Positions 1 to 64,000 of a stretch of DNA of 64,000 nucleotides are shown here, in pieces. The number at the start of each line of letters is the position of its first letter. Position 1 is the first letter of the stretch. The position numbers and the translations under genes were made by a program. The stretch is from Prosthecobacter dejongeii. GTDB lineage: Bacteria > Verrucomicrobiota > Verrucomicrobiia > Verrucomicrobiales > Verrucomicrobiaceae. Location of the stretch: the NCBI RefSeq assembly GCF_014203045.1, contig NZ_JACHIF010000001.1:310001-374000 (forward strand), written 5' to 3'. Under the pieces are notes generated by a model. The model ran no database searches. It was given only the letters and a program-made list of their open reading frames with translations, and was not told where the DNA came from.

Positions 1-264
1 AGAGAAAGTATTTGTTTCAATGATGTCCGCGCCGGCTTCCAGGAAACGACGGTGAATGTCCTCAATGATGTCCGGGCGTGTGATGGAAAGAATGTCGCCG
101 TTGTTCAGCAGATCTTTTTCATTGTCCAAAAAACGGTCCCCACGGGCATCGGCTTCTTTCAGGCCGTAGCCACGAATGGTGGTCCCCATGGCACCATCAA
201 TGACCAGAATGCGCTGGCGCATGGCGGCTTCGAGTTCAGAGCGGACGTTTGGACGGGCGGGCAT
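1..264 (-). CDS. metH: Methionine synthase MetH, N-terminal fragment (cut by window edge)
   Basis: The first 88 codons of a leftward gene, open to the window edge. The ATG is at 264-262. The translation contains an [20 protein letters not shown] stretch and ends in an IIETNTFS stretch, both hallmarks of the homocysteine-binding (betaine-homocysteine methyltransferase type) barrel at the N terminus of cobalamin-dependent methionine synthase. In that family this domain binds Zn and homocysteine and accepts the methyl group from methylcobalamin. The zinc cysteines and the B12 domains would lie outside the window, so full-length MetH versus a stand-alone homocysteine methyltransferase cannot be settled here. 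Confidence 0.85.
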
Positions 265-378
265 GGGTGAAAATAGCCGCTGGCGGCCCTGCGTCAATGT
301 CGCATCAACGCATCATGATTTGAGGATGTGAAGCTTCAGAGACTGGAAACCGTGGGATTGAGAGCATTCTGGACCAAT

Positions 379-407
379 CCTTCCCTCTCCTAGAGGGAGA
401 GGGAAGG
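379..407. repeat. REP-like intergenic palindrome
   Basis: A perfect 12-bp inverted repeat (CCTTCCCTCTCC at 379-390, GGAGAGGGAAGG at 396-407) with a 5-nt spacer, in the 210-bp gap between metH and pstB. There is no T-run, so it is not a standard terminator. It resembles a second palindrome at 6388-6431 in composition and flanking GGTGAGG, suggesting a dispersed repeat family. Confidence 0.6.
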
Positions 408-474
408 GTGAGGAGCTCCGGCTAGCAGCCAATCATCAGCATCGAGCGGCCCAAGAACCGCCCAGCAAGACACC

Positions 475-1266
475 TCACCCAAACCGACCCCGAACGTAGT
501 CGTCCGTCAGCTTCTGCTTGGGATTTTCAAACAGCGCCATGGTTTCATCGTATTCCACCAGCTTGCCCAGGTAAAACAGGGCAGTGAAGTCCGCCGTGCG
601 CATGGCCTGCTGCATGTTGTGGGTGACGATGACCAGGGTGTAGGTCTCTTTGAGTTGGTGAAACAGGTCCTCAACACGCGCGGTGGCGATGGGGTCTAAG
701 GCCGAGCAAGGCTCATCCATCAGAAGAATCTGAGGTTTCACCGCGATGGCCCGGGCGATGCAAAGACGCTGCTGCTGGCCACCGGAAAGGCCATAGGCAC
801 TTTGTTCCAGGCGGTCTTTCACCTCCTCCCACAGGGCCGCGCTGCGCAGGCTTTCCTCCACCACATGGTCTAGGTAATCCTGACGATTTTCACCGTGGAG
901 ACGCAAGCCATAGGCGATGTTTTCGTAAATGCTGCGCGGAAAGGGGTTCGATTTCTGGAACACCATGCCCACCTGTCGGCGCAACTGCACCACGTCCAAG
1001 GCATTGCTATGAATATCTGTCCCCTCCACCGTGATGGATCCTTTGCGCACACCCGCGCCATCCACCCGGTCATTCATGCGGTTGAAGCAGCGCAGCAGGG
1101 TGGATTTACCACAGCCCGAAGGGCCAATGAAAGCTGTGGCCTGATGGCGGGGAATGTCCATCGTCACATCAAACAGGGTCTGCTTGCTGCCATAATAGAA
1201 GTCCACATCCCGGACCTGGATGGAGGTAGGCAGGTGTGAGACGGGATTCTTTGCGGGGGCAGCCAT
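475..1266 (-). CDS. pstB: Phosphate ABC transporter ATP-binding protein PstB
   Basis: ATPase of the high-affinity phosphate importer (PstSCAB), working at the inner face of the cytoplasmic membrane. Visible motifs are Walker [10 protein letters not shown], the ABC signature LSGGQQQR, Walker B ILLMDEP and an H-loop IVTHNM, together with the PstB-typical [11 protein letters not shown] opening. The ATG at 1266 is preferred because it gives 263 residues, close to the family size (E. coli about 257). An in-frame ATG at 1335 would add 23 residues without family resemblance. The gene is divergent from pstS. Unusually, pstC, pstA and phoU are not adjacent, so the permease must be encoded elsewhere. 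Confidence 0.93.
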
Positions 1267-1348
1267 GGAGCGGGCAAGATGATGAACCGGGCCGTCCACT
1301 TGGCAACTGCCCTTGTTGTCACATTGCCGATACATAGCGCCTAGGCAC

Positions 1349-1387
1349 GTGACAAAACTGTCACACGTCTTTACGCGCCATGTGACA
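1349..1387. promoter_or_regulatory. TGTCAC/GTGACA motif cluster between pstB and pstS (possible Pho-type operator)
   Basis: In the divergent pstB/pstS gap a perfect inverted repeat GTGACA-aaac-TGTCAC lies at 1349-1364 and another GTGACA at 1382-1387. The two same-orientation copies are 33 bp apart, three times the 11-bp period of PhoB direct repeats, and the TGTCA core matches the Pho box half-site. The intermediate repeats are not conserved, so the PhoB assignment is an inference from motif plus gene context. Confidence 0.4.
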
Positions 1388-1436
1388 AACCATCCGCCAT
1401 GAGTCGTGCCACGCTTAAATACAACCTACGCAAAGC

Positions 1437-2399
1437 ATGAAGACTCGCACTTCCTTCCTCATCGCCCTCAGCCTCGGCAGCCTGGCCTCACTGGCCCACA
1501 GCGCTGAGGTGGATGCCGCCATCCCTGAATACAAGCAGGTGAGCGGGGTCTCTGGAAACCTCATTTCCATCGGCTCAGACACCCTGAATAACCTGATGAC
1601 CCTGTGGGCCGAAGGCTTCAAAGCCAAGTATCCGAATGTGAATATCCAGATCGAAGGGAAAGGCTCAGCAACCGCCCCTCCAGCCCTTATCAGCGGCACC
1701 AGTCAACTGGGCCCCATGAGCCGCGAGATGAAGCAGGAAGAACTGGACGCTTTTGAGAAAAAATTCGGCTACAAGCCGACTGAAATCAAAGTGGCTGTGG
1801 ATGCCCTGGCTGTCTTTGCACATAAAGACAACACGCTGAAAGGCCTGACCCTGGCGCAGATTGACGCCATCTTTTCCTCCACCCGCAAGCTGGGTGCCCC
1901 TGCGGATCTCACCGACTGGGGTCAACTGGGAGTGGACTCCTGGAAAGGTCGCGCCATTTCCCTCTTTGGCCGTAACAGCGCCTCAGGCACCTACGGCTTC
2001 TTCAAGGAGCATGCTCTCGGCAAAGGCGATTTCAAAAGCAGTGTCAAAGAGCAGCCCGGCTCCTCCGCTGTGGTACAAGGGATCAGCACAGACGAGTTTG
2101 CTCTTGGCTACTCCGGCATCGGCTACATCAGCTCTGGCGTGCGCGCCCTGCCCATCGGCGAAAGCGCCGACAAACTGGCTGAGCCTTCCTATGAAAACTG
2201 CCTGAGCGGTGAATACCCACTCGCCCGTTTCCTGCTGATCTACATCAACAAAAAGCCCGGCCAACCACTCGATGCCCTGACCACGGAGTTTGTGAAGTTC
2301 ATTCAGAGCAAAGATGGCCAGCAGGTGGTGGTGAAGGATGGTTATTACCCCATCCCGCTCGAAGTCATCGAAGAAACACAGTCCACACTGGCGAAGTAA
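1437..2399 (+). CDS. pstS: Phosphate-binding periplasmic protein PstS
   Basis: 320 residues. The N terminus (basic MKTR, hydrophobic stretch, LAHSAEV) is a signal peptide likely cut after the Ala-His-Ser-Ala region. The mature protein is a PstS/SphX-type phosphate-binding protein: it has an ISIGSDTLNNLM opening, the GKGSATAPPALISGTSQLGPMSREM stretch typical of phosphate-contacting loops, and GRNSASGTYGFFKE. It delivers phosphate to the Pst permease. A weak -10 (TAAATA, 1416-1421) lies downstream of the TGTCAC/GTGACA cluster, which fits phosphate-starvation control. No Shine-Dalgarno is evident. A strong terminator follows. Confidence 0.92.
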   Translation: MKTRTSFLIALSLGSLASLAHSAEVDAAIPEYKQVSGVSGNLISIGSDTLNNLMTLWAEGFKAKYPNVNIQIEGKGSATAPPALISGTSQLGPMSREMKQEELDAFEKKFGYKPTEIKVAVDALAVFAHKDNTLKGLTLAQIDAIFSSTRKLGAPADLTDWGQLGVDSWKGRAISLFGRNSASGTYGFFKEHALGKGDFKSSVKEQPGSSAVVQGISTDEFALGYSGIGYISSGVRALPIGESADKLAEPSYENCLSGEYPLARFLLIYINKKPGQPLDALTTEFVKFIQSKDGQQVVVKDGYYPIPLEVIEETQSTLAK

Positions 2400-2427
2400 G
2401 TTTCATCGTTGATCTTGGTTCTTGTGC

Positions 2428-2460
2428 ATGCGTCAGAGATTCGTCTCTGACGCATTTTTC
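2428..2460 (+). terminator. Rho-independent terminator after pstS
   Basis: A 12-bp perfect stem (ATGCGTCAGAGA with TCTCTGACGCAT, 2428-2455) closed by a TTCG tetraloop and followed by a T-run (2455-2459). It ends the pstS transcript before recN. Confidence 0.9.
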
Positions 2461-2537
2461 ATGTTCAAATGAATTGTACTTGCGGTTGAAATGCCGCAGA
2501 CATCTACGCATATTCATTCTGCTAAATCTTTCCCACC

Positions 2538-4199
2538 ATGCTTTCTTTCATCAAGATCCGTCACCTGGCCCTCGTCGAGGATGTTACCTGGGATTTACGC
2601 GCGGGTTTGATCGGAGTAACGGGTGAAACCGGCGCAGGAAAGTCCATCATCGTTGGTGCCCTGAAGCTCATTTTGGGCGAACGAGCTGATCGAAGCCTCA
2701 TTCGCAACGGCCAAGATACCTGCACCGTAGAGGCCAGCTTTCACCTACGCGACAGCCGGGCTGTGGATGCCGTGCTTGAGGAAGCCGGGCTGGATCCCTG
2801 CCAGGACGGAGAACTGCTGATCAAGCGCAGCATCAGCACCAGCGGCGCGAACAAACAGCTCGTCAATTGCACCCCCGTGACCATTCAAGTTTTGAAGAAC
2901 TTGGGTGAGCACCTTGTGGACCTCCATGGCCCCCATGATCACCAGTCGCTCAATTCCCAGGACCGCCAGTTGGAGATGCTGGACAAGTACGTCGGCAGCG
3001 AAGACACCCTGCTGAAATATCAGGCAACCTGGCAGCAGTGGCGCGCGGCGCAAAAAGAGCTGGAAGACCTCGCTAATAGCGAGCGCAGCAGCAGCCAGCA
3101 GGTGGACATGCTGCGCTTTCAGGCCCAGGAAATCGCCGCTGCCGCATTGAAACCGGGAGAGGAAGAGGAGATCGAAGCTCGCCACCGCATCGCTGCTAAT
3201 GGTGCACGCCTCACGGAGGTCTGCTCAGCCATCACCGCCCGCCTGGGTGAAGGCGAAGGCGGCATTCTGGATGCACTGCGGGAACTCAGCCGTCATATCC
3301 ACGAATTGGAAAAGATTGATCCAGGCACGAGCACGATGTTTGAAGGGTTTAAATCGGCCCAGATTGAGCTCACCGAGCTGGAAAGCAGCGTGCAGGAATA
3401 CGCCGACGACCTGGAAACCGACCCTGCCGAGTTAGCAGAGCTGGACCAGCGCATCCACACCATCCAGACGCTAAAACGGAAGTATGGCCCCACCGTCGCA
3501 GCGATTCTTGAGTTCCAGCAGGAGGCCGAGCAACGGCTGGCCAAGATCGAGAACCGAGGCGAGGAACTGGAGCGCCTGGAAAAACTCGTCAAGGATCGCC
3601 GGGCTGAGGTGGAAAAACTGGGCAAACAGCTTTCCAAAAAACGGGCGGAGGCTGCGCCCAAGCTGGCCAAAGAAGTGGCCACTCATTTGGCCGATCTCGG
3701 CTTCAAACGCAGTGTCTTCGAGACCCAACTGTCACCCCTGACCGAGCCTGCCCGCCAGGGTTTAGAAGAGGTGGACTTCCAGTTTGCTCCGAACCCCGGC
3801 GAGCCCCTCAAACCCCTGCGCCTTACCGCCAGCAGCGGAGAAATGTCCCGCGTGCTCCTGGCCGTAAAAAGTGCCCTGGCTAAACAGGATGCCGTGCCCC
3901 TTCTCGTGTTCGACGAGATCGACGCCAACGTCGGTGGCAACATCGCTGAGGCTGTGGGCCATAAAATGGCCTCCCTGGGCAGCACGCATCAGGTCATCGC
4001 CATCACCCACTTCCCGCAGGTGGCCTCCCTGGCCGCCAGCCACTTCGTCGTCACCAAGGAAATCGAAGGTGACCGTACCAAATCCCACATCCGCGAAGTC
4101 GCAAATGGGGAGAGAATCGAAGAACTCGCCCGCATGCTCGGCGGCAAGCTGGAATCCGCACGCGAGCATGCACGCAATCTTCTGGCTGGAAGGGCTTGA
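2538..4199 (+). CDS. recN: DNA repair protein RecN
   Basis: 553-residue SMC-like ATPase of recombinational double-strand break repair. The N terminus begins with the RecN-typical MLSFIKIRHLALVE and holds Walker A GETGAGKS at residues 29-36. A long charged heptad region (about 150-370) forms the coiled coil. The C-terminal half has the signature ASSGEMSRVLLAVK, Walker B LLVFDEID and the D-loop DANVGG, then the QVIAITHFPQVAS segment. Length matches E. coli RecN (553). It stands alone between a terminator and tsaC. No LexA box was identified upstream. Confidence 0.96.
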   Translation: MLSFIKIRHLALVEDVTWDLRAGLIGVTGETGAGKSIIVGALKLILGERADRSLIRNGQDTCTVEASFHLRDSRAVDAVLEEAGLDPCQDGELLIKRSISTSGANKQLVNCTPVTIQVLKNLGEHLVDLHGPHDHQSLNSQDRQLEMLDKYVGSEDTLLKYQATWQQWRAAQKELEDLANSERSSSQQVDMLRFQAQEIAAAALKPGEEEEIEARHRIAANGARLTEVCSAITARLGEGEGGILDALRELSRHIHELEKIDPGTSTMFEGFKSAQIELTELESSVQEYADDLETDPAELAELDQRIHTIQTLKRKYGPTVAAILEFQQEAEQRLAKIENRGEELERLEKLVKDRRAEVEKLGKQLSKKRAEAAPKLAKEVATHLADLGFKRSVFETQLSPLTEPARQGLEEVDFQFAPNPGEPLKPLRLTASSGEMSRVLLAVKSALAKQDAVPLLVFDEIDANVGGNIAEAVGHKMASLGSTHQVIAITHFPQVASLAASHFVVTKEIEGDRTKSHIREVANGERIEELARMLGGKLESAREHARNLLAGRA

Positions 4200-4280
4200 G
4201 AAAAACCCGTCGAGCTCAGATATCGCTGCTTATCCCCTCCCCTCTTGCAATCGCCGGATCTTGGCGGAACGTGCGGGTTC

Positions 4281-5315
4281 ATGTCCACCCCGATTCTGCC
4301 GACCGACCAACCGCCCCTTTTGCATCATGCCGTGGAGGAGGCTGTGCGCCTGCTCCAGGCCGGGGACGTGGTGGCACTTCCCACGGAGACCGTTTATGGC
4401 CTCGCCGCTGATGCTCTGAATCCCCAGGCCGTGGCGAAAATCTTTGAGGTCAAGGAACGCCCCACCTTCGATCCCCTCATCGTTCACCTCGCCGACATCA
4501 AAATGCTGGACTTGGTGGCGGACATTCCGGAAGAAGTGAAAAAAACCGTCGCCCGTCTCATCGAGCGCTACTGGCCTGGCCCGCTCACCCTGCTTCTGCC
4601 GAAGAAACCCTGCGTGCCAGATCTCGTCACCGCGGGCCTGCCCACCGTGGCCGTCCGCATCAGCAGCCATCCCATTTTTAAACGGGTAGCCACCGCCCTG
4701 AATCGCCCCATCGCCGCCCCTAGCGCGAACCGTTTCGGTGCCATCAGCCCCACCTCCGCCAGCGCGGTGCTGGCCGAACTGGGCGGCCGCATTCCCCTCA
4801 TCGTGGATGGTGGCGCCTGCCTACATGGCCTGGAGTCCACCATCATCAAGGTGACACCTGCTACCCCGAAAAACCTGATCACCATCGTGCGCCCTGGCCC
4901 GGTGACGCCCGAAGATCTGAAACTCTACGGTCGCCTGGAGCGCATGACGCGCACTGTGGTGGATGGTGCCAGCGAGGCGCCTGGCCAGCTCGCCTCCCAC
5001 TATGCCCCGCGCACCCCATTGCGCTTGCTCAGCAAGCCCTCTGACTTCACGCCGGAAGAGGGCAAACGCTACGCCCTGATGAGCTACCGTGGTGAGGAGA
5101 AAGATGGTTACCTCGACCTCGCTGATTTTGAGCAGGTGATGATCCTCAGCCCTGGCAATGGCAAGCTGCCGGAGGCGGCGGTGCGCTTCTTTTACGTGCT
5201 GCGCGAGCTGGACAAACTGGGCGTGGATGAAATCATCGCTGAACCGATGCTGGAACACGGCATGGGCGTGGCCATGATGGACAAACTGCGCCGCGCCTCC
5301 GTGCGCCCGGCCTGA
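4281..5315 (+). CDS. tsaC: Threonylcarbamoyl-AMP synthase (TsaC/Sua5 type)
   Basis: Makes threonylcarbamoyl-AMP from threonine, bicarbonate and ATP for the t6A37 modification of ANN-decoding tRNAs. The YrdC domain is clear: PTETVYGLAADAL, the KERPTFDPLIVHL motif, PGPLTLLLPKK and the SANRFGAISPTSA loop. About 130 further residues after the YrdC core (containing the SHYAPRTPL element) correspond to the Sua5 domain, so this is the long Sua5 form of 344 residues. The ATG at 4281 is chosen over an upstream TTG at 4245. tsaD follows 18 nt after the stop, and the two probably form an operon. Confidence 0.93.
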   Translation: MSTPILPTDQPPLLHHAVEEAVRLLQAGDVVALPTETVYGLAADALNPQAVAKIFEVKERPTFDPLIVHLADIKMLDLVADIPEEVKKTVARLIERYWPGPLTLLLPKKPCVPDLVTAGLPTVAVRISSHPIFKRVATALNRPIAAPSANRFGAISPTSASAVLAELGGRIPLIVDGGACLHGLESTIIKVTPATPKNLITIVRPGPVTPEDLKLYGRLERMTRTVVDGASEAPGQLASHYAPRTPLRLLSKPSDFTPEEGKRYALMSYRGEEKDGYLDLADFEQVMILSPGNGKLPEAAVRFFYVLRELDKLGVDEIIAEPMLEHGMGVAMMDKLRRASVRPA

Positions 5316-5333
5316 TTTTTCCCCTCCCACCGC

Positions 5334-6335
5334 ATGGCCATCCTTGCCCTTGAGTCTTCCTGCGACGAGACCGCCGCCGCTATCTGCACTCCCGATGGCC
5401 GCCTACTCGCCTCACGCATTGCCTCCCAGGCAGACATCCACCGACTTTACGGTGGCGTGGTGCCGGAGGTGGCCTCGCGCAATCACATCCTCCACGTTCG
5501 CCCCCTGGTCGCCGAGGTGCTGGCTGAGGCAGGAATGCAGCTTGGCGACATCGCCGCCTTTGCTGCCACCAGCGGGCCTGGTCTAGTCAGTTCCCTGCTC
5601 ATCGGCACCAGCATGGCCAAAGCCCTGGCCGTGGCGGAGAAAAAGCCCTTCCTCGCCGTGAACCACATGGAGGGCCACCTACTCTCCCCCTTCATGGATG
5701 AAAATGGCCCCGTGAGCCCTTCCATCGCCCTCATCGTGAGCGGCGGCCACACCATGCTCGTGCAGGTGCGCAGCGTGGGTGACTATCGTTTGTTAGGCCG
5801 CACCCGTGATGATGCGGCGGGAGAGGCCTTTGACAAGGTGGCCAAAATGATCGGCCTGCCCTATCCTGGCGGGCCGGAGATTGATAAACAGGCACGCCTG
5901 GGCAATCCGCGCGCCTACGCTTTCCCCCGCAGCTTCCTGGATGGTCAGAGCCTGGAGTTCAGCTTCAGCGGCCTGAAGACCGCAGTGCTGTACGAACTGC
6001 CCAAGCTCAACCTCGAAAACGCCACTGTCCTCGCCGACGTGTGCGCTAGCGTGCAGGAAGCGATCACAGAAGTGCTGGTGGAAAAGCTCGTCCTCGCCGC
6101 CCGCCAGACGGGTGAAACGCTCGTCACTGTCAGCGGTGGTGTCAGTTGCAATCGCGGCCTGCGGGAAAAACTCACCGCCCGCTGTGCCAAAGAAGGCCTC
6201 ACCCTCTTGCTCGCCCGCCCAGACCTCTGCACAGACAACGCCGGCATGATCGCCTTTGCCGCTGCCCAACGCTTTTCGTTAGGCCACACCTCGCCCCTGG
6301 AGGCTGATGTGGACCCAAATTTGGCACTGGTGTAA
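5334..6335 (+). CDS. tsaD: tRNA t6A transferase subunit TsaD
   Basis: 333-residue ASKHA-fold protein that transfers threonylcarbamoyl from the TsaC product to A37 of tRNA, together with TsaB and TsaE. Visible motifs are the N-terminal LALESSCDETAAA, the metal-binding HMEGH around residue 111, the phosphate-loop IVSGGHTMLV, DDAAGEAFDKVAKM, and VSGGVSCNRGLR near the C terminus. Length matches bacterial TsaD (about 337). It follows tsaC directly, so two successive steps of t6A synthesis are co-transcribed. tsaB and tsaE are not in the window. Confidence 0.96.
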   Translation: MAILALESSCDETAAAICTPDGRLLASRIASQADIHRLYGGVVPEVASRNHILHVRPLVAEVLAEAGMQLGDIAAFAATSGPGLVSSLLIGTSMAKALAVAEKKPFLAVNHMEGHLLSPFMDENGPVSPSIALIVSGGHTMLVQVRSVGDYRLLGRTRDDAAGEAFDKVAKMIGLPYPGGPEIDKQARLGNPRAYAFPRSFLDGQSLEFSFSGLKTAVLYELPKLNLENATVLADVCASVQEAITEVLVEKLVLAARQTGETLVTVSGGVSCNRGLREKLTARCAKEGLTLLLARPDLCTDNAGMIAFAAAQRFSLGHTSPLEADVDPNLALV

Positions 6336-6387
6336 ATGCCCTGCCGATCATCTTCAAGGGCCGTTTCCTCCAGGACAGCCCAGCATC

Positions 6388-6431
6388 CCCTCACCCAGGC
6401 CTCTCCCCCGAGGGAGAGGCCTGGGTGAGGG
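6388..6431. repeat. Long REP-like palindrome between convergent tsaD and glmM
   Basis: A perfect 20-bp inverted repeat (left arm 6388-6407, right arm 6412-6431) with a 4-nt CCGA loop, in the 211-bp gap where tsaD and glmM converge. It has no T-run on either side, so it would be an atypical terminator. It may act as a transcript 3'-end block for both genes or as a REP element. It resembles the shorter palindrome at 379-407. Confidence 0.7.
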
Positions 6432-6546
6432 TGAGAGCCTTGGAAGCTCTAAACCCTGCCAAGTCCTAACCCGCCCCCCAAAGCAATCACGATACTTTTC
6501 ACGGCAACTCATCCGCGAAACTAAAGATCTCGCCGGGCTTCCGAGC

Positions 6547-7911
6547 TTACCCGATCTGCGCCAGGATCGCGGAGGCGATCTTGTCGGCTTGGGCTTCGAG
6601 GTATTCCACGTCACGGCCTTCGATGAGCAGGCGAATGAGGGACTCGGTGCCGGAGTAGCGCAGCAGCACGCGACCGTAATCGCCCAGCTTTTTCTCGGTT
6701 TCCTTGATGATCTTCTGGGCATCGGCCAGCTCGGTGATCGGCGGCTTGCTGCGCACGCGTAGGTTGCGGGCAGCCTGGGGGAATTTTTTGAGGCACTTGC
6801 GCAGTTGGCTCAAGGGTTCACCCGTTTCCTTCATGATCTTCAGCACCTGAAGACCTGCGATGAGGCCGTCGCCCGTGGTGGCCCAGTCACCAAAGATGAT
6901 GTGGCCGCTTTGCTCGCCGCCCAAGTTCAGACCACGGGAGTGCATTTCCTCGAGCACGTAGCGGTCGCCCACATTGGTGCGGATCACACGGCCACCCAGG
7001 CGGGAAACAAGGTCATCCAGGCCGTAGTTACTCATGATGGTCACGGCCAGCGTGTTCTGCTTCAACGTGCCTTTGCGCAGCATGGATTCGGCGGCGATGG
7101 CCATCAGCTCATCCCCATCCAGGGCGATGGCTTCCTCGTCACAGAGGGCAATACGGTCCGCATCCCCATCGTGGGCGATGCCAGCCTGAGCCTGGGACTG
7201 GCGAACCAGACGCTCCAGCTCCTCGCTGTGGGTACAGCCACATTCTTCATTGATGTTAAAGCCGTCCGGTTCGCTGTGAAAGACCTGCACGTCCGCACCC
7301 AGTTGCTCCAGCGCCAGCGCACTGGTGTAGGAGGCCGCACCGTGGGCATTGTCCAGCGCCACTCGCATGCCATCCAGCCGCAGGCCACCCATGCTGGCCA
7401 CTGCGTGGGCCACGTAGCGCTCCACACTGTCCGCCATCCGGCTCACGCGACCGATGCCGCGCCCCTCCGGGCGGGTGGCTTCCTCCGTGTTGCCGAGGAC
7501 GATCTTCTCAATGGCGATCTCGGTCTTGTCGCTCAGTTTGCGACCGTTGCCGTGGACAAATTTGATGCCGTTGTCTTCAAAAGGATTGTGGGAGGCACTC
7601 ACTACGACACCAAAGTTGGCTCCGGTCTGCGCGGCCAGCATGGCCACGGCAGGGGTGGGCACCATGCCTGCGAGGACGACATCCACGCCGGCGGAGTTCA
7701 GGCCGGCGATGAGGGCAGACTCCAGCATCTCCCCGGAAGCGCGGGTATCCCGCCCGATGATGCAGCGGGGCCGTTCGCCCCCTGCAGCCCGGCTTCCCAG
7801 CACAGCCGCCGCCGCCTGCCCCAGGCGAAGGACAAACTCAGGGGTCATGGGATGGCGATTGGCCACGGCGCGGACGCCGTCGGTGCCGAAGAATTGACGC
7901 TTTTCAGACAT
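6547..7911 (-). CDS. glmM: Phosphoglucosamine mutase GlmM
   Basis: 454-residue enzyme converting glucosamine-6-phosphate to glucosamine-1-phosphate on the way to UDP-GlcNAc, peptidoglycan and LPS. It has an FFGTDGVRAVANRHPMTPE start, the phosphoserine loop SASHNPFEDNGIKF (Ser107 is the likely phosphorylated residue), the metal loop AHDGDADRIAL, the sugar-binding GGEQSGH and a C-terminal RYSGTESLIR phosphate-binding loop. Length and motif order match GlmM. It is the last gene of the leftward cdaA - small membrane protein - glmM unit. In Gram-positives GlmM binds and inhibits CdaA, so the same link may exist here. Confidence 0.96.
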   Translation of the reverse strand: MSEKRQFFGTDGVRAVANRHPMTPEFVLRLGQAAAAVLGSRAAGGERPRCIIGRDTRASGEMLESALIAGLNSAGVDVVLAGMVPTPAVAMLAAQTGANFGVVVSASHNPFEDNGIKFVHGNGRKLSDKTEIAIEKIVLGNTEEATRPEGRGIGRVSRMADSVERYVAHAVASMGGLRLDGMRVALDNAHGAASYTSALALEQLGADVQVFHSEPDGFNINEECGCTHSEELERLVRQSQAQAGIAHDGDADRIALCDEEAIALDGDELMAIAAESMLRKGTLKQNTLAVTIMSNYGLDDLVSRLGGRVIRTNVGDRYVLEEMHSRGLNLGGEQSGHIIFGDWATTGDGLIAGLQVLKIMKETGEPLSQLRKCLKKFPQAARNLRVRSKPPITELADAQKIIKETEKKLGDYGRVLLRYSGTESLIRLLIEGRDVEYLEAQADKIASAILAQIG

Positions 7912-7969
7912 AGAGCGCGCGGTTTACCTCAAGACTGCCCCAGTGTCAAAGCCAGCCGTGCAAAGTCCC

Positions 7970-8125
7970 TCACACAGCCCGCAGTGGCGGCAGGGGCGGA
8001 TAGTCCCGCGGGCCCCTGCTGATTTGGCTCTTGATCATGAACCAAAACAGAAAGGCGAGTAGCAAAGCCACGAATTTTTCGCGCCAGTTGCGGGTGAAAA
8101 AGCTTTTAAACAGGTCCCAGTTCAC
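7970..8125 (-). CDS. Very small CdaR/YbbR-like membrane protein
   Basis: A 51-residue protein read from a GTG at 8125-8123, 20 nt inside the 3' end of cdaA, so translation is probably coupled. It has a short N-terminal cytoplasmic part, the NWREKFVALLLAFLFWFMI segment and about 17 residues outside. The NWxxKxxALLLAxxxW pattern is the conserved N-terminal transmembrane segment of YbbR/CdaR proteins, but the three or four extracytoplasmic YbbR domains are missing. The position between cdaA and glmM is where cdaR sits in Firmicutes. I infer a reduced CdaA regulator. An in-frame upstream ATG at 8164 is possible but lies further inside cdaA. Confidence 0.65.
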   Translation of the reverse strand: MNWDLFKSFFTRNWREKFVALLLAFLFWFMIKSQISRGPRDYPPLPPLRAV

Positions 8126-8909
8126 GGGTCGGTTCCTCCGGCATAGGTTCAGGCGCGGCTGCACCCAGGGTCAGCAGCTCATTGAGACGGTCACGCAGTT
8201 CATCCGGTTCCAGATCATGCTCCAGCTTGCCTCGGTAGGCCAGGGACAGGGCACCGCTTTCTTCACTGACGATGAGGGCGATGGCGTCCGTCTCCTCCGT
8301 CACACCCATGGCGGCGCGGTGGCGCAGGCCGATGGCGCGGTCCCGCACCTCACGCTGGCTGACAGGGAAAACGCAGCCCGCTGAGGCAATGCGGCCTTGG
8401 TCAATGATGGCGCCGCCATCGTGCAGGGCTGTCTTCGGGTGAAAAATAGTGGTGATGAGTTCCGGCGAAAGGCGCGCATCCACACTCACCCCCGTCTCCG
8501 CCAGCAGGCGCAGGTCAATGCCACGCTTGATGGCAAACAGCGCCCCACAACGACGAGCGGAAAGCTGCTGCATGGCCTCCAGCAGAACGTCGAGAGATTC
8601 AGGATCCGGCCGGTTCAGCGAAAACATGCGGTGACTGCCCAGTTCTGCCAGCACACGGCGCAGCTCTGGCTGGAACAAGACGACCAGGGCGATGGCCAGG
8701 AAAACCGAGATACGCTGAAGCAACCAAGTGATAACCTCCAACTCTAGCAACTGAGACACTAGAGCGAGCCCTAGCAGCAGCATGAGCAGGCCCGTGAGGA
8801 TGCGCGCCCCGCGTGTGGCGCGGAAGAACAGGTAGGCCTGATAGACCAGCACGGCGAGGATGAGTATCTCCACGCCATCGCGCCAATGCTGTTTTAGGAT
8901 TTCCCACAT
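8106..8909 (-). CDS. cdaA: Diadenylate cyclase CdaA (c-di-AMP synthase)
   Basis: 267-residue membrane diadenylate cyclase that makes c-di-AMP from two ATP. Three hydrophobic segments lie in residues about 15-75 (ILILAVLVYQAYLFF, ILTGLLMLLLGLALVSQLL, ITWLLQRISVFLAIALVVLFQPELRR). The DAC domain follows, with the catalytic LHDGGAIID (DGA motif) and GLRHRAAMGVTEETDAI (RHR motif), both intact, and SEESGALSLA. It starts a leftward unit with a small CdaR-like protein and glmM. The last 30 residues are Pro/Glu-rich and variable. Confidence 0.95.
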   Translation of the reverse strand: MWEILKQHWRDGVEILILAVLVYQAYLFFRATRGARILTGLLMLLLGLALVSQLLELEVITWLLQRISVFLAIALVVLFQPELRRVLAELGSHRMFSLNRPDPESLDVLLEAMQQLSARRCGALFAIKRGIDLRLLAETGVSVDARLSPELITTIFHPKTALHDGGAIIDQGRIASAGCVFPVSQREVRDRAIGLRHRAAMGVTEETDAIALIVSEESGALSLAYRGKLEHDLEPDELRDRLNELLTLGAAAPEPMPEEPTRELGPV

Positions 8910-9275
8910 GGTGGCTGTTCTTGCTCAAAGCCTAACGAAAGGCGGTATGCAAGGATTTCATGATGTTCACGAGCATTTGCCTGGCCTTTTCTCGTCTTTA
9001 ATCTGCTTTCCCTCGAGTGTTGATCACAAAGATCGTTGCCTGCGGGTCAGATGCCTATCGGCTTTTCACGATCCCATCCACGAGTCGGTGAGGACGCTAT
9101 TTCTAAATGAGCACAGGCCGATGAGCCACCAGCCCCTTCCACGAAGGAACCGCGCCCAATGATATTACCCTCGCTACACTTTTCTTTTTGTATGGTTTCC
9201 GAAGTTCTCTGTATTAAAGTGATGCTGTAAAAAATATAAAATTTTACATAGAGCGGCCTAACATCATTTTACGAC
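8910..9275. other. 366-bp intergenic region between divergent cdaA and the 9276 gene
   Basis: No convincing gene. The left part is of average composition and the right part (about 9160-9260) is AT-rich. Near the 9276 start lies an inverted repeat TGTAAAA/TTTTACA around 9225-9248. Two GCCTAAC heptamers (8930-8936, 9256-9262) flank the region. Promoters for both divergent genes should be here, but no strong -35/-10 pair was identified. Confidence 0.5.
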
Positions 9276-10865
9276 ATGAAGGCTGAACCCATCTTAAAGA
9301 CAGCGGAGAGGCCCAGTGGATGGCCGCTTCAAGGACACCGTCATCCATTCCTTGCCATTCTTTGGGTTAGTCTAATGGGTCTCTCATTGAGTGTTTTTTC
9401 CCAAGAGCGGGAGTATTTCCCGATCACGCCGAATCCACGTCCGGGAATTCCGCCCACGATCAATCCGAATCCCTCTCGGCCCTTTGATGTCCGACCTTCG
9501 GATGTAAGGCGCCCCCCTTCATCGCTGAACCCTGACAAGCCAAAGACCGTTGATAAGAACAAGATCAAGTCTCTCTTCGACAAAGCCAAGGAGCAACCAG
9601 CCACCAAAAAACAATCCTCAGGGGGTGTCAGCACTCAAAGCGCGAGCGGGACCTCTCAAGAACCAAAGGTTAGATCTCGGCCCAATCGCCTACCTGAGAA
9701 TAAAACACCCGAAGAACCAAGAAGCCGTGATCATGGCACTGAGGCTAAGGCCGTGCCCGCTGACAGAGTGCCGGAAAGTGTCATGGTAAAAACGGAGGCG
9801 GTGGAGGCCCCCTCTAGTGCGGAAAGCATCTCCCCGCCGCCCAGCACCACCGTCTTGCCCACCATCAAGGCGGACGAGATGCGCATCGGGCCGCAGATTG
9901 ACTACCGCCCTTTGGATCTCGAAGTTTTCCAGCAAGTGCCTGAACGCCCGGGCGTGGAACTACCCAAAGGTGGTGCCGAACTGCCTGGTACCGGCCTACC
10001 AGGGAAGGATGGCATCGGCGGCCTCAAGGGTGGTTTTCAAGGCGGGCTCGAACGTCCTGATCTGAATCACGACTCCGGCGAAGAACGTTACCAGGGGGAA
10101 GTCCCAGGAGCCTACAATCCCGCCACAGATCCCTCCGGTTCTTTGGGTGAAGCCGGCGGCTGGCTGGGAGCCGCAGGTCAGGCCTACGGTGGCAAAGGCG
10201 GCAAAACGATGGAGCAGGTGGGTGGTCTCATGCAGTCCGAAAGCCTGGGACAGGCTGCCGGCAAAGGGGCAGACATCCTGCTGCCTGGCAGCGGCTCCTT
10301 TGTGGAAGCTGCCGCCAATGGAGACACCACGGGCATGGTGAATGCGGGTGCCACAGCAGCAGGTAATCTCGCTTCAGACCTCGCCATCGGCCTCATCCTC
10401 GGTTTTGTCGGCGGCGGCATCCTGGGCATGGCCATCGGTTACGCACTCTCTGCCACCGGAGCGGGCCGGGCGATCGCAGACGGCGTGACAGCAGGCGTAA
10501 AATGGATCGCAGAGAAAGTGGGTCTCGGGGGTGGGGAAAAACCTCCTGAGCCGGAACCGGCCCCCGCTCCCGAGCCTGAGATCTGCGACGAAAATCATTC
10601 GAAAGGCGGCGGTAAAAAAGGCCCCTCCGTCATCAATGAAAACCAGATCCGCCCGCTCCAGGATCAGCTCAACGAAGATCTTCTGGGAGAAAACCGCGAC
10701 GCTGAGGAATTTGTGGATACGTCCGATGCCCCACCTCCCAGCAAGGTCGCCGTGGGCGCAGGTTGCGACCCCGAAGAACTGGCCAACAAAGGCGGCGGTA
10801 CCATTAACTTCAAAGATCCTTTCACCATCAAAGACATGGAAAAACCCGGCTACGATAAATACTAA
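9276..10865 (+). CDS. Secreted Pro/Gly-rich protein with glycine-zipper hydrophobic segment
   Basis: 529 residues, not assigned to a family. A hydrophobic segment (residues about 25-42, ending LSVFSQ) looks like a signal peptide preceded by a long basic n-region. Residues about 45-230 are low-complexity, rich in Pro, Ser, Lys and Glu. Residues about 230-360 are Gly-rich. A segment around 365-425 (LILGFVGGGILGMAIGYAL, then GAGRAIADGVTAGVKWI) is a hydrophobic Gly-zipper of the kind seen in pore-forming or surface proteins. The C terminus has a charged linker, two cysteines and a short tail ending DKY. It sits 37 nt upstream of a TPR/beta-barrel gene, so it may be the cargo or partner of that protein. 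This role is inference only. Confidence 0.75.
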   Translation: MKAEPILKTAERPSGWPLQGHRHPFLAILWVSLMGLSLSVFSQEREYFPITPNPRPGIPPTINPNPSRPFDVRPSDVRRPPSSLNPDKPKTVDKNKIKSLFDKAKEQPATKKQSSGGVSTQSASGTSQEPKVRSRPNRLPENKTPEEPRSRDHGTEAKAVPADRVPESVMVKTEAVEAPSSAESISPPPSTTVLPTIKADEMRIGPQIDYRPLDLEVFQQVPERPGVELPKGGAELPGTGLPGKDGIGGLKGGFQGGLERPDLNHDSGEERYQGEVPGAYNPATDPSGSLGEAGGWLGAAGQAYGGKGGKTMEQVGGLMQSESLGQAAGKGADILLPGSGSFVEAAANGDTTGMVNAGATAAGNLASDLAIGLILGFVGGGILGMAIGYALSATGAGRAIADGVTAGVKWIAEKVGLGGGEKPPEPEPAPAPEPEICDENHSKGGGKKGPSVINENQIRPLQDQLNEDLLGENRDAEEFVDTSDAPPPSKVAVGAGCDPEELANKGGGTINFKDPFTIKDMEKPGYDKY

Positions 10866-10902
10866 CGACTCGGCCATCAGCACCTTCCCTTTTCATCTCC
10901 TT

Positions 10903-12279
10903 ATGCATTGCTCCCGTCTCCTTCATCTCGGCTCCTTCGCCCTCCTGCTGGCGCTAGCCTCGCCACTCCAGGCCGCACTTAGCCCCGCTCATCAGCGCTT
11001 GGCTGCCACCATGAATGCGGGAGATCCAGATCAAACGATCCTCGCAGCGGACGCGCTTTTGAGCCAACAGCCGCAAGACGTCACCGCTCTGCGGGCGAAA
11101 GCCATCGCCTTGATGGAAAAGGAGCAGTTGCCGGAAGCCATCGCCCTGCTCCGTCAAGCTTTGAAGCTTGATCCAGACAGCGTGGCTTGCCGCTACTACC
11201 TGGCCGAAGCCCTGGGAACGAATGGCGATGTCGCAGAATCGGTGCGGCTGCTGGAAGAGGTGAAACTGCGTGCGCCTGACTCTGAATATGCCCGCCGGGC
11301 AGACGTGGTGCTGCCAGAGTTGCGGCCTATGCTGGCGGAGATTTCGCCTTTTTATGATACTTCGTTAGGCTCGAACATGATCGAATCCCCCGCTGGGGCG
11401 GAAAAACGCTTCAAGGCCCAATTACGCCTAGCCATGGAATACGATGACAATGTGGCCGCGCGGGCTTCAAATTCTCCCTTCACGGGGCCAGAGGCCTCTG
11501 GGCGCGTGCTTCTGGGTTGGGCGCTGGACTACACACCGCTGCATCAGGCGCTGGATTCCGGCCCTCTCAGCCTAGGACTGACCCTGGATGGCTACCAGAG
11601 CTGGCATGAGCGCCAGGCCCTGAATGATTTTGATGTGAATCAAAACATCCTCGGTGCCTACCTGGACCGCCAAGGGAAACTGGATACCATGCCGTATCGT
11701 GCGCGCCTTTCCGGCAACTGGGAATACACCGAGGTGGGGAACGAGTTTTTCAACCACGCCGTCGGTTTCAAAACGCTTTTTGACCTCCAGTGGAAACCCT
11801 GGGCCATGACGTCCATCCACTATGGGCTCGATGACAAGGACTTCAGCGATGACACCGCTACGCCAGGCACTTTTTCCCGTGATGGCACTTACCAGACGGC
11901 CGGGGTGGACCAATACTTCTACCTGTGTGAAAACCGCCTCATTCTAGGCCTGGGATATGCCTACCGCTGGGCGGACACCCGGGGTTCTCAGTTTGAAACC
12001 AGCGCCCACAGCGTGAACACCTCTGTACAAGTTTCCCTGCCCTGGAAACTCACCTGGCGCGGGGCCCTCAGCTACTCCAGCGAGGATTTTACCCAATACA
12101 CCCCAAACCCACAGCGCCTGGATAACGCCTGGATGGTCTCCACCTCCCTCTCACGCCCCATCCTCAATGAGAATCTGAGCGTCGAACTCAGTTACAATTA
12201 TTTCATTGCCGACTCCTCTGTCGCCTTTGCCGAATACCAGCGCCACATCGTCGGCCTGGGCCTCAGATACCGTTATTGA
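10903..12279 (+). CDS. TPR plus outer-membrane beta-barrel protein
   Basis: 458 residues from the ATG at 10903, selected because it gives a clean signal peptide (LLLALASPLQAA). Residues about 30-140 form TPR-like helices (ALRAKAIALMEKEQLPEAIALLRQALKLDPDS and the following repeat). From about residue 165 to the end the sequence alternates polar and aromatic residues in beta-strand fashion (for example LGLGYAYRWADTRGS, LSVELSYNYFI) and ends GLRYRY, a C-terminal aromatic typical of BAM substrates. The TPR then barrel layout is that of DUF560/Slam-type (type XI secretion) proteins, although the family match needs a profile search. Neighbours are secreted Pro-rich proteins of unknown role. Confidence 0.8.
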   Translation: MHCSRLLHLGSFALLLALASPLQAALSPAHQRLAATMNAGDPDQTILAADALLSQQPQDVTALRAKAIALMEKEQLPEAIALLRQALKLDPDSVACRYYLAEALGTNGDVAESVRLLEEVKLRAPDSEYARRADVVLPELRPMLAEISPFYDTSLGSNMIESPAGAEKRFKAQLRLAMEYDDNVAARASNSPFTGPEASGRVLLGWALDYTPLHQALDSGPLSLGLTLDGYQSWHERQALNDFDVNQNILGAYLDRQGKLDTMPYRARLSGNWEYTEVGNEFFNHAVGFKTLFDLQWKPWAMTSIHYGLDDKDFSDDTATPGTFSRDGTYQTAGVDQYFYLCENRLILGLGYAYRWADTRGSQFETSAHSVNTSVQVSLPWKLTWRGALSYSSEDFTQYTPNPQRLDNAWMVSTSLSRPILNENLSVELSYNYFIADSSVAFAEYQRHIVGLGLRYRY

Positions 12280-12303
12280 CTTTAACCTTTGGAAATCTAC
12301 CCC

Positions 12304-12570
12304 ATGAAAAAGTTTCTCTCCATTCTAGCCATCGCTGCCGTTTCCTTCAGTGTGACCTCGCTCCAAGCAGGCACGGTGAAAACCGAAGAAGAATTTGACC
12401 GCGCAGCGGGGCTCTTCAAGCGGACCTGGAAGCCTGCACCACCCCAGGCCACACCCCGTTTCCCGCGCCCCACTCCACCCCAGGTCCTCCCAGGCCTACC
12501 ACCGTGGTCTCAGCAGCCACAGGGATCTCAGACCCCCGCCCCGGTTTTCATCATCACCCGGCCCACCTGA
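12304..12570 (+). CDS. Small secreted proline-rich protein
   Basis: 88 residues from the ATG at 12304; an upstream TTG-type start at 12289 would only add five residues. The N terminus MKKFLSILAIAAVSFSVTSLQAG is a signal peptide, likely cut after LQA. The mature part is about 65 residues: a short acidic/basic segment (VKTEEEFDRAAGLFKRTW) and then a Pro-rich tail with repeated RP/PP motifs. No family was recognised. It follows the beta-barrel gene by 24 nt and probably belongs to the same operon. Confidence 0.7.
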   Translation: MKKFLSILAIAAVSFSVTSLQAGTVKTEEEFDRAAGLFKRTWKPAPPQATPRFPRPTPPQVLPGLPPWSQQPQGSQTPAPVFIITRPT

Positions 12571-12829
12571 TTCTCCTGGCAATTTGTTAGCACCGCTTTG
12601 AGGGGGAAATCTCCTGCATTTGAGGTCCGTGAGTGCAGGGGCATACCCAGCACCCACGACCTCACAAAGATTTTTTGTCCCAACTTCTTTAGCCTCTGCA
12701 AATCTGGGTTTTTGTGGCGGGAAGGTCGCCTTCCCTTCTAAAATCAAAGCAGGGGAGGCTCCCTACTTGTGCAAAGCGCCTTCCTCTAGCGCCGATATCC
12801 GCAGCTCCCTGAACGCCAGATTATCTCCT
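12571..12829. other. Non-coding region upstream of the gltB promoter
   Basis: About 260 bp without a supported gene. An open frame at 12620-12928 on the + strand exists but has no family resemblance and overlaps the gltB regulatory elements. The only structured element seen is the palindrome at 12719-12735. Confidence 0.5.
12719..12735. promoter_or_regulatory. Palindrome upstream of gltB, possible activator site
   Basis: A perfect 7-bp inverted repeat GGGAAGG-tcg-CCTTCCC centred about 130 bp upstream of the start expected from the sigma-54-like promoter at 12830-12845. This is a usual distance for a bacterial enhancer-binding protein site. It does not match the NtrC consensus, so the role is inference. 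Confidence 0.3.
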
Positions 12830-12845
12830 TGGCACTCTAGTTGCT
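12830..12845 (+). promoter_or_regulatory. Sigma-54 (RpoN) promoter of gltB
   Basis: TGGCAC-tctag-TTGCT matches the sigma-54 -24/-12 consensus TGGCAC-N5-TTGCW at every defined position, with the invariant GG (12831-12832) and GC (12843-12844) spaced exactly 12 nt. A start near 12856 would give a leader of about 70 nt. Nitrogen-assimilation genes are classic RpoN targets, which supports the call. Confidence 0.75.
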
Positions 12846-12877
12846 TGCCAATTCTTCCTGAAGGTACAAACTACCCG

Positions 12878-12917
12878 CCCCTCCGACCAGGCGGCTGTCG
12901 TCTGGCGGAGGGGTTTT
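12878..12917 (+). terminator. Terminator-like hairpin in the gltB leader (candidate attenuator)
   Basis: CCCCTCCG (12878-12885) plus CCAG (12887-12890) pair with CTGG (12902-12905) plus CGGAGGGG (12906-12913), a 12-bp stem with one bulged A and an 11-nt loop, followed at once by TTTT. The hairpin ends 11 nt before the gltB ATG, so it could stop transcription or hide the ribosome-binding region. No known riboswitch consensus was recognised. Confidence 0.55.
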
Positions 12918-12924
12918 CTGCCCC

Positions 12925-15900
12925 ATGAAATACCCATTCTACGACCAGGATATCCCCAACGAAGGCTCGCTCCACTTGATGGACATGGAACGCGATGCCT
13001 GCGGCGTCGGCTTTGTTGCGAACATCCATGGTAAACGTAGTCGTGACATTTTGGACAAGGCCATCTGCGGCGTCTGCAGCGTGCAGCACCGTGGTGCAGT
13101 GGATGCCGACCGCGTGACCGGTGACGGCGCAGGCGTGCTGACCCAGATCCCCCACAAAGTGCTGCTGCCCGAAGTGGAAAAAATGGGCCACAAGCTGGAA
13201 CACCCGATGGACCTCGCCGTCGGCGTCTTTTTCCTGCCCCATGACCAGACCGAGCGCCTGAAGATTCAGCTCGTGGCCGAAGGCATCCTGCGCAACCGCG
13301 ACATCAAAGTCCTGGGCTGGCGCGACGTGCCGGTGAACCCAAATGAGCTGGGCGAAAAAGCCCGCCGCACCATGCCCTTCATCCAGCACCTGTTCATGGA
13401 GCGGCCTGAAGCCATGGATGACAATTCCTTTGAGCGCCAGCTCTACCTCGTGCGCCGGGAACTGCGCATCAAGGCCAAGGAAGCTAAGCTTTCCGAGTTC
13501 TACATCGCTTCGATGTCCCACCGCACCATCGTTTACAAAGCGCTGCTGCTGCCATCCTCCCTGGAGAAGTTCTACACGGATCTCCAGAGCGATGACTACG
13601 ACACCTCGATGGCCCTCTTCCATCAGCGGTTCTCCACGAACACCTTCCCCACCTGGGCTCTCAGCCATCCCTTCCGGATGCTGGCGCACAACGGTGAAAT
13701 CAACACCGTGCGTGGCAACCGCAACTGGCTTTCCAGCCGTGCCAGCGACTTTGAAAACGAAGTCTGGGACAGCGAAGAGTGGTTGCTGAAGGATCTTGTG
13801 GATGCCAACAGCTCCGACTCCGCCAGCCTGGACCAGGCTCTGGAACTGCTCGTTCTCAGCGGCCGCTCCCTCACCCATGCCATGGGCATGCTGGTGCCGA
13901 GCGCCTACGGCATTGATCCGACGACCTCCAGTGAGCTGAAGGCCTTTTACGAATACCACGAGTGCTTCAGCGAGCCATGGGATGGCCCTGCCGCCATGGT
14001 CTTGACCGATGGTCTCAGCGTGGTCGCCAGCCTGGACCGCAATGGTCTGCGCCCGAGCCGCTGGAAACTGACGGAAGATGGCGTTTTTGCCCTCGGTTCT
14101 GAAGTCGGCATCATCCACATTGACGACGCCAAGGTCATCAAAAAAGGCCGTCTCGCCCCAGGCGAAATGCTGGAAGTGGACATCCTGAAAGGCAAGGTCC
14201 GTTTCAACGACGAGATCAAGTCTGCCCTCGCCCAGCAGCAGCCTTACGGCGAGTGGTTGAACAACCGGAAAAACCTCACAGTACAAACTCCGCAGGCTCC
14301 GAAGGAAGTGCTGGACATCCTGCCGCTTTCCCAGCGCCAGGCCGCCTACGGCTGGACCAAGGAGGAGATTGATTTCTCCCTCGTGCCCATGCTGCAGAAG
14401 GGTGAAGAAGGCATCTACTCCATGGGAGACGATGCTTCGCTTTCCATCCTCAGCACGCGCCCGCGCCTGCTGACCACCTACTTCAAACAGCTCTTCGCCC
14501 AGGTCACCAATCCACCGATTGACCCCATCCGCGAACGCGCTGTGATGAGCCTGGACGTCGTCCTCGGCTGGCAGCGCAACTGGCTGGGTGAAACCCCGGA
14601 ACACGCCAGCGTGGTGCATTTGACATCCCCGTTCCTCTTTGAGAGCGAGCTGGCAGACATCAAGGCCCTGCCTGACTTCCCACACCGTGTGCTGGATGCT
14701 ACCTGGCCGATCTCCGAAGGCGCGGCAGGCATGAAGAAGGCCCTGGATCGCCTTTGCTATGAAGCCGAAGCCGCCGTCAATGATGAAGTCCGCATCCTTA
14801 TCCTCAGTGATCGCGGGCTGGATGAAAACCGCGCGGCTATCCCAGCACTGCTGGCCACCGGTGCTGTCCACCATCACCTGAACCGCAAGCAGGTGCGCAT
14901 GCGCCTCAGCCTCGTCATCGAGACTGGCGAAGCCCGTGACACTCACCAGATGGCCTGTCTGTTCGGTTTCGGCGCCAGCGCTGTGTGCCCTTACCTCACT
15001 TTTGACACCATCCAGGAAGTCTTGGAGAATGACAAAACCGCCCGTAAGCCCGCCCTCGAAGGCGTGGACTACGCCAAGGCGCTGTACAACTTCCGCAAAG
15101 GCCTGGAAAAAGGCGTACTGAAGATCATGAGCAAAATGGGCATCTCCGTGCTCAGCAGCTACACGGGCGCTCAGATCTTTGAAGCCGTCGGCATCGGCAG
15201 TGAAGTGATGAAATACGCCTTCACCGGCACCCCGAGCCAGATTGAAGGCATTGGTTTCAACGAGATCGCTGAAGAAGCGCTCGCCCGCCATGCCCTTGGT
15301 TTCGGCCAGCCTGTTCCTTCCCCTGAGGCCGCTGCCAGCAATGTGGACCTGGGTGACCCCGGCTACTACCGTCCCCGCCAGAAAGGCGAGATGCATGCCA
15401 TCACCGGCCCGGTCATCAAGAACTTCCACACCTTTGTCAAAACCGGTTCCGCTGAAGACTACAGCAGCTACGTGGCTGCCCAGCTTCAGAATTCCCCGGT
15501 GGCCCTGAAGGACCTGCTGGAATTCGTTCCTAGCTCCGACGGTCCTATCCCGATTGACGAGGTGGAATCCATCGAAGACATCCGCGTCCGTTTCACCACG
15601 GCGGCAATGTCCCTGGGCGCCATCAGCCCTGAAGCCCACGAAGCCCTCGCCATCGCCATGAACCGCATCGGCGGCAAGTCCGACTCCGGTGAAGGTGGTG
15701 AAGATCCAAAACGCTTCAAGCCCTACGAAAACGGTGATTGGGCGAACTCCAAGATCAAGCAGGTGGCCTCAGGCCGCTTTGGCGTGACCGCTGAGTACCT
15801 GGCCAACGCCTGGGAACTTGAAATCAAAATGGCCCAGGGTGCCAAGCCCGGTGAAGGTGGTCAGCTCCCCGCCATGAAGGTGAATCGCATGATCGCCCGC

Positions 15901-17508
15901 CTGCGCAATACCACGCCTGGCGTTATGCTCATCAGCCCGCCGCCGCATCATGACATCTACTCGATTGAGGATCTGGCCCAGCTCATCCATGACCTGAAGG
16001 AAGCCAACCCCCGTGCCCGCGTCTGCGTGAAGCTCGTCGCCGAATCCGGCGTTGGCACCGTCGCTGCCGGCGTGGCCAAGGCCAATGCTGACATCATTCT
16101 GGTCTCCGGCCACGATGGCGGCACGGGTGCCAGCCCGCTCAGCTCCATCAAGCACGCTGGTCTGCCCTGGGAACTCGGCCTCGCCGAAGCCCAGCAGGTG
16201 CTCATGCTCAATGGTTTGCGTGAGCGCGTGACGCTGCGTACCGACGGCGGTCTCCGCAACGGTCGCGACATCGCCATCGCCGCCATGCTCGGCGCAGAAG
16301 AGTTCAACTTCGGCACCATCGCCCTCATCGCCCTAGGCTGTGTGTATGTGCGCCAGTGCCACCTGAACAACTGCCCTGTCGGTGTCGCCACCACGGATCC
16401 GAAGTTCCGCGCCCGCTTCAAAGGCAAGCCAGAACACGTGGTGAACTTCTTCAACGGCGTCGCCCAGGAAGTGCGCGAGATCATGGCCCAGCTCGGCGTG
16501 GCCCGCATGAACGACCTCATCGGCCGTCCCGAGTTCCTGCGTCAGCGTGAAGTCCCTGGCCACAAGAAGGCCAACATGATTGACCTCAGCCGCGTCCTCA
16601 AAGACGTGGGCAAGGACCTCCATCAGGACGTGCCACGCACCTGCCAGATGAACCAGAATGACGGCCTCGACCAGCACCCGCTGGACGATCGGATCATCCA
16701 GGACGCTCAGTTCGCCATCAGCGACAAGCTCAAGGTCAAGCCTCTGCGCTACAAGGTCAAAAACACCTTCCGCAACATCGGCACCAAGCTCAGCGGCGAG
16801 ATCGCCTTCCACCACGGCAACCACGGCCTGCCAGACGGCAGTGTGGACATCACCGTGGAAGGCAGCGCCGGCCAGAGCTTCGGCACTTTCCTCTGCGGTG
16901 GCGTCAAGCTCACCATGATCGGTGAAGCCAACGACTACGTCGGCAAGGGCCTGTGCGGCGGTGAGATCATCATCCGCCCAAGTCCGAAGCTGAACCCGGC
17001 CTGCAAGACCTGGGAAAATAGCATCATGGGCAACACCGTCATGTACGGTGCCACCAGTGGCCGACTCTACGCCGCAGGCCGCGCGGGCGAACGCTTCTGC
17101 GTCCGCAATTCCGGGGCCACGGCTGTCGTCGAAGGCATCGGTGACCACGGTTGTGAATACATGACCGGCGGTGTCGTCGCGGTCCTCGGGACCTTCGGCA
17201 AGAACTTCGGTGCTGGCATGAGCGGCGGTGTCGCTTACTTGCTGGATGACACGAATGCCTTCGGCCAGCTCCACAACTCGGAGATGATCAAGGGCGATGC
17301 AGTCACCGACCCGGAAGACATCAACCAATTGCAGAAACTGATCTCAGACCACTTCGAGAAGACCGAAAGCCTGCGTGCTAAGGACATCCTCGACAACTGG
17401 GCCACCTACCTGCCTCAGTTCGTCAAGGTGACCAGCAAGGCCGAGCCTGTCCAGGTCCCAGCGGAAGAGGAACTGCCCGTCATCGAAGGCACCCCGGCCA
17501 ACGCATAA
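12925..17508 (+). CDS. gltB: Glutamate synthase large subunit (GOGAT)
   Basis: 1527 residues. It makes glutamate from 2-oxoglutarate and glutamine. The N-terminal glutamine amidotransferase domain has its nucleophile at Cys26 (DACGVGFVANIHG) after a short propeptide, followed by QHRGAVDAD. The central and FMN/synthase domains hold GEGGEDPKRFKPYENG, the AKPGEGGQLPAMKV stretch and GHDGGTGASPLSSIKHAG. The 3Fe-4S cysteines follow as C-x5-C-x4-C (CVYVRQCHLNNC). The C-terminal Gly-rich GXGXG beta-helix contains GGEIIIRP and GAGMSGG. No gltD is adjacent, so the electron donor could be ferredoxin or a GltD encoded elsewhere. Expression is probably RpoN-dependent (see promoter), and a strong terminator follows. 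Confidence 0.96.
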   Translation: MKYPFYDQDIPNEGSLHLMDMERDACGVGFVANIHGKRSRDILDKAICGVCSVQHRGAVDADRVTGDGAGVLTQIPHKVLLPEVEKMGHKLEHPMDLAVGVFFLPHDQTERLKIQLVAEGILRNRDIKVLGWRDVPVNPNELGEKARRTMPFIQHLFMERPEAMDDNSFERQLYLVRRELRIKAKEAKLSEFYIASMSHRTIVYKALLLPSSLEKFYTDLQSDDYDTSMALFHQRFSTNTFPTWALSHPFRMLAHNGEINTVRGNRNWLSSRASDFENEVWDSEEWLLKDLVDANSSDSASLDQALELLVLSGRSLTHAMGMLVPSAYGIDPTTSSELKAFYEYHECFSEPWDGPAAMVLTDGLSVVASLDRNGLRPSRWKLTEDGVFALGSEVGIIHIDDAKVIKKGRLAPGEMLEVDILKGKVRFNDEIKSALAQQQPYGEWLNNRKNLTVQTPQAPKEVLDILPLSQRQAAYGWTKEEIDFSLVPMLQKGEEGIYSMGDDASLSILSTRPRLLTTYFKQLFAQVTNPPIDPIRERAVMSLDVVLGWQRNWLGETPEHASVVHLTSPFLFESELADIKALPDFPHRVLDATWPISEGAAGMKKALDRLCYEAEAAVNDEVRILILSDRGLDENRAAIPALLATGAVHHHLNRKQVRMRLSLVIETGEARDTHQMACLFGFGASAVCPYLTFDTIQEVLENDKTARKPALEGVDYAKALYNFRKGLEKGVLKIMSKMGISVLSSYTGAQIFEAVGIGSEVMKYAFTGTPSQIEGIGFNEIAEEALARHALGFGQPVPSPEAAASNVDLGDPGYYRPRQKGEMHAITGPVIKNFHTFVKTGSAEDYSSYVAAQLQNSPVALKDLLEFVPSSDGPIPIDEVESIEDIRVRFTTAAMSLGAISPEAHEALAIAMNRIGGKSDSGEGGEDPKRFKPYENGDWANSKIKQVASGRFGVTAEYLANAWELEIKMAQGAKPGEGGQLPAMKVNRMIARLRNTTPGVMLISPPPHHDIYSIEDLAQLIHDLKEANPRARVCVKLVAESGVGTVAAGVAKANADIILVSGHDGGTGASPLSSIKHAGLPWELGLAEAQQVLMLNGLRERVTLRTDGGLRNGRDIAIAAMLGAEEFNFGTIALIALGCVYVRQCHLNNCPVGVATTDPKFRARFKGKPEHVVNFFNGVAQEVREIMAQLGVARMNDLIGRPEFLRQREVPGHKKANMIDLSRVLKDVGKDLHQDVPRTCQMNQNDGLDQHPLDDRIIQDAQFAISDKLKVKPLRYKVKNTFRNIGTKLSGEIAFHHGNHGLPDGSVDITVEGSAGQSFGTFLCGGVKLTMIGEANDYVGKGLCGGEIIIRPSPKLNPACKTWENSIMGNTVMYGATSGRLYAAGRAGERFCVRNSGATAVVEGIGDHGCEYMTGGVVAVLGTFGKNFGAGMSGGVAYLLDDTNAFGQLHNSEMIKGDAVTDPEDINQLQKLISDHFEKTESLRAKDILDNWATYLPQFVKVTSKAEPVQVPAEEELPVIEGTPANA

Positions 17509-17527
17509 GCACTTGTCTCCTAATTCA

Positions 17528-17563
17528 CCCGCCCTTCTGCATCGTCAGGAGGGCGGGTTTTTT
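17528..17563 (+). terminator. Rho-independent terminator after gltB
   Basis: A 12-bp stem (core CCCGCCC 17528-17534 with GGGCGGG 17551-17557, extended by T-A, T-G, C-G, T-A and G-C pairs) with a 6-nt loop and six T (17558-17563). It lies 20 nt after the gltB stop. Confidence 0.92.
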
Positions 17564-17589
17564 GTGGCCCTACCGTCCGCCCGCTTCAC

Positions 17590-18453
17590 TCAATGCGTCA
17601 GCGCGTAGAACACGATGTTGATGCCCAACGGGTAGGCATACTTCTCGGAAAACTCACGGAAGTACCACGGATCTGTCCCCTCCTCTTCCCAGCCATCGCC
17701 CAGGTCCGTGTTATGGCAGATCATCATGACGATGCGTTTCTTATCATCAAAGATGGCCCGGTAATGCGGGGTCTGCGCATCAAAACGCTCCGCCGTGATA
17801 CCTTGCGAACGTCCCGCCATGGCATGACCCACGCTAGGAATTTGCGGCTTCACCTTCAGTGGAAAAACCATGTGAAACACCTCATGCTCCAGCGGCAGCT
17901 CCTGCGGTTCACGGTCGGGAAATATCTGCTTCAAAGCGACGTAAAAGGTGTCCCACTCCTCCTCCCCCCAAAAGTCATCCACCATGATGAAGCCACCATT
18001 CAGCATGTACTCCCGCATCACTTTGGCATCACCATCGGTTAGGCTGATGTGCCCTGGCTCGATCATGTAGATGAACGGGTAGTGGCGCATCTGCTCCGCA
18101 TCAATGTCCACCACGGCTCCTTTGGGGCTTACTTGCAGAGAGGTGAGCTGCTGCAACCGGTAGCTGAAGTTCAGATCCGCATCGGGGTAATCCGTGGTCC
18201 ATTTGCCACCACCACGCCTGCGCCCCCAGCTTTCCGAATTATACCGCAGCCGAGCAAAGGTGAACACGTCGTTCGGCAATTCCTTGCTCACTGGCCAAGT
18301 GGGGAAGTCCAGAAACTGCCCGCCGCGCCCGGCTTCCCGCGGATCTTCCGGCACTGAGCCATCTTTGATCCCAAAGTTGGTTGGCGAAGGTGCATCTTCC
18401 GCCAGGCAAAACCCCAGCGCAGCGAGAGCAAAAAAGGCAGGTAGGAGTTTCAT
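17590..18453 (-). CDS. Secreted DUF4159-domain protein
   Basis: 287 residues with a signal peptide (MKLLPAFFALAALGFCLA, cut near AED). The remainder matches the DUF4159 family as I know it: FTFARLRYNSESWGRR, DYPDADLNFSYRLQQLTSLQV, the YPFIYMIEPGH segment, then MREYMLNGGFIMVDDFWGEEEW and a C-terminal YPLGINIVFYALTH. DUF4159 proteins are common in Verrucomicrobiota and Planctomycetota, often near DUF58/MoxR-type genes, and have a flavodoxin- or ThuA-like fold. The function is unknown. Here it stands alone, 88 nt downstream of a leftward hydrolase gene, so co-transcription is possible. Confidence 0.85.
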   Translation of the reverse strand: MKLLPAFFALAALGFCLAEDAPSPTNFGIKDGSVPEDPREAGRGGQFLDFPTWPVSKELPNDVFTFARLRYNSESWGRRRGGGKWTTDYPDADLNFSYRLQQLTSLQVSPKGAVVDIDAEQMRHYPFIYMIEPGHISLTDGDAKVMREYMLNGGFIMVDDFWGEEEWDTFYVALKQIFPDREPQELPLEHEVFHMVFPLKVKPQIPSVGHAMAGRSQGITAERFDAQTPHYRAIFDDKKRIVMMICHNTDLGDGWEEEGTDPWYFREFSEKYAYPLGINIVFYALTH

Positions 18454-18541
18454 CGCATTTTTTATCTCACGTCGCCCTGCGGGGCACCAGCTTAGAACAG
18501 CAGAGAAGCGTCCAATCTTCAGCCCATTTTCTCTGAATCGC

Positions 18542-19621
18542 TCAGGGTTTGCCCAGCACCTTCTCGATCACCCCATACGATTCATATCTCTCGTCATCGG
18601 GAAAATCATGGTCACAATCGGGGTGGCGGATGATCATACCTTCCTCTGCGCCATGTAGCTTATAAACAGCCTCAGCAGCAGCGGCGATGCGGTCCACGCT
18701 GTCCCACTTGAAGTTAGAATCTTTCAGCGGCGCGTTCACATAAAGGGCGCGTGGGGCCAGACAGGCGATGAGTTCATAGTAATCAAACGGCACGTCCTGC
18801 GGCCGCCCCAGGTAGTCTCCCATCTTTAGAATGTAACGCTCCTGCACCCAGCCCTTGATATTGCCATCTTTGTAATCCAGCACGGAATCAAACCCGCAAC
18901 TGGACACCACGGCCTTCAGCCGAGGTTCTAACACGGCGGTGAAGATGCTGTTATGCCCACCCAAAGAATGGCCGATGGTGGCGAAACCGGCGTCCTTTTT
19001 CACAAACGGCATTGTCTCCAGCAGATCCAGCCCGCGAATGTTGTCCCAAATCGCCTTCATCGTGCCGCTGGTGAATCCCAAAGCCTTCAAATCCGGCTGA
19101 TACTGTGCCAGCAGGGGATAGCTGGGAGCCAAAGTCACATACCCACGTTCCGCCAGCTCCGCCGCATACTGCCGGTGGGGCTTGCCCCCGAGACCTACGA
19201 CCACCTTGTGCCCGATGACGTTTTCCGTGGGGTGTAGGCAGAGCACGGCAGGTGCGGGTTTGCCCATCAGCGCTGCCTTGGGAATGCACAGGTACGCAGG
19301 CACCCGGCCCCCTGGGGAGGAGGCATAGCTGATCAGCCGCCGCACATAGCTGCCACAGTCCACTTCCTCCTCCACACGCAGGTCCAGCGGGCAGCGCATC
19401 ACTTCTCCGGGCAGGGGGCCTGTCATGCTCAAAAAAGCTGCCACTGCGGCTTTCCGGCGCACTTCCCACTCGGCCACCGTCGTCGCTGTCTTCAGCTTTC
19501 CCGCCTCATCCCGATATTCGAGCAAATGGGTTCGGCTCAGGCCTCGGAGTGCTGGAATCTCTGCGGCCTTCAGCCCTACCACACTCACCATCAGCAAAAG
19601 CTGGAGACAGACTTTCTTCAT
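18542..19621 (-). CDS. Secreted alpha/beta hydrolase, acetylxylan-esterase-like
   Basis: 359 residues with a signal peptide (MKKVCLQLLLMVSVVGLKAA). The catalytic region shows a GHSLGGHNS nucleophile elbow (Ser at the GxSxG site), preceded by PAVLCLHPTE (oxyanion region) and GYVTLAPSYPLL. A late DCDHDFPDD segment probably carries the catalytic Asp or His. This is the layout of the dienelactone hydrolase / acetylxylan esterase group found in polysaccharide-degrading Verrucomicrobiota. The exact substrate cannot be told. It is divergent from the DCC gene at 19745 and may be co-transcribed with the DUF4159 gene. Confidence 0.82.
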   Translation of the reverse strand: MKKVCLQLLLMVSVVGLKAAEIPALRGLSRTHLLEYRDEAGKLKTATTVAEWEVRRKAAVAAFLSMTGPLPGEVMRCPLDLRVEEEVDCGSYVRRLISYASSPGGRVPAYLCIPKAALMGKPAPAVLCLHPTENVIGHKVVVGLGGKPHRQYAAELAERGYVTLAPSYPLLAQYQPDLKALGFTSGTMKAIWDNIRGLDLLETMPFVKKDAGFATIGHSLGGHNSIFTAVLEPRLKAVVSSCGFDSVLDYKDGNIKGWVQERYILKMGDYLGRPQDVPFDYYELIACLAPRALYVNAPLKDSNFKWDSVDRIAAAAEAVYKLHGAEEGMIIRHPDCDHDFPDDERYESYGVIEKVLGKP

Positions 19622-19744
19622 GAGTCACATCTACGGTGTGGAAGAGCCGAAGCTTCGGCCGAATTTGCTCTGCCCGAATTCATAGCCCACGGAGCATCGC
19701 TTGAGATCGCTTCATTCGTAGGTATCTTGTCACCAGCCGCCCTC

Positions 19745-20164
19745 ATGTCAGCCACCTCATCGGATCACCCCTACCTTTTGCTTTTCGATGGCGTGTGCAA
19801 TCTTTGCGACGGTGCTGTGCAATTCGTCCTGAAGCATGACCCTCAGGGCCGGATCCACTTCGGCTCCATTCAATCCGAGGCGGGCAGCCAGCTTTATCGC
19901 CAGCACGGGCTGGACCCCGAGAAGCCGCACACGATGCTTTTCATTAGCCCCAAGGGTGTGTTTCACCAAAGTGATGCTGCCTTGGAGATCGCCGGTCAAC
20001 TGGGTCTCCCCTGGAGCCTCGCCAAAGTCTTCAAGGTCATCCCCAAGCCTCTCCGCGATCGTGCCTACCGCTTCATTGCAGATCATCGGTATCAGTGGTT
20101 CGGCAAGCATGATCAATGCGCGCTTCCTCGCCCTGAATGGCGCGGACGTTTTCTCAAAGAATAG
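19745..20164 (+). CDS. DCC-family thiol-disulfide oxidoreductase-like protein (DUF393)
   Basis: 139 residues starting at the ATG 19745 (MSATSSDHPYLLLF). The defining motif DGVCNLCDG places Cys18 and Cys21 of the DxxCxLC signature close to the N terminus, followed by VQFVLKHDP and the conserved FGSIQSEAGSQLY. The family has a thioredoxin-like fold and a proposed redox role; the substrate is unknown. An upstream in-frame extension to 19526 has no family match and overlaps the divergent hydrolase, so it is excluded. It converges on the 20179 gene with only a 14-nt gap. Confidence 0.88.
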   Translation: MSATSSDHPYLLLFDGVCNLCDGAVQFVLKHDPQGRIHFGSIQSEAGSQLYRQHGLDPEKPHTMLFISPKGVFHQSDAALEIAGQLGLPWSLAKVFKVIPKPLRDRAYRFIADHRYQWFGKHDQCALPRPEWRGRFLKE

Positions 20165-20178
20165 GTCTGAATTTGATA

Positions 20179-20781
20179 TCAGGGCTGCGCCAAGCCAGAG
20201 CCGATCCCCATATTGTCCGGACCTGGATTTTTGACCACATCGTCCGGAGTAAAAAGGTTTTTATCTGGCCCTGCGGAGCGGATTTCCATCTGGTAACTGC
20301 TATTCGGGTGAAACCAATAAGGGGTGCCCCATCTGTCCACCAACTGCCCTTTGACGATCATCGGATTACCCGGAGGAAAGAGAATACCCTGGCTGGCATT
20401 TCGACCGGTGAGCACCGCCGTGATGTCTTCATTGAGGCCGATGGGATTGCCCTGTTGAAAAACCTTGCGATACATCTCGATGAACTCGTCCACCAACTCT
20501 AGATCGCGAGCAGGAGACTGAGTTTTCGCAGCGAGATCATCGGCCATTCTCTGGATCTCAGGGTCAATGCTCATCGGGTCCGTAGGCCCTGGCGATGGTG
20601 GTGCCGTGGATGGTAACAATGGCTCCGCAGGAGGCGGCGCACGCTTGATCTTTTTCGCCACTGGCGGCGGTGCTGGCGCCGGAGGAGCCAGCGCCAACCA
20701 TGTGGTGATAAAGACGGCGGCCACCGTTAAAACGAAGGCCGCCACCCAAAGATAAAAACGAGCTGGTCTAGCACCCGGCAT
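20179..20781 (-). CDS. Membrane-anchored protein with GspG-like C-terminal segment
   Basis: 200 residues. One transmembrane helix (FYLWVAAFVLTVAAVFI, residues about 9-27) is followed by a Pro-rich linker (to about 70) and a soluble domain. The C-terminal part contains DRWGTPYWFHPNSSYQMEI and SAGPDKNLFTPDDVV, which resembles the C-terminal calcium-binding tail of type II secretion pseudopilin GspG (DxWGxPY, then SxGxDG). There is no prepilin leader, so it is not a pilin. The stop of the upstream DUF1501 gene is only 20 nt away, so the two are likely co-transcribed. Role unknown. Confidence 0.75.
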   Translation of the reverse strand: MPGARPARFYLWVAAFVLTVAAVFITTWLALAPPAPAPPPVAKKIKRAPPPAEPLLPSTAPPSPGPTDPMSIDPEIQRMADDLAAKTQSPARDLELVDEFIEMYRKVFQQGNPIGLNEDITAVLTGRNASQGILFPPGNPMIVKGQLVDRWGTPYWFHPNSSYQMEIRSAGPDKNLFTPDDVVKNPGPDNMGIGSGLAQP

Positions 20782-20801
20782 GACTCGCAGTGTGAAGGAG
20801 A

Positions 20802-22508
20802 TCAGATCGTCAGGTCAACAAAATCCAAGTTCGTGCCGGGGCCAAAACGGGATAAGTTGGGGAACACCGCATCAATCTGAGCCGGAGGCACACCTACCCA
20901 TTCAGCGATCTTAGCCGCATACTGGTCCACCGAGGTGCTGGGGATCCAGCGGCCACGGGAGCCGGTGCAGTCAATGCCGCCATCCACCTCTAGGAGCGGG
21001 AAGGTGCCATAGATTTTTTTGCCTTTCACTGCCCCCCCCATCACCATCATGTGGCCTCCCCAGCCGTGGTCGGAACCGCCGGTGGAATCTGTTTTGTTAG
21101 GCGTGAAGGTGCGGGTAAAGTCTGAGGCCGTGAAGCCCATGACCGCATTCCACAATGCCAGTCCTCCACGCGGGTGCCCTACGATTGAGTCATAGAATCC
21201 TTTGATGGAGCGGCTCAGCACGTTTAGAAGCGCGAACTGGCCCACTCCAGTATTGACGGTGTTGTTGCCATTGATCGCGATCTGCGAAGCATGAGTATCA
21301 TACCCACCTTGCTGGATGAAGAAGGTCTGGCGATTATTTGCCGGTTTACCATCTTGCAGCAGGGCGTAGTTACCGATGATCAGCCGTGCCACCATTTTTA
21401 GCTGGTTTGCAAAGTCCGTATTCGCTGAGTTCGCATTGCCACCAAAGGCTGCGGTGAAGTAGGCATCCAGGGTGGGGCCCACGGTGCCATTGGTGTAAGC
21501 GAGGGTATCTGCGACGACCCCTTCAGTCACTCGGGCAGTTTTCGCGGTGTTTTGGTAGGAGGCATCGAAGAGATTGGCGTGATTCATCGCCATGAGCTTT
21601 TCCAGTGCTTTCAGCCGCCACCCCTGGCCCGTAGCTTTATAATTGGTGCTGGTCAGAGGATCGTAACCATTGGCACCTGGCAAGAAGGGTTTCAAAGTCA
21701 CATTCGTGAGAGCATCGGCATAACCAACGTTGCTTGGTCCATAACCATCGAAGTCCAGCGCCCCTGCGGTGCTCATCACAAAAGGCTGCTCACTCGTCCC
21801 AACCTGGAAGCTGTTTACCCCGGCGATGGAAACGCCCATGGCAAGTCCCGCCGAGTTCGTGTTGCTCGCCGCGTCCAAGAGATCCGCAATGCGCCCACCC
21901 CAGCCGCTGGTGAAGGGTTGATCTGCGATGGAAGACTGCCATTGCAGCACCTGGTCTGCATGCGAGAAGAGTTGGGGTGGTTTGGTGGGAGCTAAAGCCG
22001 CAAAATTCGCCCGCGTTACCCCAGGTTGTGTGAGCGTGCCCACATTGGTCACGAAGGCGAGGTCCTGGGAATCGAAAAGAGACTTTAAGCCCTCACAGGC
22101 AGGATGGATGGCGAGGTCATTATTGGTATAACCTGCACCGGGGTCATAAGCACCCGGGTTATCTGGCGTGATGGCGGTGAGACCTAACTCTGCATTTGGC
22201 ACAGCCAAGCCACCTGTCCCGCCGGCGTAAGTGGGAATACCCCGATAAAGCTCATAATGAGAGCGTGCAGCGCTGGCCCCGCGAGGAATCAGCATGTTAT
22301 TGGAATCATTGCCACCTCCTTGGAAAATGCACACCAAGGCTTTGAAGTCATTCGGCCCACCGGCAGCAGCGGCAGAACCGACAAGCTGGAGTTGAGACAA
22401 GGTATTCACCATGCTGGTGATCCCCAAAGTAGCACAGGAGCTCTGCACCAGGAAATCACGACGGTTAGGCTTACTCCGATCAAGGGTCTTGCGAAAAGAG
22501 AGATTCAT
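20802..22508 (-). CDS. DUF1501-domain protein with Tat-type signal
   Basis: 568 residues. The N terminus SKPNRRDFLVQSSCATLGITSM has a twin-arginine (RRDFL) motif, so export is probably by the Tat pathway. The protein follows the DUF1501 pattern: LVCIFQGGGNDSNNMLIP, AIHPACEGLKSLFDSQDLAFVTNVG and a C-terminal TGGSDHGWGGHMMVMGG with metal-ligand-like His and Asp residues, reminiscent of the alkaline phosphatase/sulfatase superfamily. DUF1501 genes are usually paired with DUF1800 genes in Verrucomicrobiota and Planctomycetota, as here, where the DUF1800 gene is 41 bp upstream in the same orientation. Biological role not established. Confidence 0.88.
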   Translation of the reverse strand: MNLSFRKTLDRSKPNRRDFLVQSSCATLGITSMVNTLSQLQLVGSAAAAGGPNDFKALVCIFQGGGNDSNNMLIPRGASAARSHYELYRGIPTYAGGTGGLAVPNAELGLTAITPDNPGAYDPGAGYTNNDLAIHPACEGLKSLFDSQDLAFVTNVGTLTQPGVTRANFAALAPTKPPQLFSHADQVLQWQSSIADQPFTSGWGGRIADLLDAASNTNSAGLAMGVSIAGVNSFQVGTSEQPFVMSTAGALDFDGYGPSNVGYADALTNVTLKPFLPGANGYDPLTSTNYKATGQGWRLKALEKLMAMNHANLFDASYQNTAKTARVTEGVVADTLAYTNGTVGPTLDAYFTAAFGGNANSANTDFANQLKMVARLIIGNYALLQDGKPANNRQTFFIQQGGYDTHASQIAINGNNTVNTGVGQFALLNVLSRSIKGFYDSIVGHPRGGLALWNAVMGFTASDFTRTFTPNKTDSTGGSDHGWGGHMMVMGGAVKGKKIYGTFPLLEVDGGIDCTGSRGRWIPSTSVDQYAAKIAEWVGVPPAQIDAVFPNLSRFGPGTNLDFVDLTI

Positions 22509-22549
22509 AAAGACGTAGTTCTAAAGTTGCGGTGACGAGTGAAGATCCA

Positions 22550-25500
22550 TCAGTGTGAGGTGACAGCCGAGGGTGAAATGGACATGAGATAGGCAGCGAA
22601 GCGGCAGCGGTCGCGCACCTCATTGTTAAAGTTGGTGACATCCGTGGAAAGGCGCGTCAGGCTGTAGCTGTTGTAGATGCCATCAATGATGACCTGCCGC
22701 GGATTATCCGTTAGCGAGGCTCCATCTGGCCACTTGGCCTTGAAGCGCCCACCGCCCCAGTAGAGATCCAGCTTATCAATCACGGCTTTCGATCCAGCCA
22801 AGTGCCCCGCAGGCGCGGTCGTCGTTGACTCAGGAGTGGCTCCACGGGCGGCCGTATAAGCCGCCGTGTAGATGCCTGTGAGCTCTGACCAATCAAAGAG
22901 CAGGTTATCCTTCTGCTGATTACTGCCAGTGGCATTGCTAGCGAAGTAACCAAACTCAAAAGCGAGGTTGGCATTTGGACGAGCATGTTTCTCCGTGATG
23001 ATGGTCACTGTAACCGGTGCTGTAGGAGCACTGGAAAGACGAATGGTGTAGGTGATGCCATCGCCTTCCTGCACATCCGTGCCATTCTGAGTAATGATAA
23101 GGCTACCAGTCGCATCGTTGTCATTGATGGTGACCGTCAGTGTGCCCACTCCGGTGACTGCGTAACCACCAGCAGCATTAGGCGTGCAGGTGAGCACCGC
23201 TGTCTGCGGAGGTGCCTCCAGCGTCGTGTCATCCACCGCCGTCAAGGTCAAGATCTGAGGCTGATTCCAGTTCGCTGTGGTGAAGCTCAACGTGGCCGGT
23301 GAGCAAGTGGCCTGACCCGCAGCCACAGTAGGCGTCACAATGACGGTGGCTGTTGGAGGTTTTCTCAAGAAGACATAAACGGTGTCTGAATTCCCAACGG
23401 AACCTTCATTCACCGTCGTGCCAGAACCCGTGGGGATGATACCGACGGTGGCGGATGTTTCATTGGCATCCGTGATGATGGCGTTGACGCTTGGCACGGA
23501 GTAGAACTGGTAGTTCAGATCTGTGGACGCGATCTTGTGCCCGATGAAGACGGCGCGGTTGGAGTTATTCGTCGCGCTCGTCGCCAGATTCACCGTCACA
23601 GTTTGCGGAGTGCTCCAGTTCGCATCGGTGAAGGTGATAGCGGCTGGGGAGAAGGTCACCAAGTTCGCACCACCGATGGCGTTGTTAGCCTGTGGGGTGA
23701 TGGTCACATTTCCCTGCGGTTTAGAACCCAGCACGATGGTGTAGGTATCTGAAGGCTGGCTATTTTCTGCCAACCAGGTGTAACCACCACTCTCCGTCAC
23801 ATTCACCAAGGCCGTGCCAAACACATCGTTATCACCAATCAACACCGCACCCGTTGTGGCGGTATCTGTCACACGATAACCCCCTGTGCTGCTGGCCACA
23901 TAGTTGATGGTCGAGTTATGGGCATTTTCAATATCCGTGTCATCCACGGCTGTCACCGTGACTGTTTGTGGCTGGCTCCAGTTCGCAGGTGTGAAGACCA
24001 GATTCGTCGCGGAGAGACTGAGCTGCGTTGGGTTGTAGAAGCAGGACAAGGTCACATCTGCCGATGGAGCGCGGCGGAGCACGACGGTGTAGGTATCTGT
24101 GCCACCGGCCTCGACGACGCGTGTATTGCCGCCGGATTGGACGATTGAAATCAGCGCACGAGCCAGATCATCACTGTCCAGGATACGGACAGGCTGAGTG
24201 GTGGTGAGGCTGGCGTAACCGGCAGGGCTGCTGGCCAGAGTCGTCGCATTCAGTGTGTCTGCATGCACCCCCTCACTGCCAGTATCCGCCGTGGAAATGA
24301 GGGTGACCGTTTGAGCGGTGGTGTAGTTCGCTGGGGTAAAAGTCAGCGTGGTCGTATCGAAGAGATTTCCATTCACACGATAGCGGAACTGGGTGCCAGC
24401 GCGGCCCAGATTCACCGTGACATCTGCCGGAGGAACTGGACCTGCCAGTGCGATGTTCACCGTATCTGTTCCAGCATCTTCCAGCACCAGCGTGGAATTG
24501 TCCGTTTGAGTGATGACGATGCGCCCGGTGGTATCATTGTCATTCACCGTGACGTTCACATCGGCTGCCACCATGCCATTGTAGCGTGCATCCGTGCCAG
24601 CGATGATCGTGGTGGAATTCACAATGGCGAGATCCAGCGCAGCCTCAGCAGCGGTGCTATCCACCGCTGTGACGGTGATGGTGGCCGTGCGATTCCAGGC
24701 GGTGCCACCAGAGGTGGCGCTCGTGAAATCTACCGAAGTCGGATTGAAGGTCACCTGGGCGGTTCCATTCGCCGCATTCAATAACCAGGCGGCAGGGGTC
24801 ACGCGCACAGTGGCTCCGCTGAGAGGTGCGGCTCCCAAGGTGATGTTATAGGTAAAGGTGCTGCCACCTTCCGTCACACTGCCCGAGGTGGGAGTCACAT
24901 TCACCGAAGGCTGAAGAGACTCGTTGTCGCCCACTGCAACGGTAACCGTCGAGAAATCCTGGATGACGTAACCTCCCGTAGCACTGGCGGTGTAGGTCAA
25001 TACGGTGGAATGAGCACTTTCCACGGCAGCATCCTCGACAGCAGTGATGGTCACTGTTTGGGGTACAAACCAATTGTTAGGCGTGAACGTCAGCGCACCA
25101 GTGGACAAGATCACTTGATTAGCGACCGAAAGCGTGGGTGTCAGCGTCACATCGGCCGAAGGTGCTCTTCTGAGAGCCACTTCGATGGTATCGGTCATGC
25201 CGCTTTCATGCACACGGGTGGCTCCATTGGTTTGGAGGATCTGCACCACGCCTGCACCGCTATTGATGTCATCATTATCAAAGACATTCGCGACGACGGT
25301 CGAACTCAGGCTCACAAAACCCGCAGGCTGGCTGGCATTTGTGGAAGCGGTGATCGTATCCACCCCATTGGCCTCTGCCGTGGCATCATTGACGGCAGTG
25401 ACGGTGACGGATTGGGCCGTGGTCCAGTTCGCTGGGGTAAAGGTCAGCGTATTCGGAGTGAAGCTGGTCTGGCCTGTGGAGGCAAGATTCACCACCACAT

Positions 25501-28500
25501 TGGCACCAGGTGCAGCCGGTCCACTGAGGCTCACATTGATGATATCCGTAGCTGCGCCTTCTGTGACAGTGGTAGAACCAGCCGTCTCTGCGAGGACAAT
25601 GCGCGAGCCATTATCGTTATCGGTCACAGCCACACTCACGTCTGATATCACAAAGGTATTGTACCGAGAATCCGTGCTGGTCACCGCAAAGGCAAGAGCT
25701 GCGGTCTGGGCACCTTCAGTCACGGTATCATCCGTAGCCGTCACGGTCACCGTTTGGGCGGTATCCCAGTTCGCTGGATTGAAGGTGAGCGTGGAATTCG
25801 AAAGGCTGAGTTGCCCAGCCGGGGTCGCTGTCATGGCCACTACCACGTCATTGTTAGGCGCCCCTGTGAGTTTCACGGTGAAGCTATCCGTAGCACCACC
25901 TTCGCTCACCGCAGTGGTTCCAGAGCTTTGGACGAGTTGGATGCCCGCAGAGGAATTGATGTCGTTATCACCCACATTGGCATTGAGGGTGGCCACATTG
26001 CTGTAGCCGCCTCCACTAGCGGTGTATTTGATTTCGCTGATGTGGGTAGATTCTACACTCAGATCATCTGTGCCAGATACGGTGATGGTCTGTGGCACCC
26101 ACCAATTCGCCGTGGTGAAGGTAAGATTCCCAATCCCTGCAACATCGCCGTTGTTACCACTCCAGGTAAGCGTGACTGTATTTGTGGGGGCTTTGTTGAG
26201 CACCACAAAGTAGGTATCTGTCAGACCTCCTTCCACCACATTCGTGCTTCCCCAGGTCTGGGTGATGGAGATTCCATTGTTAGCAGCACTGTCATTGTCA
26301 TTCACACGCACATCCATCGGTGCGCATGGTAGGGCATTGTAAGTGGCATCTGTGCTGGCTGTGGAGTGAGTGATCTGAGTGAACTGAACACCTTCAAAAT
26401 TCACATCATCCACCGCGCTGATGGTGACAGTTTTATTACCTGTGTAAGTGCTACCGTTAAAGGTCAGCGTCGCCACGCCAGCCGAAGGTTTCAGCAACGT
26501 AGAATCGGTGGAGGTGATATCCACGATGTTAGGATCGTAGGTGAAAGTGACCGTCACATTGGCCGTCGGGGCAGTGCCGCTGGCAAAAGCCACGGTGTAG
26601 GTATCCGTGGTGCTACCCTCCGTCACGACAGCGACTCCTGTGGTGCTTGCTTTGGTAGGGATGAACCGACGGCCCACATCATTATCCGTGACGGCGCAGT
26701 TGAAGTCAGAAACCTGGAGACCGTTGTAGGCAGCGTCCCCGCTGGTGATGGCGTGGCACACAGTCGCTACTCGTGTATTGAGAGGTGCAGAGCCTGCCAA
26801 GAAGCTGTTTACCACGGTATCATTGTTAGCCGTCAGGGTGATGACCTGAGGGGTATTCCAGTTGGTAGTATTGAAGGTCACCGAAGCAGGAGAGAAAGTG
26901 ACATCTGCGCTCGCAGCAGGAGCTGAAGCGACTTGGATGGCACTGACTGCATTTGGCGTCACGGTCACGGTTTGGCCCGCAGCGGGAGGAGCTGACAGCA
27001 TGACGGTGTAAGTGTCCGTCGCGCCACCTTCCACCACTGTGCTGCTACCGCCGCTCTGGCTGATGGCTACCAATTTGGCCGTTGTCGTGTCATTGTCTGA
27101 GACTGTGAAATTGATAGGCGGAGTGTAGTTGCCTGCAAAGTTCACGTCTGCACTCGCCATCGTATGCAGAATGGAAGTGGGCCGGGTGCCATCGGCACCT
27201 TGATTTTCAAGTCCTCGAACCGTCACGCTCTGGGGAATATTCCAGTTGGTAGAGTCAAAGGTAAGAGTCGTCACACTGGTCTGCACCTGCGCAGCCGTGT
27301 TGGCTGAATTGGTAACGAAATCATCAAGGCCAAATCCAGGGAAGGCACCCGTTAACCCCATCCAGGTAAGGGCATAGTGGCGGTTCACACGATTCACCAG
27401 ATTACTTTCTGTATTGATCTGAAGCTCTGGACCAAACAGGCCCGCATTGGCCATAGGGCCTGGCTGCACGTAGTCCGGTAGGAACCAGTTAAACACGCTC
27501 GGTGCTTTCTGAGGCGATTGGCCGATGGCGCCGGTCTGGTCATTCAAACGAATGCGTGTGGCACCTGGAATGAAAGCAGCAGCCTCCGAAGCGGGGTAAG
27601 ACGTCACCATCGGGCTATCGGCACCGCTGAAAGGCAGCTTCATGTTCACCAGATTGGAAAGAGGCGCGTTGCTGTATGCCTTCAAGGTGCGGAACAGGGA
27701 CGCGTATTGGATCAGCGGCTCTTTGAGCTTACCTGCCCCCACCAGGCTATCTGCCACCGCCAGCGAACGGGCTTCATAGTCCAGTAAGATGGCTTTCAGG
27801 ACTTCGCCCAGATTGCCATTGGAACTGCGATAAACTTCGCTCACGCGATACAGGTAACCGGGGCTCGGGTTGGAAGTTGTAAGACGCTGGATGAGCAGCC
27901 GGGAGATGAACACCGGGGTGTTCTGATGGCCATTGTAAGACCCTGCATTCGGATCACCCGCCAGCGCATTGTGAGCCAGACGAAGATCTTCATCTGCCAG
28001 AGGATGCGTCTGCACATCCGATAAGCCCAAGGTATTGACCAAAGGCAATTGAGTTTCCCCTTCCTTACCCGCAAAGAGCACTTTTGAGACGGTGGATGAA
28101 ACTTCGCCGAGCGAGTTTACATAAGGATTAAAGTCATGGTAGTTGATGCCATTGACACGGCCCAGTGCCTTCATCGGGTAGATCCATGAAGCTTGATACC
28201 AAGTCTCCCCGCCACCGATGCCGAAGTCGGTAAAGTTCACGCCCTGAAACTCGATCTGCGGGCTAGCGCTCACACTGGATGGCACCAGCACATTTCCTTG
28301 AGAGCTGTTGCGCCGGACCGTGATGGCCGCATGGCGTGCGCCATAGGTCAGCCCGGTTAAGACACGTGCCAGTTCTGTGATATCCGTCTGATCATACGTG
28401 GGAATCGGCAGACCATTTTGACCAAGAACTAGGCTGCCATCTGGATGGCGCAGCACCAGGCCAACCGTGAAAAGCTGCATGATTTCACGCGCGTAGTTTT

Positions 28501-31500
28501 CGTCTGGAGAGATCTCAACACCACCGCTGGTGTAGCGTGCGCGATTGCGCAGGTGGCTGAGGTAAACCCCCATCATGGGGCTGTAAGTCACCTTTTCGAG
28601 AAGATCCCGGTATTTGCCGAAAGCCCCCTGAGCCAGCATGTCCCAGTAATTTGCCGCCCCGTAATGACGAGCACCAACGGTGCTGTCATTTTCTGAAATC
28701 ACGACGATTTCCTGAAGAGCTGCTGCCATGCGCTGGCGCACTTGAGCCTTGGACTGAAGCACCATGGTCCACCACTCGCGGCGGCGATTGGCGCTATTTT
28801 GAGGTGAGTTAAAACTGAACGCGTTGTTCGTACTGTTATTGTAAGGGTTCGTCAGATTGCCGTAGCTATCATAACTGGCGGCGAAGCCAGAGCTGGCAAA
28901 CTGAGGATCATTACCAGCCTGGATCGGCTTGGCACCGCGCATGGCGAATTCTTCATTGTCTGCCGACATGACCAAGGTCAAAAAGCTAGGAGAAGGAGTC
29001 GTGCTTGGGTCCATCTGCTTATTCAACCAATTGGTATAACCAAGAATGAGATTCGCAGCGGTGCAGCCATCGCTCAAAGTTCCATCCACCAATTCGATCT
29101 CTGCTTTCACCTCATTGTAAGAGGAAGAATTGGCACCAAAAGTACACTGGTCCAGGAAGCGATAGATATCCCGCTCAGCCTCAGTGGCGGTCAGACTTCC
29201 TGGCAAAGCAGGTTCATCCAAGTCGGGACGATCTGGATCAAAATCTTCTGATCCCTGAGCGGCATTGAAGAAGCCAAAGATTTCCCCAGCGGTGTAGTTC
29301 ACCGTATTGATATCCACGTAAATACGACCTGCATTCAGCGCATCCAGCATGGCTTGATCGGTGGTCTCAGAAGCCGCCGCACGGATGAGCCAAGTGACGT
29401 TATTGATCTGCCCGACACCTAAGTTGTTACGAATATCCTGGTCATTGTTGATGCGCAGGTAGGTGGTGTTTTGTGGAGAACTGAGGCCGCTCACGTTCAC
29501 ACTAGTTTTGGCGTCATTGTTATCCCCTTCCAAAAGAGCTACAGCCACACCAGAGCCGGTGGAGACAACCCCCGTGCCGCGTGAAAGATAGGCCACATAC
29601 ATGGTGCGGTTATTGATATTGGAAGGATCCGCATCACAAATACGCACATAAGTAGGATAGGTGACCACCGCTGGATTCACCCCCGAAGGCACGGGTCCGA
29701 AAGTCACTTTCAGGTTCTCTGGCACTTCCACCGAGGCATCTTGAACAGGATTCACATTCACCACATAAGGGCTACCGGTGAGCCCCTGGCCCGCTGGCAA
29801 CAGTAGGTTCCCCCCACTCACACCTGAAAGGGAATAGTCGGCGGCAATGGCATTTCCCTTGGTGATGTCGGTGCTACCCGCCTCACCGGTGACGCGCAAA
29901 TTTAACTGCATGGTGCCATAGCTGCGGCTGAGCTGAATTACTGCGGGTGAAGAAACGAGGGTGGAGGCTTTTTTATCCACCGTTTCATAAGCCGTCGGCG
30001 CGGTTACCGTCGCCGTGAGAGAGTAGAGACTCTGAAGAGTGTCCCAATCTGAAGCAGTGCCGCCTGAAGCATTGGCCGGACTGGTGGCCAAACTAGGATT
30101 AGTGCCCATCTGTGTTTCAATGGCATCAGAAACGCCATCCCCATCAGCATCCGCTTCCTGCTGGACGACCAGCCAAGCACCGTTTTCAGCCGCGTGCACG
30201 TTGTCAGCAGCAGGTGAGGCATCTTCATCTGCCACTAAATTCACCCCCGCAGCATTCAACTGACCACGCCGGACCACGATGGGGTCAAGATCACTGGCCA
30301 AACCTGTTTCATAATACCCTTCCACCTGGAAGCTCGCCTCTGCGGTGCCCTGCGCAGCTGCGAATAAAGCAGGCCCTGCATACTTAGAGCCGAAAGTAGT
30401 CGCCGATGTAACTGAACTCAAAGTGCCGATGCCCGTTGCAAAACGGAAGTTATTATTGGAGCTCATGAACTGCCCCGTACCGCCAGGCATGACAATGAAA
30501 TGAACAGTTTCTCCTGCGTGGGTTTGATCTGCATTTTCAGCTTCCGTGAGACGCACGCGGAAATTCACGGGCCAGAAGTAAAGTGTGTCCACGCTATCCA
30601 CGCGGGCCGTCACCGCACTGGCTTCATTCACGGTCACGCACTGGGCAAACACGGCCGGTTCACGCTCGTAGTAGATATCACTGGCCCAGTAGTTATCACT
30701 CAGATATTGAACCGTCCCAGCATTCGTGACTCCAGCCACCCCACCTGCCTGCACGACCTGCCCACCGATGGCGAACACTCCCGCTTCCATCACCGTGTAG
30801 CTAGCCGTCTCCGCAGCATGCACACCATCGGCAAAGTCCCATTCATCCAATTGATATTCAAAGCTGGCCTTGTTTCCATTCGCAGGATCCACCGCCAAGA
30901 CATTGCGCACACGGATGCCTGCTGGTGTTGCATCATTTTTGGTTAGGGGACCAAAGACCACCACGGGCGAAGTGTAAGCACTGGCAAGATTCACCTTAAA
31001 CCACTGAGTGGGTGATGACTGGTTGATATTCACACTGCCAAAAACCAGCTTCGCGGCGCTTTCCCCCGGCATGTCCCCCACAAACACACCCGCCACCGTT
31101 TCTGTCGCATGCGTCAGATTGGAGTTAGACGAAGTTTCCTCCTGAAAGGAGAACTGAACACGGGTAGAGCCATTCGAAAGAATCGGCAGGCTACTCATCC
31201 GCAGATCACCTGGCTCCGTGTCATTTTTTGTCTGCGTTTGCGCCACGACCACAGGATTGGTGAAAGGGCCTGTGTAAAAAGTTTTGATCGCATTCCCCAC
31301 GGTGCCGGGGCTGTAAGACCACAGTACTTTACCATCCAGATAACCAATGCCTTCCGAGACGGCGATGTAACCAATGCCTTCATTTGAAATCGCGGTCGTG
31401 TAATTCTGCTGAGTCTCCAGGTTCACCACAAACCCACTGGACGTTACGGCTGAATTACGGGTCTTTAAGGCGCGCGGATTGTTCGCTGCAATCACGTTGA

Positions 31501-32035
31501 CCGTTGTTTCTACCTGCGTTAGCACCATCGGCGCATTGATAAATCCTGTCAAAGGCACGGTCGTATTGGCGCGGTTAACCGCAGCCACGCGGCCCACCTG
31601 CCAGCGCTGGGTGCCGAACACATGCGTGCCAGGCGTCATGGCAAAGAAATGCACCGTAATGGAACCAGGATGCGCACCTGTGAGGTAGTCCCATTCATCA
31701 ATCTGCCATTGAAAACCCGTGGCCGTGACATTGCGTACTCGCACCGTATGAGGGTGTGTATCCACACTGTGGGCAGGCCCCATGATCACCACAGGAATGA
31801 TGCCATTAAAATTGCGTGTAAAGGTCACCGTCTGCCACGTGGTCGAAGTCGCCTGCCCCCCAGACAGTGTCACCACACCGGATTCAAAGTTCACTTTTAC
31901 CGGAGCCTGAGCCTGAGCCCACTGAGCTGCGCCCAATAAAAACAAGGCAGTTAACAAGAAGTTCTTTACCGAGGAGGTTCTGAGAAGCGCCTTCCAGGTC
32001 CGACATAATGAAGATGCGAGCAGTGGTGAATTCAT
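22550..32035 (-). CDS. Giant secreted DUF1800 protein split by Calx-beta-like repeats
   Basis: 3161 residues with a signal peptide near residues 25-43 (FLLTALFLLGAAQWAQA). In order: three or four H-type-lectin-like beta modules (to about 620; FxSG...QWQIDEWDY motifs); a calcium-loop DADGDGVSDAIE; a Calx-beta-like module; a CHRD-like domain (about 830-940); DUF1800 N-terminal part from about 945 (RDIYRFLDQCTFGAN, NYAREIMQLFTVGL, FNWFLPDYVQPGP) to about 1570; an array of about twelve repeats (about 1573-3015); and the DUF1800 end (LDLYWGGGRFKAK, RDRCRFAAYLMSISP) to 3161. The repeats carry EGGATDTYTV, LTFTPxNWxxPQTVTVTAVDD and DND motifs. Probably a cell-surface or matrix protein acting with DUF1501. 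Confidence 0.85.
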   Translation of the reverse strand: MNSPLLASSLCRTWKALLRTSSVKNFLLTALFLLGAAQWAQAQAPVKVNFESGVVTLSGGQATSTTWQTVTFTRNFNGIIPVVIMGPAHSVDTHPHTVRVRNVTATGFQWQIDEWDYLTGAHPGSITVHFFAMTPGTHVFGTQRWQVGRVAAVNRANTTVPLTGFINAPMVLTQVETTVNVIAANNPRALKTRNSAVTSSGFVVNLETQQNYTTAISNEGIGYIAVSEGIGYLDGKVLWSYSPGTVGNAIKTFYTGPFTNPVVVAQTQTKNDTEPGDLRMSSLPILSNGSTRVQFSFQEETSSNSNLTHATETVAGVFVGDMPGESAAKLVFGSVNINQSSPTQWFKVNLASAYTSPVVVFGPLTKNDATPAGIRVRNVLAVDPANGNKASFEYQLDEWDFADGVHAAETASYTVMEAGVFAIGGQVVQAGGVAGVTNAGTVQYLSDNYWASDIYYEREPAVFAQCVTVNEASAVTARVDSVDTLYFWPVNFRVRLTEAENADQTHAGETVHFIVMPGGTGQFMSSNNNFRFATGIGTLSSVTSATTFGSKYAGPALFAAAQGTAEASFQVEGYYETGLASDLDPIVVRRGQLNAAGVNLVADEDASPAADNVHAAENGAWLVVQQEADADGDGVSDAIETQMGTNPSLATSPANASGGTASDWDTLQSLYSLTATVTAPTAYETVDKKASTLVSSPAVIQLSRSYGTMQLNLRVTGEAGSTDITKGNAIAADYSLSGVSGGNLLLPAGQGLTGSPYVVNVNPVQDASVEVPENLKVTFGPVPSGVNPAVVTYPTYVRICDADPSNINNRTMYVAYLSRGTGVVSTGSGVAVALLEGDNNDAKTSVNVSGLSSPQNTTYLRINNDQDIRNNLGVGQINNVTWLIRAAASETTDQAMLDALNAGRIYVDINTVNYTAGEIFGFFNAAQGSEDFDPDRPDLDEPALPGSLTATEAERDIYRFLDQCTFGANSSSYNEVKAEIELVDGTLSDGCTAANLILGYTNWLNKQMDPSTTPSPSFLTLVMSADNEEFAMRGAKPIQAGNDPQFASSGFAASYDSYGNLTNPYNNSTNNAFSFNSPQNSANRRREWWTMVLQSKAQVRQRMAAALQEIVVISENDSTVGARHYGAANYWDMLAQGAFGKYRDLLEKVTYSPMMGVYLSHLRNRARYTSGGVEISPDENYAREIMQLFTVGLVLRHPDGSLVLGQNGLPIPTYDQTDITELARVLTGLTYGARHAAITVRRNSSQGNVLVPSSVSASPQIEFQGVNFTDFGIGGGETWYQASWIYPMKALGRVNGINYHDFNPYVNSLGEVSSTVSKVLFAGKEGETQLPLVNTLGLSDVQTHPLADEDLRLAHNALAGDPNAGSYNGHQNTPVFISRLLIQRLTTSNPSPGYLYRVSEVYRSSNGNLGEVLKAILLDYEARSLAVADSLVGAGKLKEPLIQYASLFRTLKAYSNAPLSNLVNMKLPFSGADSPMVTSYPASEAAAFIPGATRIRLNDQTGAIGQSPQKAPSVFNWFLPDYVQPGPMANAGLFGPELQINTESNLVNRVNRHYALTWMGLTGAFPGFGLDDFVTNSANTAAQVQTSVTTLTFDSTNWNIPQSVTVRGLENQGADGTRPTSILHTMASADVNFAGNYTPPINFTVSDNDTTTAKLVAISQSGGSSTVVEGGATDTYTVMLSAPPAAGQTVTVTPNAVSAIQVASAPAASADVTFSPASVTFNTTNWNTPQVITLTANNDTVVNSFLAGSAPLNTRVATVCHAITSGDAAYNGLQVSDFNCAVTDNDVGRRFIPTKASTTGVAVVTEGSTTDTYTVAFASGTAPTANVTVTFTYDPNIVDITSTDSTLLKPSAGVATLTFNGSTYTGNKTVTISAVDDVNFEGVQFTQITHSTASTDATYNALPCAPMDVRVNDNDSAANNGISITQTWGSTNVVEGGLTDTYFVVLNKAPTNTVTLTWSGNNGDVAGIGNLTFTTANWWVPQTITVSGTDDLSVESTHISEIKYTASGGGYSNVATLNANVGDNDINSSAGIQLVQSSGTTAVSEGGATDSFTVKLTGAPNNDVVVAMTATPAGQLSLSNSTLTFNPANWDTAQTVTVTATDDTVTEGAQTAALAFAVTSTDSRYNTFVISDVSVAVTDNDNGSRIVLAETAGSTTVTEGAATDIINVSLSGPAAPGANVVVNLASTGQTSFTPNTLTFTPANWTTAQSVTVTAVNDATAEANGVDTITASTNASQPAGFVSLSSTVVANVFDNDDINSGAGVVQILQTNGATRVHESGMTDTIEVALRRAPSADVTLTPTLSVANQVILSTGALTFTPNNWFVPQTVTITAVEDAAVESAHSTVLTYTASATGGYVIQDFSTVTVAVGDNESLQPSVNVTPTSGSVTEGGSTFTYNITLGAAPLSGATVRVTPAAWLLNAANGTAQVTFNPTSVDFTSATSGGTAWNRTATITVTAVDSTAAEAALDLAIVNSTTIIAGTDARYNGMVAADVNVTVNDNDTTGRIVITQTDNSTLVLEDAGTDTVNIALAGPVPPADVTVNLGRAGTQFRYRVNGNLFDTTTLTFTPANYTTAQTVTLISTADTGSEGVHADTLNATTLASSPAGYASLTTTQPVRILDSDDLARALISIVQSGGNTRVVEAGGTDTYTVVLRRAPSADVTLSCFYNPTQLSLSATNLVFTPANWSQPQTVTVTAVDDTDIENAHNSTINYVASSTGGYRVTDTATTGAVLIGDNDVFGTALVNVTESGGYTWLAENSQPSDTYTIVLGSKPQGNVTITPQANNAIGGANLVTFSPAAITFTDANWSTPQTVTVNLATSATNNSNRAVFIGHKIASTDLNYQFYSVPSVNAIITDANETSATVGIIPTGSGTTVNEGSVGNSDTVYVFLRKPPTATVIVTPTVAAGQATCSPATLSFTTANWNQPQILTLTAVDDTTLEAPPQTAVLTCTPNAAGGYAVTGVGTLTVTINDNDATGSLIITQNGTDVQEGDGITYTIRLSSAPTAPVTVTIITEKHARPNANLAFEFGYFASNATGSNQQKDNLLFDWSELTGIYTAAYTAARGATPESTTTAPAGHLAGSKAVIDKLDLYWGGGRFKAKWPDGASLTDNPRQVIIDGIYNSYSLTRLSTDVTNFNNEVRDRCRFAAYLMSISPSAVTSH
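22990..27315 (-). repeat. Array of Calx-beta-like coding repeats
   Basis: About eleven complete units of about 110-130 codons plus a half unit at each end. Each unit has a first half with a [S/T]xxVxEGxxTDTYTVxL motif and a second half with LTFTPxNWxxPQTVTVTAxDD and a closing DND. The first unit starts in its second half and the last ends in its first half, so the set is permuted relative to a whole unit. The units differ enough in DNA sequence that recent tandem duplication is not obvious. Confidence 0.8.
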
Positions 32036-32194
32036 AACAAATACGAATTTCCAAAATTCTTTTTCAATAATGAATCCCTTTATTATCCCCCGCTTGGGTG
32101 ACGTAGCTAATTAAGCAAATCACTTTATCAACGTTCAGACTAGGTGAAGCACAGGCATGAAGACTTATGATTTAAAGGTCTCTCCTTTTCATGA

Positions 32195-32210
32195 CTGAAC
32201 GATCTTTCAG
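32195..32210. promoter_or_regulatory. Near-perfect 16-bp palindrome
   Basis: CTGAACGATCTTTCAG pairs at 7 of 8 positions. It lies about 175 bp upstream of the DUF1800 gene and about 254 bp upstream of the first pilin gene, a plausible regulator site serving either one. No regulator is known. Confidence 0.3.
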
Positions 32211-32300
32211 CACGGCACCTGTTTAGATACCTTTAAGATTCGAAAACGAAATATGAGAAGCTGAAAAGAGAGAGCCACTTGCAGGCTGCCGTCTTATTTC

Positions 32301-32310
32301 TCAAATATGA
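32301..32310. promoter_or_regulatory. TCAAATATGA element upstream of the pilin operon
   Basis: A 10-bp sequence with TCA/TGA ends, also present at 32458-32467 and at 50858-50867. All three lie in the upstream regions of the two pilus operons, which suggests a shared site. AT-rich context raises the chance level. Confidence 0.25.
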
Positions 32311-32463
32311 TTTTTCACCCATTTATTGCTCAGTTTAAATTTTAGATATGCAATAGGTGTAAATCATAACCTTGTAGTTCAATAAGAAATACCACCCTTT
32401 TTCTTTGCATTTTTGATATTATTATAGAAATTATAGTTCGGTTTCAAAAAATCCGAATCAAAT

Positions 32464-32889
32464 ATGAAAATCGACACCCACACCGTTTACTCACGTCGTC
32501 TCGCTCACCGCTCTGGGATGACGCTCATCGAAATCAGCCTCGTGATCGCCCTTCTTTTGGGTCTGATTGCGGTGGTTTTCCTCGGCATCGGCAGTTATCG
32601 CCAAGGTGCTGACAAAGCGAAATGCAAGATGCAGCTCGCTGCCGTGCAAAAGGCTGTCCGCTCTGGTGCCAACATGCAGAACCTCGCCGCACTTGCCACC
32701 TTGGCTGAAGCGAGTGTCTTTGGAGCAGGGCAGTTGATGGAGAATGAGCCCGTCTGCCCCTCAGGCGGTGACTACACCTGGCAGGGCACAGTGCCAGCAG
32801 TGGGCGTGCCGTACGGTAACTGCGACTTTGCAGGAACTGGCCCTACTTCCACCCACGTGTTGGCTGCTGCAGACACCACGGACTGGTAA
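32464..32889 (+). CDS. Type IV prepilin-like protein
   Basis: 141 residues. The leader of 18 residues ends in Gly and is followed by MTLIEISLVIALLLGLIAVVFLGI, the class III signal of type IV prepilins with Met at +1 and Glu at +5; prepilin peptidase would cut after Gly18. The globular part is short and Ala-rich (KCKMQLAAVQKAVRSG) with three cysteines (residues about 60-130) and ends ADTTDW. It is the first gene of the rightward pilus operon, which suggests a major pilin or pseudopilin. No prepilin peptidase gene is in the window. The ATG overlaps a TCAAATATGA element. Confidence 0.85.
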   Translation: MKIDTHTVYSRRLAHRSGMTLIEISLVIALLLGLIAVVFLGIGSYRQGADKAKCKMQLAAVQKAVRSGANMQNLAALATLAEASVFGAGQLMENEPVCPSGGDYTWQGTVPAVGVPYGNCDFAGTGPTSTHVLAAADTTDW

Positions 32890-32948
32890 TCCAGTAGGCT
32901 AAGACCGTCGCATTTTCCTCCGCACCTGGTCCTTATCCTTTCTTGGCC

Positions 32949-34787
32949 ATGCTCAACATCACGGATCCCTGTGAACTCAAAGCGGCTGACATCTATCGTC
33001 AGGCGCGCACAGTGGCATCCAAGACGAGCCGTGGCACGGACAGTCATTGGTACCGGGTGCCGGAGGAGCTGCCATGGCAGTGGCATTTGTGGTTCGACGG
33101 TGGTCGTGAAGTATGTTCGGCCACTTATTCAAAACAGCATCATCGCTGGCGGCCCGGCCCTCATTTACCCCTTGCCAATCTCACCACGGGTGAAGGTGTC
33201 GGGGAAATCTTGGGAGAGTTGATGTCTTCGACTTATTTCGATGACAAGCCTAAAGCGCTGGGAGTGATCCTCCATGTTGCGGATGAGTTTTCACTCGCCG
33301 AAATCGCCCAGGCAGGAGAAGTGGTGGGAGAGACTGGCGATGATTTTCAAATCCTCCGCTACAATTTGGTGGATGATCCCCGTGAAGTCTTAGCGGACCG
33401 GGAAGTTTCCTCGGAAGCGAATTCGTGGCGGCTCTTGCCCTTCTGGGGTGCACCGACAGGCCAGGCACGCTGCACGGCCATGATGCTGTCACGCAGCCGC
33501 GAAGCTTTTTTGCAAAAGTTGTTAGCCTCAGCAGAGGATCTGCGGATGCCCGTCCGTGTCGCGGTCACCAGTGCAGCACTCGAAAGTCTAGCGGCACTGC
33601 CCATTCTGCGTCCTGATATCACTGGCGGCTGCCTCGTCGCCATTTCTTTCTACAAATTTACGGCCGTCTTTGCCATCAGCCCTGATGGAGAATTGCAAAC
33701 GGCGCGCAGTCTAGCACATCGCGGAGGTTCACAGGTGCCTTCAGGCTTTGGCGACATCCTTTGGACCATGGCCATGGGGGCCGAACTGGAATCCACCAAG
33801 GTCTTGTTAGTCTCTGCCCAGGCTAGCACTTTGCAGGCTGCCTCACAGGATCTGGACCTCTATTCCAGCCGTCATGCCGTCGAGTATGAAACTCTGAATT
33901 TAGCTGAACACTCTGCCTTAACGGAGATCCCTGGTCACCGCCCTGAATTTTTGATTTATGACACGGCGGTGATGGAGCCAGTGCGCACAGGTAAAGCGCC
34001 TCTAGCCCAGACAGAGACCTACCGTTCCCTATGGGGAAACTGGGGGCGGCAGAGCTTCATGGACACTGGCCGACTGGATAACCTGTATCCTGCGCAGAGT
34101 GATTTGCGACTTCTGCGTTTTTCCTCCTGGCTTGTTTACCTGCTGGCCTTTGCGCTTCTCAGCACAGCAGGCTACGGCACCTATTCGCTCTTTGCGGCCA
34201 TGAATCATCCTTCCTGGGAATTGACGCCCGAGCAGATGAAAAAAACCCAGGCGCAGCACACCACCCTACTGGAAGAGAAGAAGCAAATCGATATCACCTC
34301 ACGTCTGCTGCAACCACGCTCGCGCGGGTGGGTCACATTGGAATTTCTATTGCAGCTCTTCCCAGAGGACTCAGGAGTGAGGCTGGAAAGTTTCCAATAC
34401 AACGCTGAGGCGACACGCCCGGCTGCCCCCGTGGCTAAAGGAGCCGTCGCAGACTCTGTGGGCATCAGCCGCACTTGGACATTGAAAGGCCTGGTGAAGC
34501 CTAAAGCTCTAGAACTGCTAAGCACGCTCAACAGCCAACGTGGGCTCAGTGCCTTTTTTGATCGAGTGGCTGAGGCCACTGGGGATGATTCTTACCGCCC
34601 TAGCCCCACACGCCAGCTTACCGTCGCCCTCACCCAAGGGCGGAATGCCCGCTTTGATACGCAGGCTGCTCCAGGGGATCTCGCACGCGATCCTACCCTC
34701 GCTTTTCCTTTCAGTTTCGAGGCCACGCTGACCCAAACTCTCACTGATAAAGACACCTTGTCTCTCCCGCTCGCCAAACCCTTTTAA
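32949..34787 (+). CDS. PilM-PilN-like fusion protein (pilus inner-membrane assembly platform)
   Basis: 612 residues from the ATG 32949; an in-frame TTG six nucleotides upstream is less likely. Residues about 1-370 are soluble and look like an actin-fold (PilM/GspL N-terminal) domain with alternating segments such as GCLVAISFYKFTAVFAIS. One transmembrane helix follows (WLVYLLAFALLSTAGYG, about 390-410), then a short coiled coil (EQMKKTQAQHTTLLEEKKQI) and a periplasmic alpha/beta domain (WVTLEFLLQLFPEDSGVRLESFQ) typical of PilN. In most T4P systems PilM and PilN are separate proteins, so this is a fused form resembling GspL. Family assignment is by layout and position rather than strong motifs. 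Confidence 0.7.
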   Translation: MLNITDPCELKAADIYRQARTVASKTSRGTDSHWYRVPEELPWQWHLWFDGGREVCSATYSKQHHRWRPGPHLPLANLTTGEGVGEILGELMSSTYFDDKPKALGVILHVADEFSLAEIAQAGEVVGETGDDFQILRYNLVDDPREVLADREVSSEANSWRLLPFWGAPTGQARCTAMMLSRSREAFLQKLLASAEDLRMPVRVAVTSAALESLAALPILRPDITGGCLVAISFYKFTAVFAISPDGELQTARSLAHRGGSQVPSGFGDILWTMAMGAELESTKVLLVSAQASTLQAASQDLDLYSSRHAVEYETLNLAEHSALTEIPGHRPEFLIYDTAVMEPVRTGKAPLAQTETYRSLWGNWGRQSFMDTGRLDNLYPAQSDLRLLRFSSWLVYLLAFALLSTAGYGTYSLFAAMNHPSWELTPEQMKKTQAQHTTLLEEKKQIDITSRLLQPRSRGWVTLEFLLQLFPEDSGVRLESFQYNAEATRPAAPVAKGAVADSVGISRTWTLKGLVKPKALELLSTLNSQRGLSAFFDRVAEATGDDSYRPSPTRQLTVALTQGRNARFDTQAAPGDLARDPTLAFPFSFEATLTQTLTDKDTLSLPLAKPF

Positions 34788-34796
34788 TCTGGACTC

Positions 34797-35360
34797 ATGA
34801 GCGCCTACACCCAGCCCATTCTTCGCTTCGGGCTCATCACCCCTGCCATCTTCAATTGTCTGCTGTTAGCCGGTGCCATGGCCGGAGTCAGCAAGTTGAC
34901 CACCGTGCGCGCGGAAAAGGAAGAACGCTACAAGGAGCAAACACAGCGCCTGTCTGCGATGAAAAAACTGGAGACTGAAATCGCACCCAAGCGCAAAACC
35001 TTTGAAGATCAGAAAGCCATTTTGAAGGCAGATCCAGGCCAGCTTTTCACGCGCATCCTCGACAACTTGCTACCTAAGTACAAAGAGATCGAACTGGAGA
35101 GAAGTGGCCTCGTTTTCCCACTGGATCGTGGTCGTTTTGGGCGGCAGGTGAAGGCCGATGCAGCCCGGGTCAAAAGTAGCTTCCAAGGTGGGCTAGGCCC
35201 CATGCAGGAAGCTCTCCTGCAGGTGGAGTCACTCATGCCTCAGGCGATTTTGGAAGACATGAAAATCACCCGCAAGGCAGATCTACTTATCAGCCAGCGG
35301 GAATATCTAGTGCTCGAAATGACCCATACCTGCTGGAAAGCCGAGGAGGAAAAGAAATGA
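34797..35360 (+). CDS. PilO/GspM-like inner-membrane protein
   Basis: 187 residues. A single transmembrane helix (FGLITPAIFNCLLLAGAMAGV, about 11-32) is followed by a coiled coil (EEKERYKEQTQ, KKLETEIAPKRKTFEDQK) and a small C-terminal domain. This is the usual PilO/GspM design, which forms an alignment complex with PilN and PilP. Identification is based on size, topology and position after the PilM-PilN fusion and before the PilP-like gene; sequence similarity is low. It overlaps the next gene by 4 nt. Confidence 0.65.
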   Translation: MSAYTQPILRFGLITPAIFNCLLLAGAMAGVSKLTTVRAEKEERYKEQTQRLSAMKKLETEIAPKRKTFEDQKAILKADPGQLFTRILDNLLPKYKEIELERSGLVFPLDRGRFGRQVKADAARVKSSFQGGLGPMQEALLQVESLMPQAILEDMKITRKADLLISQREYLVLEMTHTCWKAEEEKK

Positions 35361-35974
35361 ACCGGCTACCGACACTCTTCCTCTGGGTGCTGGCCCTCTG
35401 CCTGCCACAGCTACAGGCACAGACAGCGAAAGCTAAAAGTAAGCCTTCTTCGCCGACGCGGGCGCCCCTTTTTATGGGCAGCGAGAAAGCCTCCTGGTTG
35501 CCAAAGACGGAGCTGTTGCCCAAAGGTGAAAGCATCGAAGCCCAGGCTCAAAAGTTAAGTTCACGGCTGCGGAATATGGACCCCTTCGGTCTTTCGACTT
35601 TCCCACGTGAAGATGATGCACCCGTCATCGAAGAAGACATCTACCGCAGCACTCCAAAAATCACGCTTAATCAAGCCCTACAAACTCTGAAGATCAATGG
35701 GGTGAATCTACAGCGGAGGGAGTTCCTCATCGGAGGTCGTCAGGCGGGTGAGGGTGATGTCATCGAACTCGTCTATAAAAGCGAAATTTTCCAAGCCCAG
35801 GTCATCGAAGTCAGTGCCACTCAGCTACTTTTCAGAGATCTCAAACGGGATGAGACCGGCGTGCTCAAACATGACGTCATTCCTCAGTTGGCCATCGAGC
35901 CGCTGCAAAAGATCGCTTCCCAGTTCGAGAGCCGCATGACTCCCGTGGAACCTGCACCTCCCGCCAAACCATGA
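35357..35974 (+). CDS. PilP/GspC-like periplasmic protein
   Basis: 205 residues with a signal peptide (LFLWVLALCLPQLQAQ). A Pro/Ser/Lys-rich linker precedes a C-terminal beta domain (residues about 95-190, for example TLKINGVNLQRREFLIGGRQAGEGDVIELVYKSEIF) that resembles the PilP/GspC homology region, which binds the secretin and links inner and outer membrane parts. No lipobox cysteine is present, unlike classical PilP. It overlaps the upstream PilO-like gene and the downstream secretin by 4 nt each, so translation is coupled. Assignment rests on context. Confidence 0.6.
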   Translation: MNRLPTLFLWVLALCLPQLQAQTAKAKSKPSSPTRAPLFMGSEKASWLPKTELLPKGESIEAQAQKLSSRLRNMDPFGLSTFPREDDAPVIEEDIYRSTPKITLNQALQTLKINGVNLQRREFLIGGRQAGEGDVIELVYKSEIFQAQVIEVSATQLLFRDLKRDETGVLKHDVIPQLAIEPLQKIASQFESRMTPVEPAPPAKP

Positions 35975-37719
35975 ACACTCGCCGTCTCAGTTTCCTGTCT
36001 CTGCTCTGTCTCAGCCTGAGCGCGAATGCGCAGCAGGAATCGGTTCCTCAGCCCCTGCAAACACTACCTGTAGGAGCCGTGGATCTTTCCGCACGCCTCG
36101 GTGGCCTATCCAGCCTGCCTGCGCAGCCAGAAGACGGCTACTGGATTGATAACGCCCCCATCAATGAAGTCTTCCAATACCTCTCGCGCAGCGCGGGGCT
36201 GCAATTCTTCCACAACAACGACCTCAATACCCCGCAGTACAATGTCACGGGCCATCTCAAGCTGGATGATCCCCGTCAGCAAATGGAAGACCTAGCCGTC
36301 GCACACGGCCTCTTTGTTTATCAGCAGCGCTCTTCCATCAGCCTCATGACGGAACCTCAACTGGCCAAACTGCCCGTAGAAGTCATGAGTTATCAGCTCA
36401 AATATCTGCGTGGAGCGCCTTTAAACCGCAGCATGTCTGCCCAAGCATCCAGCGGAGCGGGTGGCGGGGAAGAAGGTAGCAGCAGTAGCGAAAGCTCATC
36501 GGGCCCCACCTCCGACTTTGAAAAACTCAAAGCCATCATCAAACCGATGCTCACCCGTGAGGTGGGTCAAATCGAGTTCGAAGAAAAAACCAACACGCTT
36601 TTGATTAGCGATAACACCATCAAACTGGAGCGTGTGCGTAAACTGTTGGAAGAGATTGATAAAGCCAAGCCGCAGATCATGGTCAATGTGCGCGTCCTCC
36701 GCATTCGCCGCAATCAAGGCCGTAACGTCGGCGTGGACTGGAGTCGTTCTCTCGGAGAAGACGGCACCAGCATTACCATTTCCCAGAGCCTCAATGCCCT
36801 CTTTAATCTGCCGGATATTAGCCGACTGACCCGAACCGGAGATCCGGATAATCTGAGTAGCAGCCTCAACCAAGTGAATACTGAAGGCGCAGGCCTGGTC
36901 TTTAGCAACGTTCAGGTCGAAGCGATTTTACGCGCCTTGCAAGGAGCCGACTTAGTCACCCAAGAAGCCTGCCCCACCATCATCACGGAAGATAATGAGC
37001 AAGGACTCATTTCCATTGTGGATCGCTTCCCCATCATCACCTCCGATATCAGCAACACTGCGGCGGGCCAAAACATCACGGATAAAGTGCGGTACAAAAT
37101 CGACAGTGAAGACCCCAGTGCTACGCAAGAGCCCGAAAAGAATCGCGAGATCGGCGTGACCCTTTCCGTCACCCCGACTCTGCTGCCAGATGGTACCGTG
37201 CGTATGAAACTGCGCCCACGAGTGGCTAAAATCGTGGAGCTCATTCCTGGCCGAACCAACAATTTGTTTCCCCGCGTCAGCGAATCCACAGTGGAGGCCA
37301 TCAGCCGAATCCCAGCGGGTCAATCCTTATTCCTTGGCGGCTTTTACGATTACAGCAATAGCGAAGGCAATAACAAGGTTCCAGTCCTGGGCACCATCCC
37401 GCTGGTGGGGAAACTCTTCAGTTCCGACATGAAAAAACTGGAGCAGGTGAGCCTCGTCTTTGTCATCACTCCACGCGTTTATGATGCCTCCGACATTGCG
37501 GCTATCCCAGAGATGAATTGGCACACACGCGAATACTCCGGAATGCAGCCGGAAGACCTTGGTGAAGCCTCCGTCCTGCTACCCAAGTCTGACTGGCCGA
37601 ATGCCACGCCAAGTAGCAAAAGCCCAGATTTCCCACCTGAAGCTCCCACTGTTCGCGTCACCCCCAAGTCCTCCTGGGTGAAGCGGCTCTTTGGCAAAAA
37701 AGACGACACCACGCCCTAA
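35971..37719 (+). CDS. pilQ: Secretin PilQ/GspD
   Basis: 582 residues, an outer-membrane secretin forming the pilus exit channel. The signal peptide ends near ALSANAQQ. N-terminal N-domains occupy residues about 60-230, with an NAPINEVFQYLSRSAGLQF segment and an NxxLxxL-type TNTLLISDNTIKLERVRKLLEEIDKAKPQI. A Ser/Gly-rich loop (GGGEEGSSSSESSSGP) interrupts them. The C-terminal secretin domain ends with the hallmark KVPVLGTIPLVGKLFSSDM and VFVITPRVYD. It sits in the expected place after PilM, PilN, PilO and PilP. About 80 residues after the secretin core form a Pro-rich basic tail not usual for the family. Confidence 0.92.
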   Translation: MNTRRLSFLSLLCLSLSANAQQESVPQPLQTLPVGAVDLSARLGGLSSLPAQPEDGYWIDNAPINEVFQYLSRSAGLQFFHNNDLNTPQYNVTGHLKLDDPRQQMEDLAVAHGLFVYQQRSSISLMTEPQLAKLPVEVMSYQLKYLRGAPLNRSMSAQASSGAGGGEEGSSSSESSSGPTSDFEKLKAIIKPMLTREVGQIEFEEKTNTLLISDNTIKLERVRKLLEEIDKAKPQIMVNVRVLRIRRNQGRNVGVDWSRSLGEDGTSITISQSLNALFNLPDISRLTRTGDPDNLSSSLNQVNTEGAGLVFSNVQVEAILRALQGADLVTQEACPTIITEDNEQGLISIVDRFPIITSDISNTAAGQNITDKVRYKIDSEDPSATQEPEKNREIGVTLSVTPTLLPDGTVRMKLRPRVAKIVELIPGRTNNLFPRVSESTVEAISRIPAGQSLFLGGFYDYSNSEGNNKVPVLGTIPLVGKLFSSDMKKLEQVSLVFVITPRVYDASDIAAIPEMNWHTREYSGMQPEDLGEASVLLPKSDWPNATPSSKSPDFPPEAPTVRVTPKSSWVKRLFGKKDDTTP

Positions 37720-37754
37720 TCCGCAGAGTCTAAAAGCCCCCTTTGATTTCTGAC

Positions 37755-38339
37755 ATGACTGAATCCATCACCGGCTTTCCACTTCCAGCTAAGACGGACC
37801 GCCTCAGTCTGCAGCCCGTGTTGGAGCGCATCGCCCAAACGACGGTCAAGCACCTGCGGCAGGGAGGATATGTCTCAGAGGCTGAAGCAGCCCCCTGGAT
37901 CCCGGCTTACCTCACGGCCCTGAATTCCGCCCACCCTCCGGCAGATTTTCTCACTTACGTGGCGGACGTTCAGGCTCAAAAACATTCCTTAACCCAGGAA
38001 GGAGAAGTCATCCGCATGCAAAAGCTGCTGCGCAATTGCCTGAATGATCGCGTGCATTACTGGAGCTTTGGCCCCCTACCCGGTAGAGCTACCGCACTGT
38101 ATGATCACTGCTCTGGCCTACGGCCTGTTTGCGCAGCCCTGGGCTGTCCCGCGACTCTCGCTGGGGAGACGAGCATCGTCCACATCGGCTCTATCAATCC
38201 TGTATCTGCACTCGTCGCCTCCTTCTGGATCAGCCATGAGCTGAACCGGGAAACGGATGGTGACGCCCCGTTTGTATTCTCCTTCCTCATGGACCTGCCC
38301 GCGTGGCAGATCCTCATGCAAAATCACTTTGCCGCATGA
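37755..38339 (+). CDS. Conserved-position protein of unknown function in pilus operon
   Basis: 194 residues from the ATG 37755 (an earlier in-frame TTG exists at 37743). No signal peptide or membrane segment is visible. It is mixed alpha/beta with a WIPAYLTALNSAHPPADFLTYVADVQ stretch and a GPLPGRATALYDHCSGLRPVCAALGCPA segment containing three cysteines. It overlaps pilB by 4 nt, so the two are translationally coupled. A cytoplasmic accessory or regulator of the PilB ATPase is a fair inference from context only. Confidence 0.7.
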   Translation: MTESITGFPLPAKTDRLSLQPVLERIAQTTVKHLRQGGYVSEAEAAPWIPAYLTALNSAHPPADFLTYVADVQAQKHSLTQEGEVIRMQKLLRNCLNDRVHYWSFGPLPGRATALYDHCSGLRPVCAALGCPATLAGETSIVHIGSINPVSALVASFWISHELNRETDGDAPFVFSFLMDLPAWQILMQNHFAA

Positions 38340-40027
38340 ACCTGAATCTCGGCATCGAATTCAATGACACCATCCAGCGGCTCATCATCAGCCAGTTGCG
38401 TGCTGCCACAGCGGGGAATGAAACCCTTTCGGATGAAGCCATGGTGCGCAAATGCTCCAAGACGCGCATCCTAGGTGCCGTTGGTCGTGCCTCAGGGCTC
38501 CCGGCATTTCCTCAGATCCGCGAAATGGCAGATGCAGAGTTCGTCGGTTATTGTGACCCCGTCGTCCTTGCCCGTGGCATGTTCGTGCCACTGCGCCGCA
38601 GCTCTCAGCAAATTTTGTTAGCCGTCGCCAATCCCTGGGACTACCGGGCCGATGACTACTGCGCTAGCCGCTTTCCTGAAGATGAACTTTTAAAAGTCGT
38701 CACGTTAGCTTCGGAGGTCTCAGCCGTCATCGAAGGCTCCTCCAACTCATCTGGCCCGAGTCGGGCAGAACTTGAGGCGGTGGAAGTCGAAGAGTTTTCC
38801 AATGAGAGCCCTGACTTTGATGTCACTCGCCTCTATGACGAGCCTATCGCTCAGCTCGTGGCCAGCATGGTCAGTGATGCCATCAAGCAGCATGCCTCAG
38901 ACATCCACATCAAGACGGAAAAGACCAGTTTTCAGTACTGTTTCCGAGTGGATGGAGATTTAGGAGCCCGAGTCGAAATGCCTGTGAAACTGCGGGATCG
39001 CGTGGACGCCTTTTTGCTCAACTTGATGCGTCTCGCCCCAGAGGAGCGCAGCAAACGACCCGGCATCTCGGGGCGCTTCACCGCCAGTTATTATGGGCGT
39101 GCTGTGGGGGTGCGTTATGAGCGGCACCGCACTTACCGCGGTTACCATGTGACCATGCGCTTGCTCGATAAGACGCATCTCGAAGCACGTCTCGGCATGG
39201 GCACACTTGCCTTTGATGAAGATACTTTGTTTGAGCTCGACAAGGCCATGGCCGTTCCTTCCGGCATCATCGTCATGTCTGGCCCCACAGGCTCTGGGAA
39301 ATCCACCACGCTCAATGCCATGCTGCGTGAGTTAAACCACCCCGAAGATAACATCCTCACCCTAGAGAACCCGGTGGAAGATGAGATCCCTGGCGTCACT
39401 CACTGTGACTTGCGCGATTCCTCCGAGTTCAAACCCATGATCGCCAGTTTCATGCGGTCAGACCCCGATGTCATTCTCATGGGCGAGGTGCGCGACCGTG
39501 AATCCGCCGAGCTCGCAATCGAGGCCGCCATCACCGGCCACAAAGTACTCACCACGATTCACACGCCCCGAGCCTCGCAGATCATTGAGCGTTTTCAGCA
39601 GCTCGGCATGGAGCGGTGGAAAATCGCCCAGACGCTCAAAGCGGCCTGCGCCCAGCGTCTAGTGAAGCTGCTATGCCCCGCCTGCCGAGAGAAGCGTGAG
39701 GGCATCCCAGAACGCGAAATCCGCCTATTTCATCTGGATCCAGCCTGGGCTCAGCGCCCAGTGTTTGTGCACCGAAAAGAAGGCTGTCCCGAATGCAAAG
39801 GCCGTGGTTATGCAGGCCGTACCGCCATCTTGGAGATCCTGCCCATCAGCCCCAAGATCGGTGACAAACTGGCCAAGGGTGAGATTACCCCTTTTGAACT
39901 GGAGCAGGAAGTCCGCCGTGAATCTGGCCTGCCTTCTCTGCGGGACAATGGGCTAAAACTCATGGCCGAAGGCAAAACGGACCTCGATGCACTGAAGAAG
40001 GTGCTGGACCTCACTTATGAATCCTAA
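38336..40027 (+). CDS. pilB: Pilus extension ATPase PilB/GspE
   Basis: 563 residues from the ATG 38336. The N-terminal domain (to about 180) resembles the GspE_N/MshEN region. Residues about 190-520 are the AAA secretion ATPase with ASDIHIKTEK, Walker A GPTGSGKSTTLN, Walker B DPDVILMGEVRDRESAELAIEAA and the His box HTPRASQIIERF. A zinc-binding tetracysteine module (CPACREKREG and CPECKGRGYAGRTAI) is diagnostic of PilB/GspE and rules out PilT. It powers pilin extrusion together with the PilC protein that follows. A partner retraction ATPase lies at 44424-45578. Confidence 0.94.
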   Translation: MNLNLGIEFNDTIQRLIISQLRAATAGNETLSDEAMVRKCSKTRILGAVGRASGLPAFPQIREMADAEFVGYCDPVVLARGMFVPLRRSSQQILLAVANPWDYRADDYCASRFPEDELLKVVTLASEVSAVIEGSSNSSGPSRAELEAVEVEEFSNESPDFDVTRLYDEPIAQLVASMVSDAIKQHASDIHIKTEKTSFQYCFRVDGDLGARVEMPVKLRDRVDAFLLNLMRLAPEERSKRPGISGRFTASYYGRAVGVRYERHRTYRGYHVTMRLLDKTHLEARLGMGTLAFDEDTLFELDKAMAVPSGIIVMSGPTGSGKSTTLNAMLRELNHPEDNILTLENPVEDEIPGVTHCDLRDSSEFKPMIASFMRSDPDVILMGEVRDRESAELAIEAAITGHKVLTTIHTPRASQIIERFQQLGMERWKIAQTLKAACAQRLVKLLCPACREKREGIPEREIRLFHLDPAWAQRPVFVHRKEGCPECKGRGYAGRTAILEILPISPKIGDKLAKGEITPFELEQEVRRESGLPSLRDNGLKLMAEGKTDLDALKKVLDLTYES

Positions 40028-40030
40028 GCC

Positions 40031-41248
40031 ATGAATGCCTTTCAAGTCACCCTGCGTAACATCAAGAGACCGGATCAGTCCAAGGTCCTTGAGTTTGAAG
40101 CGCCTAACCGGGAACAGGCCGCTCTGTTAGCAGCCAAACCCGGCTTCCGAGTAGCCATGGTGAAGCCTCTGACTGGAGCCCGCAAAAGTGAAAAGTCTAA
40201 CAAAGCCATTTCACGAAAAGAACTCATCAAACTCTTTCGCGGTCTGGCCTCTATGCTGAAGGCAAACATCAGCACGGCCGATGCTCTGCTATACTACTCC
40301 CAGGGTCTGCCGAACCCAGAGTTGCAGACCTCGCTCATGAACATTCGCAATCGGCTAGAGGCGGGATTACCCGTGCATGTGGCCTTTGCGAAAGAGCAAA
40401 AGTTTGACACCACCATCATCACCATCATCGAGGCTGGGGCCGATGCAGGCCAGCTTGGGGAAGCGTTCAGTTCTCTCGCACGTCGTATTAAGATCGAGCT
40501 CATGTTCGCCAGCAAATTGCGCGGCGCTCTTCTGGTTCCATCCTTGGTTATTCTTTTTCAGATCGGCCTATTCATTTACTCTCAGGTGTATGTCGTGGCT
40601 CAGGTGGAAGAAACTTTGAAGAGCGTGCGCCAAGAGCCAGACCCTATCTCGGTGGTCATCTTTTCCATCAGCCATTTGGTGCAAAAAACGTGGCCTTTTT
40701 TTGTCATCGCACTGGCATCCTTCATCACCGCTATTTTCCGCTCAGCAGACTTTCGGCAGACCTTGCTGATTCAGGCCATGAAACGCTGGAAGCTACTGAC
40801 CAAGCTGGTCATGGGCCTGCGCCAGAGCGCCTACATCGGCACCCTACAGATGCTGTATGCCAATGGCATCAACCTAGCCCGCGCCTCTGCTCTGAGTGCC
40901 CGGGTGGTGCAGGGCACCCCGATGTATCCTGATTTCATCAAGGCCTCGCAAGTCTATGAATCTTCGGGGGTCCCTTTCGCTGAAGCCCTAAAACGCAACA
41001 CCAATCTAGATCCCCAGGTCGTGCACATGATTGGCATTGGCGAACGCTCTGCATCGCTGCCTCAGCAGCTCGAGCTGCTGAGGGATATCTATGAGGAAGA
41101 TACAGCGGCCATCATGTCTGACTTCACTCAGGTCATCAACTTCCTCACCCTCGCCTTAGCCGTGGTGCTCATCGGCTTTGTCTTCACGGGCTCCATGCTG
41201 CCCATCTTCCTCATGGGCCCTCGCATGATGCAATCTGGCAATATGTAA
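40031..41248 (+). CDS. pilC: Pilus platform protein PilC/GspF
   Basis: 405-residue polytopic inner-membrane protein. Two GspF domains lie in tandem, the first around residues 60-185 (LFRGLASMLKANISTADALLYYSQG, then a hydrophobic LLVPSLVILFQIGLFIYSQVYVV), the second around 270-390 (LQMLYANGINLARASALSARVV, GIGERSASLPQQLELLRDIYEED) and a final transmembrane segment FLTLALAVVLIGFVFTGSML. It docks the PilB ATPase. It starts 3 nt after the pilB stop, so the pair is operonic. Confidence 0.93.
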   Translation: MNAFQVTLRNIKRPDQSKVLEFEAPNREQAALLAAKPGFRVAMVKPLTGARKSEKSNKAISRKELIKLFRGLASMLKANISTADALLYYSQGLPNPELQTSLMNIRNRLEAGLPVHVAFAKEQKFDTTIITIIEAGADAGQLGEAFSSLARRIKIELMFASKLRGALLVPSLVILFQIGLFIYSQVYVVAQVEETLKSVRQEPDPISVVIFSISHLVQKTWPFFVIALASFITAIFRSADFRQTLLIQAMKRWKLLTKLVMGLRQSAYIGTLQMLYANGINLARASALSARVVQGTPMYPDFIKASQVYESSGVPFAEALKRNTNLDPQVVHMIGIGERSASLPQQLELLRDIYEEDTAAIMSDFTQVINFLTLALAVVLIGFVFTGSMLPIFLMGPRMMQSGNM

Positions 41249-41257
41249 TCCGGTTTT

Positions 41258-41623
41258 ATGAAAACGTTCCTCCTCACCTTCCTGCTTCCTGCTGCCTGCA
41301 TCTTGGCTGCAGAGCCAGCTCCAAAGCTGGTTCCGCGCCCTATTCCCGGCCTTACGCTGCCGACAGCTACGGAGGCCCTCCCCGTTATCTCATCGGTGAA
41401 GCCCAGCATCCCAAAAACAGTGGCGGTGCCTGCCGCCACCAATCCTGATCAAGCCCGCGTTCTCTACATTCACCGTCGGGCAACACTGCCAGTGGAACTC
41501 ACCCAAGATCTCCCTGTGGCGGCCCCTCAAAAGGTCTCTTCATCGAATGTGCAGGTGCGGCAAGGCAGCGTGAAGATCATTCCCAAAAACCAAGTCGCCA
41601 ATCTTTTGCAGCCCACCAACTAA
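41258..41623 (+). CDS. Small secreted protein of unknown function
   Basis: 121 residues with a signal peptide (MKTFLLTFLLPAACILAAEP). The mature part is Pro/Ala/Val-rich (PKLVPRPIPGLTLPT, PAAPQKVSSSNVQV) and ends with a short basic, glutamine-containing segment. No domain was recognised. Its place between pilC and a prepilin gene suggests an extracytoplasmic pilus component or a pilotin-like factor, but it lacks a lipobox. Confidence 0.65.
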   Translation: MKTFLLTFLLPAACILAAEPAPKLVPRPIPGLTLPTATEALPVISSVKPSIPKTVAVPAATNPDQARVLYIHRRATLPVELTQDLPVAAPQKVSSSNVQVRQGSVKIIPKNQVANLLQPTN

Positions 41624-41627
41624 TCCC

Positions 41628-42050
41628 ATGAAAACCTGCCCGCATCTCCCCACCGGGCTCTTTCGAGCCCACAGGCCCGGATTTACCCTGATCGAAATCA
41701 GCCTAGTGATCGGCCTGTTATTAGGGCTCGCCACGTTTGCTGGCATGAATATCTCGCAGGTGAGGGACTGGCAGCGTGGCAAAGATGCCTCGGTCTCCCT
41801 CCAGGCCGTTTTCGCCGCCCAGCGGGCCTACATGGCGGACCATCCTGCAGATGACATGGAAAACGTAAGTGCCTCACAACTGCAAGTTTACATGCCCGAA
41901 GGATGGACGGGGATCCCCACTGTTCTCAGTCTCGACAACGATTCCCTCACGGTGGATCATTCGGTCATGCCTCCCCAGCTTCTATTGGGAACCGCGCCTT
42001 ATGATCCTTCTGGGAATGGAACTGATGGACTTTGGGACACAGGGCAGTGA
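41628..42050 (+). CDS. Type IV prepilin/pseudopilin
   Basis: 140 residues. An 18-residue leader ends HRPG and is followed by FTLIEISLVIGLLLGLATFAG, with Phe at +1 and Glu at +5, a textbook class III signal. The short C-terminal domain includes KDASVSLQAVFAAQRAYMADHPADD (the alpha1-C helix region) and a PEGW segment. It is more standard than the first prepilin at 32464. Either could be the major subunit. Confidence 0.88.
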   Translation: MKTCPHLPTGLFRAHRPGFTLIEISLVIGLLLGLATFAGMNISQVRDWQRGKDASVSLQAVFAAQRAYMADHPADDMENVSASQLQVYMPEGWTGIPTVLSLDNDSLTVDHSVMPPQLLLGTAPYDPSGNGTDGLWDTGQ

Positions 42051-42071
42051 CATTCCACGCATCTCACACGC

Positions 42072-42752
42072 ATGGCTCCTGCCCCACTTTTGCACATCTC
42101 AGACGGCACCCGCTTTGGCTACCGCACAGGCTTACCCTGGAGTCGCCAGTCCCGCTGCTTGGTCGAAACCGCTCAGGAAATCACCACCGGGCCTGGCCTG
42201 CACCTCCTCGTCGCCCCGAATGGCACAGGTAAAACCACCCTGCTACGCACCCTCGCTGGACTCTCACGCCCCCTCACTGGCACTTTAAAAACGCAGGGCT
42301 GTGTGCACTACTTTGCGGATGAATTAAAGGCCGACCCCGAAATCAAAGCCCGCACCTTCTTCCGTGCTTGGTTTCGTTCCGCAGCACTGGCTCAAGCTGA
42401 AAAACTCGCCGAAATCCTGAGGCTGGATCTCAATACTCAGATCGGTAAACTCTCGCGAGGAAACCGACAGAAAGTCCTCCTCATTTTAGCAGAAATCAAA
42501 GCCGCACGTAGCCAGGGCAGCGTTTTACTGATGGATGAACCCCTCACTGGACTGGATGCTGAAACGCGGACCCAAGTCACCCAACTGTGGGCGGAAACAG
42601 GCCGCACGACCGTGCGCCTCATCATCATGCACGAGCTGGAATGTGTGCAGCAGGCAGACTCCCTGCTCACCATCGCCCATGGCAAGCTCAAGCATGCCAC
42701 CACCCGCACGGGTGATAGCTGGATGAAGACCTACCAAACATTGCAATCATGA
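42072..42752 (+). CDS. ABC transporter ATP-binding protein (pilus-linked)
   Basis: 226 residues. Walker A APNGTGKTTLL, a variant signature LSRGNRQKVLL (consensus LSGGQ, here SRGNR) and Walker B SVLLMDEPLTGLDAET, with an H-loop IIMHELE. The permease gene follows with a 4-nt overlap, so this is an ABC-2 type exporter pair. Located directly after a prepilin gene, the pair recalls the PilG/H/I ABC transporter that is needed for type IV pili in Myxococcus xanthus (known from that organism; homology is inferred from context). Confidence 0.85.
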   Translation: MAPAPLLHISDGTRFGYRTGLPWSRQSRCLVETAQEITTGPGLHLLVAPNGTGKTTLLRTLAGLSRPLTGTLKTQGCVHYFADELKADPEIKARTFFRAWFRSAALAQAEKLAEILRLDLNTQIGKLSRGNRQKVLLILAEIKAARSQGSVLLMDEPLTGLDAETRTQVTQLWAETGRTTVRLIIMHELECVQQADSLLTIAHGKLKHATTRTGDSWMKTYQTLQS

Positions 42753-43528
42753 AGGACCTCCAATCATGGCCCCTCTTTAGGCTGAGCCTCGCCGGTCTCA
42801 TGGGCCGCGGCAGTTGCTGGCTGCTATTACCCGGAGCACTGCTGTTTGTCTGGATCGCACCGCTGTTGACCCCGTGGGAGGAAAATCCACAAATCCTCCA
42901 GCCAGCCAGGGCACAGGCCGCCTGGATCTATGCGTGGGTGGCCCTTTTCACTTGGCTCCCTTTCCAAGCCTCGGCCCTGGGGCAGCGGCTGCGGCGGGAT
43001 GGCATGCTGGAGCACTTGCATGCTGGCGGGGTGGGGAAGGTCCACCAGTGCCTACAGCTCAGCAGCGCCTTGTGGATCTGGATGCTGGCCATCGTTGCCA
43101 CAGCCGCCCTCGTTTGCGTCACGCTCACCATGCCAAAAAGACCTGAAGAAGCGCAGCAGTGGGCCACCTTGGTTCTCCAATACAGCCTTGTCTTTTCACT
43201 GTGTGCAGCCCCTCTTCTCCTCCTGGCAGTAGCTCTGGGCACACGCACGGCAGAGATCATCGCCTTTCTCCTGCCTACTGGGTTACTTTTCTGCGGGCTC
43301 TTCGGGGCAGCTTGGCTAGCCCCTATCTTGGGTGGGGCAGAATCGAACGTGTTAAAGTCTTTGTGGGTAGCCTTGCCTCACTATCATCTGGCAGATCTCA
43401 CGCCACGACTCGTGTTTAAAATGGGCCCGCTGCCAACAGCGGATTTTATCGGCGTCGCCCTCACCCTGGCACTTCAGGGCGCTGCCATTTCCCTCTTTGG
43501 TTTATGCCTCTTTCGCACACGCTCCTGA
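42749..43528 (+). CDS. ABC transporter permease (pilus-linked)
   Basis: 259 residues, with about six hydrophobic segments (including GSCWLLLPGALLFVWIAPLL, AAWIYAWVALFTWLPFQ, ALWIWMLAIVATAALVCVTL, LVFSLCAAPLLLLAVAL, IIAFLLPTGLLFCGLFGAAWL and a C-terminal FIGVALTLALQGAAISLFGL). This fits an ABC-2 or CcmB-like permease. It overlaps the ATPase gene by 4 nt and the next gene by 25 nt. The cargo is unknown. Export of a pilus-associated factor is an inference. Confidence 0.82.
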   Translation: MKDLQSWPLFRLSLAGLMGRGSCWLLLPGALLFVWIAPLLTPWEENPQILQPARAQAAWIYAWVALFTWLPFQASALGQRLRRDGMLEHLHAGGVGKVHQCLQLSSALWIWMLAIVATAALVCVTLTMPKRPEEAQQWATLVLQYSLVFSLCAAPLLLLAVALGTRTAEIIAFLLPTGLLFCGLFGAAWLAPILGGAESNVLKSLWVALPHYHLADLTPRLVFKMGPLPTADFIGVALTLALQGAAISLFGLCLFRTRS

Positions 43529-44421
43529 GCCTGACAGCGGCAGTAGGTCTTTGGTGGGCCGGCCACGCAGTCACCTGCACGCAGCCTTCACTCCAGGCGG
43601 CCAGGACACCCCCTGCCTTTGCCTTCGCAGGCAGTGCCTACGGCAGCCTCACAGCGCGCTTGATACGCGACTCGCTCTACAGCTACTGGCATGGGGGCGA
43701 GAGCACCACCGCAGCCGCAGTGCCAACCCCAGCTAAAGGTAGCCCTGCCCCGCCACCGCCAGCAGGACGTTTTGCCCGAAAAGGCATGCCCGCACCTCCG
43801 CCGCCCCCGGCCATTTCATCAAAAACACCGTGGCTACAAAAACAGGTGGATGAACTGGCCCGCCTGGAAAAAAACCGCACCCGACGCAACAGCACATTTC
43901 CTCTTTCACAAGCTCATCAACGCTACCTCAATGCCGCAGGCGATGTGCGGCTGCGCTTTGCCTATCAGCTCGACCCAGGAGATGCCACGCTCTACGAAAT
44001 CTTGCACTACCACATCGCTGCGCGCACTCGGCCATCGGAAGCTGCGGTGCCGATCCTCCAAGCCCTGGCACAGCAAGCCATGAACTACGGCCTGCGCCAA
44101 GACGCCAGCTTGGCCGATGCCCTCACTGGAGCTGGGGCCGCCATCAATCTACTGAATGAACAACTGCGGCCTGAACGCATACTCCGGGATGCACAGGCTA
44201 TTTCTCAGCATCGCGATACCCTGGCCCGCTGCCTTGACCATTATCAAAACGTCCGCAGCACCGCACAGGCTGAAGGCTGGTGGGAAAACATACCGCCTCT
44301 CCGCCGGCAAGAGTTGGAAGAGCACGCCAAGTTCCTCACCCACATCCGTGAGGTAATCCAGCGCACCCAGCCTTCCACTGGGCCAGGGCCTTCCAATGTC
44401 CCTTTATTAAAAACACCTTAG
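43504..44421 (+). CDS. Secreted protein of unknown function, end of pilus operon
   Basis: 305 residues. A signal-peptide-like or anchor segment (SLTAAVGLWWAGHAV) starts the protein. Residues about 75-105 are Pro-rich (PPPPAGRF, APPPPPAI), and the rest is helical, with QKQVDELARLEKNRTRR and several leucine-rich helices up to residue 290. It begins 25 nt inside the permease gene, so it belongs to the ABC unit. A periplasmic part of the transporter is possible by analogy to the third gene of pilGHI, but no homology was recognised. It ends 2 nt before the convergent pilT stop. Confidence 0.7.
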   Translation: MPLSHTLLSLTAAVGLWWAGHAVTCTQPSLQAARTPPAFAFAGSAYGSLTARLIRDSLYSYWHGGESTTAAAVPTPAKGSPAPPPPAGRFARKGMPAPPPPPAISSKTPWLQKQVDELARLEKNRTRRNSTFPLSQAHQRYLNAAGDVRLRFAYQLDPGDATLYEILHYHIAARTRPSEAAVPILQALAQQAMNYGLRQDASLADALTGAGAAINLLNEQLRPERILRDAQAISQHRDTLARCLDHYQNVRSTAQAEGWWENIPPLRRQELEEHAKFLTHIREVIQRTQPSTGPGPSNVPLLKTP

Positions 44422-44423
44422 CG

Positions 44424-45578
44424 TTAGCCCAGAAGGTTGGCATTGAACACATCCTCAGAGATCACCCCACCGCGGTAATGGTTCATGAGGCACTGGTCCC
44501 AGCGCAGATTTCCCTTATAGCGCAGAGCATCCGCTAAGGAAGTGGCACTGCCATCGTAAGCGCGCATCCCTGCGGCTACCGCTTCATTCGTGTTTTGCAG
44601 ATACTCAGTCACCAGCACACGTCCGTTAAATCCCGTGAGCAGTCCCTGGGAAAGCACAAAGGTCAGGGTTTCACTCAAGCGATGCAAGATCCCCGACTGC
44701 TGTTCTTTGGGGAAAAACTCCAAGATACGGTCAATCGTCTTCACTGCACCGCGAGTGTGCAGAGTGGAAAGCACAAAGTGCCCTGTCTGCGCCGCCTCGA
44801 TGCAAGTCTCCATCGTTTCACGATCACGAATTTCCCCGATCAAAATAATGTTAGGCGTCTTGCGCAGCACTTCTTTGAGCCCGCTCTGGTAGGAGATCGT
44901 GTGCCGCCCCACCTCTTGCTGCGTCACCAGAGAGGGGGCAGGAACGCGTACCCCAGCCTGGTTCGGGTCATCCATCGTCGTGTCATAACGGTACTCGATA
45001 GGATCTTCGATGGTGACAATGTGCTTCTGAAAATTCCGCCGGACCCAATCTAGAATCGCCGCTAGCGTGGTGGATTTCCCTGAGCCCGTCGGGCCCGTAA
45101 TCAACCCCAGACCAAACCGACGCTGCATCAGATCGCGCAAGCTATCAGAAATCAGTGGATCAATGCCAAGCGTCTCCAGTTGAGAAATTTTAGCCCGCAG
45201 CCAGCGGCAGGTCACGCCCAGACCATGCTCACTCAAATGCACCTGAACACGCATGCGCACGGGCGAGCCCAGCGCCCCTTCCTCACAGCTAAAGTCAATC
45301 ACTCGGCGTGAGCGCACCAGTTCCCACATGCGGTCTCCCGTGGCACTGGCTGCATCATCCGACCAAATCTCATGCGACTGACGTGTGTACAAGCCCTCGG
45401 CGAGCCGGGCAACGGCCTCTGCATCTTGGATACCGAAAGATTCGGCAATCTCCAACCCTCGATTGGTATGCAGGTAGATCAAGCCTCCTGTCCGCACCTG
45501 CACGTCCGAAATTTCTCGCCCAGCAAAAGCGACGGCAAGCTGACCTAGAATATCAGGAGAAGTGGGGGCAGAACACAT
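44424..45578 (-). CDS. pilT: PilT-like retraction ATPase
   Basis: 384 residues. A hexameric secretion ATPase with Walker A GPTGSGKSTTL, an Asp box (KHIVTIEDPIEYRY), Walker B TPNIILIGEIRDRETMETCIEAA and His box LHTRGAVKTIDRILEFFP. It lacks the tetracysteine zinc module, as expected for PilT. The PilT-typical AIRNLIRE motif near the C terminus is not recognisable: NEAVAAGMRAYDG is found at that place. The retraction activity could therefore differ. It is the last gene of the leftward minor-pilin operon and converges on the pilB operon. Confidence 0.88.
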   Translation of the reverse strand: MCSAPTSPDILGQLAVAFAGREISDVQVRTGGLIYLHTNRGLEIAESFGIQDAEAVARLAEGLYTRQSHEIWSDDAASATGDRMWELVRSRRVIDFSCEEGALGSPVRMRVQVHLSEHGLGVTCRWLRAKISQLETLGIDPLISDSLRDLMQRRFGLGLITGPTGSGKSTTLAAILDWVRRNFQKHIVTIEDPIEYRYDTTMDDPNQAGVRVPAPSLVTQQEVGRHTISYQSGLKEVLRKTPNIILIGEIRDRETMETCIEAAQTGHFVLSTLHTRGAVKTIDRILEFFPKEQQSGILHRLSETLTFVLSQGLLTGFNGRVLVTEYLQNTNEAVAAGMRAYDGSATSLADALRYKGNLRWDQCLMNHYRGGVISEDVFNANLLG

Positions 45579-45592
45579 AAAAGGTTAGACAA

Positions 45593-47545
45593 TCAATCTT
45601 GCGGAATCTCTTCGATGACAACGAGCCAATTCATCGGGTGAATCGGCGGCAGTTCAGCCGGGCTGCGAAGGGGCGTTAATTCAGCCGAAATACTATCTGC
45701 ATGCACCGCATCATCACTGCCAGATTTCATGTCGAGCGGCTTCCAGGGAGCTGCCGTGCCACCTGTGGCTAGACTGCCTAACTGGCCACGATGATCAATG
45801 GGACGATTGAAACCAGTGGTGCCCACTCGTAGCTCGGCGGCAAAGATGGACAGCGGTGGATAAAACTCCGTGGCTTCGTCCAGACCTGAGCCCACCGGCA
45901 CCCCAGAGGCTGCCACCGCATTCAGGTCATCCCCCACATACACTCGTAAAGGTGCCACGATGGAGAGCCCCGCCGTGTAGTTCGTGAGGTTCTTACCCTG
46001 ACGAATAATGACACACATATCTTCCACGGCAGGAGGTTCACTAACGGTTCGAACGATCAAAGGTTTCAGGCTAGGATCCACTCCAAAATAAAGACTGTTA
46101 TTCTTGGCTACAGAGGCACCGCCCTGGGCCTGCAACCAGGCATCCAGCAGCATCGGGTGAAACGTCACACAAGAACGACTGTTATTGGTCAATTCCACCT
46201 GGAAGGGTATAGCCGCCCCCCCTGGCTCAAAACTCGTTGGCCAGTTCACTCCACGACGAAGAACCACTTCCGAAAGACTGCCTCCCTGATTTAGAAACCG
46301 AACCCGTAAAGCCGTGGGCGTTTGATCCTCAAAACTCACCATGTCAATGGCCTCCACCGTCATGGCACAACGCTGCCCTCCTGCCGTGTAGTCATCCCAG
46401 GCAGTTGAGGTGCTTCCAGCCGATCTCCGCCGCAGATACCCTGCCCCAGTCGGTAGAGGCATGAAGCTCAACCTGCCCGAATTCGCAGAAATCGCTACGG
46501 GTAAAACATCCGTTCCCTCGGCTGCTTGCAGCCTCTCCCGCTCTCCCATGGCATCGAAATTGGACGCCACCGTGACACCTCCGAGATCCATCTCCTGTGC
46601 CAGTTCGATGCCGCTTCGACCCGCTAAACGCGTGGCTCCATAGGCCCCTTCGACCCTCATCTGATCTGCATAAACGGAGCCCTGAATACTCACCGCCCCA
46701 GCGTTCCAGGCCGTGCCGTCTTGATGCGTGCCGATGGAAGCAAAAGTCGCCGCCTCGATGGGCATTTGCGAAGGCACCTCGTAAAGAGACAGCACGTAAT
46801 GGCGTGCCACACTGCTTCCTCGATTGCCATAATTTACCGTGAAAGCCCACCAGTTACGCTTCGCCACGAAAGGAGCCCCAGGTGCTGCATAACCAAAACG
46901 AATGTTCGGGTATGGAATCAAATTGAAAGTGGGATGTGCACCCACATCAGCCAGCAATCCTGCCTCTTGGGTGGTATATCGCTTCAAGGGCGTGATTAAA
47001 GGCCGCTCTGCATCCGCCGCCTGAAGCTCAGCACTCATTTCAAGCAAGGGTGGCACTTTCCCTGCAAACGCTGGCTGCTGAAAGACGGCCTCATACGCCG
47101 TTGTGCCTGGAGTCACTTGCCCAGTCACCCCAGAGAGAGAAGTGATCCAACTTTGTACCTGTTCACTGTCTCGATCTCCCACATCGCCACTGCGTTTCCC
47201 GGTCAATCCCAAAGACTGAAGAAGCGCCGGAGACAAACTTTGAGAGGCCGAAGAAAGTGCCACAGCCTCACTGAAAATGGCATTCCAGTCATGGGCATCC
47301 CCAGCGGCAAGATTGGCCCGCAGACAGTCAATCACCTTGTTTGGAAATACCGCCACCAAAGCCCTCATCAGAGCCTCCTCACGCTGATGATAATCCAGAC
47401 GCAATTGCGTCTTAGACGCCTGGTCTCGATTCATCAGCGTCTTTTTAAAAAGCATGGTGAGACTAAAGGTTAACATCAACGCCAAACCTGTCACAATCGG
47501 CAAAGCGGCATAACCACAAGTCTGTTTTTTGAAATAGCCTTTCAT
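45593..47545 (-). CDS. PilX/GspK-like minor pilin, Verrucomicrobia type
   Basis: 650 residues. A short leader MKGYFKKQTCG is followed by YAALPIVTGLALMLTFSLTMLFKK, a pilin-type N-terminal helix with a Gly-Tyr cleavage site but Pro at +5 instead of Glu. Lack of Glu5 is a hallmark of GspK/PilX-type tip pilins. The large extracellular part (about 600 residues, mostly beta) matches no domain I recognise, but the N-terminal shape and size resemble the Verru_Chthon cassette protein A family. It overlaps the next pilin gene by 4 nt. Confidence 0.7.
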   Translation of the reverse strand: MKGYFKKQTCGYAALPIVTGLALMLTFSLTMLFKKTLMNRDQASKTQLRLDYHQREEALMRALVAVFPNKVIDCLRANLAAGDAHDWNAIFSEAVALSSASQSLSPALLQSLGLTGKRSGDVGDRDSEQVQSWITSLSGVTGQVTPGTTAYEAVFQQPAFAGKVPPLLEMSAELQAADAERPLITPLKRYTTQEAGLLADVGAHPTFNLIPYPNIRFGYAAPGAPFVAKRNWWAFTVNYGNRGSSVARHYVLSLYEVPSQMPIEAATFASIGTHQDGTAWNAGAVSIQGSVYADQMRVEGAYGATRLAGRSGIELAQEMDLGGVTVASNFDAMGERERLQAAEGTDVLPVAISANSGRLSFMPLPTGAGYLRRRSAGSTSTAWDDYTAGGQRCAMTVEAIDMVSFEDQTPTALRVRFLNQGGSLSEVVLRRGVNWPTSFEPGGAAIPFQVELTNNSRSCVTFHPMLLDAWLQAQGGASVAKNNSLYFGVDPSLKPLIVRTVSEPPAVEDMCVIIRQGKNLTNYTAGLSIVAPLRVYVGDDLNAVAASGVPVGSGLDEATEFYPPLSIFAAELRVGTTGFNRPIDHRGQLGSLATGGTAAPWKPLDMKSGSDDAVHADSISAELTPLRSPAELPPIHPMNWLVVIEEIPQD

Positions 47546-48066
47546 CGGGCACCTCCACAGTAGCTGATTTCTTCGCCATTCGGCCCCGTCAAAGTCACCA
47601 TGAGGATGCCCTCATCTGCACGAAAAGTCGCCGCTTGCAGACCTTGACAGATCAGCCAAGAACTGACTGTCCCATCTGGCTGTGCCGTGTAAAAACGCAG
47701 ACTGGTGCCCGTGGCCCCGACTTCAGCCGCGATGAGACGCTCTGTCGTCGTTTGCGCAGCGCTTTTGAAAAACAACTTCACCGCTCCACCACCCGTGAGG
47801 ATCGGCGTGCCGCCCCCCTGTGAAGCTTCAAGATTTGTGTAGATAAAGTAGTGGTCTGCCTGTTGAAAAATACGGCCCAAAATATTGCCTATTTTAGGCG
47901 CTTCTTCGGCCAGAAAAGACTGGCGTTGCGCCAGCGCCATGAAGCTTAGATGCTGCTGCAGCATCACCACCAGGGCACCACTGAGCATCACCATCAGCCC
48001 CATCGCTGTGGAGATCTCCATGAGCGTGAAACCTGCACGCCGGCGTGAGGGCATGAGACGTTTCAT
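47542..48066 (-). CDS. Minor prepilin (PilW/GspJ-like)
   Basis: 174 residues. The 12-residue basic leader MKRLMPSRRRAG is followed by FTLMEISTAMGLMVMLSGALVVML, with Phe at +1 and Glu at +5. The remaining 130 residues have a beta-rich J-type pseudopilin look (LGRIFQQADHYFIYTNLEAS, RFYTAQPDGTVSSWL). A cysteine near residue 140 and one near the C terminus (ISYCGGAR) may pair. The gene is bracketed by two other pilin-like genes with 4-nt overlaps on each side, so it is part of one translational unit. Confidence 0.8.
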   Translation of the reverse strand: MKRLMPSRRRAGFTLMEISTAMGLMVMLSGALVVMLQQHLSFMALAQRQSFLAEEAPKIGNILGRIFQQADHYFIYTNLEASQGGGTPILTGGGAVKLFFKSAAQTTTERLIAAEVGATGTSLRFYTAQPDGTVSSWLICQGLQAATFRADEGILMVTLTGPNGEEISYCGGAR

Positions 48067-48527
48067 TGCACACGAAGGGTGGACCTGCTTTTGGTGTATT
48101 CATCCTCACCGATGCGATAAATCAAAACGGAATGCAGACGCCAAACAGCCAGTGCCACCGATGATTCACCGTCCGCTTCCCAGGTGCGAAAACGCTTCAA
48201 AATCGCCGATACACCTCGCCCTCCAGGCAGCTTTCCCAGCGTCACCGTTTGCTCATTCACCGCAGTTGCATTGCCGGCAGGAGCTGGCCAAGCCGAGCCC
48301 TCCCCCGCAACTTCGACAAAAGGCAGCCGATTTGCCAAAGCGGTTTCACGGCTCAGATAAGCATCCGTAAGCGTCTGCATAGTGGACCATTGATTTCCCG
48401 AAATGGCCAGAAGAGATGCCCGCATCAGGATCAAAGCGAGCATGGTGGTCAGACCCAAGGCAACTGAGACTTCGATCAAAAGACTTCCTCGCCGAATCCG
48501 TGAAGCATAATGGAGCTTTGTTTTCAT
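48063..48527 (-). CDS. Minor prepilin (PilV/GspI-like)
   Basis: 154 residues. A 14-residue leader ends RIRRG and is followed by SLLIEVSVALGLTTMLALILMRASLLAI with Ser at +1 and Glu at +5. The rest is a short domain with VLIYRIGEDEYTKSRSTLRVQ at the end. The combination of I/V-like, J/W-like and K/X-like pilins in one block is the usual tip complex of type II secretion or type IV pili. It overlaps both flanking genes by 4 nt. Confidence 0.75.
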   Translation of the reverse strand: MKTKLHYASRIRRGSLLIEVSVALGLTTMLALILMRASLLAISGNQWSTMQTLTDAYLSRETALANRLPFVEVAGEGSAWPAPAGNATAVNEQTVTLGKLPGGRGVSAILKRFRTWEADGESSVALAVWRLHSVLIYRIGEDEYTKSRSTLRVQ

Positions 48528-49603
48528 GGTGCGGCGCCCACTTCTCGCGTGCTGATCTGCCCTCGTGAAGTTATCACCCGGTCCACCTCAAACGTGACAT
48601 GAAAGAGACGCTCCGGCGCACGATTGAAAAAAGGCGTGTGCGTGATCACCTCAAGGGTGTAGTGCCCGTCATCAGGCGTGTAGTTGGAAAGATCGTCAAT
48701 GGAGATCGAAAAACTCTGCGGCACGTTGGTGGGTTCCTCCACTTGCTCGGGATTGTAATGCCTGCCAAATCGACGCTCAGTCCCATTCACCAAGGTTCCA
48801 ACGGTTCCCAGCACTTGCCCTCCTTTATACAATTGAACATAGGTGCGCGAGTCTGGATAAAGGTGCTGGAAAGACACCACGATAGAGGGAATCCGATCAA
48901 TAAAAACCTGGCCAGGACTGACGTTAGCCGCAGTCGCGACTGGCACGGGCCAAATTTCGATTTTCGGCTGCATCAGGATGGTATCAGGCACCAGATAGGA
49001 AGCATAACGCACAATGGTAAAACTCTGTTCCCCATTGCCTGAACTCACCGTGGGAGAATTGAGCTGATGATAAAGAGGACCGAAAACATAATCTCCATTC
49101 TCTAAATTGGAATCCTCCAATAGATACTGCGGCTGGTTCAGCCCTGAATAGGTCGTAGCATCGAAATTACGTCCATTGACCGCCAAATAGACCGTGCGCT
49201 CCGCCGTGCTTGTGCTGGCCTCCACCAAGCCTTCCACGTGAATGTTCATCGTGTAAGGCCTGTCCGCCCGAGTACGCTTGACAAAAGTGGTCCCGGTGGG
49301 ATCACCACGCACATAATCGTCTTCCGTATCAATGGTTACGCTAACCACCGGATTGTATGTGCCAATCAGCTTCGTATCTAACAGATAAACGTTTGTATCC
49401 CAGGCCGTACCTCGCGCAAAAAGCTCATAGAGCGAGCCCGTCTCATTCACGCGCACAGGGGCTGTATAACTGCCTCCCGTGCCGACAATGGGTGTGTCAT
49501 AAATTTGACCTGTCGCTAGGTCCGTCTGCCGCACCCAAGCTTCAGGAGTCTGGGCCATAAGCCCAGTAGCGATCACATTTAAAAACACGTGTTTAAGATT
49601 CAT
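48524..49603 (-). CDS. Secreted beta-rich protein of unknown function in the minor-pilin operon
   Basis: 359 residues. A signal-like N terminus (MNLKHVFLNVIATGLMAQTPEAW) is followed by an all-beta-looking protein with alternating patterns such as TAERTVYLAVNGRNFDA and QSFTIVRYASYLVPD. No domain was recognised and there is no pilin leader. Location upstream of three minor pilins suggests a pilus-associated adhesin or assembly factor; this is inference. Confidence 0.65.
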   Translation of the reverse strand: MNLKHVFLNVIATGLMAQTPEAWVRQTDLATGQIYDTPIVGTGGSYTAPVRVNETGSLYELFARGTAWDTNVYLLDTKLIGTYNPVVSVTIDTEDDYVRGDPTGTTFVKRTRADRPYTMNIHVEGLVEASTSTAERTVYLAVNGRNFDATTYSGLNQPQYLLEDSNLENGDYVFGPLYHQLNSPTVSSGNGEQSFTIVRYASYLVPDTILMQPKIEIWPVPVATAANVSPGQVFIDRIPSIVVSFQHLYPDSRTYVQLYKGGQVLGTVGTLVNGTERRFGRHYNPEQVEEPTNVPQSFSISIDDLSNYTPDDGHYTLEVITHTPFFNRAPERLFHVTFEVDRVITSRGQISTREVGAAP

Positions 49604-49606
49604 AAC

Positions 49607-50218
49607 TCACGGTTTTTTTTCAGATGAAGGTTCTTCAGCAGGCTCTAGAATCGTGATTGGGCCGCCCTTATAAATAGCCACCAAAAGACGCTGATCATGA
49701 GCCACGCTAGCAAGTAATTCCTTGGCAGCTTGACGATTCCCGCGTGACATTCCCAGAGTCACTTCTCGTCCGCCTAACCAAGATTCATTTCGTTTTAGAA
49801 AGTTAGGCCAGAAGGTAAAATTTCCCTGAGGCTTAGCCAACACACGTGAGCGTAAAGAGGCGGGTAAGTGCAAGATGGAACCCACCGGAACCAGCGTGTA
49901 CATTTCGCCATCGCTGAGGATGATGGATTTAGTCCAGAGCGAACTCTCCAATTTAGGGGGAGTGCCCACGACTGGCTTGGCCTGGACCTTGAGTTGCGAT
50001 TTCAAAGATGGAGTAGTCATCACCTTTTGACGCAAGTTGGATTCTGAAATCACATCACGTGCCAGATTCTGAGACCTCTCTTGGGCAATCAGGCCTCCCA
50101 AAAACGAAGCCACCCCCAGCGCGATGATCTTCCCGCGCCACAAGGTAACGGAAGCTGTAGCCACACGGTTCATCTGGGGGGAGAATTCCTTCAACCAAAG
50201 CGCTTTACTCTCTGACAA
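49607..50218 (-). CDS. Membrane-anchored protein of unknown function in the minor-pilin operon
   Basis: 203 residues. A single hydrophobic segment (IIALGVASFLGGLIA, about 30-45) anchors a C-terminal extracytoplasmic domain with TLVPVGSILHLPASLRSRV and a short acidic tail. The domain start SKIILSDGEMYTLVPVGSILHLP-like region may be a beta-barrel-like module, but no family is recognised. It overlaps the 50205 gene by 14 nt. Confidence 0.6.
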   Translation of the reverse strand: MSESKALWLKEFSPQMNRVATASVTLWRGKIIALGVASFLGGLIAQERSQNLARDVISESNLRQKVMTTPSLKSQLKVQAKPVVGTPPKLESSLWTKSIILSDGEMYTLVPVGSILHLPASLRSRVLAKPQGNFTFWPNFLKRNESWLGGREVTLGMSRGNRQAAKELLASVAHDQRLLVAIYKGGPITILEPAEEPSSEKKP

Positions 50219-50789
50219 TGGTCGCTACTCCGGCAGGATTGGGACTGTCTTCCAAGATCCACTGTCCTGAAGCAAATGAAAGAGAGCCTGTAGGAATAGG
50301 CGGATCTTTTTGATACTCCCCTAACACGTTAAAAATGCCATTGGGCTTGTGAGCATTGCCACCCCCTTGCCAAGTAATTTCGATATCAATGGGCGCAGAA
50401 GTCGCCTTGAAAACAGCCGCAGGCGTAATCAAAATCGTTTTCAGCGGGGCTGTGTTGTACTCTTGAATGTTGCGAAACTCGATTTGCCCCACCCGCTCGG
50501 ATGTATTGGTGCCACCACTGGCAGAAACCCCTGCTTTAAGGTGAAACTGCCCACCATTACCATTGGTGCCAGAGGCACCTGGGGCTCCAAGTGTATCTCC
50601 CTTGGCCTGAATACCTGAAAACACAAATTTGTACGAGCCGGTTATTTCATGGTCAATTTTAAAGGGAACCCGAGTCGCGATGCGAGTGCCTGCCGCCACA
50701 CCAGGAGCTCCCAAAAGAATGTCGGCATGAATGCTCGGCGACGCACCGACCAGGAAAATGGCCATGGAAAGCAACAGTTGGGATTTCAT
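50205..50789 (-). CDS. Secreted protein of unknown function, first gene of minor-pilin operon
   Basis: 194 residues with a clear signal peptide (MKSQLLLSMAIFLVGASPSIHA). The mature part is Gly/Ala-rich and beta-like (FVFSGIQAKGDTLGAPG, IDIEITWQGGGNAHKPNG), with no cysteine in it. It resembles no family I know. A likely operator (ATTATCA-aata-TGATAAT) lies 64-81 nt upstream of its ATG. It starts the leftward seven-gene operon ending with pilT. Confidence 0.65.
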   Translation of the reverse strand: MKSQLLLSMAIFLVGASPSIHADILLGAPGVAAGTRIATRVPFKIDHEITGSYKFVFSGIQAKGDTLGAPGASGTNGNGGQFHLKAGVSASGGTNTSERVGQIEFRNIQEYNTAPLKTILITPAAVFKATSAPIDIEITWQGGGNAHKPNGIFNVLGEYQKDPPIPTGSLSFASGQWILEDSPNPAGVATIVRE

Positions 50790-51294
50790 AGCATTCTCAA
50801 TTTTGAATTTCCGGAGTTTTTTGGCGATAACCTAAAAGAACACCCCTATTTTATTATCAAATATGATAATTCGCAATGAAAATTATGTTTTTTCTGTTTA
50901 AACGAAAAAATTCAACTTCTCTCAATCTCAAAAATGACAACTCTTGTAGGACAACTTCAATTCAGAACTTGCCTTTTAAGCGGATTTTTACTTAAGTTAT
51001 TGCAAAAGCCTTAAAAGTGAGCTGATTTTTTATTCGCTCTTTAGAGGCAAAAAAAGTCTCTTTGCCTCAACCAAACCTAAATTGAGGAAGTTTTGTGACC
51101 CACGATCACTGCTCACTCCTTGCGGAGACTGACTCCAGAACAAGCTTCGAGGTATCAAACAGGGATTCTTAACGCATGTTTGTGTGTTCCCAAAACACCA
51201 CCAAGACTGGATCAAGTTTGAGTTCGGTTAATCTGTTTCGGGTTTGCTAAGACCAATCATCAGTTCAGGTCTAACCTATATTATTTTCACCGGG
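50790..51294. other. 505-bp AT-rich intergenic region
   Basis: It lies upstream of the leftward minor-pilin operon and downstream of the leftward pseudouridine synthase gene, and is the most AT-rich stretch of the window. It holds the inverted repeat at 50853-50870. No ORF of credible coding character, no riboswitch consensus and no sigma-54 element was seen on either strand. A small RNA cannot be excluded. Confidence 0.5.
50853..50870. promoter_or_regulatory. Perfect 7-bp inverted repeat, likely operator for the minor-pilin operon
   Basis: ATTATCA-AATA-TGATAAT, 64-81 nt upstream of the first gene of the leftward operon. It contains the TCAAATATGA decamer also found twice upstream of the rightward pilus operon. 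The regulator is unknown. Confidence 0.4.
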
Positions 51295-52017
51295 TCATTT
51301 TGATTTGGGTCGCAGCGCCTTGACCTCAGGCGGGCTCAGATACCGCCAACTTCCCTTCGCAAGTTCGCCTAAAGTCAATGAAGCAATGGAGACTCGCATG
51401 AGGCGGAGTACTTCGATTCCATTCGCCTCTAAAACTCGTCGAATATGACGGTTTCTCCCTTCATCCAACGTGATGGCTAACCAACTATTCTTCACGCCTG
51501 TGCGCAATACCGAGACATGCAGCAGGTGCAGGTGCACTCCTTCATACATCACTCCCTGGCGCAAACGCTCTAATAGGCCGCCATCCACCAAACACGCGAC
51601 CTGGACGTGGTAAGTTTTTTCCATGTGTGTTTCCGGATCTGTGATGCTATGAGCCCAGGCATTATCATTGGTAAAAAGCAGCAGACCTTCACTCGCTTTA
51701 TCCAGCCGCCCGACCGGAGAGACATGTGGTAACCCCGCCTCCTTAAAGCACTCGTAAACCGTGGCGCGCCCTTCTTCATCGCTGGCTGTCGTGACGAGTC
51801 CTCGAGGCTTGTTCAGCATCAAATAGACGTGCTTGGCCGCAGCCACGGGAGTGCCACTGACCTGGATCACGTCATGATCCAACTGCACGGGTTTTTCTGG
51901 ATCGCGACAAACGCGACCATTTAAAGTCACATGCCCCGCTTTGATGAGATTAAAACCTTGGCTGCGAGAGCAGTGCCCTAGTTTGGATAGGGCGCGAGCC
52001 AGTCCAGTGCGCATCAT
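51295..52017 (-). CDS. rRNA pseudouridine synthase, RsuA/RluB family
   Basis: 240 residues. The N-terminal S4 RNA-binding domain (residues about 3-60; RALSKLGHCSRSQGFNLIKAGHVTLNGRV) is followed by the RsuA/RluB/RluE/RluF catalytic domain with MLNKPRGLVTT, the catalytic VGRLDKASEGLLLFTND (Asp in GRLDxxSEGL) and EGRNRHIRRVLEANG. The specific rRNA target (23S or 16S) cannot be decided from motifs. It follows rplU-rpmA in the same direction but a strong terminator separates them. Confidence 0.9.
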   Translation of the reverse strand: MMRTGLARALSKLGHCSRSQGFNLIKAGHVTLNGRVCRDPEKPVQLDHDVIQVSGTPVAAAKHVYLMLNKPRGLVTTASDEEGRATVYECFKEAGLPHVSPVGRLDKASEGLLLFTNDNAWAHSITDPETHMEKTYHVQVACLVDGGLLERLRQGVMYEGVHLHLLHVSVLRTGVKNSWLAITLDEGRNRHIRRVLEANGIEVLRLMRVSIASLTLGELAKGSWRYLSPPEVKALRPKSK

Positions 52018-52072
52018 ATCATTTCCTTGAAGAAGATGAACGAGTTTATTAAAGCAGGCTCATTCAAATAAC

Positions 52073-52101
52073 AAAAAAAGGCGGGCTCACAAGAGCCCGC
52101 C
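52073..52101 (-). terminator. Rho-independent terminator after rpmA
   Basis: On the minus strand a 9-bp stem (52093-52101 with 52080-52088; GGCGGGCTC and GAGCCCGCC) with a 4-nt loop, followed by seven T (52079-52073). It ends the rplU-rpmA transcript. Confidence 0.93.
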
Positions 52102-52130
52102 CAAGATCAACAATAGAAATTCGGAACTGA

Positions 52131-52388
52131 TTAGGCCTGAAGAGCAGCCTCATCAATGTTGACCCGACGACCATCTTTGTCGAAACGAACACGCCCAGCG
52201 ACTAGGGCGAAAAGGGTGTGGTCACGGCCGATGCCAACATTAGCGCCTGGAACCCATTTGGTACCACGCTGACGGATGATGATATTGCCGGAGATGACGC
52301 TCTCACCACCGTATTTTTTAACACCGAGACGCTTGCTGTTGCTGTCGCGTCCGTTCTTGACACTTCCTTGACCTTTCTTATGAGCCAT
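52131..52388 (-). CDS. rpmA: 50S ribosomal protein L27
   Basis: 85 residues. The start [16 protein letters not shown] is the typical L27 N terminus (no N-terminal leader that would need proteolysis is present, unlike in Firmicutes). [43 protein letters not shown] is the L27 core. It follows rplU by 33 nt, the usual rplU-rpmA order, and is closed by a strong terminator. Confidence 0.98.
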
Positions 52389-52421
52389 GACTTGATCCTC
52401 GTGTAGGTGAGATGATTGAAA

Positions 52422-52736
52422 TTACGCGTTGATGGAGACCACTTGCACGCGGGTAAGCGGCTGGCGGTGGCCTTTGGTGAGATGGTAACCTTTACGCTTC
52501 TTGAATTTGAAAGCGGTGACTTTGGCAGCCTTGAACTGCTTCAACACTTTGAATTCAACGGTAGCACCTGCGACGGTTGGAGCACCGATTTTGATGTCTG
52601 CGCCTGCACCGGCTGCCAGCACCTGGTCGAAAGAAGAGGTTTCGCCTTCAGCAACTTCAAGCTTCTCCACGTCAACGAAGTCGCCCACGGAAGCTCTGTA
52701 TTGTTTACCGCCTGTTTTGAAGATTGCGTATGCCAT
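52422..52736 (-). CDS. rplU: 50S ribosomal protein L21
   Basis: 104 residues from the ATG at 52736 (MAYAIFKTGGKQYRASVGD), the L21 start. Its KRKGYHLTKGHRQPLTRVQV end is diagnostic of L21. An upstream in-frame ATG at 52832 would add 32 residues absent from the family and was rejected. It heads the rplU-rpmA operon. Confidence 0.98.
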   Translation of the reverse strand: MAYAIFKTGGKQYRASVGDFVDVEKLEVAEGETSSFDQVLAAGAGADIKIGAPTVAGATVEFKVLKQFKAAKVTAFKFKKRKGYHLTKGHRQPLTRVQVVSINA

Positions 52737-52919
52737 AACGTTGTCTGCTGAAGTGTTGTCATCTACCGTGCGGATGTGATCACAAGAGATCAAACGTCCG
52801 GCATCGGGGGCGACGATCATGCCACACACCACGCCATGGGCAACCGAATTTTTGAGCTTTCGGCAGGTTCTTGGGTGGAAGAGCCTTTTTACCCCCGCTG
52901 CGAAAAGCCTCGGGAGGCA

Positions 52920-52948
52920 TTGACATCAGCCCGGCATCCTGAATATTA
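52920..52948 (+). promoter_or_regulatory. Possible sigma-70 promoter for the lipoprotein gene
   Basis: TTGACA (52920-52925) matches the -35 consensus. ATATTA at 52943-52948 follows with a 17-nt spacer as a weak -10. A start near 52955 would leave only about five nucleotides before the ATG at 52960, a nearly leaderless mRNA. Confidence 0.35.
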
Positions 52949-52959
52949 CACCTCACTAC

Positions 52960-53454
52960 ATGGCCTCTGCGTCGCGCTCATTCTTTTGTCGTCTTTTCGC
53001 CCTGGCATTCCTGGCGATTTTTTCTGCCTCCTGCTCTTCTGTCAGTGTTGGGACAGGCGGCCAGATTTCCAAGGTCAAATATTACCACCTCGCCCCAGGT
53101 AATCCTGTGAGCACGATTGACCCTGCGGTGCAGTTTGAGCGTGATTATCATCTTTTTGGCGCAGTGACGCGGGCAGAGGTCACGGATCGTTTCGGTCATT
53201 ATTACACCATTTTCTGGAAAGTGAACGACCGCACCCAGCCAGTGACCGTGCGTTTTGAGTACCGCCAGGCAAACACTGGCCTGGATGCCAAGGTGCTGGA
53301 GGAAGAAATCTCCGACGTCCGGCGCAGCAATCGCTCTAAGTTTCAGGTCAGTGGCAGTGAATATAATACTTCCGGACGCGTCACAGCATGGAAGGTGACG
53401 ATCCTGCGCGGTAAGGAAGAGCTGGCCAGCCAGCAATCCTACTTGTGGAACTGA
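52960..53454 (+). CDS. Small lipoprotein of unknown function
   Basis: 164 residues. The signal sequence is followed by a lipobox (IFSASC, cysteine near residue 25), so it should be lipid-anchored after Lsp cleavage. The mature part is beta-rich (VTVRFEYRQANTG, SEYNTSGRVTAWKVTILRGKEELASQQSYLW). No family was recognised. It is divergent from rplU and followed by the STAS gene 74 nt later, which may be separately transcribed. Confidence 0.72.
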   Translation: MASASRSFFCRLFALAFLAIFSASCSSVSVGTGGQISKVKYYHLAPGNPVSTIDPAVQFERDYHLFGAVTRAEVTDRFGHYYTIFWKVNDRTQPVTVRFEYRQANTGLDAKVLEEEISDVRRSNRSKFQVSGSEYNTSGRVTAWKVTILRGKEELASQQSYLWN

Positions 53455-53528
53455 ACCTGCTAACCTCTTTTCATCCCCCATGAAATGCTCTCCAAAATCG
53501 GCACTCTGGCTACACGCCAGTCGAAAAC

Positions 53529-54134
53529 GTGTCGTCGGGGCTGCATCTGAGAGGATGTTTGAAGCGAATTAAATCTCGAAGACCTCCTCTGACCGCCGTG
53601 ATTGCTCCATCAACCATTCTTGTGGGCCGAATAGGCAAGGTTTTTTGGTTGCGAGTAGAAGGTCGTGGAACTTTCCAAAATTCAGTTCAGGTCAAAAAAG
53701 CCCTGCAAGCTGTCGTCGCCAACGGGACGCATGATCTCGTGGTGGATCTGGAACGATGTCCGATGATGGATTCCACGTTTCTCGGCACCCTCACTGGGGC
53801 GGCCCTCCACCTCCGGGAAAAAAATGGTGGTTCCCTGAGTGTTCTGAATGCAAATGCCAGAAATTTACAATTGCTGTCAGACCTAGGGCTGGATCACATC
53901 ATGGATGTGGATACTCAAGGCAGCGCATGGCCTGAAGAACGCGAACTGGCCTGTGCCCAACTCGCCACTTGCGGGGAAAAAGGTGCCAGTTGCAAACTCG
54001 AGCATACCCAGCACGTGCTCCAGGCGCATCAAAACTTGGCGGATATGAGCAACACGAACGAAGGCCGCTTCCGCGATGTCATTCATTTTTTAGAGAAGGA
54101 GCTTGAGGAACAGCCAGAACTGGCCACCTCCTGA
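53529..54134 (+). CDS. STAS-domain anti-sigma factor antagonist-like protein
   Basis: 201 residues if started at the GTG 53529. A second in-frame GTG at 53598 would start near the domain and is also plausible. Residues about 30-130 are a STAS domain: VGRIGKVFWLRVEGRGTFQNS, HDLVVDLERCPMMDSTFLGTLTGAALHL (Ser in DST-FLGTL at the phosphorylation position), and LLSDLGLDHIM. The C-terminal 70 residues are helical and not typical of STAS. It lies 68 nt upstream of a PP2C-type phosphatase, the classic partner-switching pair. No anti-sigma kinase gene is nearby. Confidence 0.85.
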   Translation: MSSGLHLRGCLKRIKSRRPPLTAVIAPSTILVGRIGKVFWLRVEGRGTFQNSVQVKKALQAVVANGTHDLVVDLERCPMMDSTFLGTLTGAALHLREKNGGSLSVLNANARNLQLLSDLGLDHIMDVDTQGSAWPEERELACAQLATCGEKGASCKLEHTQHVLQAHQNLADMSNTNEGRFRDVIHFLEKELEEQPELATS

Positions 54135-54202
54135 GGGTTGCCTACGCCGCCTGGATCTGAGACGAATCCCAGCCCGGCCAGCCGCCCGTCATCCCTGGAC
54201 CC

Positions 54203-55648
54203 ATGACCATCATCATCATCACCGTGCTGAGTCTGTTGCTGACAGGCTGCCTCGCTGCTTTGGTGATCATCTCAAAGAAAAAAAACAAGGCTATTCTCGA
54301 CCTGCTCAAAGAGGAACAGGCCATCGTGGAAGAAGAGCGCCGCATGTTCGGCTTTCTCCATGATCTGGGTGAGGCCATCACCCGAGAGGACAGCCAGTCC
54401 ACCATGTACCGACTCATCGTCGAAGGTGCCATGCGAGTTTTGGAAAGCAATGGGGGGGCTCTTTACCTTCTCGATCCAACCGGAAAATCCCTGGTTCCCC
54501 GCTTTCATTCAGACCATTCTGCCCCTTTGATTGACCTGCCAGAGCGCATCGCTGCCATGGGCAAAGCCAATGCTTCTGCCCTCCTGAGTTTTCTTCGACT
54601 TCATTCTTTACGCCCCGAGGAAGGCATCGTGGGCAGTGTGTTCACCCATCAGAAACCGGAAATCATTGAGGATCTACGCAAAGACCCACGATTAAGCCAT
54701 CCCAGCAGCTTTCAAAACAACATCACCACCCTCATCGGCCCGTTGAGCTTCGGTCCGCAAAAGTTGGGAGTCCTGGCCGTGACAGCCCCGAAGGGTGTGC
54801 GAACTTACAACGACAACGATTTTGAGGTCTTCAAGTCCATCGTCGAACAGTCTGCCTTTGCTCTGGCCAATGCCATGGCACATCAGGCCGCCTCAGAGAA
54901 AAAACAAATCGAGGCTGAACTCCGCGCCGCCAGTGAGATCCAGCGCATCCTCCTGCCAGAAAATGACCCCATTCTCCAGGGTTACACGATCGCCGGCCGT
55001 AACATCCCCGCCAAAGTTCTAAGTGGCGACTATTATGACTACATTCCTCTATCAGGGAACCGTCATGGAGTGGTCATTGCAGACGTCTCGGGCAAAGGCA
55101 CCGCCGCAGCCATCATCACCGCCATGTGTCGCAGCATCTTGCGCAGCAATGCGGAAAGCAGCCCCTCCCCTGCGGCTGTCCTCAGCGCCGTGAATCGGCA
55201 GCTCGCTCCAGACATCCGGGAAGACATGTTCATCAGCATGATCTACCTCGTCTTTGATGCCGAGACGGACCAGATCACCCTCGCCCGCGCTGGGCATACC
55301 CTTCCGCTCATTTGGCGCAAGGCCACCGGCAAGGTCGAAAGCCTGCACAGCGGCGGCTTAGCCGTGGGGATTGATAAAGGGGACGTCTTTGAGCGTGTCA
55401 CTAAAGACCTGACTTTCCAAATGCAGCCAGGCGATTGCCTCCTCCTCTACACGGATGGCGTCAATGAAGCCCTGGATGGTAAGGGCCTCGAATTTGGCGA
55501 GGAGCGCATCCACACTACCCTCGCCACCCTGGCCCCTCAAGGAGCTAAAGCCATCATTGATGGCATCATCGCCGATGTGGACAAGTTTTTGGGAGGCAAA
55601 CGCTCCCACGATGACATCACCTTGATTGCCCTGCAGAAGGCGGCATAA
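54203..55648 (+). CDS. GAF-PP2C (SpoIIE/RsbU-type) serine phosphatase, membrane-anchored
   Basis: 481 residues. The N-terminal transmembrane segment (IIIITVLSLLLTGCLAALVII) is followed by a short coiled coil, a GAF domain (about 60-215, with ESNGGALYLLDPTGKSL, FKSIVEQSAFALANAM), a linker RAASEIQRILLPE and the PP2C_SIG domain (about 260-480) with SGDYYDYI (metal Asp), VVIADVSGKGTAAA, FISMIYLVFD, LARAGHTLPLI, LLLYTDGVNEA and HDDITLIALQ. All metal-binding motifs appear intact. It probably dephosphorylates the STAS protein encoded just upstream and thereby controls an alternative sigma factor or output enzyme. No anti-sigma factor gene is seen here. Confidence 0.92.
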   Translation: MTIIIITVLSLLLTGCLAALVIISKKKNKAILDLLKEEQAIVEEERRMFGFLHDLGEAITREDSQSTMYRLIVEGAMRVLESNGGALYLLDPTGKSLVPRFHSDHSAPLIDLPERIAAMGKANASALLSFLRLHSLRPEEGIVGSVFTHQKPEIIEDLRKDPRLSHPSSFQNNITTLIGPLSFGPQKLGVLAVTAPKGVRTYNDNDFEVFKSIVEQSAFALANAMAHQAASEKKQIEAELRAASEIQRILLPENDPILQGYTIAGRNIPAKVLSGDYYDYIPLSGNRHGVVIADVSGKGTAAAIITAMCRSILRSNAESSPSPAAVLSAVNRQLAPDIREDMFISMIYLVFDAETDQITLARAGHTLPLIWRKATGKVESLHSGGLAVGIDKGDVFERVTKDLTFQMQPGDCLLLYTDGVNEALDGKGLEFGEERIHTTLATLAPQGAKAIIDGIIADVDKFLGGKRSHDDITLIALQKAA

Positions 55649-55745
55649 TCCCACCCCCGCATCCTAGGTGTGGCGTGCTTATCTAAAGTCCAGCCCAGGA
55701 TGCACCCACTGTTTCCCCCAACCTTCAAACCCCCTCAAAAACACC

Positions 55746-56333
55746 ATGTCCGAGCCGAGTCCCTCCCCCGAGACCCAGCCTGAAATCCCTGAGTCTCCCG
55801 TCACCGTCGAAGCTGCCGAAGCCCCAGCTGACGGCCAACCCGACGCCACTCTCAGCCCCCTCGAAGTCGCCCTGGCTGAAGTGGCCCAGTGGAAAGACCT
55901 CGCTTACCGCAATGCCGCAGAGCTGGATAACTTCCGCAAACGCACCACCCGCGAAGCCCAGGAAACCCGTGCTTTTGCCAATGCTGACCTGCTTCGCTCC
56001 CTGTTCCCCATCCTCGATAATTTCGAAATGGGTCTGGAAGCCGCCCGTGCGGAGTCCGAAAAATCCATGATCTTCATGGGCATGAACATGGTCCACCGCC
56101 AAATCACCGATTTCCTCCGTGAGCAAGGCGTGCAGGAAGTCGAAGCTTTGGGCAAACCTTTTGACCCCAACCTTCACGATGCCGTCTCCCAGGAAATCAC
56201 TCCTGGAACCGCTGAAGGCACCATCCTGCGGGTCACCCGGCGTGGCTACAAGCTCAAGGATCGCCTCCTCCGCGCCGCCAGTGTCATCGTCGCAGGCGCA
56301 CCTGCCCCAGCTGAAACCACCCCGGCAGCGTAA
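55746..56333 (+). CDS. grpE: Nucleotide exchange factor GrpE
   Basis: 195 residues from the ATG 55746 (MSEPSPSPETQPE). The N-terminal 50 residues are acidic and Pro-rich, the GrpE tail. The coiled coil contains NAAELDNFRKRTTREAQE, and the C-terminal beta domain shows GKPFDPNLHDAVSQ, the GrpE signature, then GTILRVTRRGYKLKDRLLRAASVIVA. It works with DnaK and DnaJ; dnaJ follows 21 nt later, while dnaK is not in the window. A 7-bp inverted repeat GCATCCT/AGGATGC (55659-55703) lies upstream; no CIRCE element was found. Confidence 0.96.
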   Translation: MSEPSPSPETQPEIPESPVTVEAAEAPADGQPDATLSPLEVALAEVAQWKDLAYRNAAELDNFRKRTTREAQETRAFANADLLRSLFPILDNFEMGLEAARAESEKSMIFMGMNMVHRQITDFLREQGVQEVEALGKPFDPNLHDAVSQEITPGTAEGTILRVTRRGYKLKDRLLRAASVIVAGAPAPAETTPAA

Positions 56334-56354
56334 CCTTTTTTTGCATTCCTAATC

Positions 56355-57524
56355 ATGGCAGACAAACGCGATTATTACGAGGTATTGGGCGTCTCCAAAG
56401 ACGTCTCTGCCGATGAACTGAAAAAAGCCTACCGCAAGCTGGCCGTCAAATTTCACCCGGACAAAAACCCCGGTGACAAGACCGCTGAAGACAAGTTCAA
56501 AGAGGTAGGCGAAGCCTACGACATTCTCAGCGACGACCAAAAGCGCGCTGCCTATGACCGCTATGGTCACGGAGCCTTTGCGGGTGGCATGGGCGGCCCC
56601 AGCGGCGGCGGGGGGGGCGGTTTCCACGATCCCTTTGACATCTTCCGCGAAGTCTTCGGCGGTGGCGGCGGCGGAAACGCAGGCGGCATCTTCGAAAGCT
56701 TCTTTGGCGGTGGCGGGGGTGGTGGACGCCAGCGCAAAGATGGCCCCCAGCGCGGTAGCGACCTCCGCTATGGCCTGGAAATCTCCCTTGAAGAAGCCGC
56801 CACAGGTTGCGAGCGCGAGATTGAGTACGAGCGCCTCAACAGTTGCAAAACCTGCTCCGGCAGCGGTTCCGCCAGTGGTGGGGGTAAAAAGACCTGCCGC
56901 ACTTGCGGTGGCGTGGGTCAGGTCATCTCCTCCCGTGGTTTCTTCCAGATCCAGCAGACCTGCCCAGACTGCAGCGGCTCTGGCGAGGTCATCAGCGACC
57001 CGTGCAAGACCTGCTCCGGCAGCGGCCGTTCGAAAGAACGCACCAAAATTCGTGTGAAAATCCCGGCAGGTATTGAGGACGGCTCCCGTCTCCGCTCCGG
57101 TGGTAATGGCGACTACGGCAGCAAAGGCGGACCGGCAGGGGATCTCTACATCGTCGTGCAGGTGCGCCAGCACGATATCTTCGAGCGTGAAGGTGACGAC
57201 CTCCACTGCCAGATGCCTCTTAGCTTTGCCACGGCCACCCTGGGTGGCGAGACCACCGTCCCCACCCTGGAAGGCAAGGCCAACCTGAAAGTGCCCGCTG
57301 GCACCCAAAATGGTACCACCTTTCGCCTCCGGGGCAAAGGCCTCAAAACCCTGGGAGAAGACCACCACGGCGACCTCTACGTACACGTGCAAATCGCTGT
57401 GCCGACCAAACTGACGTCTGAACAAAAGACCCATCTGGAAGCCTTCGCTAAATCCTTCGGCGAGACGCCCTCCTCCACCATGGAGCAGAGCTTCTTTGAT
57501 AAGGCCAAAAAGTTCTTCAAATAA
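56355..57524 (+). CDS. dnaJ: Chaperone protein DnaJ
   Basis: 389 residues. The J-domain (1-70) has [16 protein letters not shown] with the HPD tripeptide. A long Gly-rich region (about 78-135) follows. The zinc domain holds four CxxCxGxG repeats ([32 protein letters not shown]), and C-terminal substrate-binding domains end with KAKKFFK. It is a full type I DnaJ. It is co-transcribed with grpE. Confidence 0.98.
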
Positions 57525-57576
57525 GATGATCCCTCACGGGCGTAACCCTTCCCTGAACCTCACACCTCTGAATCCT

Positions 57577-57933
57577 ATGAGCCAACCAAAAATCACCGCC
57601 TACCTGAAGACCTATTGCGGCTGGAGCGAAGGCGTGCGCGCCATCTTCCGCAAATACAGCCTCGACTTCGAAGAAAAGGACATCATCAAAAACCCTGCTT
57701 TCCGCTGGGAAATGGAACAGAAGAGCGGCCAGCCCCTGAGCCCCTGCGTGGAGATCAATGGCACCATGCTTCCTGACATCAGCGGTGAAGAAGTGGAGCG
57801 CTGGATGCTCGCCAACAACCTTCTGGAAAAGAACGAGACCCCACCGGATGCGCCGATTGATTCTGCCTGCACCGATGCCCAGCATGCCGCCATGGCCGCT
57901 GGCCAAGTGGGCAAAATCACCTTTGTGAACTGA
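57577..57933 (+). CDS. Glutaredoxin-like protein with CGWS active site
   Basis: 118 residues from the ATG 57577 (MSQPKITAYLKTYCGWSEG). The thioredoxin fold begins at once; the active site is Cys14-Gly-Trp-Ser17, a monothiol form lacking the second cysteine. The cis-Pro region (GQPLSPCVEINGTMLP) is kept, with an additional cysteine right after the Pro. The last 30 residues form an extension with a cysteine (DSACTDAQHAAM) that is not typical. It could reduce glutathione-mixed disulfides or handle Fe-S clusters. It follows dnaJ in a 52-nt gap and probably shares its transcript. Confidence 0.85.
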   Translation: MSQPKITAYLKTYCGWSEGVRAIFRKYSLDFEEKDIIKNPAFRWEMEQKSGQPLSPCVEINGTMLPDISGEEVERWMLANNLLEKNETPPDAPIDSACTDAQHAAMAAGQVGKITFVN

Positions 57934-57945
57934 AGTTCCATCATT

Positions 57946-57987
57946 GCCTGTCTGGGCGGTTGACAAGCCCTTCAGACAGGCTTAATT
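57946..57987 (+). terminator. Terminator-like hairpin between glutaredoxin gene and tRNA-Cys
   Basis: GCCTGTCTG (57946-57954) pairs with CAGACAGGC (57973-57981), with a nested GGC/GCC pairing inside the loop, followed by a weak TTAATT. The lack of a real T-run makes termination uncertain. Confidence 0.5.
57960..57987 (+). promoter_or_regulatory. Candidate promoter for tRNA-Cys
   Basis: TTGACA (57960-57965) is a perfect -35 element; TTAATT at 57982-57987 is a weak -10 with a 16-nt spacer. The -35 lies within the loop of the hairpin above. A start near 57994 would lie 16 nt before the tRNA. Confidence 0.4.
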
Positions 57988-58009
57988 CCATCCCTGCTCT
58001 ACGAGCAAT

Positions 58010-58084
58010 GGCGAGGTAGCAAAGTGGTAATGCACTGGTCTGCAAAACCGGTATGCGCGGGTTCAATTCCCGCCCTCGCCTCCA
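58010..58084 (+). tRNA. tRNA-Cys (anticodon GCA)
   Basis: A 75-nt cloverleaf: 7-bp acceptor stem GGCGAGG (58010-58016) with CCTCGCC (58074-58080), a short D arm, an anticodon loop CTGCAAA with GCA as anticodon, a T stem GCGGG/CCCGC around TTCAATT, discriminator T58081 and an encoded CCA (58082-58084). It lacks a long variable arm, consistent with a class I tRNA-Cys. Confidence 0.97.
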
Positions 58085-58107
58085 CCTTGAAACATCAAGG
58101 TTTCGTT
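58085..58107 (+). terminator. Weak hairpin after tRNA-Cys
   Basis: CCTTGA (58085-58090) pairs with TCAAGG (58095-58100) around an AACA loop, then TTTCGTT. The 6-bp stem follows the CCA directly and may terminate or support 3' processing of the tRNA transcript. The 147 bp that follow to the hemA stop show nothing else. Confidence 0.4.
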
Positions 58108-58247
58108 CTCAACGATCCTGCGTATTGACCGCATTTGGGAGATTTAACAAAATCGTTCCATCACTCCAGCAGCGATTATTTAACCACACTTCTGGTTAAC
58201 CCGATCCGGATGGCATACCAACACAGGGTTCATCCTGAAAGCTCGCC

Positions 58248-59324
58248 TCAAGTCGCCACAGGCTTCTGTGGGCTGAGCGTAGGCGGGGAAACGAAGCCGT
58301 ATTTTTCCAGGCTATCCTCGATAATGCGCTCGCAGGCGCTGAGCTGTCGTTCGCGTTCGCGGCGACCTTCATCGGCGATGGCTTGCAGGGCATCAATGTC
58401 GTAAAGGTACACACCTTCGATCTCGTTGACGGCGGGGTCCACATCGCGCGGCACGGCGATGTCAATGATCAGCAGCGGGTCCCAGCGGCGTTTGCGCATG
58501 ACCTGCTGGATGAGCTCCGGCTTGATGACAAAATGCGGCGCGCTGGTGCTGGAGATGATGACGTCCACCTCATGCAGGGCGTGTTCCCATTCGTCGAATT
58601 TCATGGCAGTGCCCTTCATCTCGGTGGCCAGTTCCACAGCGCGGTCATAGCTGCGGTTGGAGACGATGATGCTGCGCGCACCTCGTGAGAGCAGGCTCTG
58701 CGCGCAGGTGCGGCTCATCTCGCCCGCGCCGACGAGCATCACGCGGCACTGCTTCAGGTCATGCACCTTTTCCGCCAGGTCCACGGCCACGGAGCCCACG
58801 CTGGTGGAGCCGCGCTGGATGGTGGTATCGTTGCGCACCTTTTTTCCCACGGTGAAAGCCTGCTGAAAAAGTTTATTCAGGGCCCGGCCGGTGCTGCCGG
58901 TTTCCAGGGCCACTTTGTAGGCCTGTTTCACCTGGCCAAAGATCTCCGTCTCGCCCAGCACCATGCTGTCCAGCCCGCTGACCACGCGGAAGAGGTGGCG
59001 GGCAGCGTCATCGGACCGGAGGCGGTAGGTCACCAGGGCCTCAGCCTGTTCCTGAGGCAATTCAAAACGGCGCACCAGGTAGTCCACCAGGGCCTCATGG
59101 GCCACGCGGGCATCATCCAGCGTGTGGGTGGCGTACAGCTCCACCCGGTTGCAGGTGCTTAGAACCACGCTTTCTTCAAAGCCAGGCAGTTGGCGGATCT
59201 CCTGCACGGCATCCGGCACCTTCGCCTCAGGGAAAGCCACACGCTCCCGCACCTCCACCGGAGTGGTGCGGTAGTTCAGGCCCAGGCAGACCAGATGCTC
59301 GCGGGTGGCAGGGGGTGGGGTCAT
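58248..59324 (-). CDS. hemA: Glutamyl-tRNA reductase HemA
   Basis: 358 residues from the ATG 59324 (an upstream ATG at 59384 overlaps the next gene by more and lacks family match). It makes glutamate-1-semialdehyde, the first committed step of C5 tetrapyrrole synthesis. The N-terminal catalytic domain has CLGLNYRTTPVEVRERVAF and VVLSTCNRVELYAT with the catalytic Cys. GETEIFGQVKQAYK, then the NADPH domain VMLVGAGEMSRTCAQSL and IIVSNRSYDRAVELA follow. The last 30 residues, lacking most of the usual dimerisation helix, make the protein shorter than the typical 420 residues. It is co-transcribed with a CcsA/HemX-like gene. Confidence 0.95.
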   Translation of the reverse strand: MTPPPATREHLVCLGLNYRTTPVEVRERVAFPEAKVPDAVQEIRQLPGFEESVVLSTCNRVELYATHTLDDARVAHEALVDYLVRRFELPQEQAEALVTYRLRSDDAARHLFRVVSGLDSMVLGETEIFGQVKQAYKVALETGSTGRALNKLFQQAFTVGKKVRNDTTIQRGSTSVGSVAVDLAEKVHDLKQCRVMLVGAGEMSRTCAQSLLSRGARSIIVSNRSYDRAVELATEMKGTAMKFDEWEHALHEVDVIISSTSAPHFVIKPELIQQVMRKRRWDPLLIIDIAVPRDVDPAVNEIEGVYLYDIDALQAIADEGRRERERQLSACERIIEDSLEKYGFVSPPTLSPQKPVAT

Positions 59325-59326
59325 GG

Positions 59327-60103
59327 TCAGGTGACGAGCCAGAGGGAGATGAAGGGGATGACAAACCCCACCGCAGCTAGCCAAGCCGTCTGCCGGGGGG
59401 AAAGCGCGTGCCGCCAGGCGATGAAGCCCATGACGGCGTATAGGCCCCAGACACCCCAGGCGAAGACGAGCTTCGGATTCGTGATGGGTGTGTCCAGCTT
59501 GAAGGTGATGGCCAGGCTAGCGCTCAGCAAGACCAGCCCCAGCAGCACCTGGCGCTGGATGGCCTTCGCCAGCCCCTGGATGGGCGGCAACTGATAAAAC
59601 AGACCGCCGATGAGGTGCCGCTTTAGGAAACGCTCTTGCAGCAGGTACATCACGCCGGTGACGCAGGCCAGGGCAAAGGCGGCGTAGGCGACGAGCGCCA
59701 GGGCCGCGTGCAGTTCCACCAAGGCATCAATCTTCGGCTTCGCCGCATAGTCTGGAAACGCACCCGGCAGGGCAAAGGCCAGCCCGTGCATGGCCACCAC
59801 CATGGGCGCGGTGAACATGCCCAGCAGGGATACCCGGTAAGTGGTGCCCACCAGGAAATAGAGGAGGACGACACTCCAGGCGATGAAGACCAGGATGTCG
59901 GACACACTTTTCATCGGGCACTGCCCCACCACCTGGCCGCGCAGGTAGATGGCCCCCGTTTGAAAGACGAACCCCAGGGCCATGGTCAGCTTTTGGGCCA
60001 TTCCCCGGCGCCAATCCCCGGTCTGCAGCGCACGCAACGCAGGCACCACCGCCGCCAAAAAAGCGAAGGTGGAAAGAAGGAGCGCGATCCGGTCTGGAGT
60101 CAT
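59327..60103 (-). CDS. CcsA/HemX-like cytochrome c assembly protein
   Basis: 258 residues from the ATG 60103, with about eight hydrophobic helices (including IALLLSTFAFLAAVVPAL, ILVFIAWSVVLLYFLVG, LLGMFTAPMVVAMHGLAF, LVAYAAFALACVTGVMYLL, VLLGLVLLSASLAITF and LVFAWGVWGLYAVMGFIA). The H-containing DALVELHAALALVAYAAFA region and the WGVWGLY segment resemble the CcsA/CcmC/HemX family. The gene lies 2 nt upstream of hemA, like hemX-hemA in Gram-positives, so a role in heme handling or cytochrome c assembly is suggested. A WWD motif typical of CcsA is not visible. Confidence 0.8.
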   Translation of the reverse strand: MTPDRIALLLSTFAFLAAVVPALRALQTGDWRRGMAQKLTMALGFVFQTGAIYLRGQVVGQCPMKSVSDILVFIAWSVVLLYFLVGTTYRVSLLGMFTAPMVVAMHGLAFALPGAFPDYAAKPKIDALVELHAALALVAYAAFALACVTGVMYLLQERFLKRHLIGGLFYQLPPIQGLAKAIQRQVLLGLVLLSASLAITFKLDTPITNPKLVFAWGVWGLYAVMGFIAWRHALSPRQTAWLAAVGFVIPFISLWLVT

Positions 60104-60343
60104 GGTTGGGGGTCCCAGCTTCGCGGCAGCGGTGCACACCTGCAACTGGGAAGCTAAATACGCTCAAAAGAGCCCCGAATCAGCGAACTATTTTACTCTT
60201 GGGGGTGGGGGCGTGTCTGAAACGTCACCACCGAGAATTGGTGAGGCGTATGGAGCTTCTTAGGCTGGCGTCTAGAGATGGGGCCTTTGGTCGCTGGGAC
60301 CGTCTGAAGAAAAGAGCGTGAGCACACCCGCAACCCCTATCCC
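60104..60343. other. 240-bp intergenic region between divergent genes
   Basis: It separates the leftward hemX-like gene from the rightward 60344 gene. No structured element, ORF or strong promoter match was identified. Confidence 0.4.
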
Positions 60344-61252
60344 ATGAGCCTTTTTTCGATCATCACCCTCTTCGCCTTCGCGGTTCAGGCTCAAAGCCTT
60401 GATCTGGCAAGATATGAGACCCTAACGGTTGAACAAAAAGTCGAGTTCTTTGGGGGGCAATCGAAGATGCGCCTACAGCCGGAGACTGATTTTGTTCAGG
60501 CTCTCGTCCTTGGGGTTGCAGACTCCCACGAAGCCGTGCGGCGGCGGGCCACTCAGAGGGCAGCCATGACGCTTGCGGGTTTGCAGCAGCTCGCACAATC
60601 AGGCCAGCCCGTGCCCGTCCACGAATCCCGCGCACGAAAACACTCTATGAACATGAACATACTTTTTTTCAGTTTGATCATTGTTGGGTCGGCGGGGCAT
60701 TTGATAGCTCAAGATCCCATCGAACAGATCCTTATCCCAAACGCTTTATCTCCGGAACTTGAAGCGCTGCCTTCCATTGTCTTTAAAAGAGGATGGGTGG
60801 ACAGAGAACCTCTGAGTCCAGAGGCCAAACAAGCAGTGACGAATCAAGATCTGGCCAAGCTTTCTACGATGCTCGCCACAACTGACGCTAGAGTTCAACG
60901 GCAAGCGGCTCTGGGGATGGGCCAACTCACAGAGCACCAAGCGGAGGCGCGAGAAATCCTTTCACGCTTTATTGCGGCGGAGTTGAATCCATGGCGCACG
61001 GAGTTTGGGGATCAGTTTTTCTCAAGGCAGACTGCGATTAATGCGGCTGAGCAGTCACTGGCGGCTCTTCTCGCTAAGGCTAAAACATCTGAGCGCTCGG
61101 CGGAAATAGCGATGCCAGCCAAGACTCCCGAAGCGAAGCCTTCGACTGTGCGCGAACCCTGGTTTTTCTCGACTCTCTGGTTCGGGATCGTGCTGGTGAG
61201 CGCTGCCGCCCTGGGCCTCGTGTGGCTGCTTTTGAAAAAGCGGAAGGTGTGA
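60344..61252 (+). CDS. Secreted HEAT-like protein with two signal-like segments
   Basis: 302 residues if read from 60344. The first segment (MSLFSIITLFAFAVQAQS) is signal-like and is followed by a HEAT-like helix (AVRRRATQRAAMTLAGLQQL). An in-frame ATG at 60647 opens a second signal peptide (MNMNILFFSLIIVGSAGHLIA), then a HEAT-like region (DLAKLSTMLATTDARVQRQAALGMGQL) and a C-terminal transmembrane helix with basic end (IVLVSAAALGLVWLLLKKRKV). Either the real gene is the 201-residue product from 60647 and the upstream frame is open by chance, or two genes have fused. No family was recognised. Confidence 0.6.
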   Translation: MSLFSIITLFAFAVQAQSLDLARYETLTVEQKVEFFGGQSKMRLQPETDFVQALVLGVADSHEAVRRRATQRAAMTLAGLQQLAQSGQPVPVHESRARKHSMNMNILFFSLIIVGSAGHLIAQDPIEQILIPNALSPELEALPSIVFKRGWVDREPLSPEAKQAVTNQDLAKLSTMLATTDARVQRQAALGMGQLTEHQAEAREILSRFIAAELNPWRTEFGDQFFSRQTAINAAEQSLAALLAKAKTSERSAEIAMPAKTPEAKPSTVREPWFFSTLWFGIVLVSAAALGLVWLLLKKRKV

Positions 61253-61560
61253 AGCGATATGTTTGCCTAACGGAAGGTGTGGTTTGGTGAAGTGGGGGCT
61301 AGGATGTGGGTTGTAAAATCCTGCGCCTGATGACTCATCTTCTTTCTTCCTTTCACGCGGTTCAAGGTTGGATGAGATGGTTAGCGGCTGCTCTATTTGC
61401 CGTCCTGCTTATCCCCGAATTTGAATGGAGGGAGAGCCTGGCCCTGGTGTGTTTTTTACCTGCTGGGCGTGATTGTTGGAAGCGTTTACAGAGAGATGCC
61501 CAAAATTTGTATCGCCAGAATAGTTTATTAACACCAGCAACAGCATTACCAGGCAGTAAG

Positions 61561-62271
61561 ATGAAGTCCATGACAGCCCGTCTCATTCACCCTTTCATTT
61601 GTGCAGCGGCACTCACGCAAAGTGCATTTTCGCAATCACTTTTAGAATCGGTGCAGCGCCTGAGTCAGATCGAAAAATCATCAGAAGGTTTCAACTCACA
61701 AATCTACCTGAAAGCGACGGCCGAAGCTCTGCTGGCCTGGGAAAAGGCTGATGAAGAGGAGAAAAGGAGGTTCGCTTCGCACTTGTTCGGCATGCATTTC
61801 CGGAGGTCTCAGATCATGGCCTCTGCACATGATTACAATGCTGCTGCCGCTGAACTGAGTGCGGAGGCTGCTCTGCAAAAGGACTTTGAAGGTCGGCTGG
61901 AGTTTACAACCAAATCCCCCGACAGCTTCTTTCGTAACCTTGTGGAGTTGCAAGCCCAACTGACGGCTGAAATCGGCCGCGATCCGCTGATGGGTCAAGT
62001 TAGTTACTCTTTCCAAAGAGAGGGAGAGGACTTCATCGCGGCCAGATTTGAGCTTGGGAATGAAATTGCAGACACTACAGTGCCAGAAGTCGGTCCCGAG
62101 AGCGCTTTGGTCTTGGTGCATCGGCTCAGTAAGCTAGACGGTAAGTTTGTCGCAGCAGCGCCACGATTGCTCGTGGTGGCCAAAGGAGGCCGCCTTCCGG
62201 ATGTATTAAAGCAAGCTACTGTCGAAATCGTCTTGGACTCCGCAGGGAGAATGTCGGCTCGTCGGCTGTAG
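61561..62271 (+). CDS. Secreted protein of unknown function
   Basis: 236 residues from the ATG 61561, which opens a signal peptide (MTARLIHPFICAAALTQSAFSQ). The mature part is helical (LESVQRLSQIEKSS, EALLAWEKADEEEKRRFASHLFG) and then beta (QVSYSFQREGEDFIAARFELG, KGGRLPDVLKQATVEIVLD). The frame remains open up to an ATG at 61306, and that extension also has a hydrophobic segment (RWLAAALFAVLLIPEF), so the start is uncertain. No family was recognised. It follows the 60344 gene in the same direction. Confidence 0.55.
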   Translation: MKSMTARLIHPFICAAALTQSAFSQSLLESVQRLSQIEKSSEGFNSQIYLKATAEALLAWEKADEEEKRRFASHLFGMHFRRSQIMASAHDYNAAAAELSAEAALQKDFEGRLEFTTKSPDSFFRNLVELQAQLTAEIGRDPLMGQVSYSFQREGEDFIAARFELGNEIADTTVPEVGPESALVLVHRLSKLDGKFVAAAPRLLVVAKGGRLPDVLKQATVEIVLDSAGRMSARRL

Positions 62272-62447
62272 GCGGTATTTAATGCCCTTTTATTTCTCAT
62301 GGAGGAGTCGAAGTCATTTTTTTACTCCGGTGAGTTAGTGAAACACTGTCTCGCACAGTCACTTGACCAGCCTCTGGAAACCCTTGATGAATGCGAGATT
62401 GAAAGGGGGCCTCCTGGCATCCCTTGAGCTCATTTCTGGAGTTTCTT

Positions 62448-63545
62448 ATGAAAAAGCTGTTTTCTTCTTTGGTTTCCACGCTGGTCCTGGCGCTCGTTTT
62501 GCCTGCCAGGGCGGTGATTCCAGATGCACTGCCAGCGGCGCCGGAGCCGGTGGAGGATATTTTGCGCCTGCAGATCTTCCTGGATACGCAGCTTTTCGGT
62601 CCGGGGAAGGTGGATGGGCGGCCGGGGGACATCACCACACAGGCGCTGAAGCTTTACCAGCGCACGCAGGGCCTGCCAGAGACGGAGGTGGCGGCGCACA
62701 CGCTGGATCTCAGCAGCGTGCCGGAGGTGTACACCACCTACACCATCCGCCCGGAGGACCTGAAATACGTGGGAGATCTGCCCAGCCAGCCCTCCGCCCA
62801 GAGCAAGAAGAAGTACCTGCCGTATGATTCGCTGCTGGAGTTTTTGACGGAGCGCTTTCACTGCTCGCCTGAGTTGATTGAGTTCATCAATCGGCCCATG
62901 AAGATGGCGGCCCTGAAGCCGGGGGATGTGGTGAAGGTGCCCAGCGTGCAGCCTTTCCTCATCGAGGAACTGACGCAGATCGCCAAGCTGCCGGAGGTGC
63001 CGGAATTTCTCACGCGGGTGATCAAGATCGACACGCGGGAAAAGCGCCTGCGCCTCTATGAAGGGGAAAAGCTGCTGGCCACGCTGCCGATCACGCCGGG
63101 CAGTGGCCACTTGGCGACACCGCCGGGGACGTGGCGCATTTTAGGCATCGCGCAGATGCCGACCTTCCGCTGGGATAAAAGTGTGCTAGAGTATGGGGTG
63201 CGCAGCAGCAGCTACTACCAGCTCCCCTTGGGGCCAAACAATCCGGTGGGGGTGATGTGGATCGGCCTGAACAAGCCGGGCATCGGCATCCATGGGACGA
63301 ATCAGCCGCAGACGATCGGTCGCAGCGCCAGCCACGGCTGCATGCGTACGGCGAACTGGGATGTGGTGCGCCTGGTGAAAATGATCACGCAGGGCATGAC
63401 GGTCATCATTGAGGGCCCAGCACCCGTGCCGCGCCCGCCCGTGTATGCCAAGGCGGTGAAGGCGGAGGAAGTGCGACCTGCCGAGGCCGCTCCGCCACCA
63501 CCCGAACCGAGGCGTGGACTGAAGCTGTTTTTCTGGAAAAAGTGA
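62448..63545 (+). CDS. L,D-transpeptidase (YkuD family) with peptidoglycan-binding domain
   Basis: 365 residues from the ATG 62448 (MKKLFSSLVSTLVLALVLPARA, a signal peptide). Residues about 25-85 form a PG_binding_1-like domain (LQIFLDTQLFGPGKVDGRPGDITTQALKLYQ). Around residues 125-165 a LysM-like module is possible. The YkuD domain (about 185-320) has IKIDTREKRLRLYEGEKLL, TPPGTWRILGI, the HGTNQPQTIGRSASHGCMRT catalytic segment (His at HGTN, Cys in SHGCMR). A Pro-rich tail closes the protein. It probably makes 3-3 cross-links or attaches proteins to peptidoglycan in the periplasm. Confidence 0.92.
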   Translation: MKKLFSSLVSTLVLALVLPARAVIPDALPAAPEPVEDILRLQIFLDTQLFGPGKVDGRPGDITTQALKLYQRTQGLPETEVAAHTLDLSSVPEVYTTYTIRPEDLKYVGDLPSQPSAQSKKKYLPYDSLLEFLTERFHCSPELIEFINRPMKMAALKPGDVVKVPSVQPFLIEELTQIAKLPEVPEFLTRVIKIDTREKRLRLYEGEKLLATLPITPGSGHLATPPGTWRILGIAQMPTFRWDKSVLEYGVRSSSYYQLPLGPNNPVGVMWIGLNKPGIGIHGTNQPQTIGRSASHGCMRTANWDVVRLVKMITQGMTVIIEGPAPVPRPPVYAKAVKAEEVRPAEAAPPPPEPRRGLKLFFWKK

Positions 63546-63592
63546 GGTGAGCACAGACGGCGGCGAGTCACCTCAGGAATCAACTCCCAGCA

Positions 63593-64000
63593 TCACCCCA
63601 ACTGCCGTTTTGCCAACGTTCCCAAGACACCGAGAGCCTCTTGCAAACGGGGACTCCAGGGCACGCCACAGGAAAGGCGGATGCAGTGGCGATACCCCTG
63701 GTTAGGCGAAAACATGGGGCCGGGGGCGATGTTGATCTCGCGAGCGAGCGCCTCATCCTGCAGCCGCAGGGCATCCACCCCGATGGGCATTTCCACCCAC
63801 AGGACGAAGCCGCCCTGGGGCTTCGTCACCCGCGTGCCGTCGGGAAATGCAGCGGCCACGGCCTGCCCCACGCGCCGCAGATTCGCGGCATAGATGGACC
63901 GCACACCGCGCAGGTAGTGGTCATAGCCGCCGGTGGCGAGGAATTCGGCGATGGCTAGCTCTGGCAGGGTGGCCGTGGCCAGCGTGCTGGTAAGCTTCAG
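63593..64000 (-). CDS. MocR/PdxR-like GntR-aminotransferase, C-terminal fragment (cut by window edge)
   Basis: The last 136 codons of a leftward gene, open to the window edge. The translation (LKLTSTLATATLPELAIAEF, then GGFVLWVEMP and INIAPGPMFSP, ending with YRHCIRLSCGVP) matches the C-terminal end of the class I aminotransferase-like domain of MocR-type regulators (for example YdcR/PdxR). The GntR-type HTH and the PLP lysine would lie outside the window, so a plain aminotransferase cannot be ruled out. Confidence 0.82.
   Translation of the reverse strand: MKLTSTLATATLPELAIAEFLATGGYDHYLRGVRSIYAANLRRVGQAVAAAFPDGTRVTKPQGGFVLWVEMPIGVDALRLQDEALAREINIAPGPMFSPNQGYRHCIRLSCGVPWSPRLQEALGVLGTLAKRQLG

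Follow-up and report, generated by a model that had tools for sequence, protein, structure and literature searches.

How can a folded domain carry a very long repeat array within its own chain, and why does that array start and stop in the middle of a repeat unit? The question is raised by a 3161-residue protein encoded in the window, the stretch of 64,000 nucleotides of Prosthecobacter dejongeii DNA analysed here (contig NZ_JACHIF010000001.1, positions 310,001 to 374,000). The DUF1800 domain of this protein is interrupted by a repeat array, which confirms an observation of the earlier note on this DNA. Our main reading, to which we assign a probability of roughly 0.65, is that DUF1800 gained the array in a single insertion and that the array is permuted and closes on itself. 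The N-terminus of the protein, judged by eye, resembles a signal peptide. Lectin-like modules and a CHRD domain had been proposed to precede DUF1800, and Pfam finds both an H_lectin match and CHRD there. The features of the locus are as follows.

22550–32035, minus strand: whole gene, 3161 amino acids in one open frame (extent as in the earlier note)
31688–31834, minus strand: H_lectin match, residues 68–116, the best of two stretches (Pfam)
30095–30151, minus strand: TSP3-like match, residues 629–647, below the Pfam cut-off
29273–29572, minus strand: CHRD domain, residues 822–921 (Pfam)
27299–29197, minus strand: DUF1800 core, residues 947–1579, HMM match extending to 1588 (Pfam and insert-free HMM)
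27089–27298, minus strand: array start, a C-terminal Ig-like half unit with strands D–G (residues 1580–1649)
26678–27088, minus strand: complete unit 1
26291–26677, minus strand: complete unit 2
25961–26290, minus strand: complete unit 3
25613–25960, minus strand: complete unit 4
25268–25612, minus strand: complete unit 5
24920–25267, minus strand: complete unit 6
24533–24919, minus strand: complete unit 7
24167–24532, minus strand: complete unit 8
23825–24166, minus strand: complete unit 9
23462–23824, minus strand: complete unit 10
23114–23461, minus strand: complete unit 11
22997–23113, minus strand: array end, an N-terminal Ig-like half unit with strands A, A', B and C (residues 2975–3013)
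22553–22996, minus strand: DUF1800 C-terminal part, residues 3014–3161, HMM match 3034–3159 (insert-free HMM)
20802–22508, minus strand: DUF1501 gene, the downstream partner (Pfam)

The two parts of DUF1800 lie on either side of the array. The Pfam match (PF08811, cut-off 26.1 bits) begins at residue 960 and scores 204.2 bits, or 210.4 bits for the core alone. In a genome search the family hits the frame in two pieces, positions 2–205 and 238–375 of 419, with no match in this frame beyond position 375. The missing end is present and displaced by the array, as revealed by an HMM of 642 positions built from 30 insert-free relatives. Residues 947–1588 correspond to positions 9–526 of this HMM and residues 3034–3159 to positions 515–640 (59.2 bits, E 3.5e-19). 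The core start near residue 945, the C-terminal end past the array and the location of the array inside DUF1800 are thus as the earlier note had them; the C-terminal segment is not foreign to DUF1800, and the repeats begin while the domain still lacks its end. The same HMM finds a core piece and a tail piece in 26 of 26 insert-bearing proteins, a set made up of 24 loci with both array ends, the window protein and its paralogue P12, with tail E values from 1.8e-19 to 2.1e-08; shuffled tails (40 per protein) reach at most 2.2 bits. The first piece stops at HMM position 504–526 in 22 of the 26 and runs up to 597 in L013, L015, L016, L017, L018 and L025, where the local alignment overruns into the array. 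The second piece starts at 503–518 in 24 of the 26, the same over-extension giving 491 in L013 and 434 in L017. When insert-free relatives are aligned with a 1128-residue insert-bearing relative (L018), the gap falls exactly at the array (the tail of L026, for example, is 29/79 identical). The split site is a variable linker in the C-terminal part of the domain, about 50 residues long in insert-free sister sequences, and probably forms a surface loop.

The array spans residues 1580–3013, about 1434 residues, and consists of a C-terminal half, 11 complete units and an N-terminal half. A genome search with an alignment of 116 positions, built from the window gene's own units so that distant copies may escape it, returned 18 matches: 13 in the window gene, four in one paralogue and one weak match elsewhere. 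The 13 comprise 11 that are near full length, one covering positions 41–116 at the start and one covering 5–46 at the end. The paralogue shows two near full-length matches flanked by 22–116 at the start and 3–46 at the end. The weak match (G000:C1:495843-496094) lies inside another long frame of 2038 amino acids.

The break is always at the same place. As the earlier note had read it for the window protein, the array opens in the second half of a unit and closes in the first half, and so it does in all 26 two-ended proteins. On a unit model of 128 positions, the first match starts at position 46–59 throughout, except at 31 in P12 and 35 in L018, where the alignment extends into the linker, and the last match ends at 49–62 in 26 of 26. 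Scored with an HMM from which terminal halves had been excluded, last halves have a median of 35.8 bits (23 pieces) and their internal equivalents 33.3 (203 pieces), while first halves reach 42.2 bits (23 pieces) and their internal counterparts 68.8 (208 pieces); shuffled half pieces score at most 9.4 and 13.5 bits. The domain pattern is thus kept in full by the last half and in part by the first. A first half has its best match in the terminal half of the other protein in 301 of 506 comparisons, and a last half does so in 228 of 506, both being raw counts without a null; for the window protein's own terminal halves the figures are 5/22 (first) and 8/22 (last). Judged from these matches, any orthology signal of the terminal halves would lie mostly within branches. 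A recent hypervariable tandem array was rejected as a candidate: no DNA-level tandem repeat was found in the array, and G013, a 3161-residue frame with a DUF1800 core 94% identical to that of the window protein, also has 11 complete units. In the arrays of L019, L020, L021 and L038, some internal units are broken by extra stretches of about 50–200 residues.

The units are predicted to be Ig-like sandwiches. An AlphaFold2 model of L018 (1128 residues, alignment of 45 rows) has a pLDDT of 79.9 and a pTM of 0.69 and contains a helical DUF1800 and two complete sandwiches at about 697–814 and 815–928 (VIA-align ranges). A fold search with this model, dominated by the Ig-like units (697–927) and barely probing DUF1800, matched PapD-type chaperones with Z up to 10.1 and the Calx-beta domains of NCX1/CALX with Z 8.0–9.2 (9iv8: Z 8.9, rmsd 3.6 over 109 residues). 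Other folds matched as well, and what the matches share is an Ig-like sandwich; NCX1 Calx-beta is among the good matches without being the best. The predicted structural domains match the unit boundaries, which marks the array ends as true half domains. By sequence, the Calx-beta family (PF03160) stays below its 27-bit cut-off: one of the 13 pieces hits, with E 0.0084, and sub-threshold scores are 19.0 bits in P12 and 17.8 bits in L018. Of the "about twelve Calx-beta-like repeats" noted earlier, the count therefore stands (11 complete units and two halves), while the assignment to Calx-beta by sequence does not. The array resembles Calx-beta arrays such as NCX1/CALX CBD12 in being a tandem of two-sheet Ig-like sandwiches with sub-threshold Pfam hits, and differs in that PapD-type chaperones match its units equally well or better.

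We propose that in an ancestor within the Verrucomicrobiaceae DUF1800 received such an array once, in the linker that precedes its last helices. The array is permuted, opening with strands D–G of one domain and closing with strands A–C of another, and we propose that the two terminal halves fold together into a single composite Ig-like domain on the surface of DUF1800. Such pairing would make the array a closed loop of n+1 domains (12 for the window protein, 3 for the paralogue) with no free-ended fibre. The loop would leave and re-enter DUF1800 at one spot, and core and tail would fold as one domain. The ends of a whole Ig-like array would lie far apart and be ill-suited to a surface loop. 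A break between strands C and D would bring both ends to one spot with DUF1800 still folding whole, so that permutation at this point would make the array graftable into a loop.

The L018 model bears on this proposed closure in a relative with two complete units, as distinct from the 12-domain loop of the window protein. Its last half forms strands A (935–939), A' (944–948), B (957–964) and C (972–978), with 10-residue block means of 76–90 over 931–980, and its first half forms strands D (635–639), E (648–654), F (664–674) and G (687–693). In a fragment that starts at complete unit 2 (808–1128, 29 rows), the last half loses A' and C, B is shortened and the means fall to 43–69 over 928–977; complete unit 2 keeps means of 68–95 and the tail helices are unchanged. 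The fragment is also without the DUF1800 core and unit 1, and values fall as well in the linker behind the last half, from 63–55 to 43–42, so part of the loss could stem from missing context in general. The two alignments differ (45 versus 29 rows), with 21 insert-bearing rows at the last half in the full model and 23 in the fragment. Strand pairing in Ig-like folds joins A' to G and C to F. Solely the first half supplies these partner strands, from which we infer that it is the counterpart of the last half. The composite domain is thus a prediction whose pairing partner is reached by elimination. The constant break, the half-domain pattern kept by the ends (in part by the first half) and the fragment control together argue for closure.

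Among the alternatives, the one that survives best, itself unlikely, is that the terminal halves are eroded ends, each packed separately on DUF1800, and form no composite domain. It would fit with the first halves scoring well below internal ones (42.2 versus 68.8 bits) and with the terminal halves never being adjacent in sequence. Against it, both halves are retained in 26 of 26 proteins with the break at one place, last halves are preserved like internal ones, and the last half is poorly predicted when only unit 2 and the DUF1800 tail accompany it. The next alternative, which we consider improbable, is an exchange between molecules of the kind found in donor-strand or domain-swapped polymers, in which one protein's first half completes the last half of another to yield fibres or a lattice; it comes closest to the surface fibre that the earlier note had suggested. 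The halves are complementary and conserved, the computed results are not specific to pairing within a chain, and a monomer prediction is equally compatible with pairing between two molecules. Pairing within the chain is favoured by both halves leaving one DUF1800 loop of one chain, and the monomer model, whose single chain includes the first half, shows the last half folded. That DUF1800 is complete ahead of the repeats and followed by a separate, foreign C-terminal domain has a negligible probability. The Pfam match does end at 375–377 of 419 in the window protein and P12 and misses the tail, but the insert-free HMM places that tail at 515–640 of its 642 positions, with an E value of 3.5e-19 for the window protein and of 2e-08 or lower in all 26. 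An assembly or annotation artefact is just as remote and was ruled out by the same architecture in at least 24 independently sequenced loci, in the paralogue from the same genome and in G013.

Six DUF1800 genes (seven matches) occur in the genome, and a DUF1501 gene lies behind every one of them. The paralogue P12 (G000:C1:200543-205378, 1611 aa) carries an insert of two complete units at the identical site, and the remaining four paralogues are without one. We sampled the best 80 of 575 relatives, giving 73 loci from public genomes; the array occurs in 28 of these 73 loci and both of its ends in 24, while L022, L027, L032 and L034 are insert-bearing loci that end before the array does and lie outside the set of 26. 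The loci include near copies (L015/L016, L026/L030 and L080/L081). The same architecture is present in L116, L117, L118, L119 and L120, which are two-unit or 11-unit relatives, and in L121 and L122; judged by length, L119 is the L018 locus, L121 is L041 and L122 is L035.

In a tree of 72 DUF1800 cores, built by a quick method with SH-aLRT and without bootstrap, one branch (SH-aLRT 99) separates the 28 insert-bearing from the 44 insert-free rows. Seven of 79 rows were omitted for truncation or shortness (L014, L043, L044, L055, L073, L074 and P8). Among the insert-free rows, L045 and a group that contains Verrucomicrobium sp. BvORR106 and BvORR034 lie nearest to the insert clade. Across 20 further genomes from the class, all of 26 DUF1800 matches stay within 1.7 kb. 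Given the single change in the tree and no long match among these other genomes, one gain inside the Verrucomicrobiaceae is the simplest reading for the sequences seen. Two insert-free DUF1800 frames (L044:8576-11353 and L055:8555-11203) stop before the conserved SVFN motif while the match continues, and in L055 the DUF1501 frame lies 1 kb past the shortened frame; frameshift, decay and sequencing error are candidate explanations.

Complete units number 2 (three proteins), 8 (11), 11 (10) or 14 (two, near copies) in the 26 proteins. These counts rest on merging by eye matches broken by inner insertions; automatic counts were 10 for L019 and L038 and 12 for L024, where we count 11. If the arrays are closed, 2, 8, 11 and 14 correspond to 3, 9, 12 and 15 domains, all multiples of three. 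Similarity between units (22997–27298 in the window) shows a period of three with p 0.007 in the window protein, 0.0045 in G013, 0.001 in L013 and 0.0005 in L015, these four being near relatives and the p values coming from 69 uncorrected tests. Units 3, 6 and 9 and units 5 and 8 are examples from the window branch. The period has p 0.016–0.08 in L038, L020, L021, L019 and L042 and is absent from L023, L025, L024 and all 11 eight-unit arrays (p 0.25–0.91). In three eight-unit arrays, the value for period 4 is lower than that for period three. We regard the triad periodicity as a lead; a covalently continuous closed ring, sealed by the split domain and growing only by triads, is a doubtful extension of it.

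Compared with known systems, the protein is like ordinary DUF1800 proteins (PF08811) with a DUF1501 (PF07394) partner in that core and tail both align and DUF1501 lies downstream, and unlike them in being split before the last helices by 340 to about 1800 residues. Split Ig-like domains are described in RTX adhesins such as Aeromonas hydrophila AhLap in the accessible part of PMC12077191, and split domains also in that of PMC10865825. RTX adhesins are likewise large exported repeat proteins with Ig-like halves far apart in sequence and something budding between them. In AhLap, according to the accessible text, one ligand-binding domain protrudes from a split Ig-like domain in a linear array (PMC12077191). 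In the window protein, by contrast, the array as a whole splits a host domain that is not Ig-like, and the complementary Ig-like halves stand at the array ends in permuted order, C-terminal half first, their contact being predicted. Pfam scans of the window protein returned no RTX family, and the protein terminates with the DUF1800 tail. Donor-strand complementation in pili and the "velcro" closure of beta-propellers also complete a sheet from a distant part of the chain or from another subunit. The likeness is an incomplete sheet completed from elsewhere; the difference is that here each array end gives half a domain, inside a host domain and apparently within one chain. In the cases known to us, tandem Ig-like arrays are linear. 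The literature searched yielded no inserted or permuted Calx-beta array, nor any case in which an entire array in permuted register splits a host domain.

If the closed permuted array holds, it would be a means of placing a very long array in a folded domain and leaving that domain undisturbed, because both ends leave one spot. Its sequence signature, a C-terminal half at the start and an N-terminal half at the end, could be looked for in other families. Short natural members with two complete units (about 1130 residues for DUF1800 plus loop) make the idea testable.

All 22 insert-bearing loci that leave room for a downstream gene have DUF1501 there, as do 40 of 42 testable insert-free loci. 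The DUF1501 protein of the window (20802–22508) has, by eye, a twin-arginine-like NRRDFL motif near its start, and this motif together with the signal-like N-terminus of its partner suggests that the pair is exported. Searches of Pfam, NCBIfam and PDB sequences gave no hints of a function for array and core. The accessible part of PMC5122149 places DUF1800 with DUF1501 in operons beside bacterial chitin synthases, and that of PMC4452313 notes the pair in PVC bacteria. Akkermansia is without the DUF1501 module in the portion available of PMC4960237, and neither DUF1800 nor DUF1501 was found in that of PMC5615132. We tentatively suggest that the exported protein might work with its DUF1501 neighbour on an extracellular polymer, the loop serving as a stiff spacer or display surface; it would then stand beside the lectin-like N-terminal modules. 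The finding also draws attention to DUF1800/DUF1501 as a widespread, probably exported pair that is seldom named in the literature searched. The six DUF1800–DUF1501 pairs of the genome (G000; L008, L009, L010, L011 and L012) differ in their N-terminal modules, which include a bare 501-residue form, TSP3, PA14/PKD/GLEYA/Ig, H_lectin with CHRD, and TSP3 with CHRD. Downstream of the DUF1501 gene lie genes for a DUF4159 protein (17590–18453) and an esterase-like protein (18542–19621), and upstream of the array-bearing gene are divergent Secretin, T2SSE and T2SSF genes (35971–41248).
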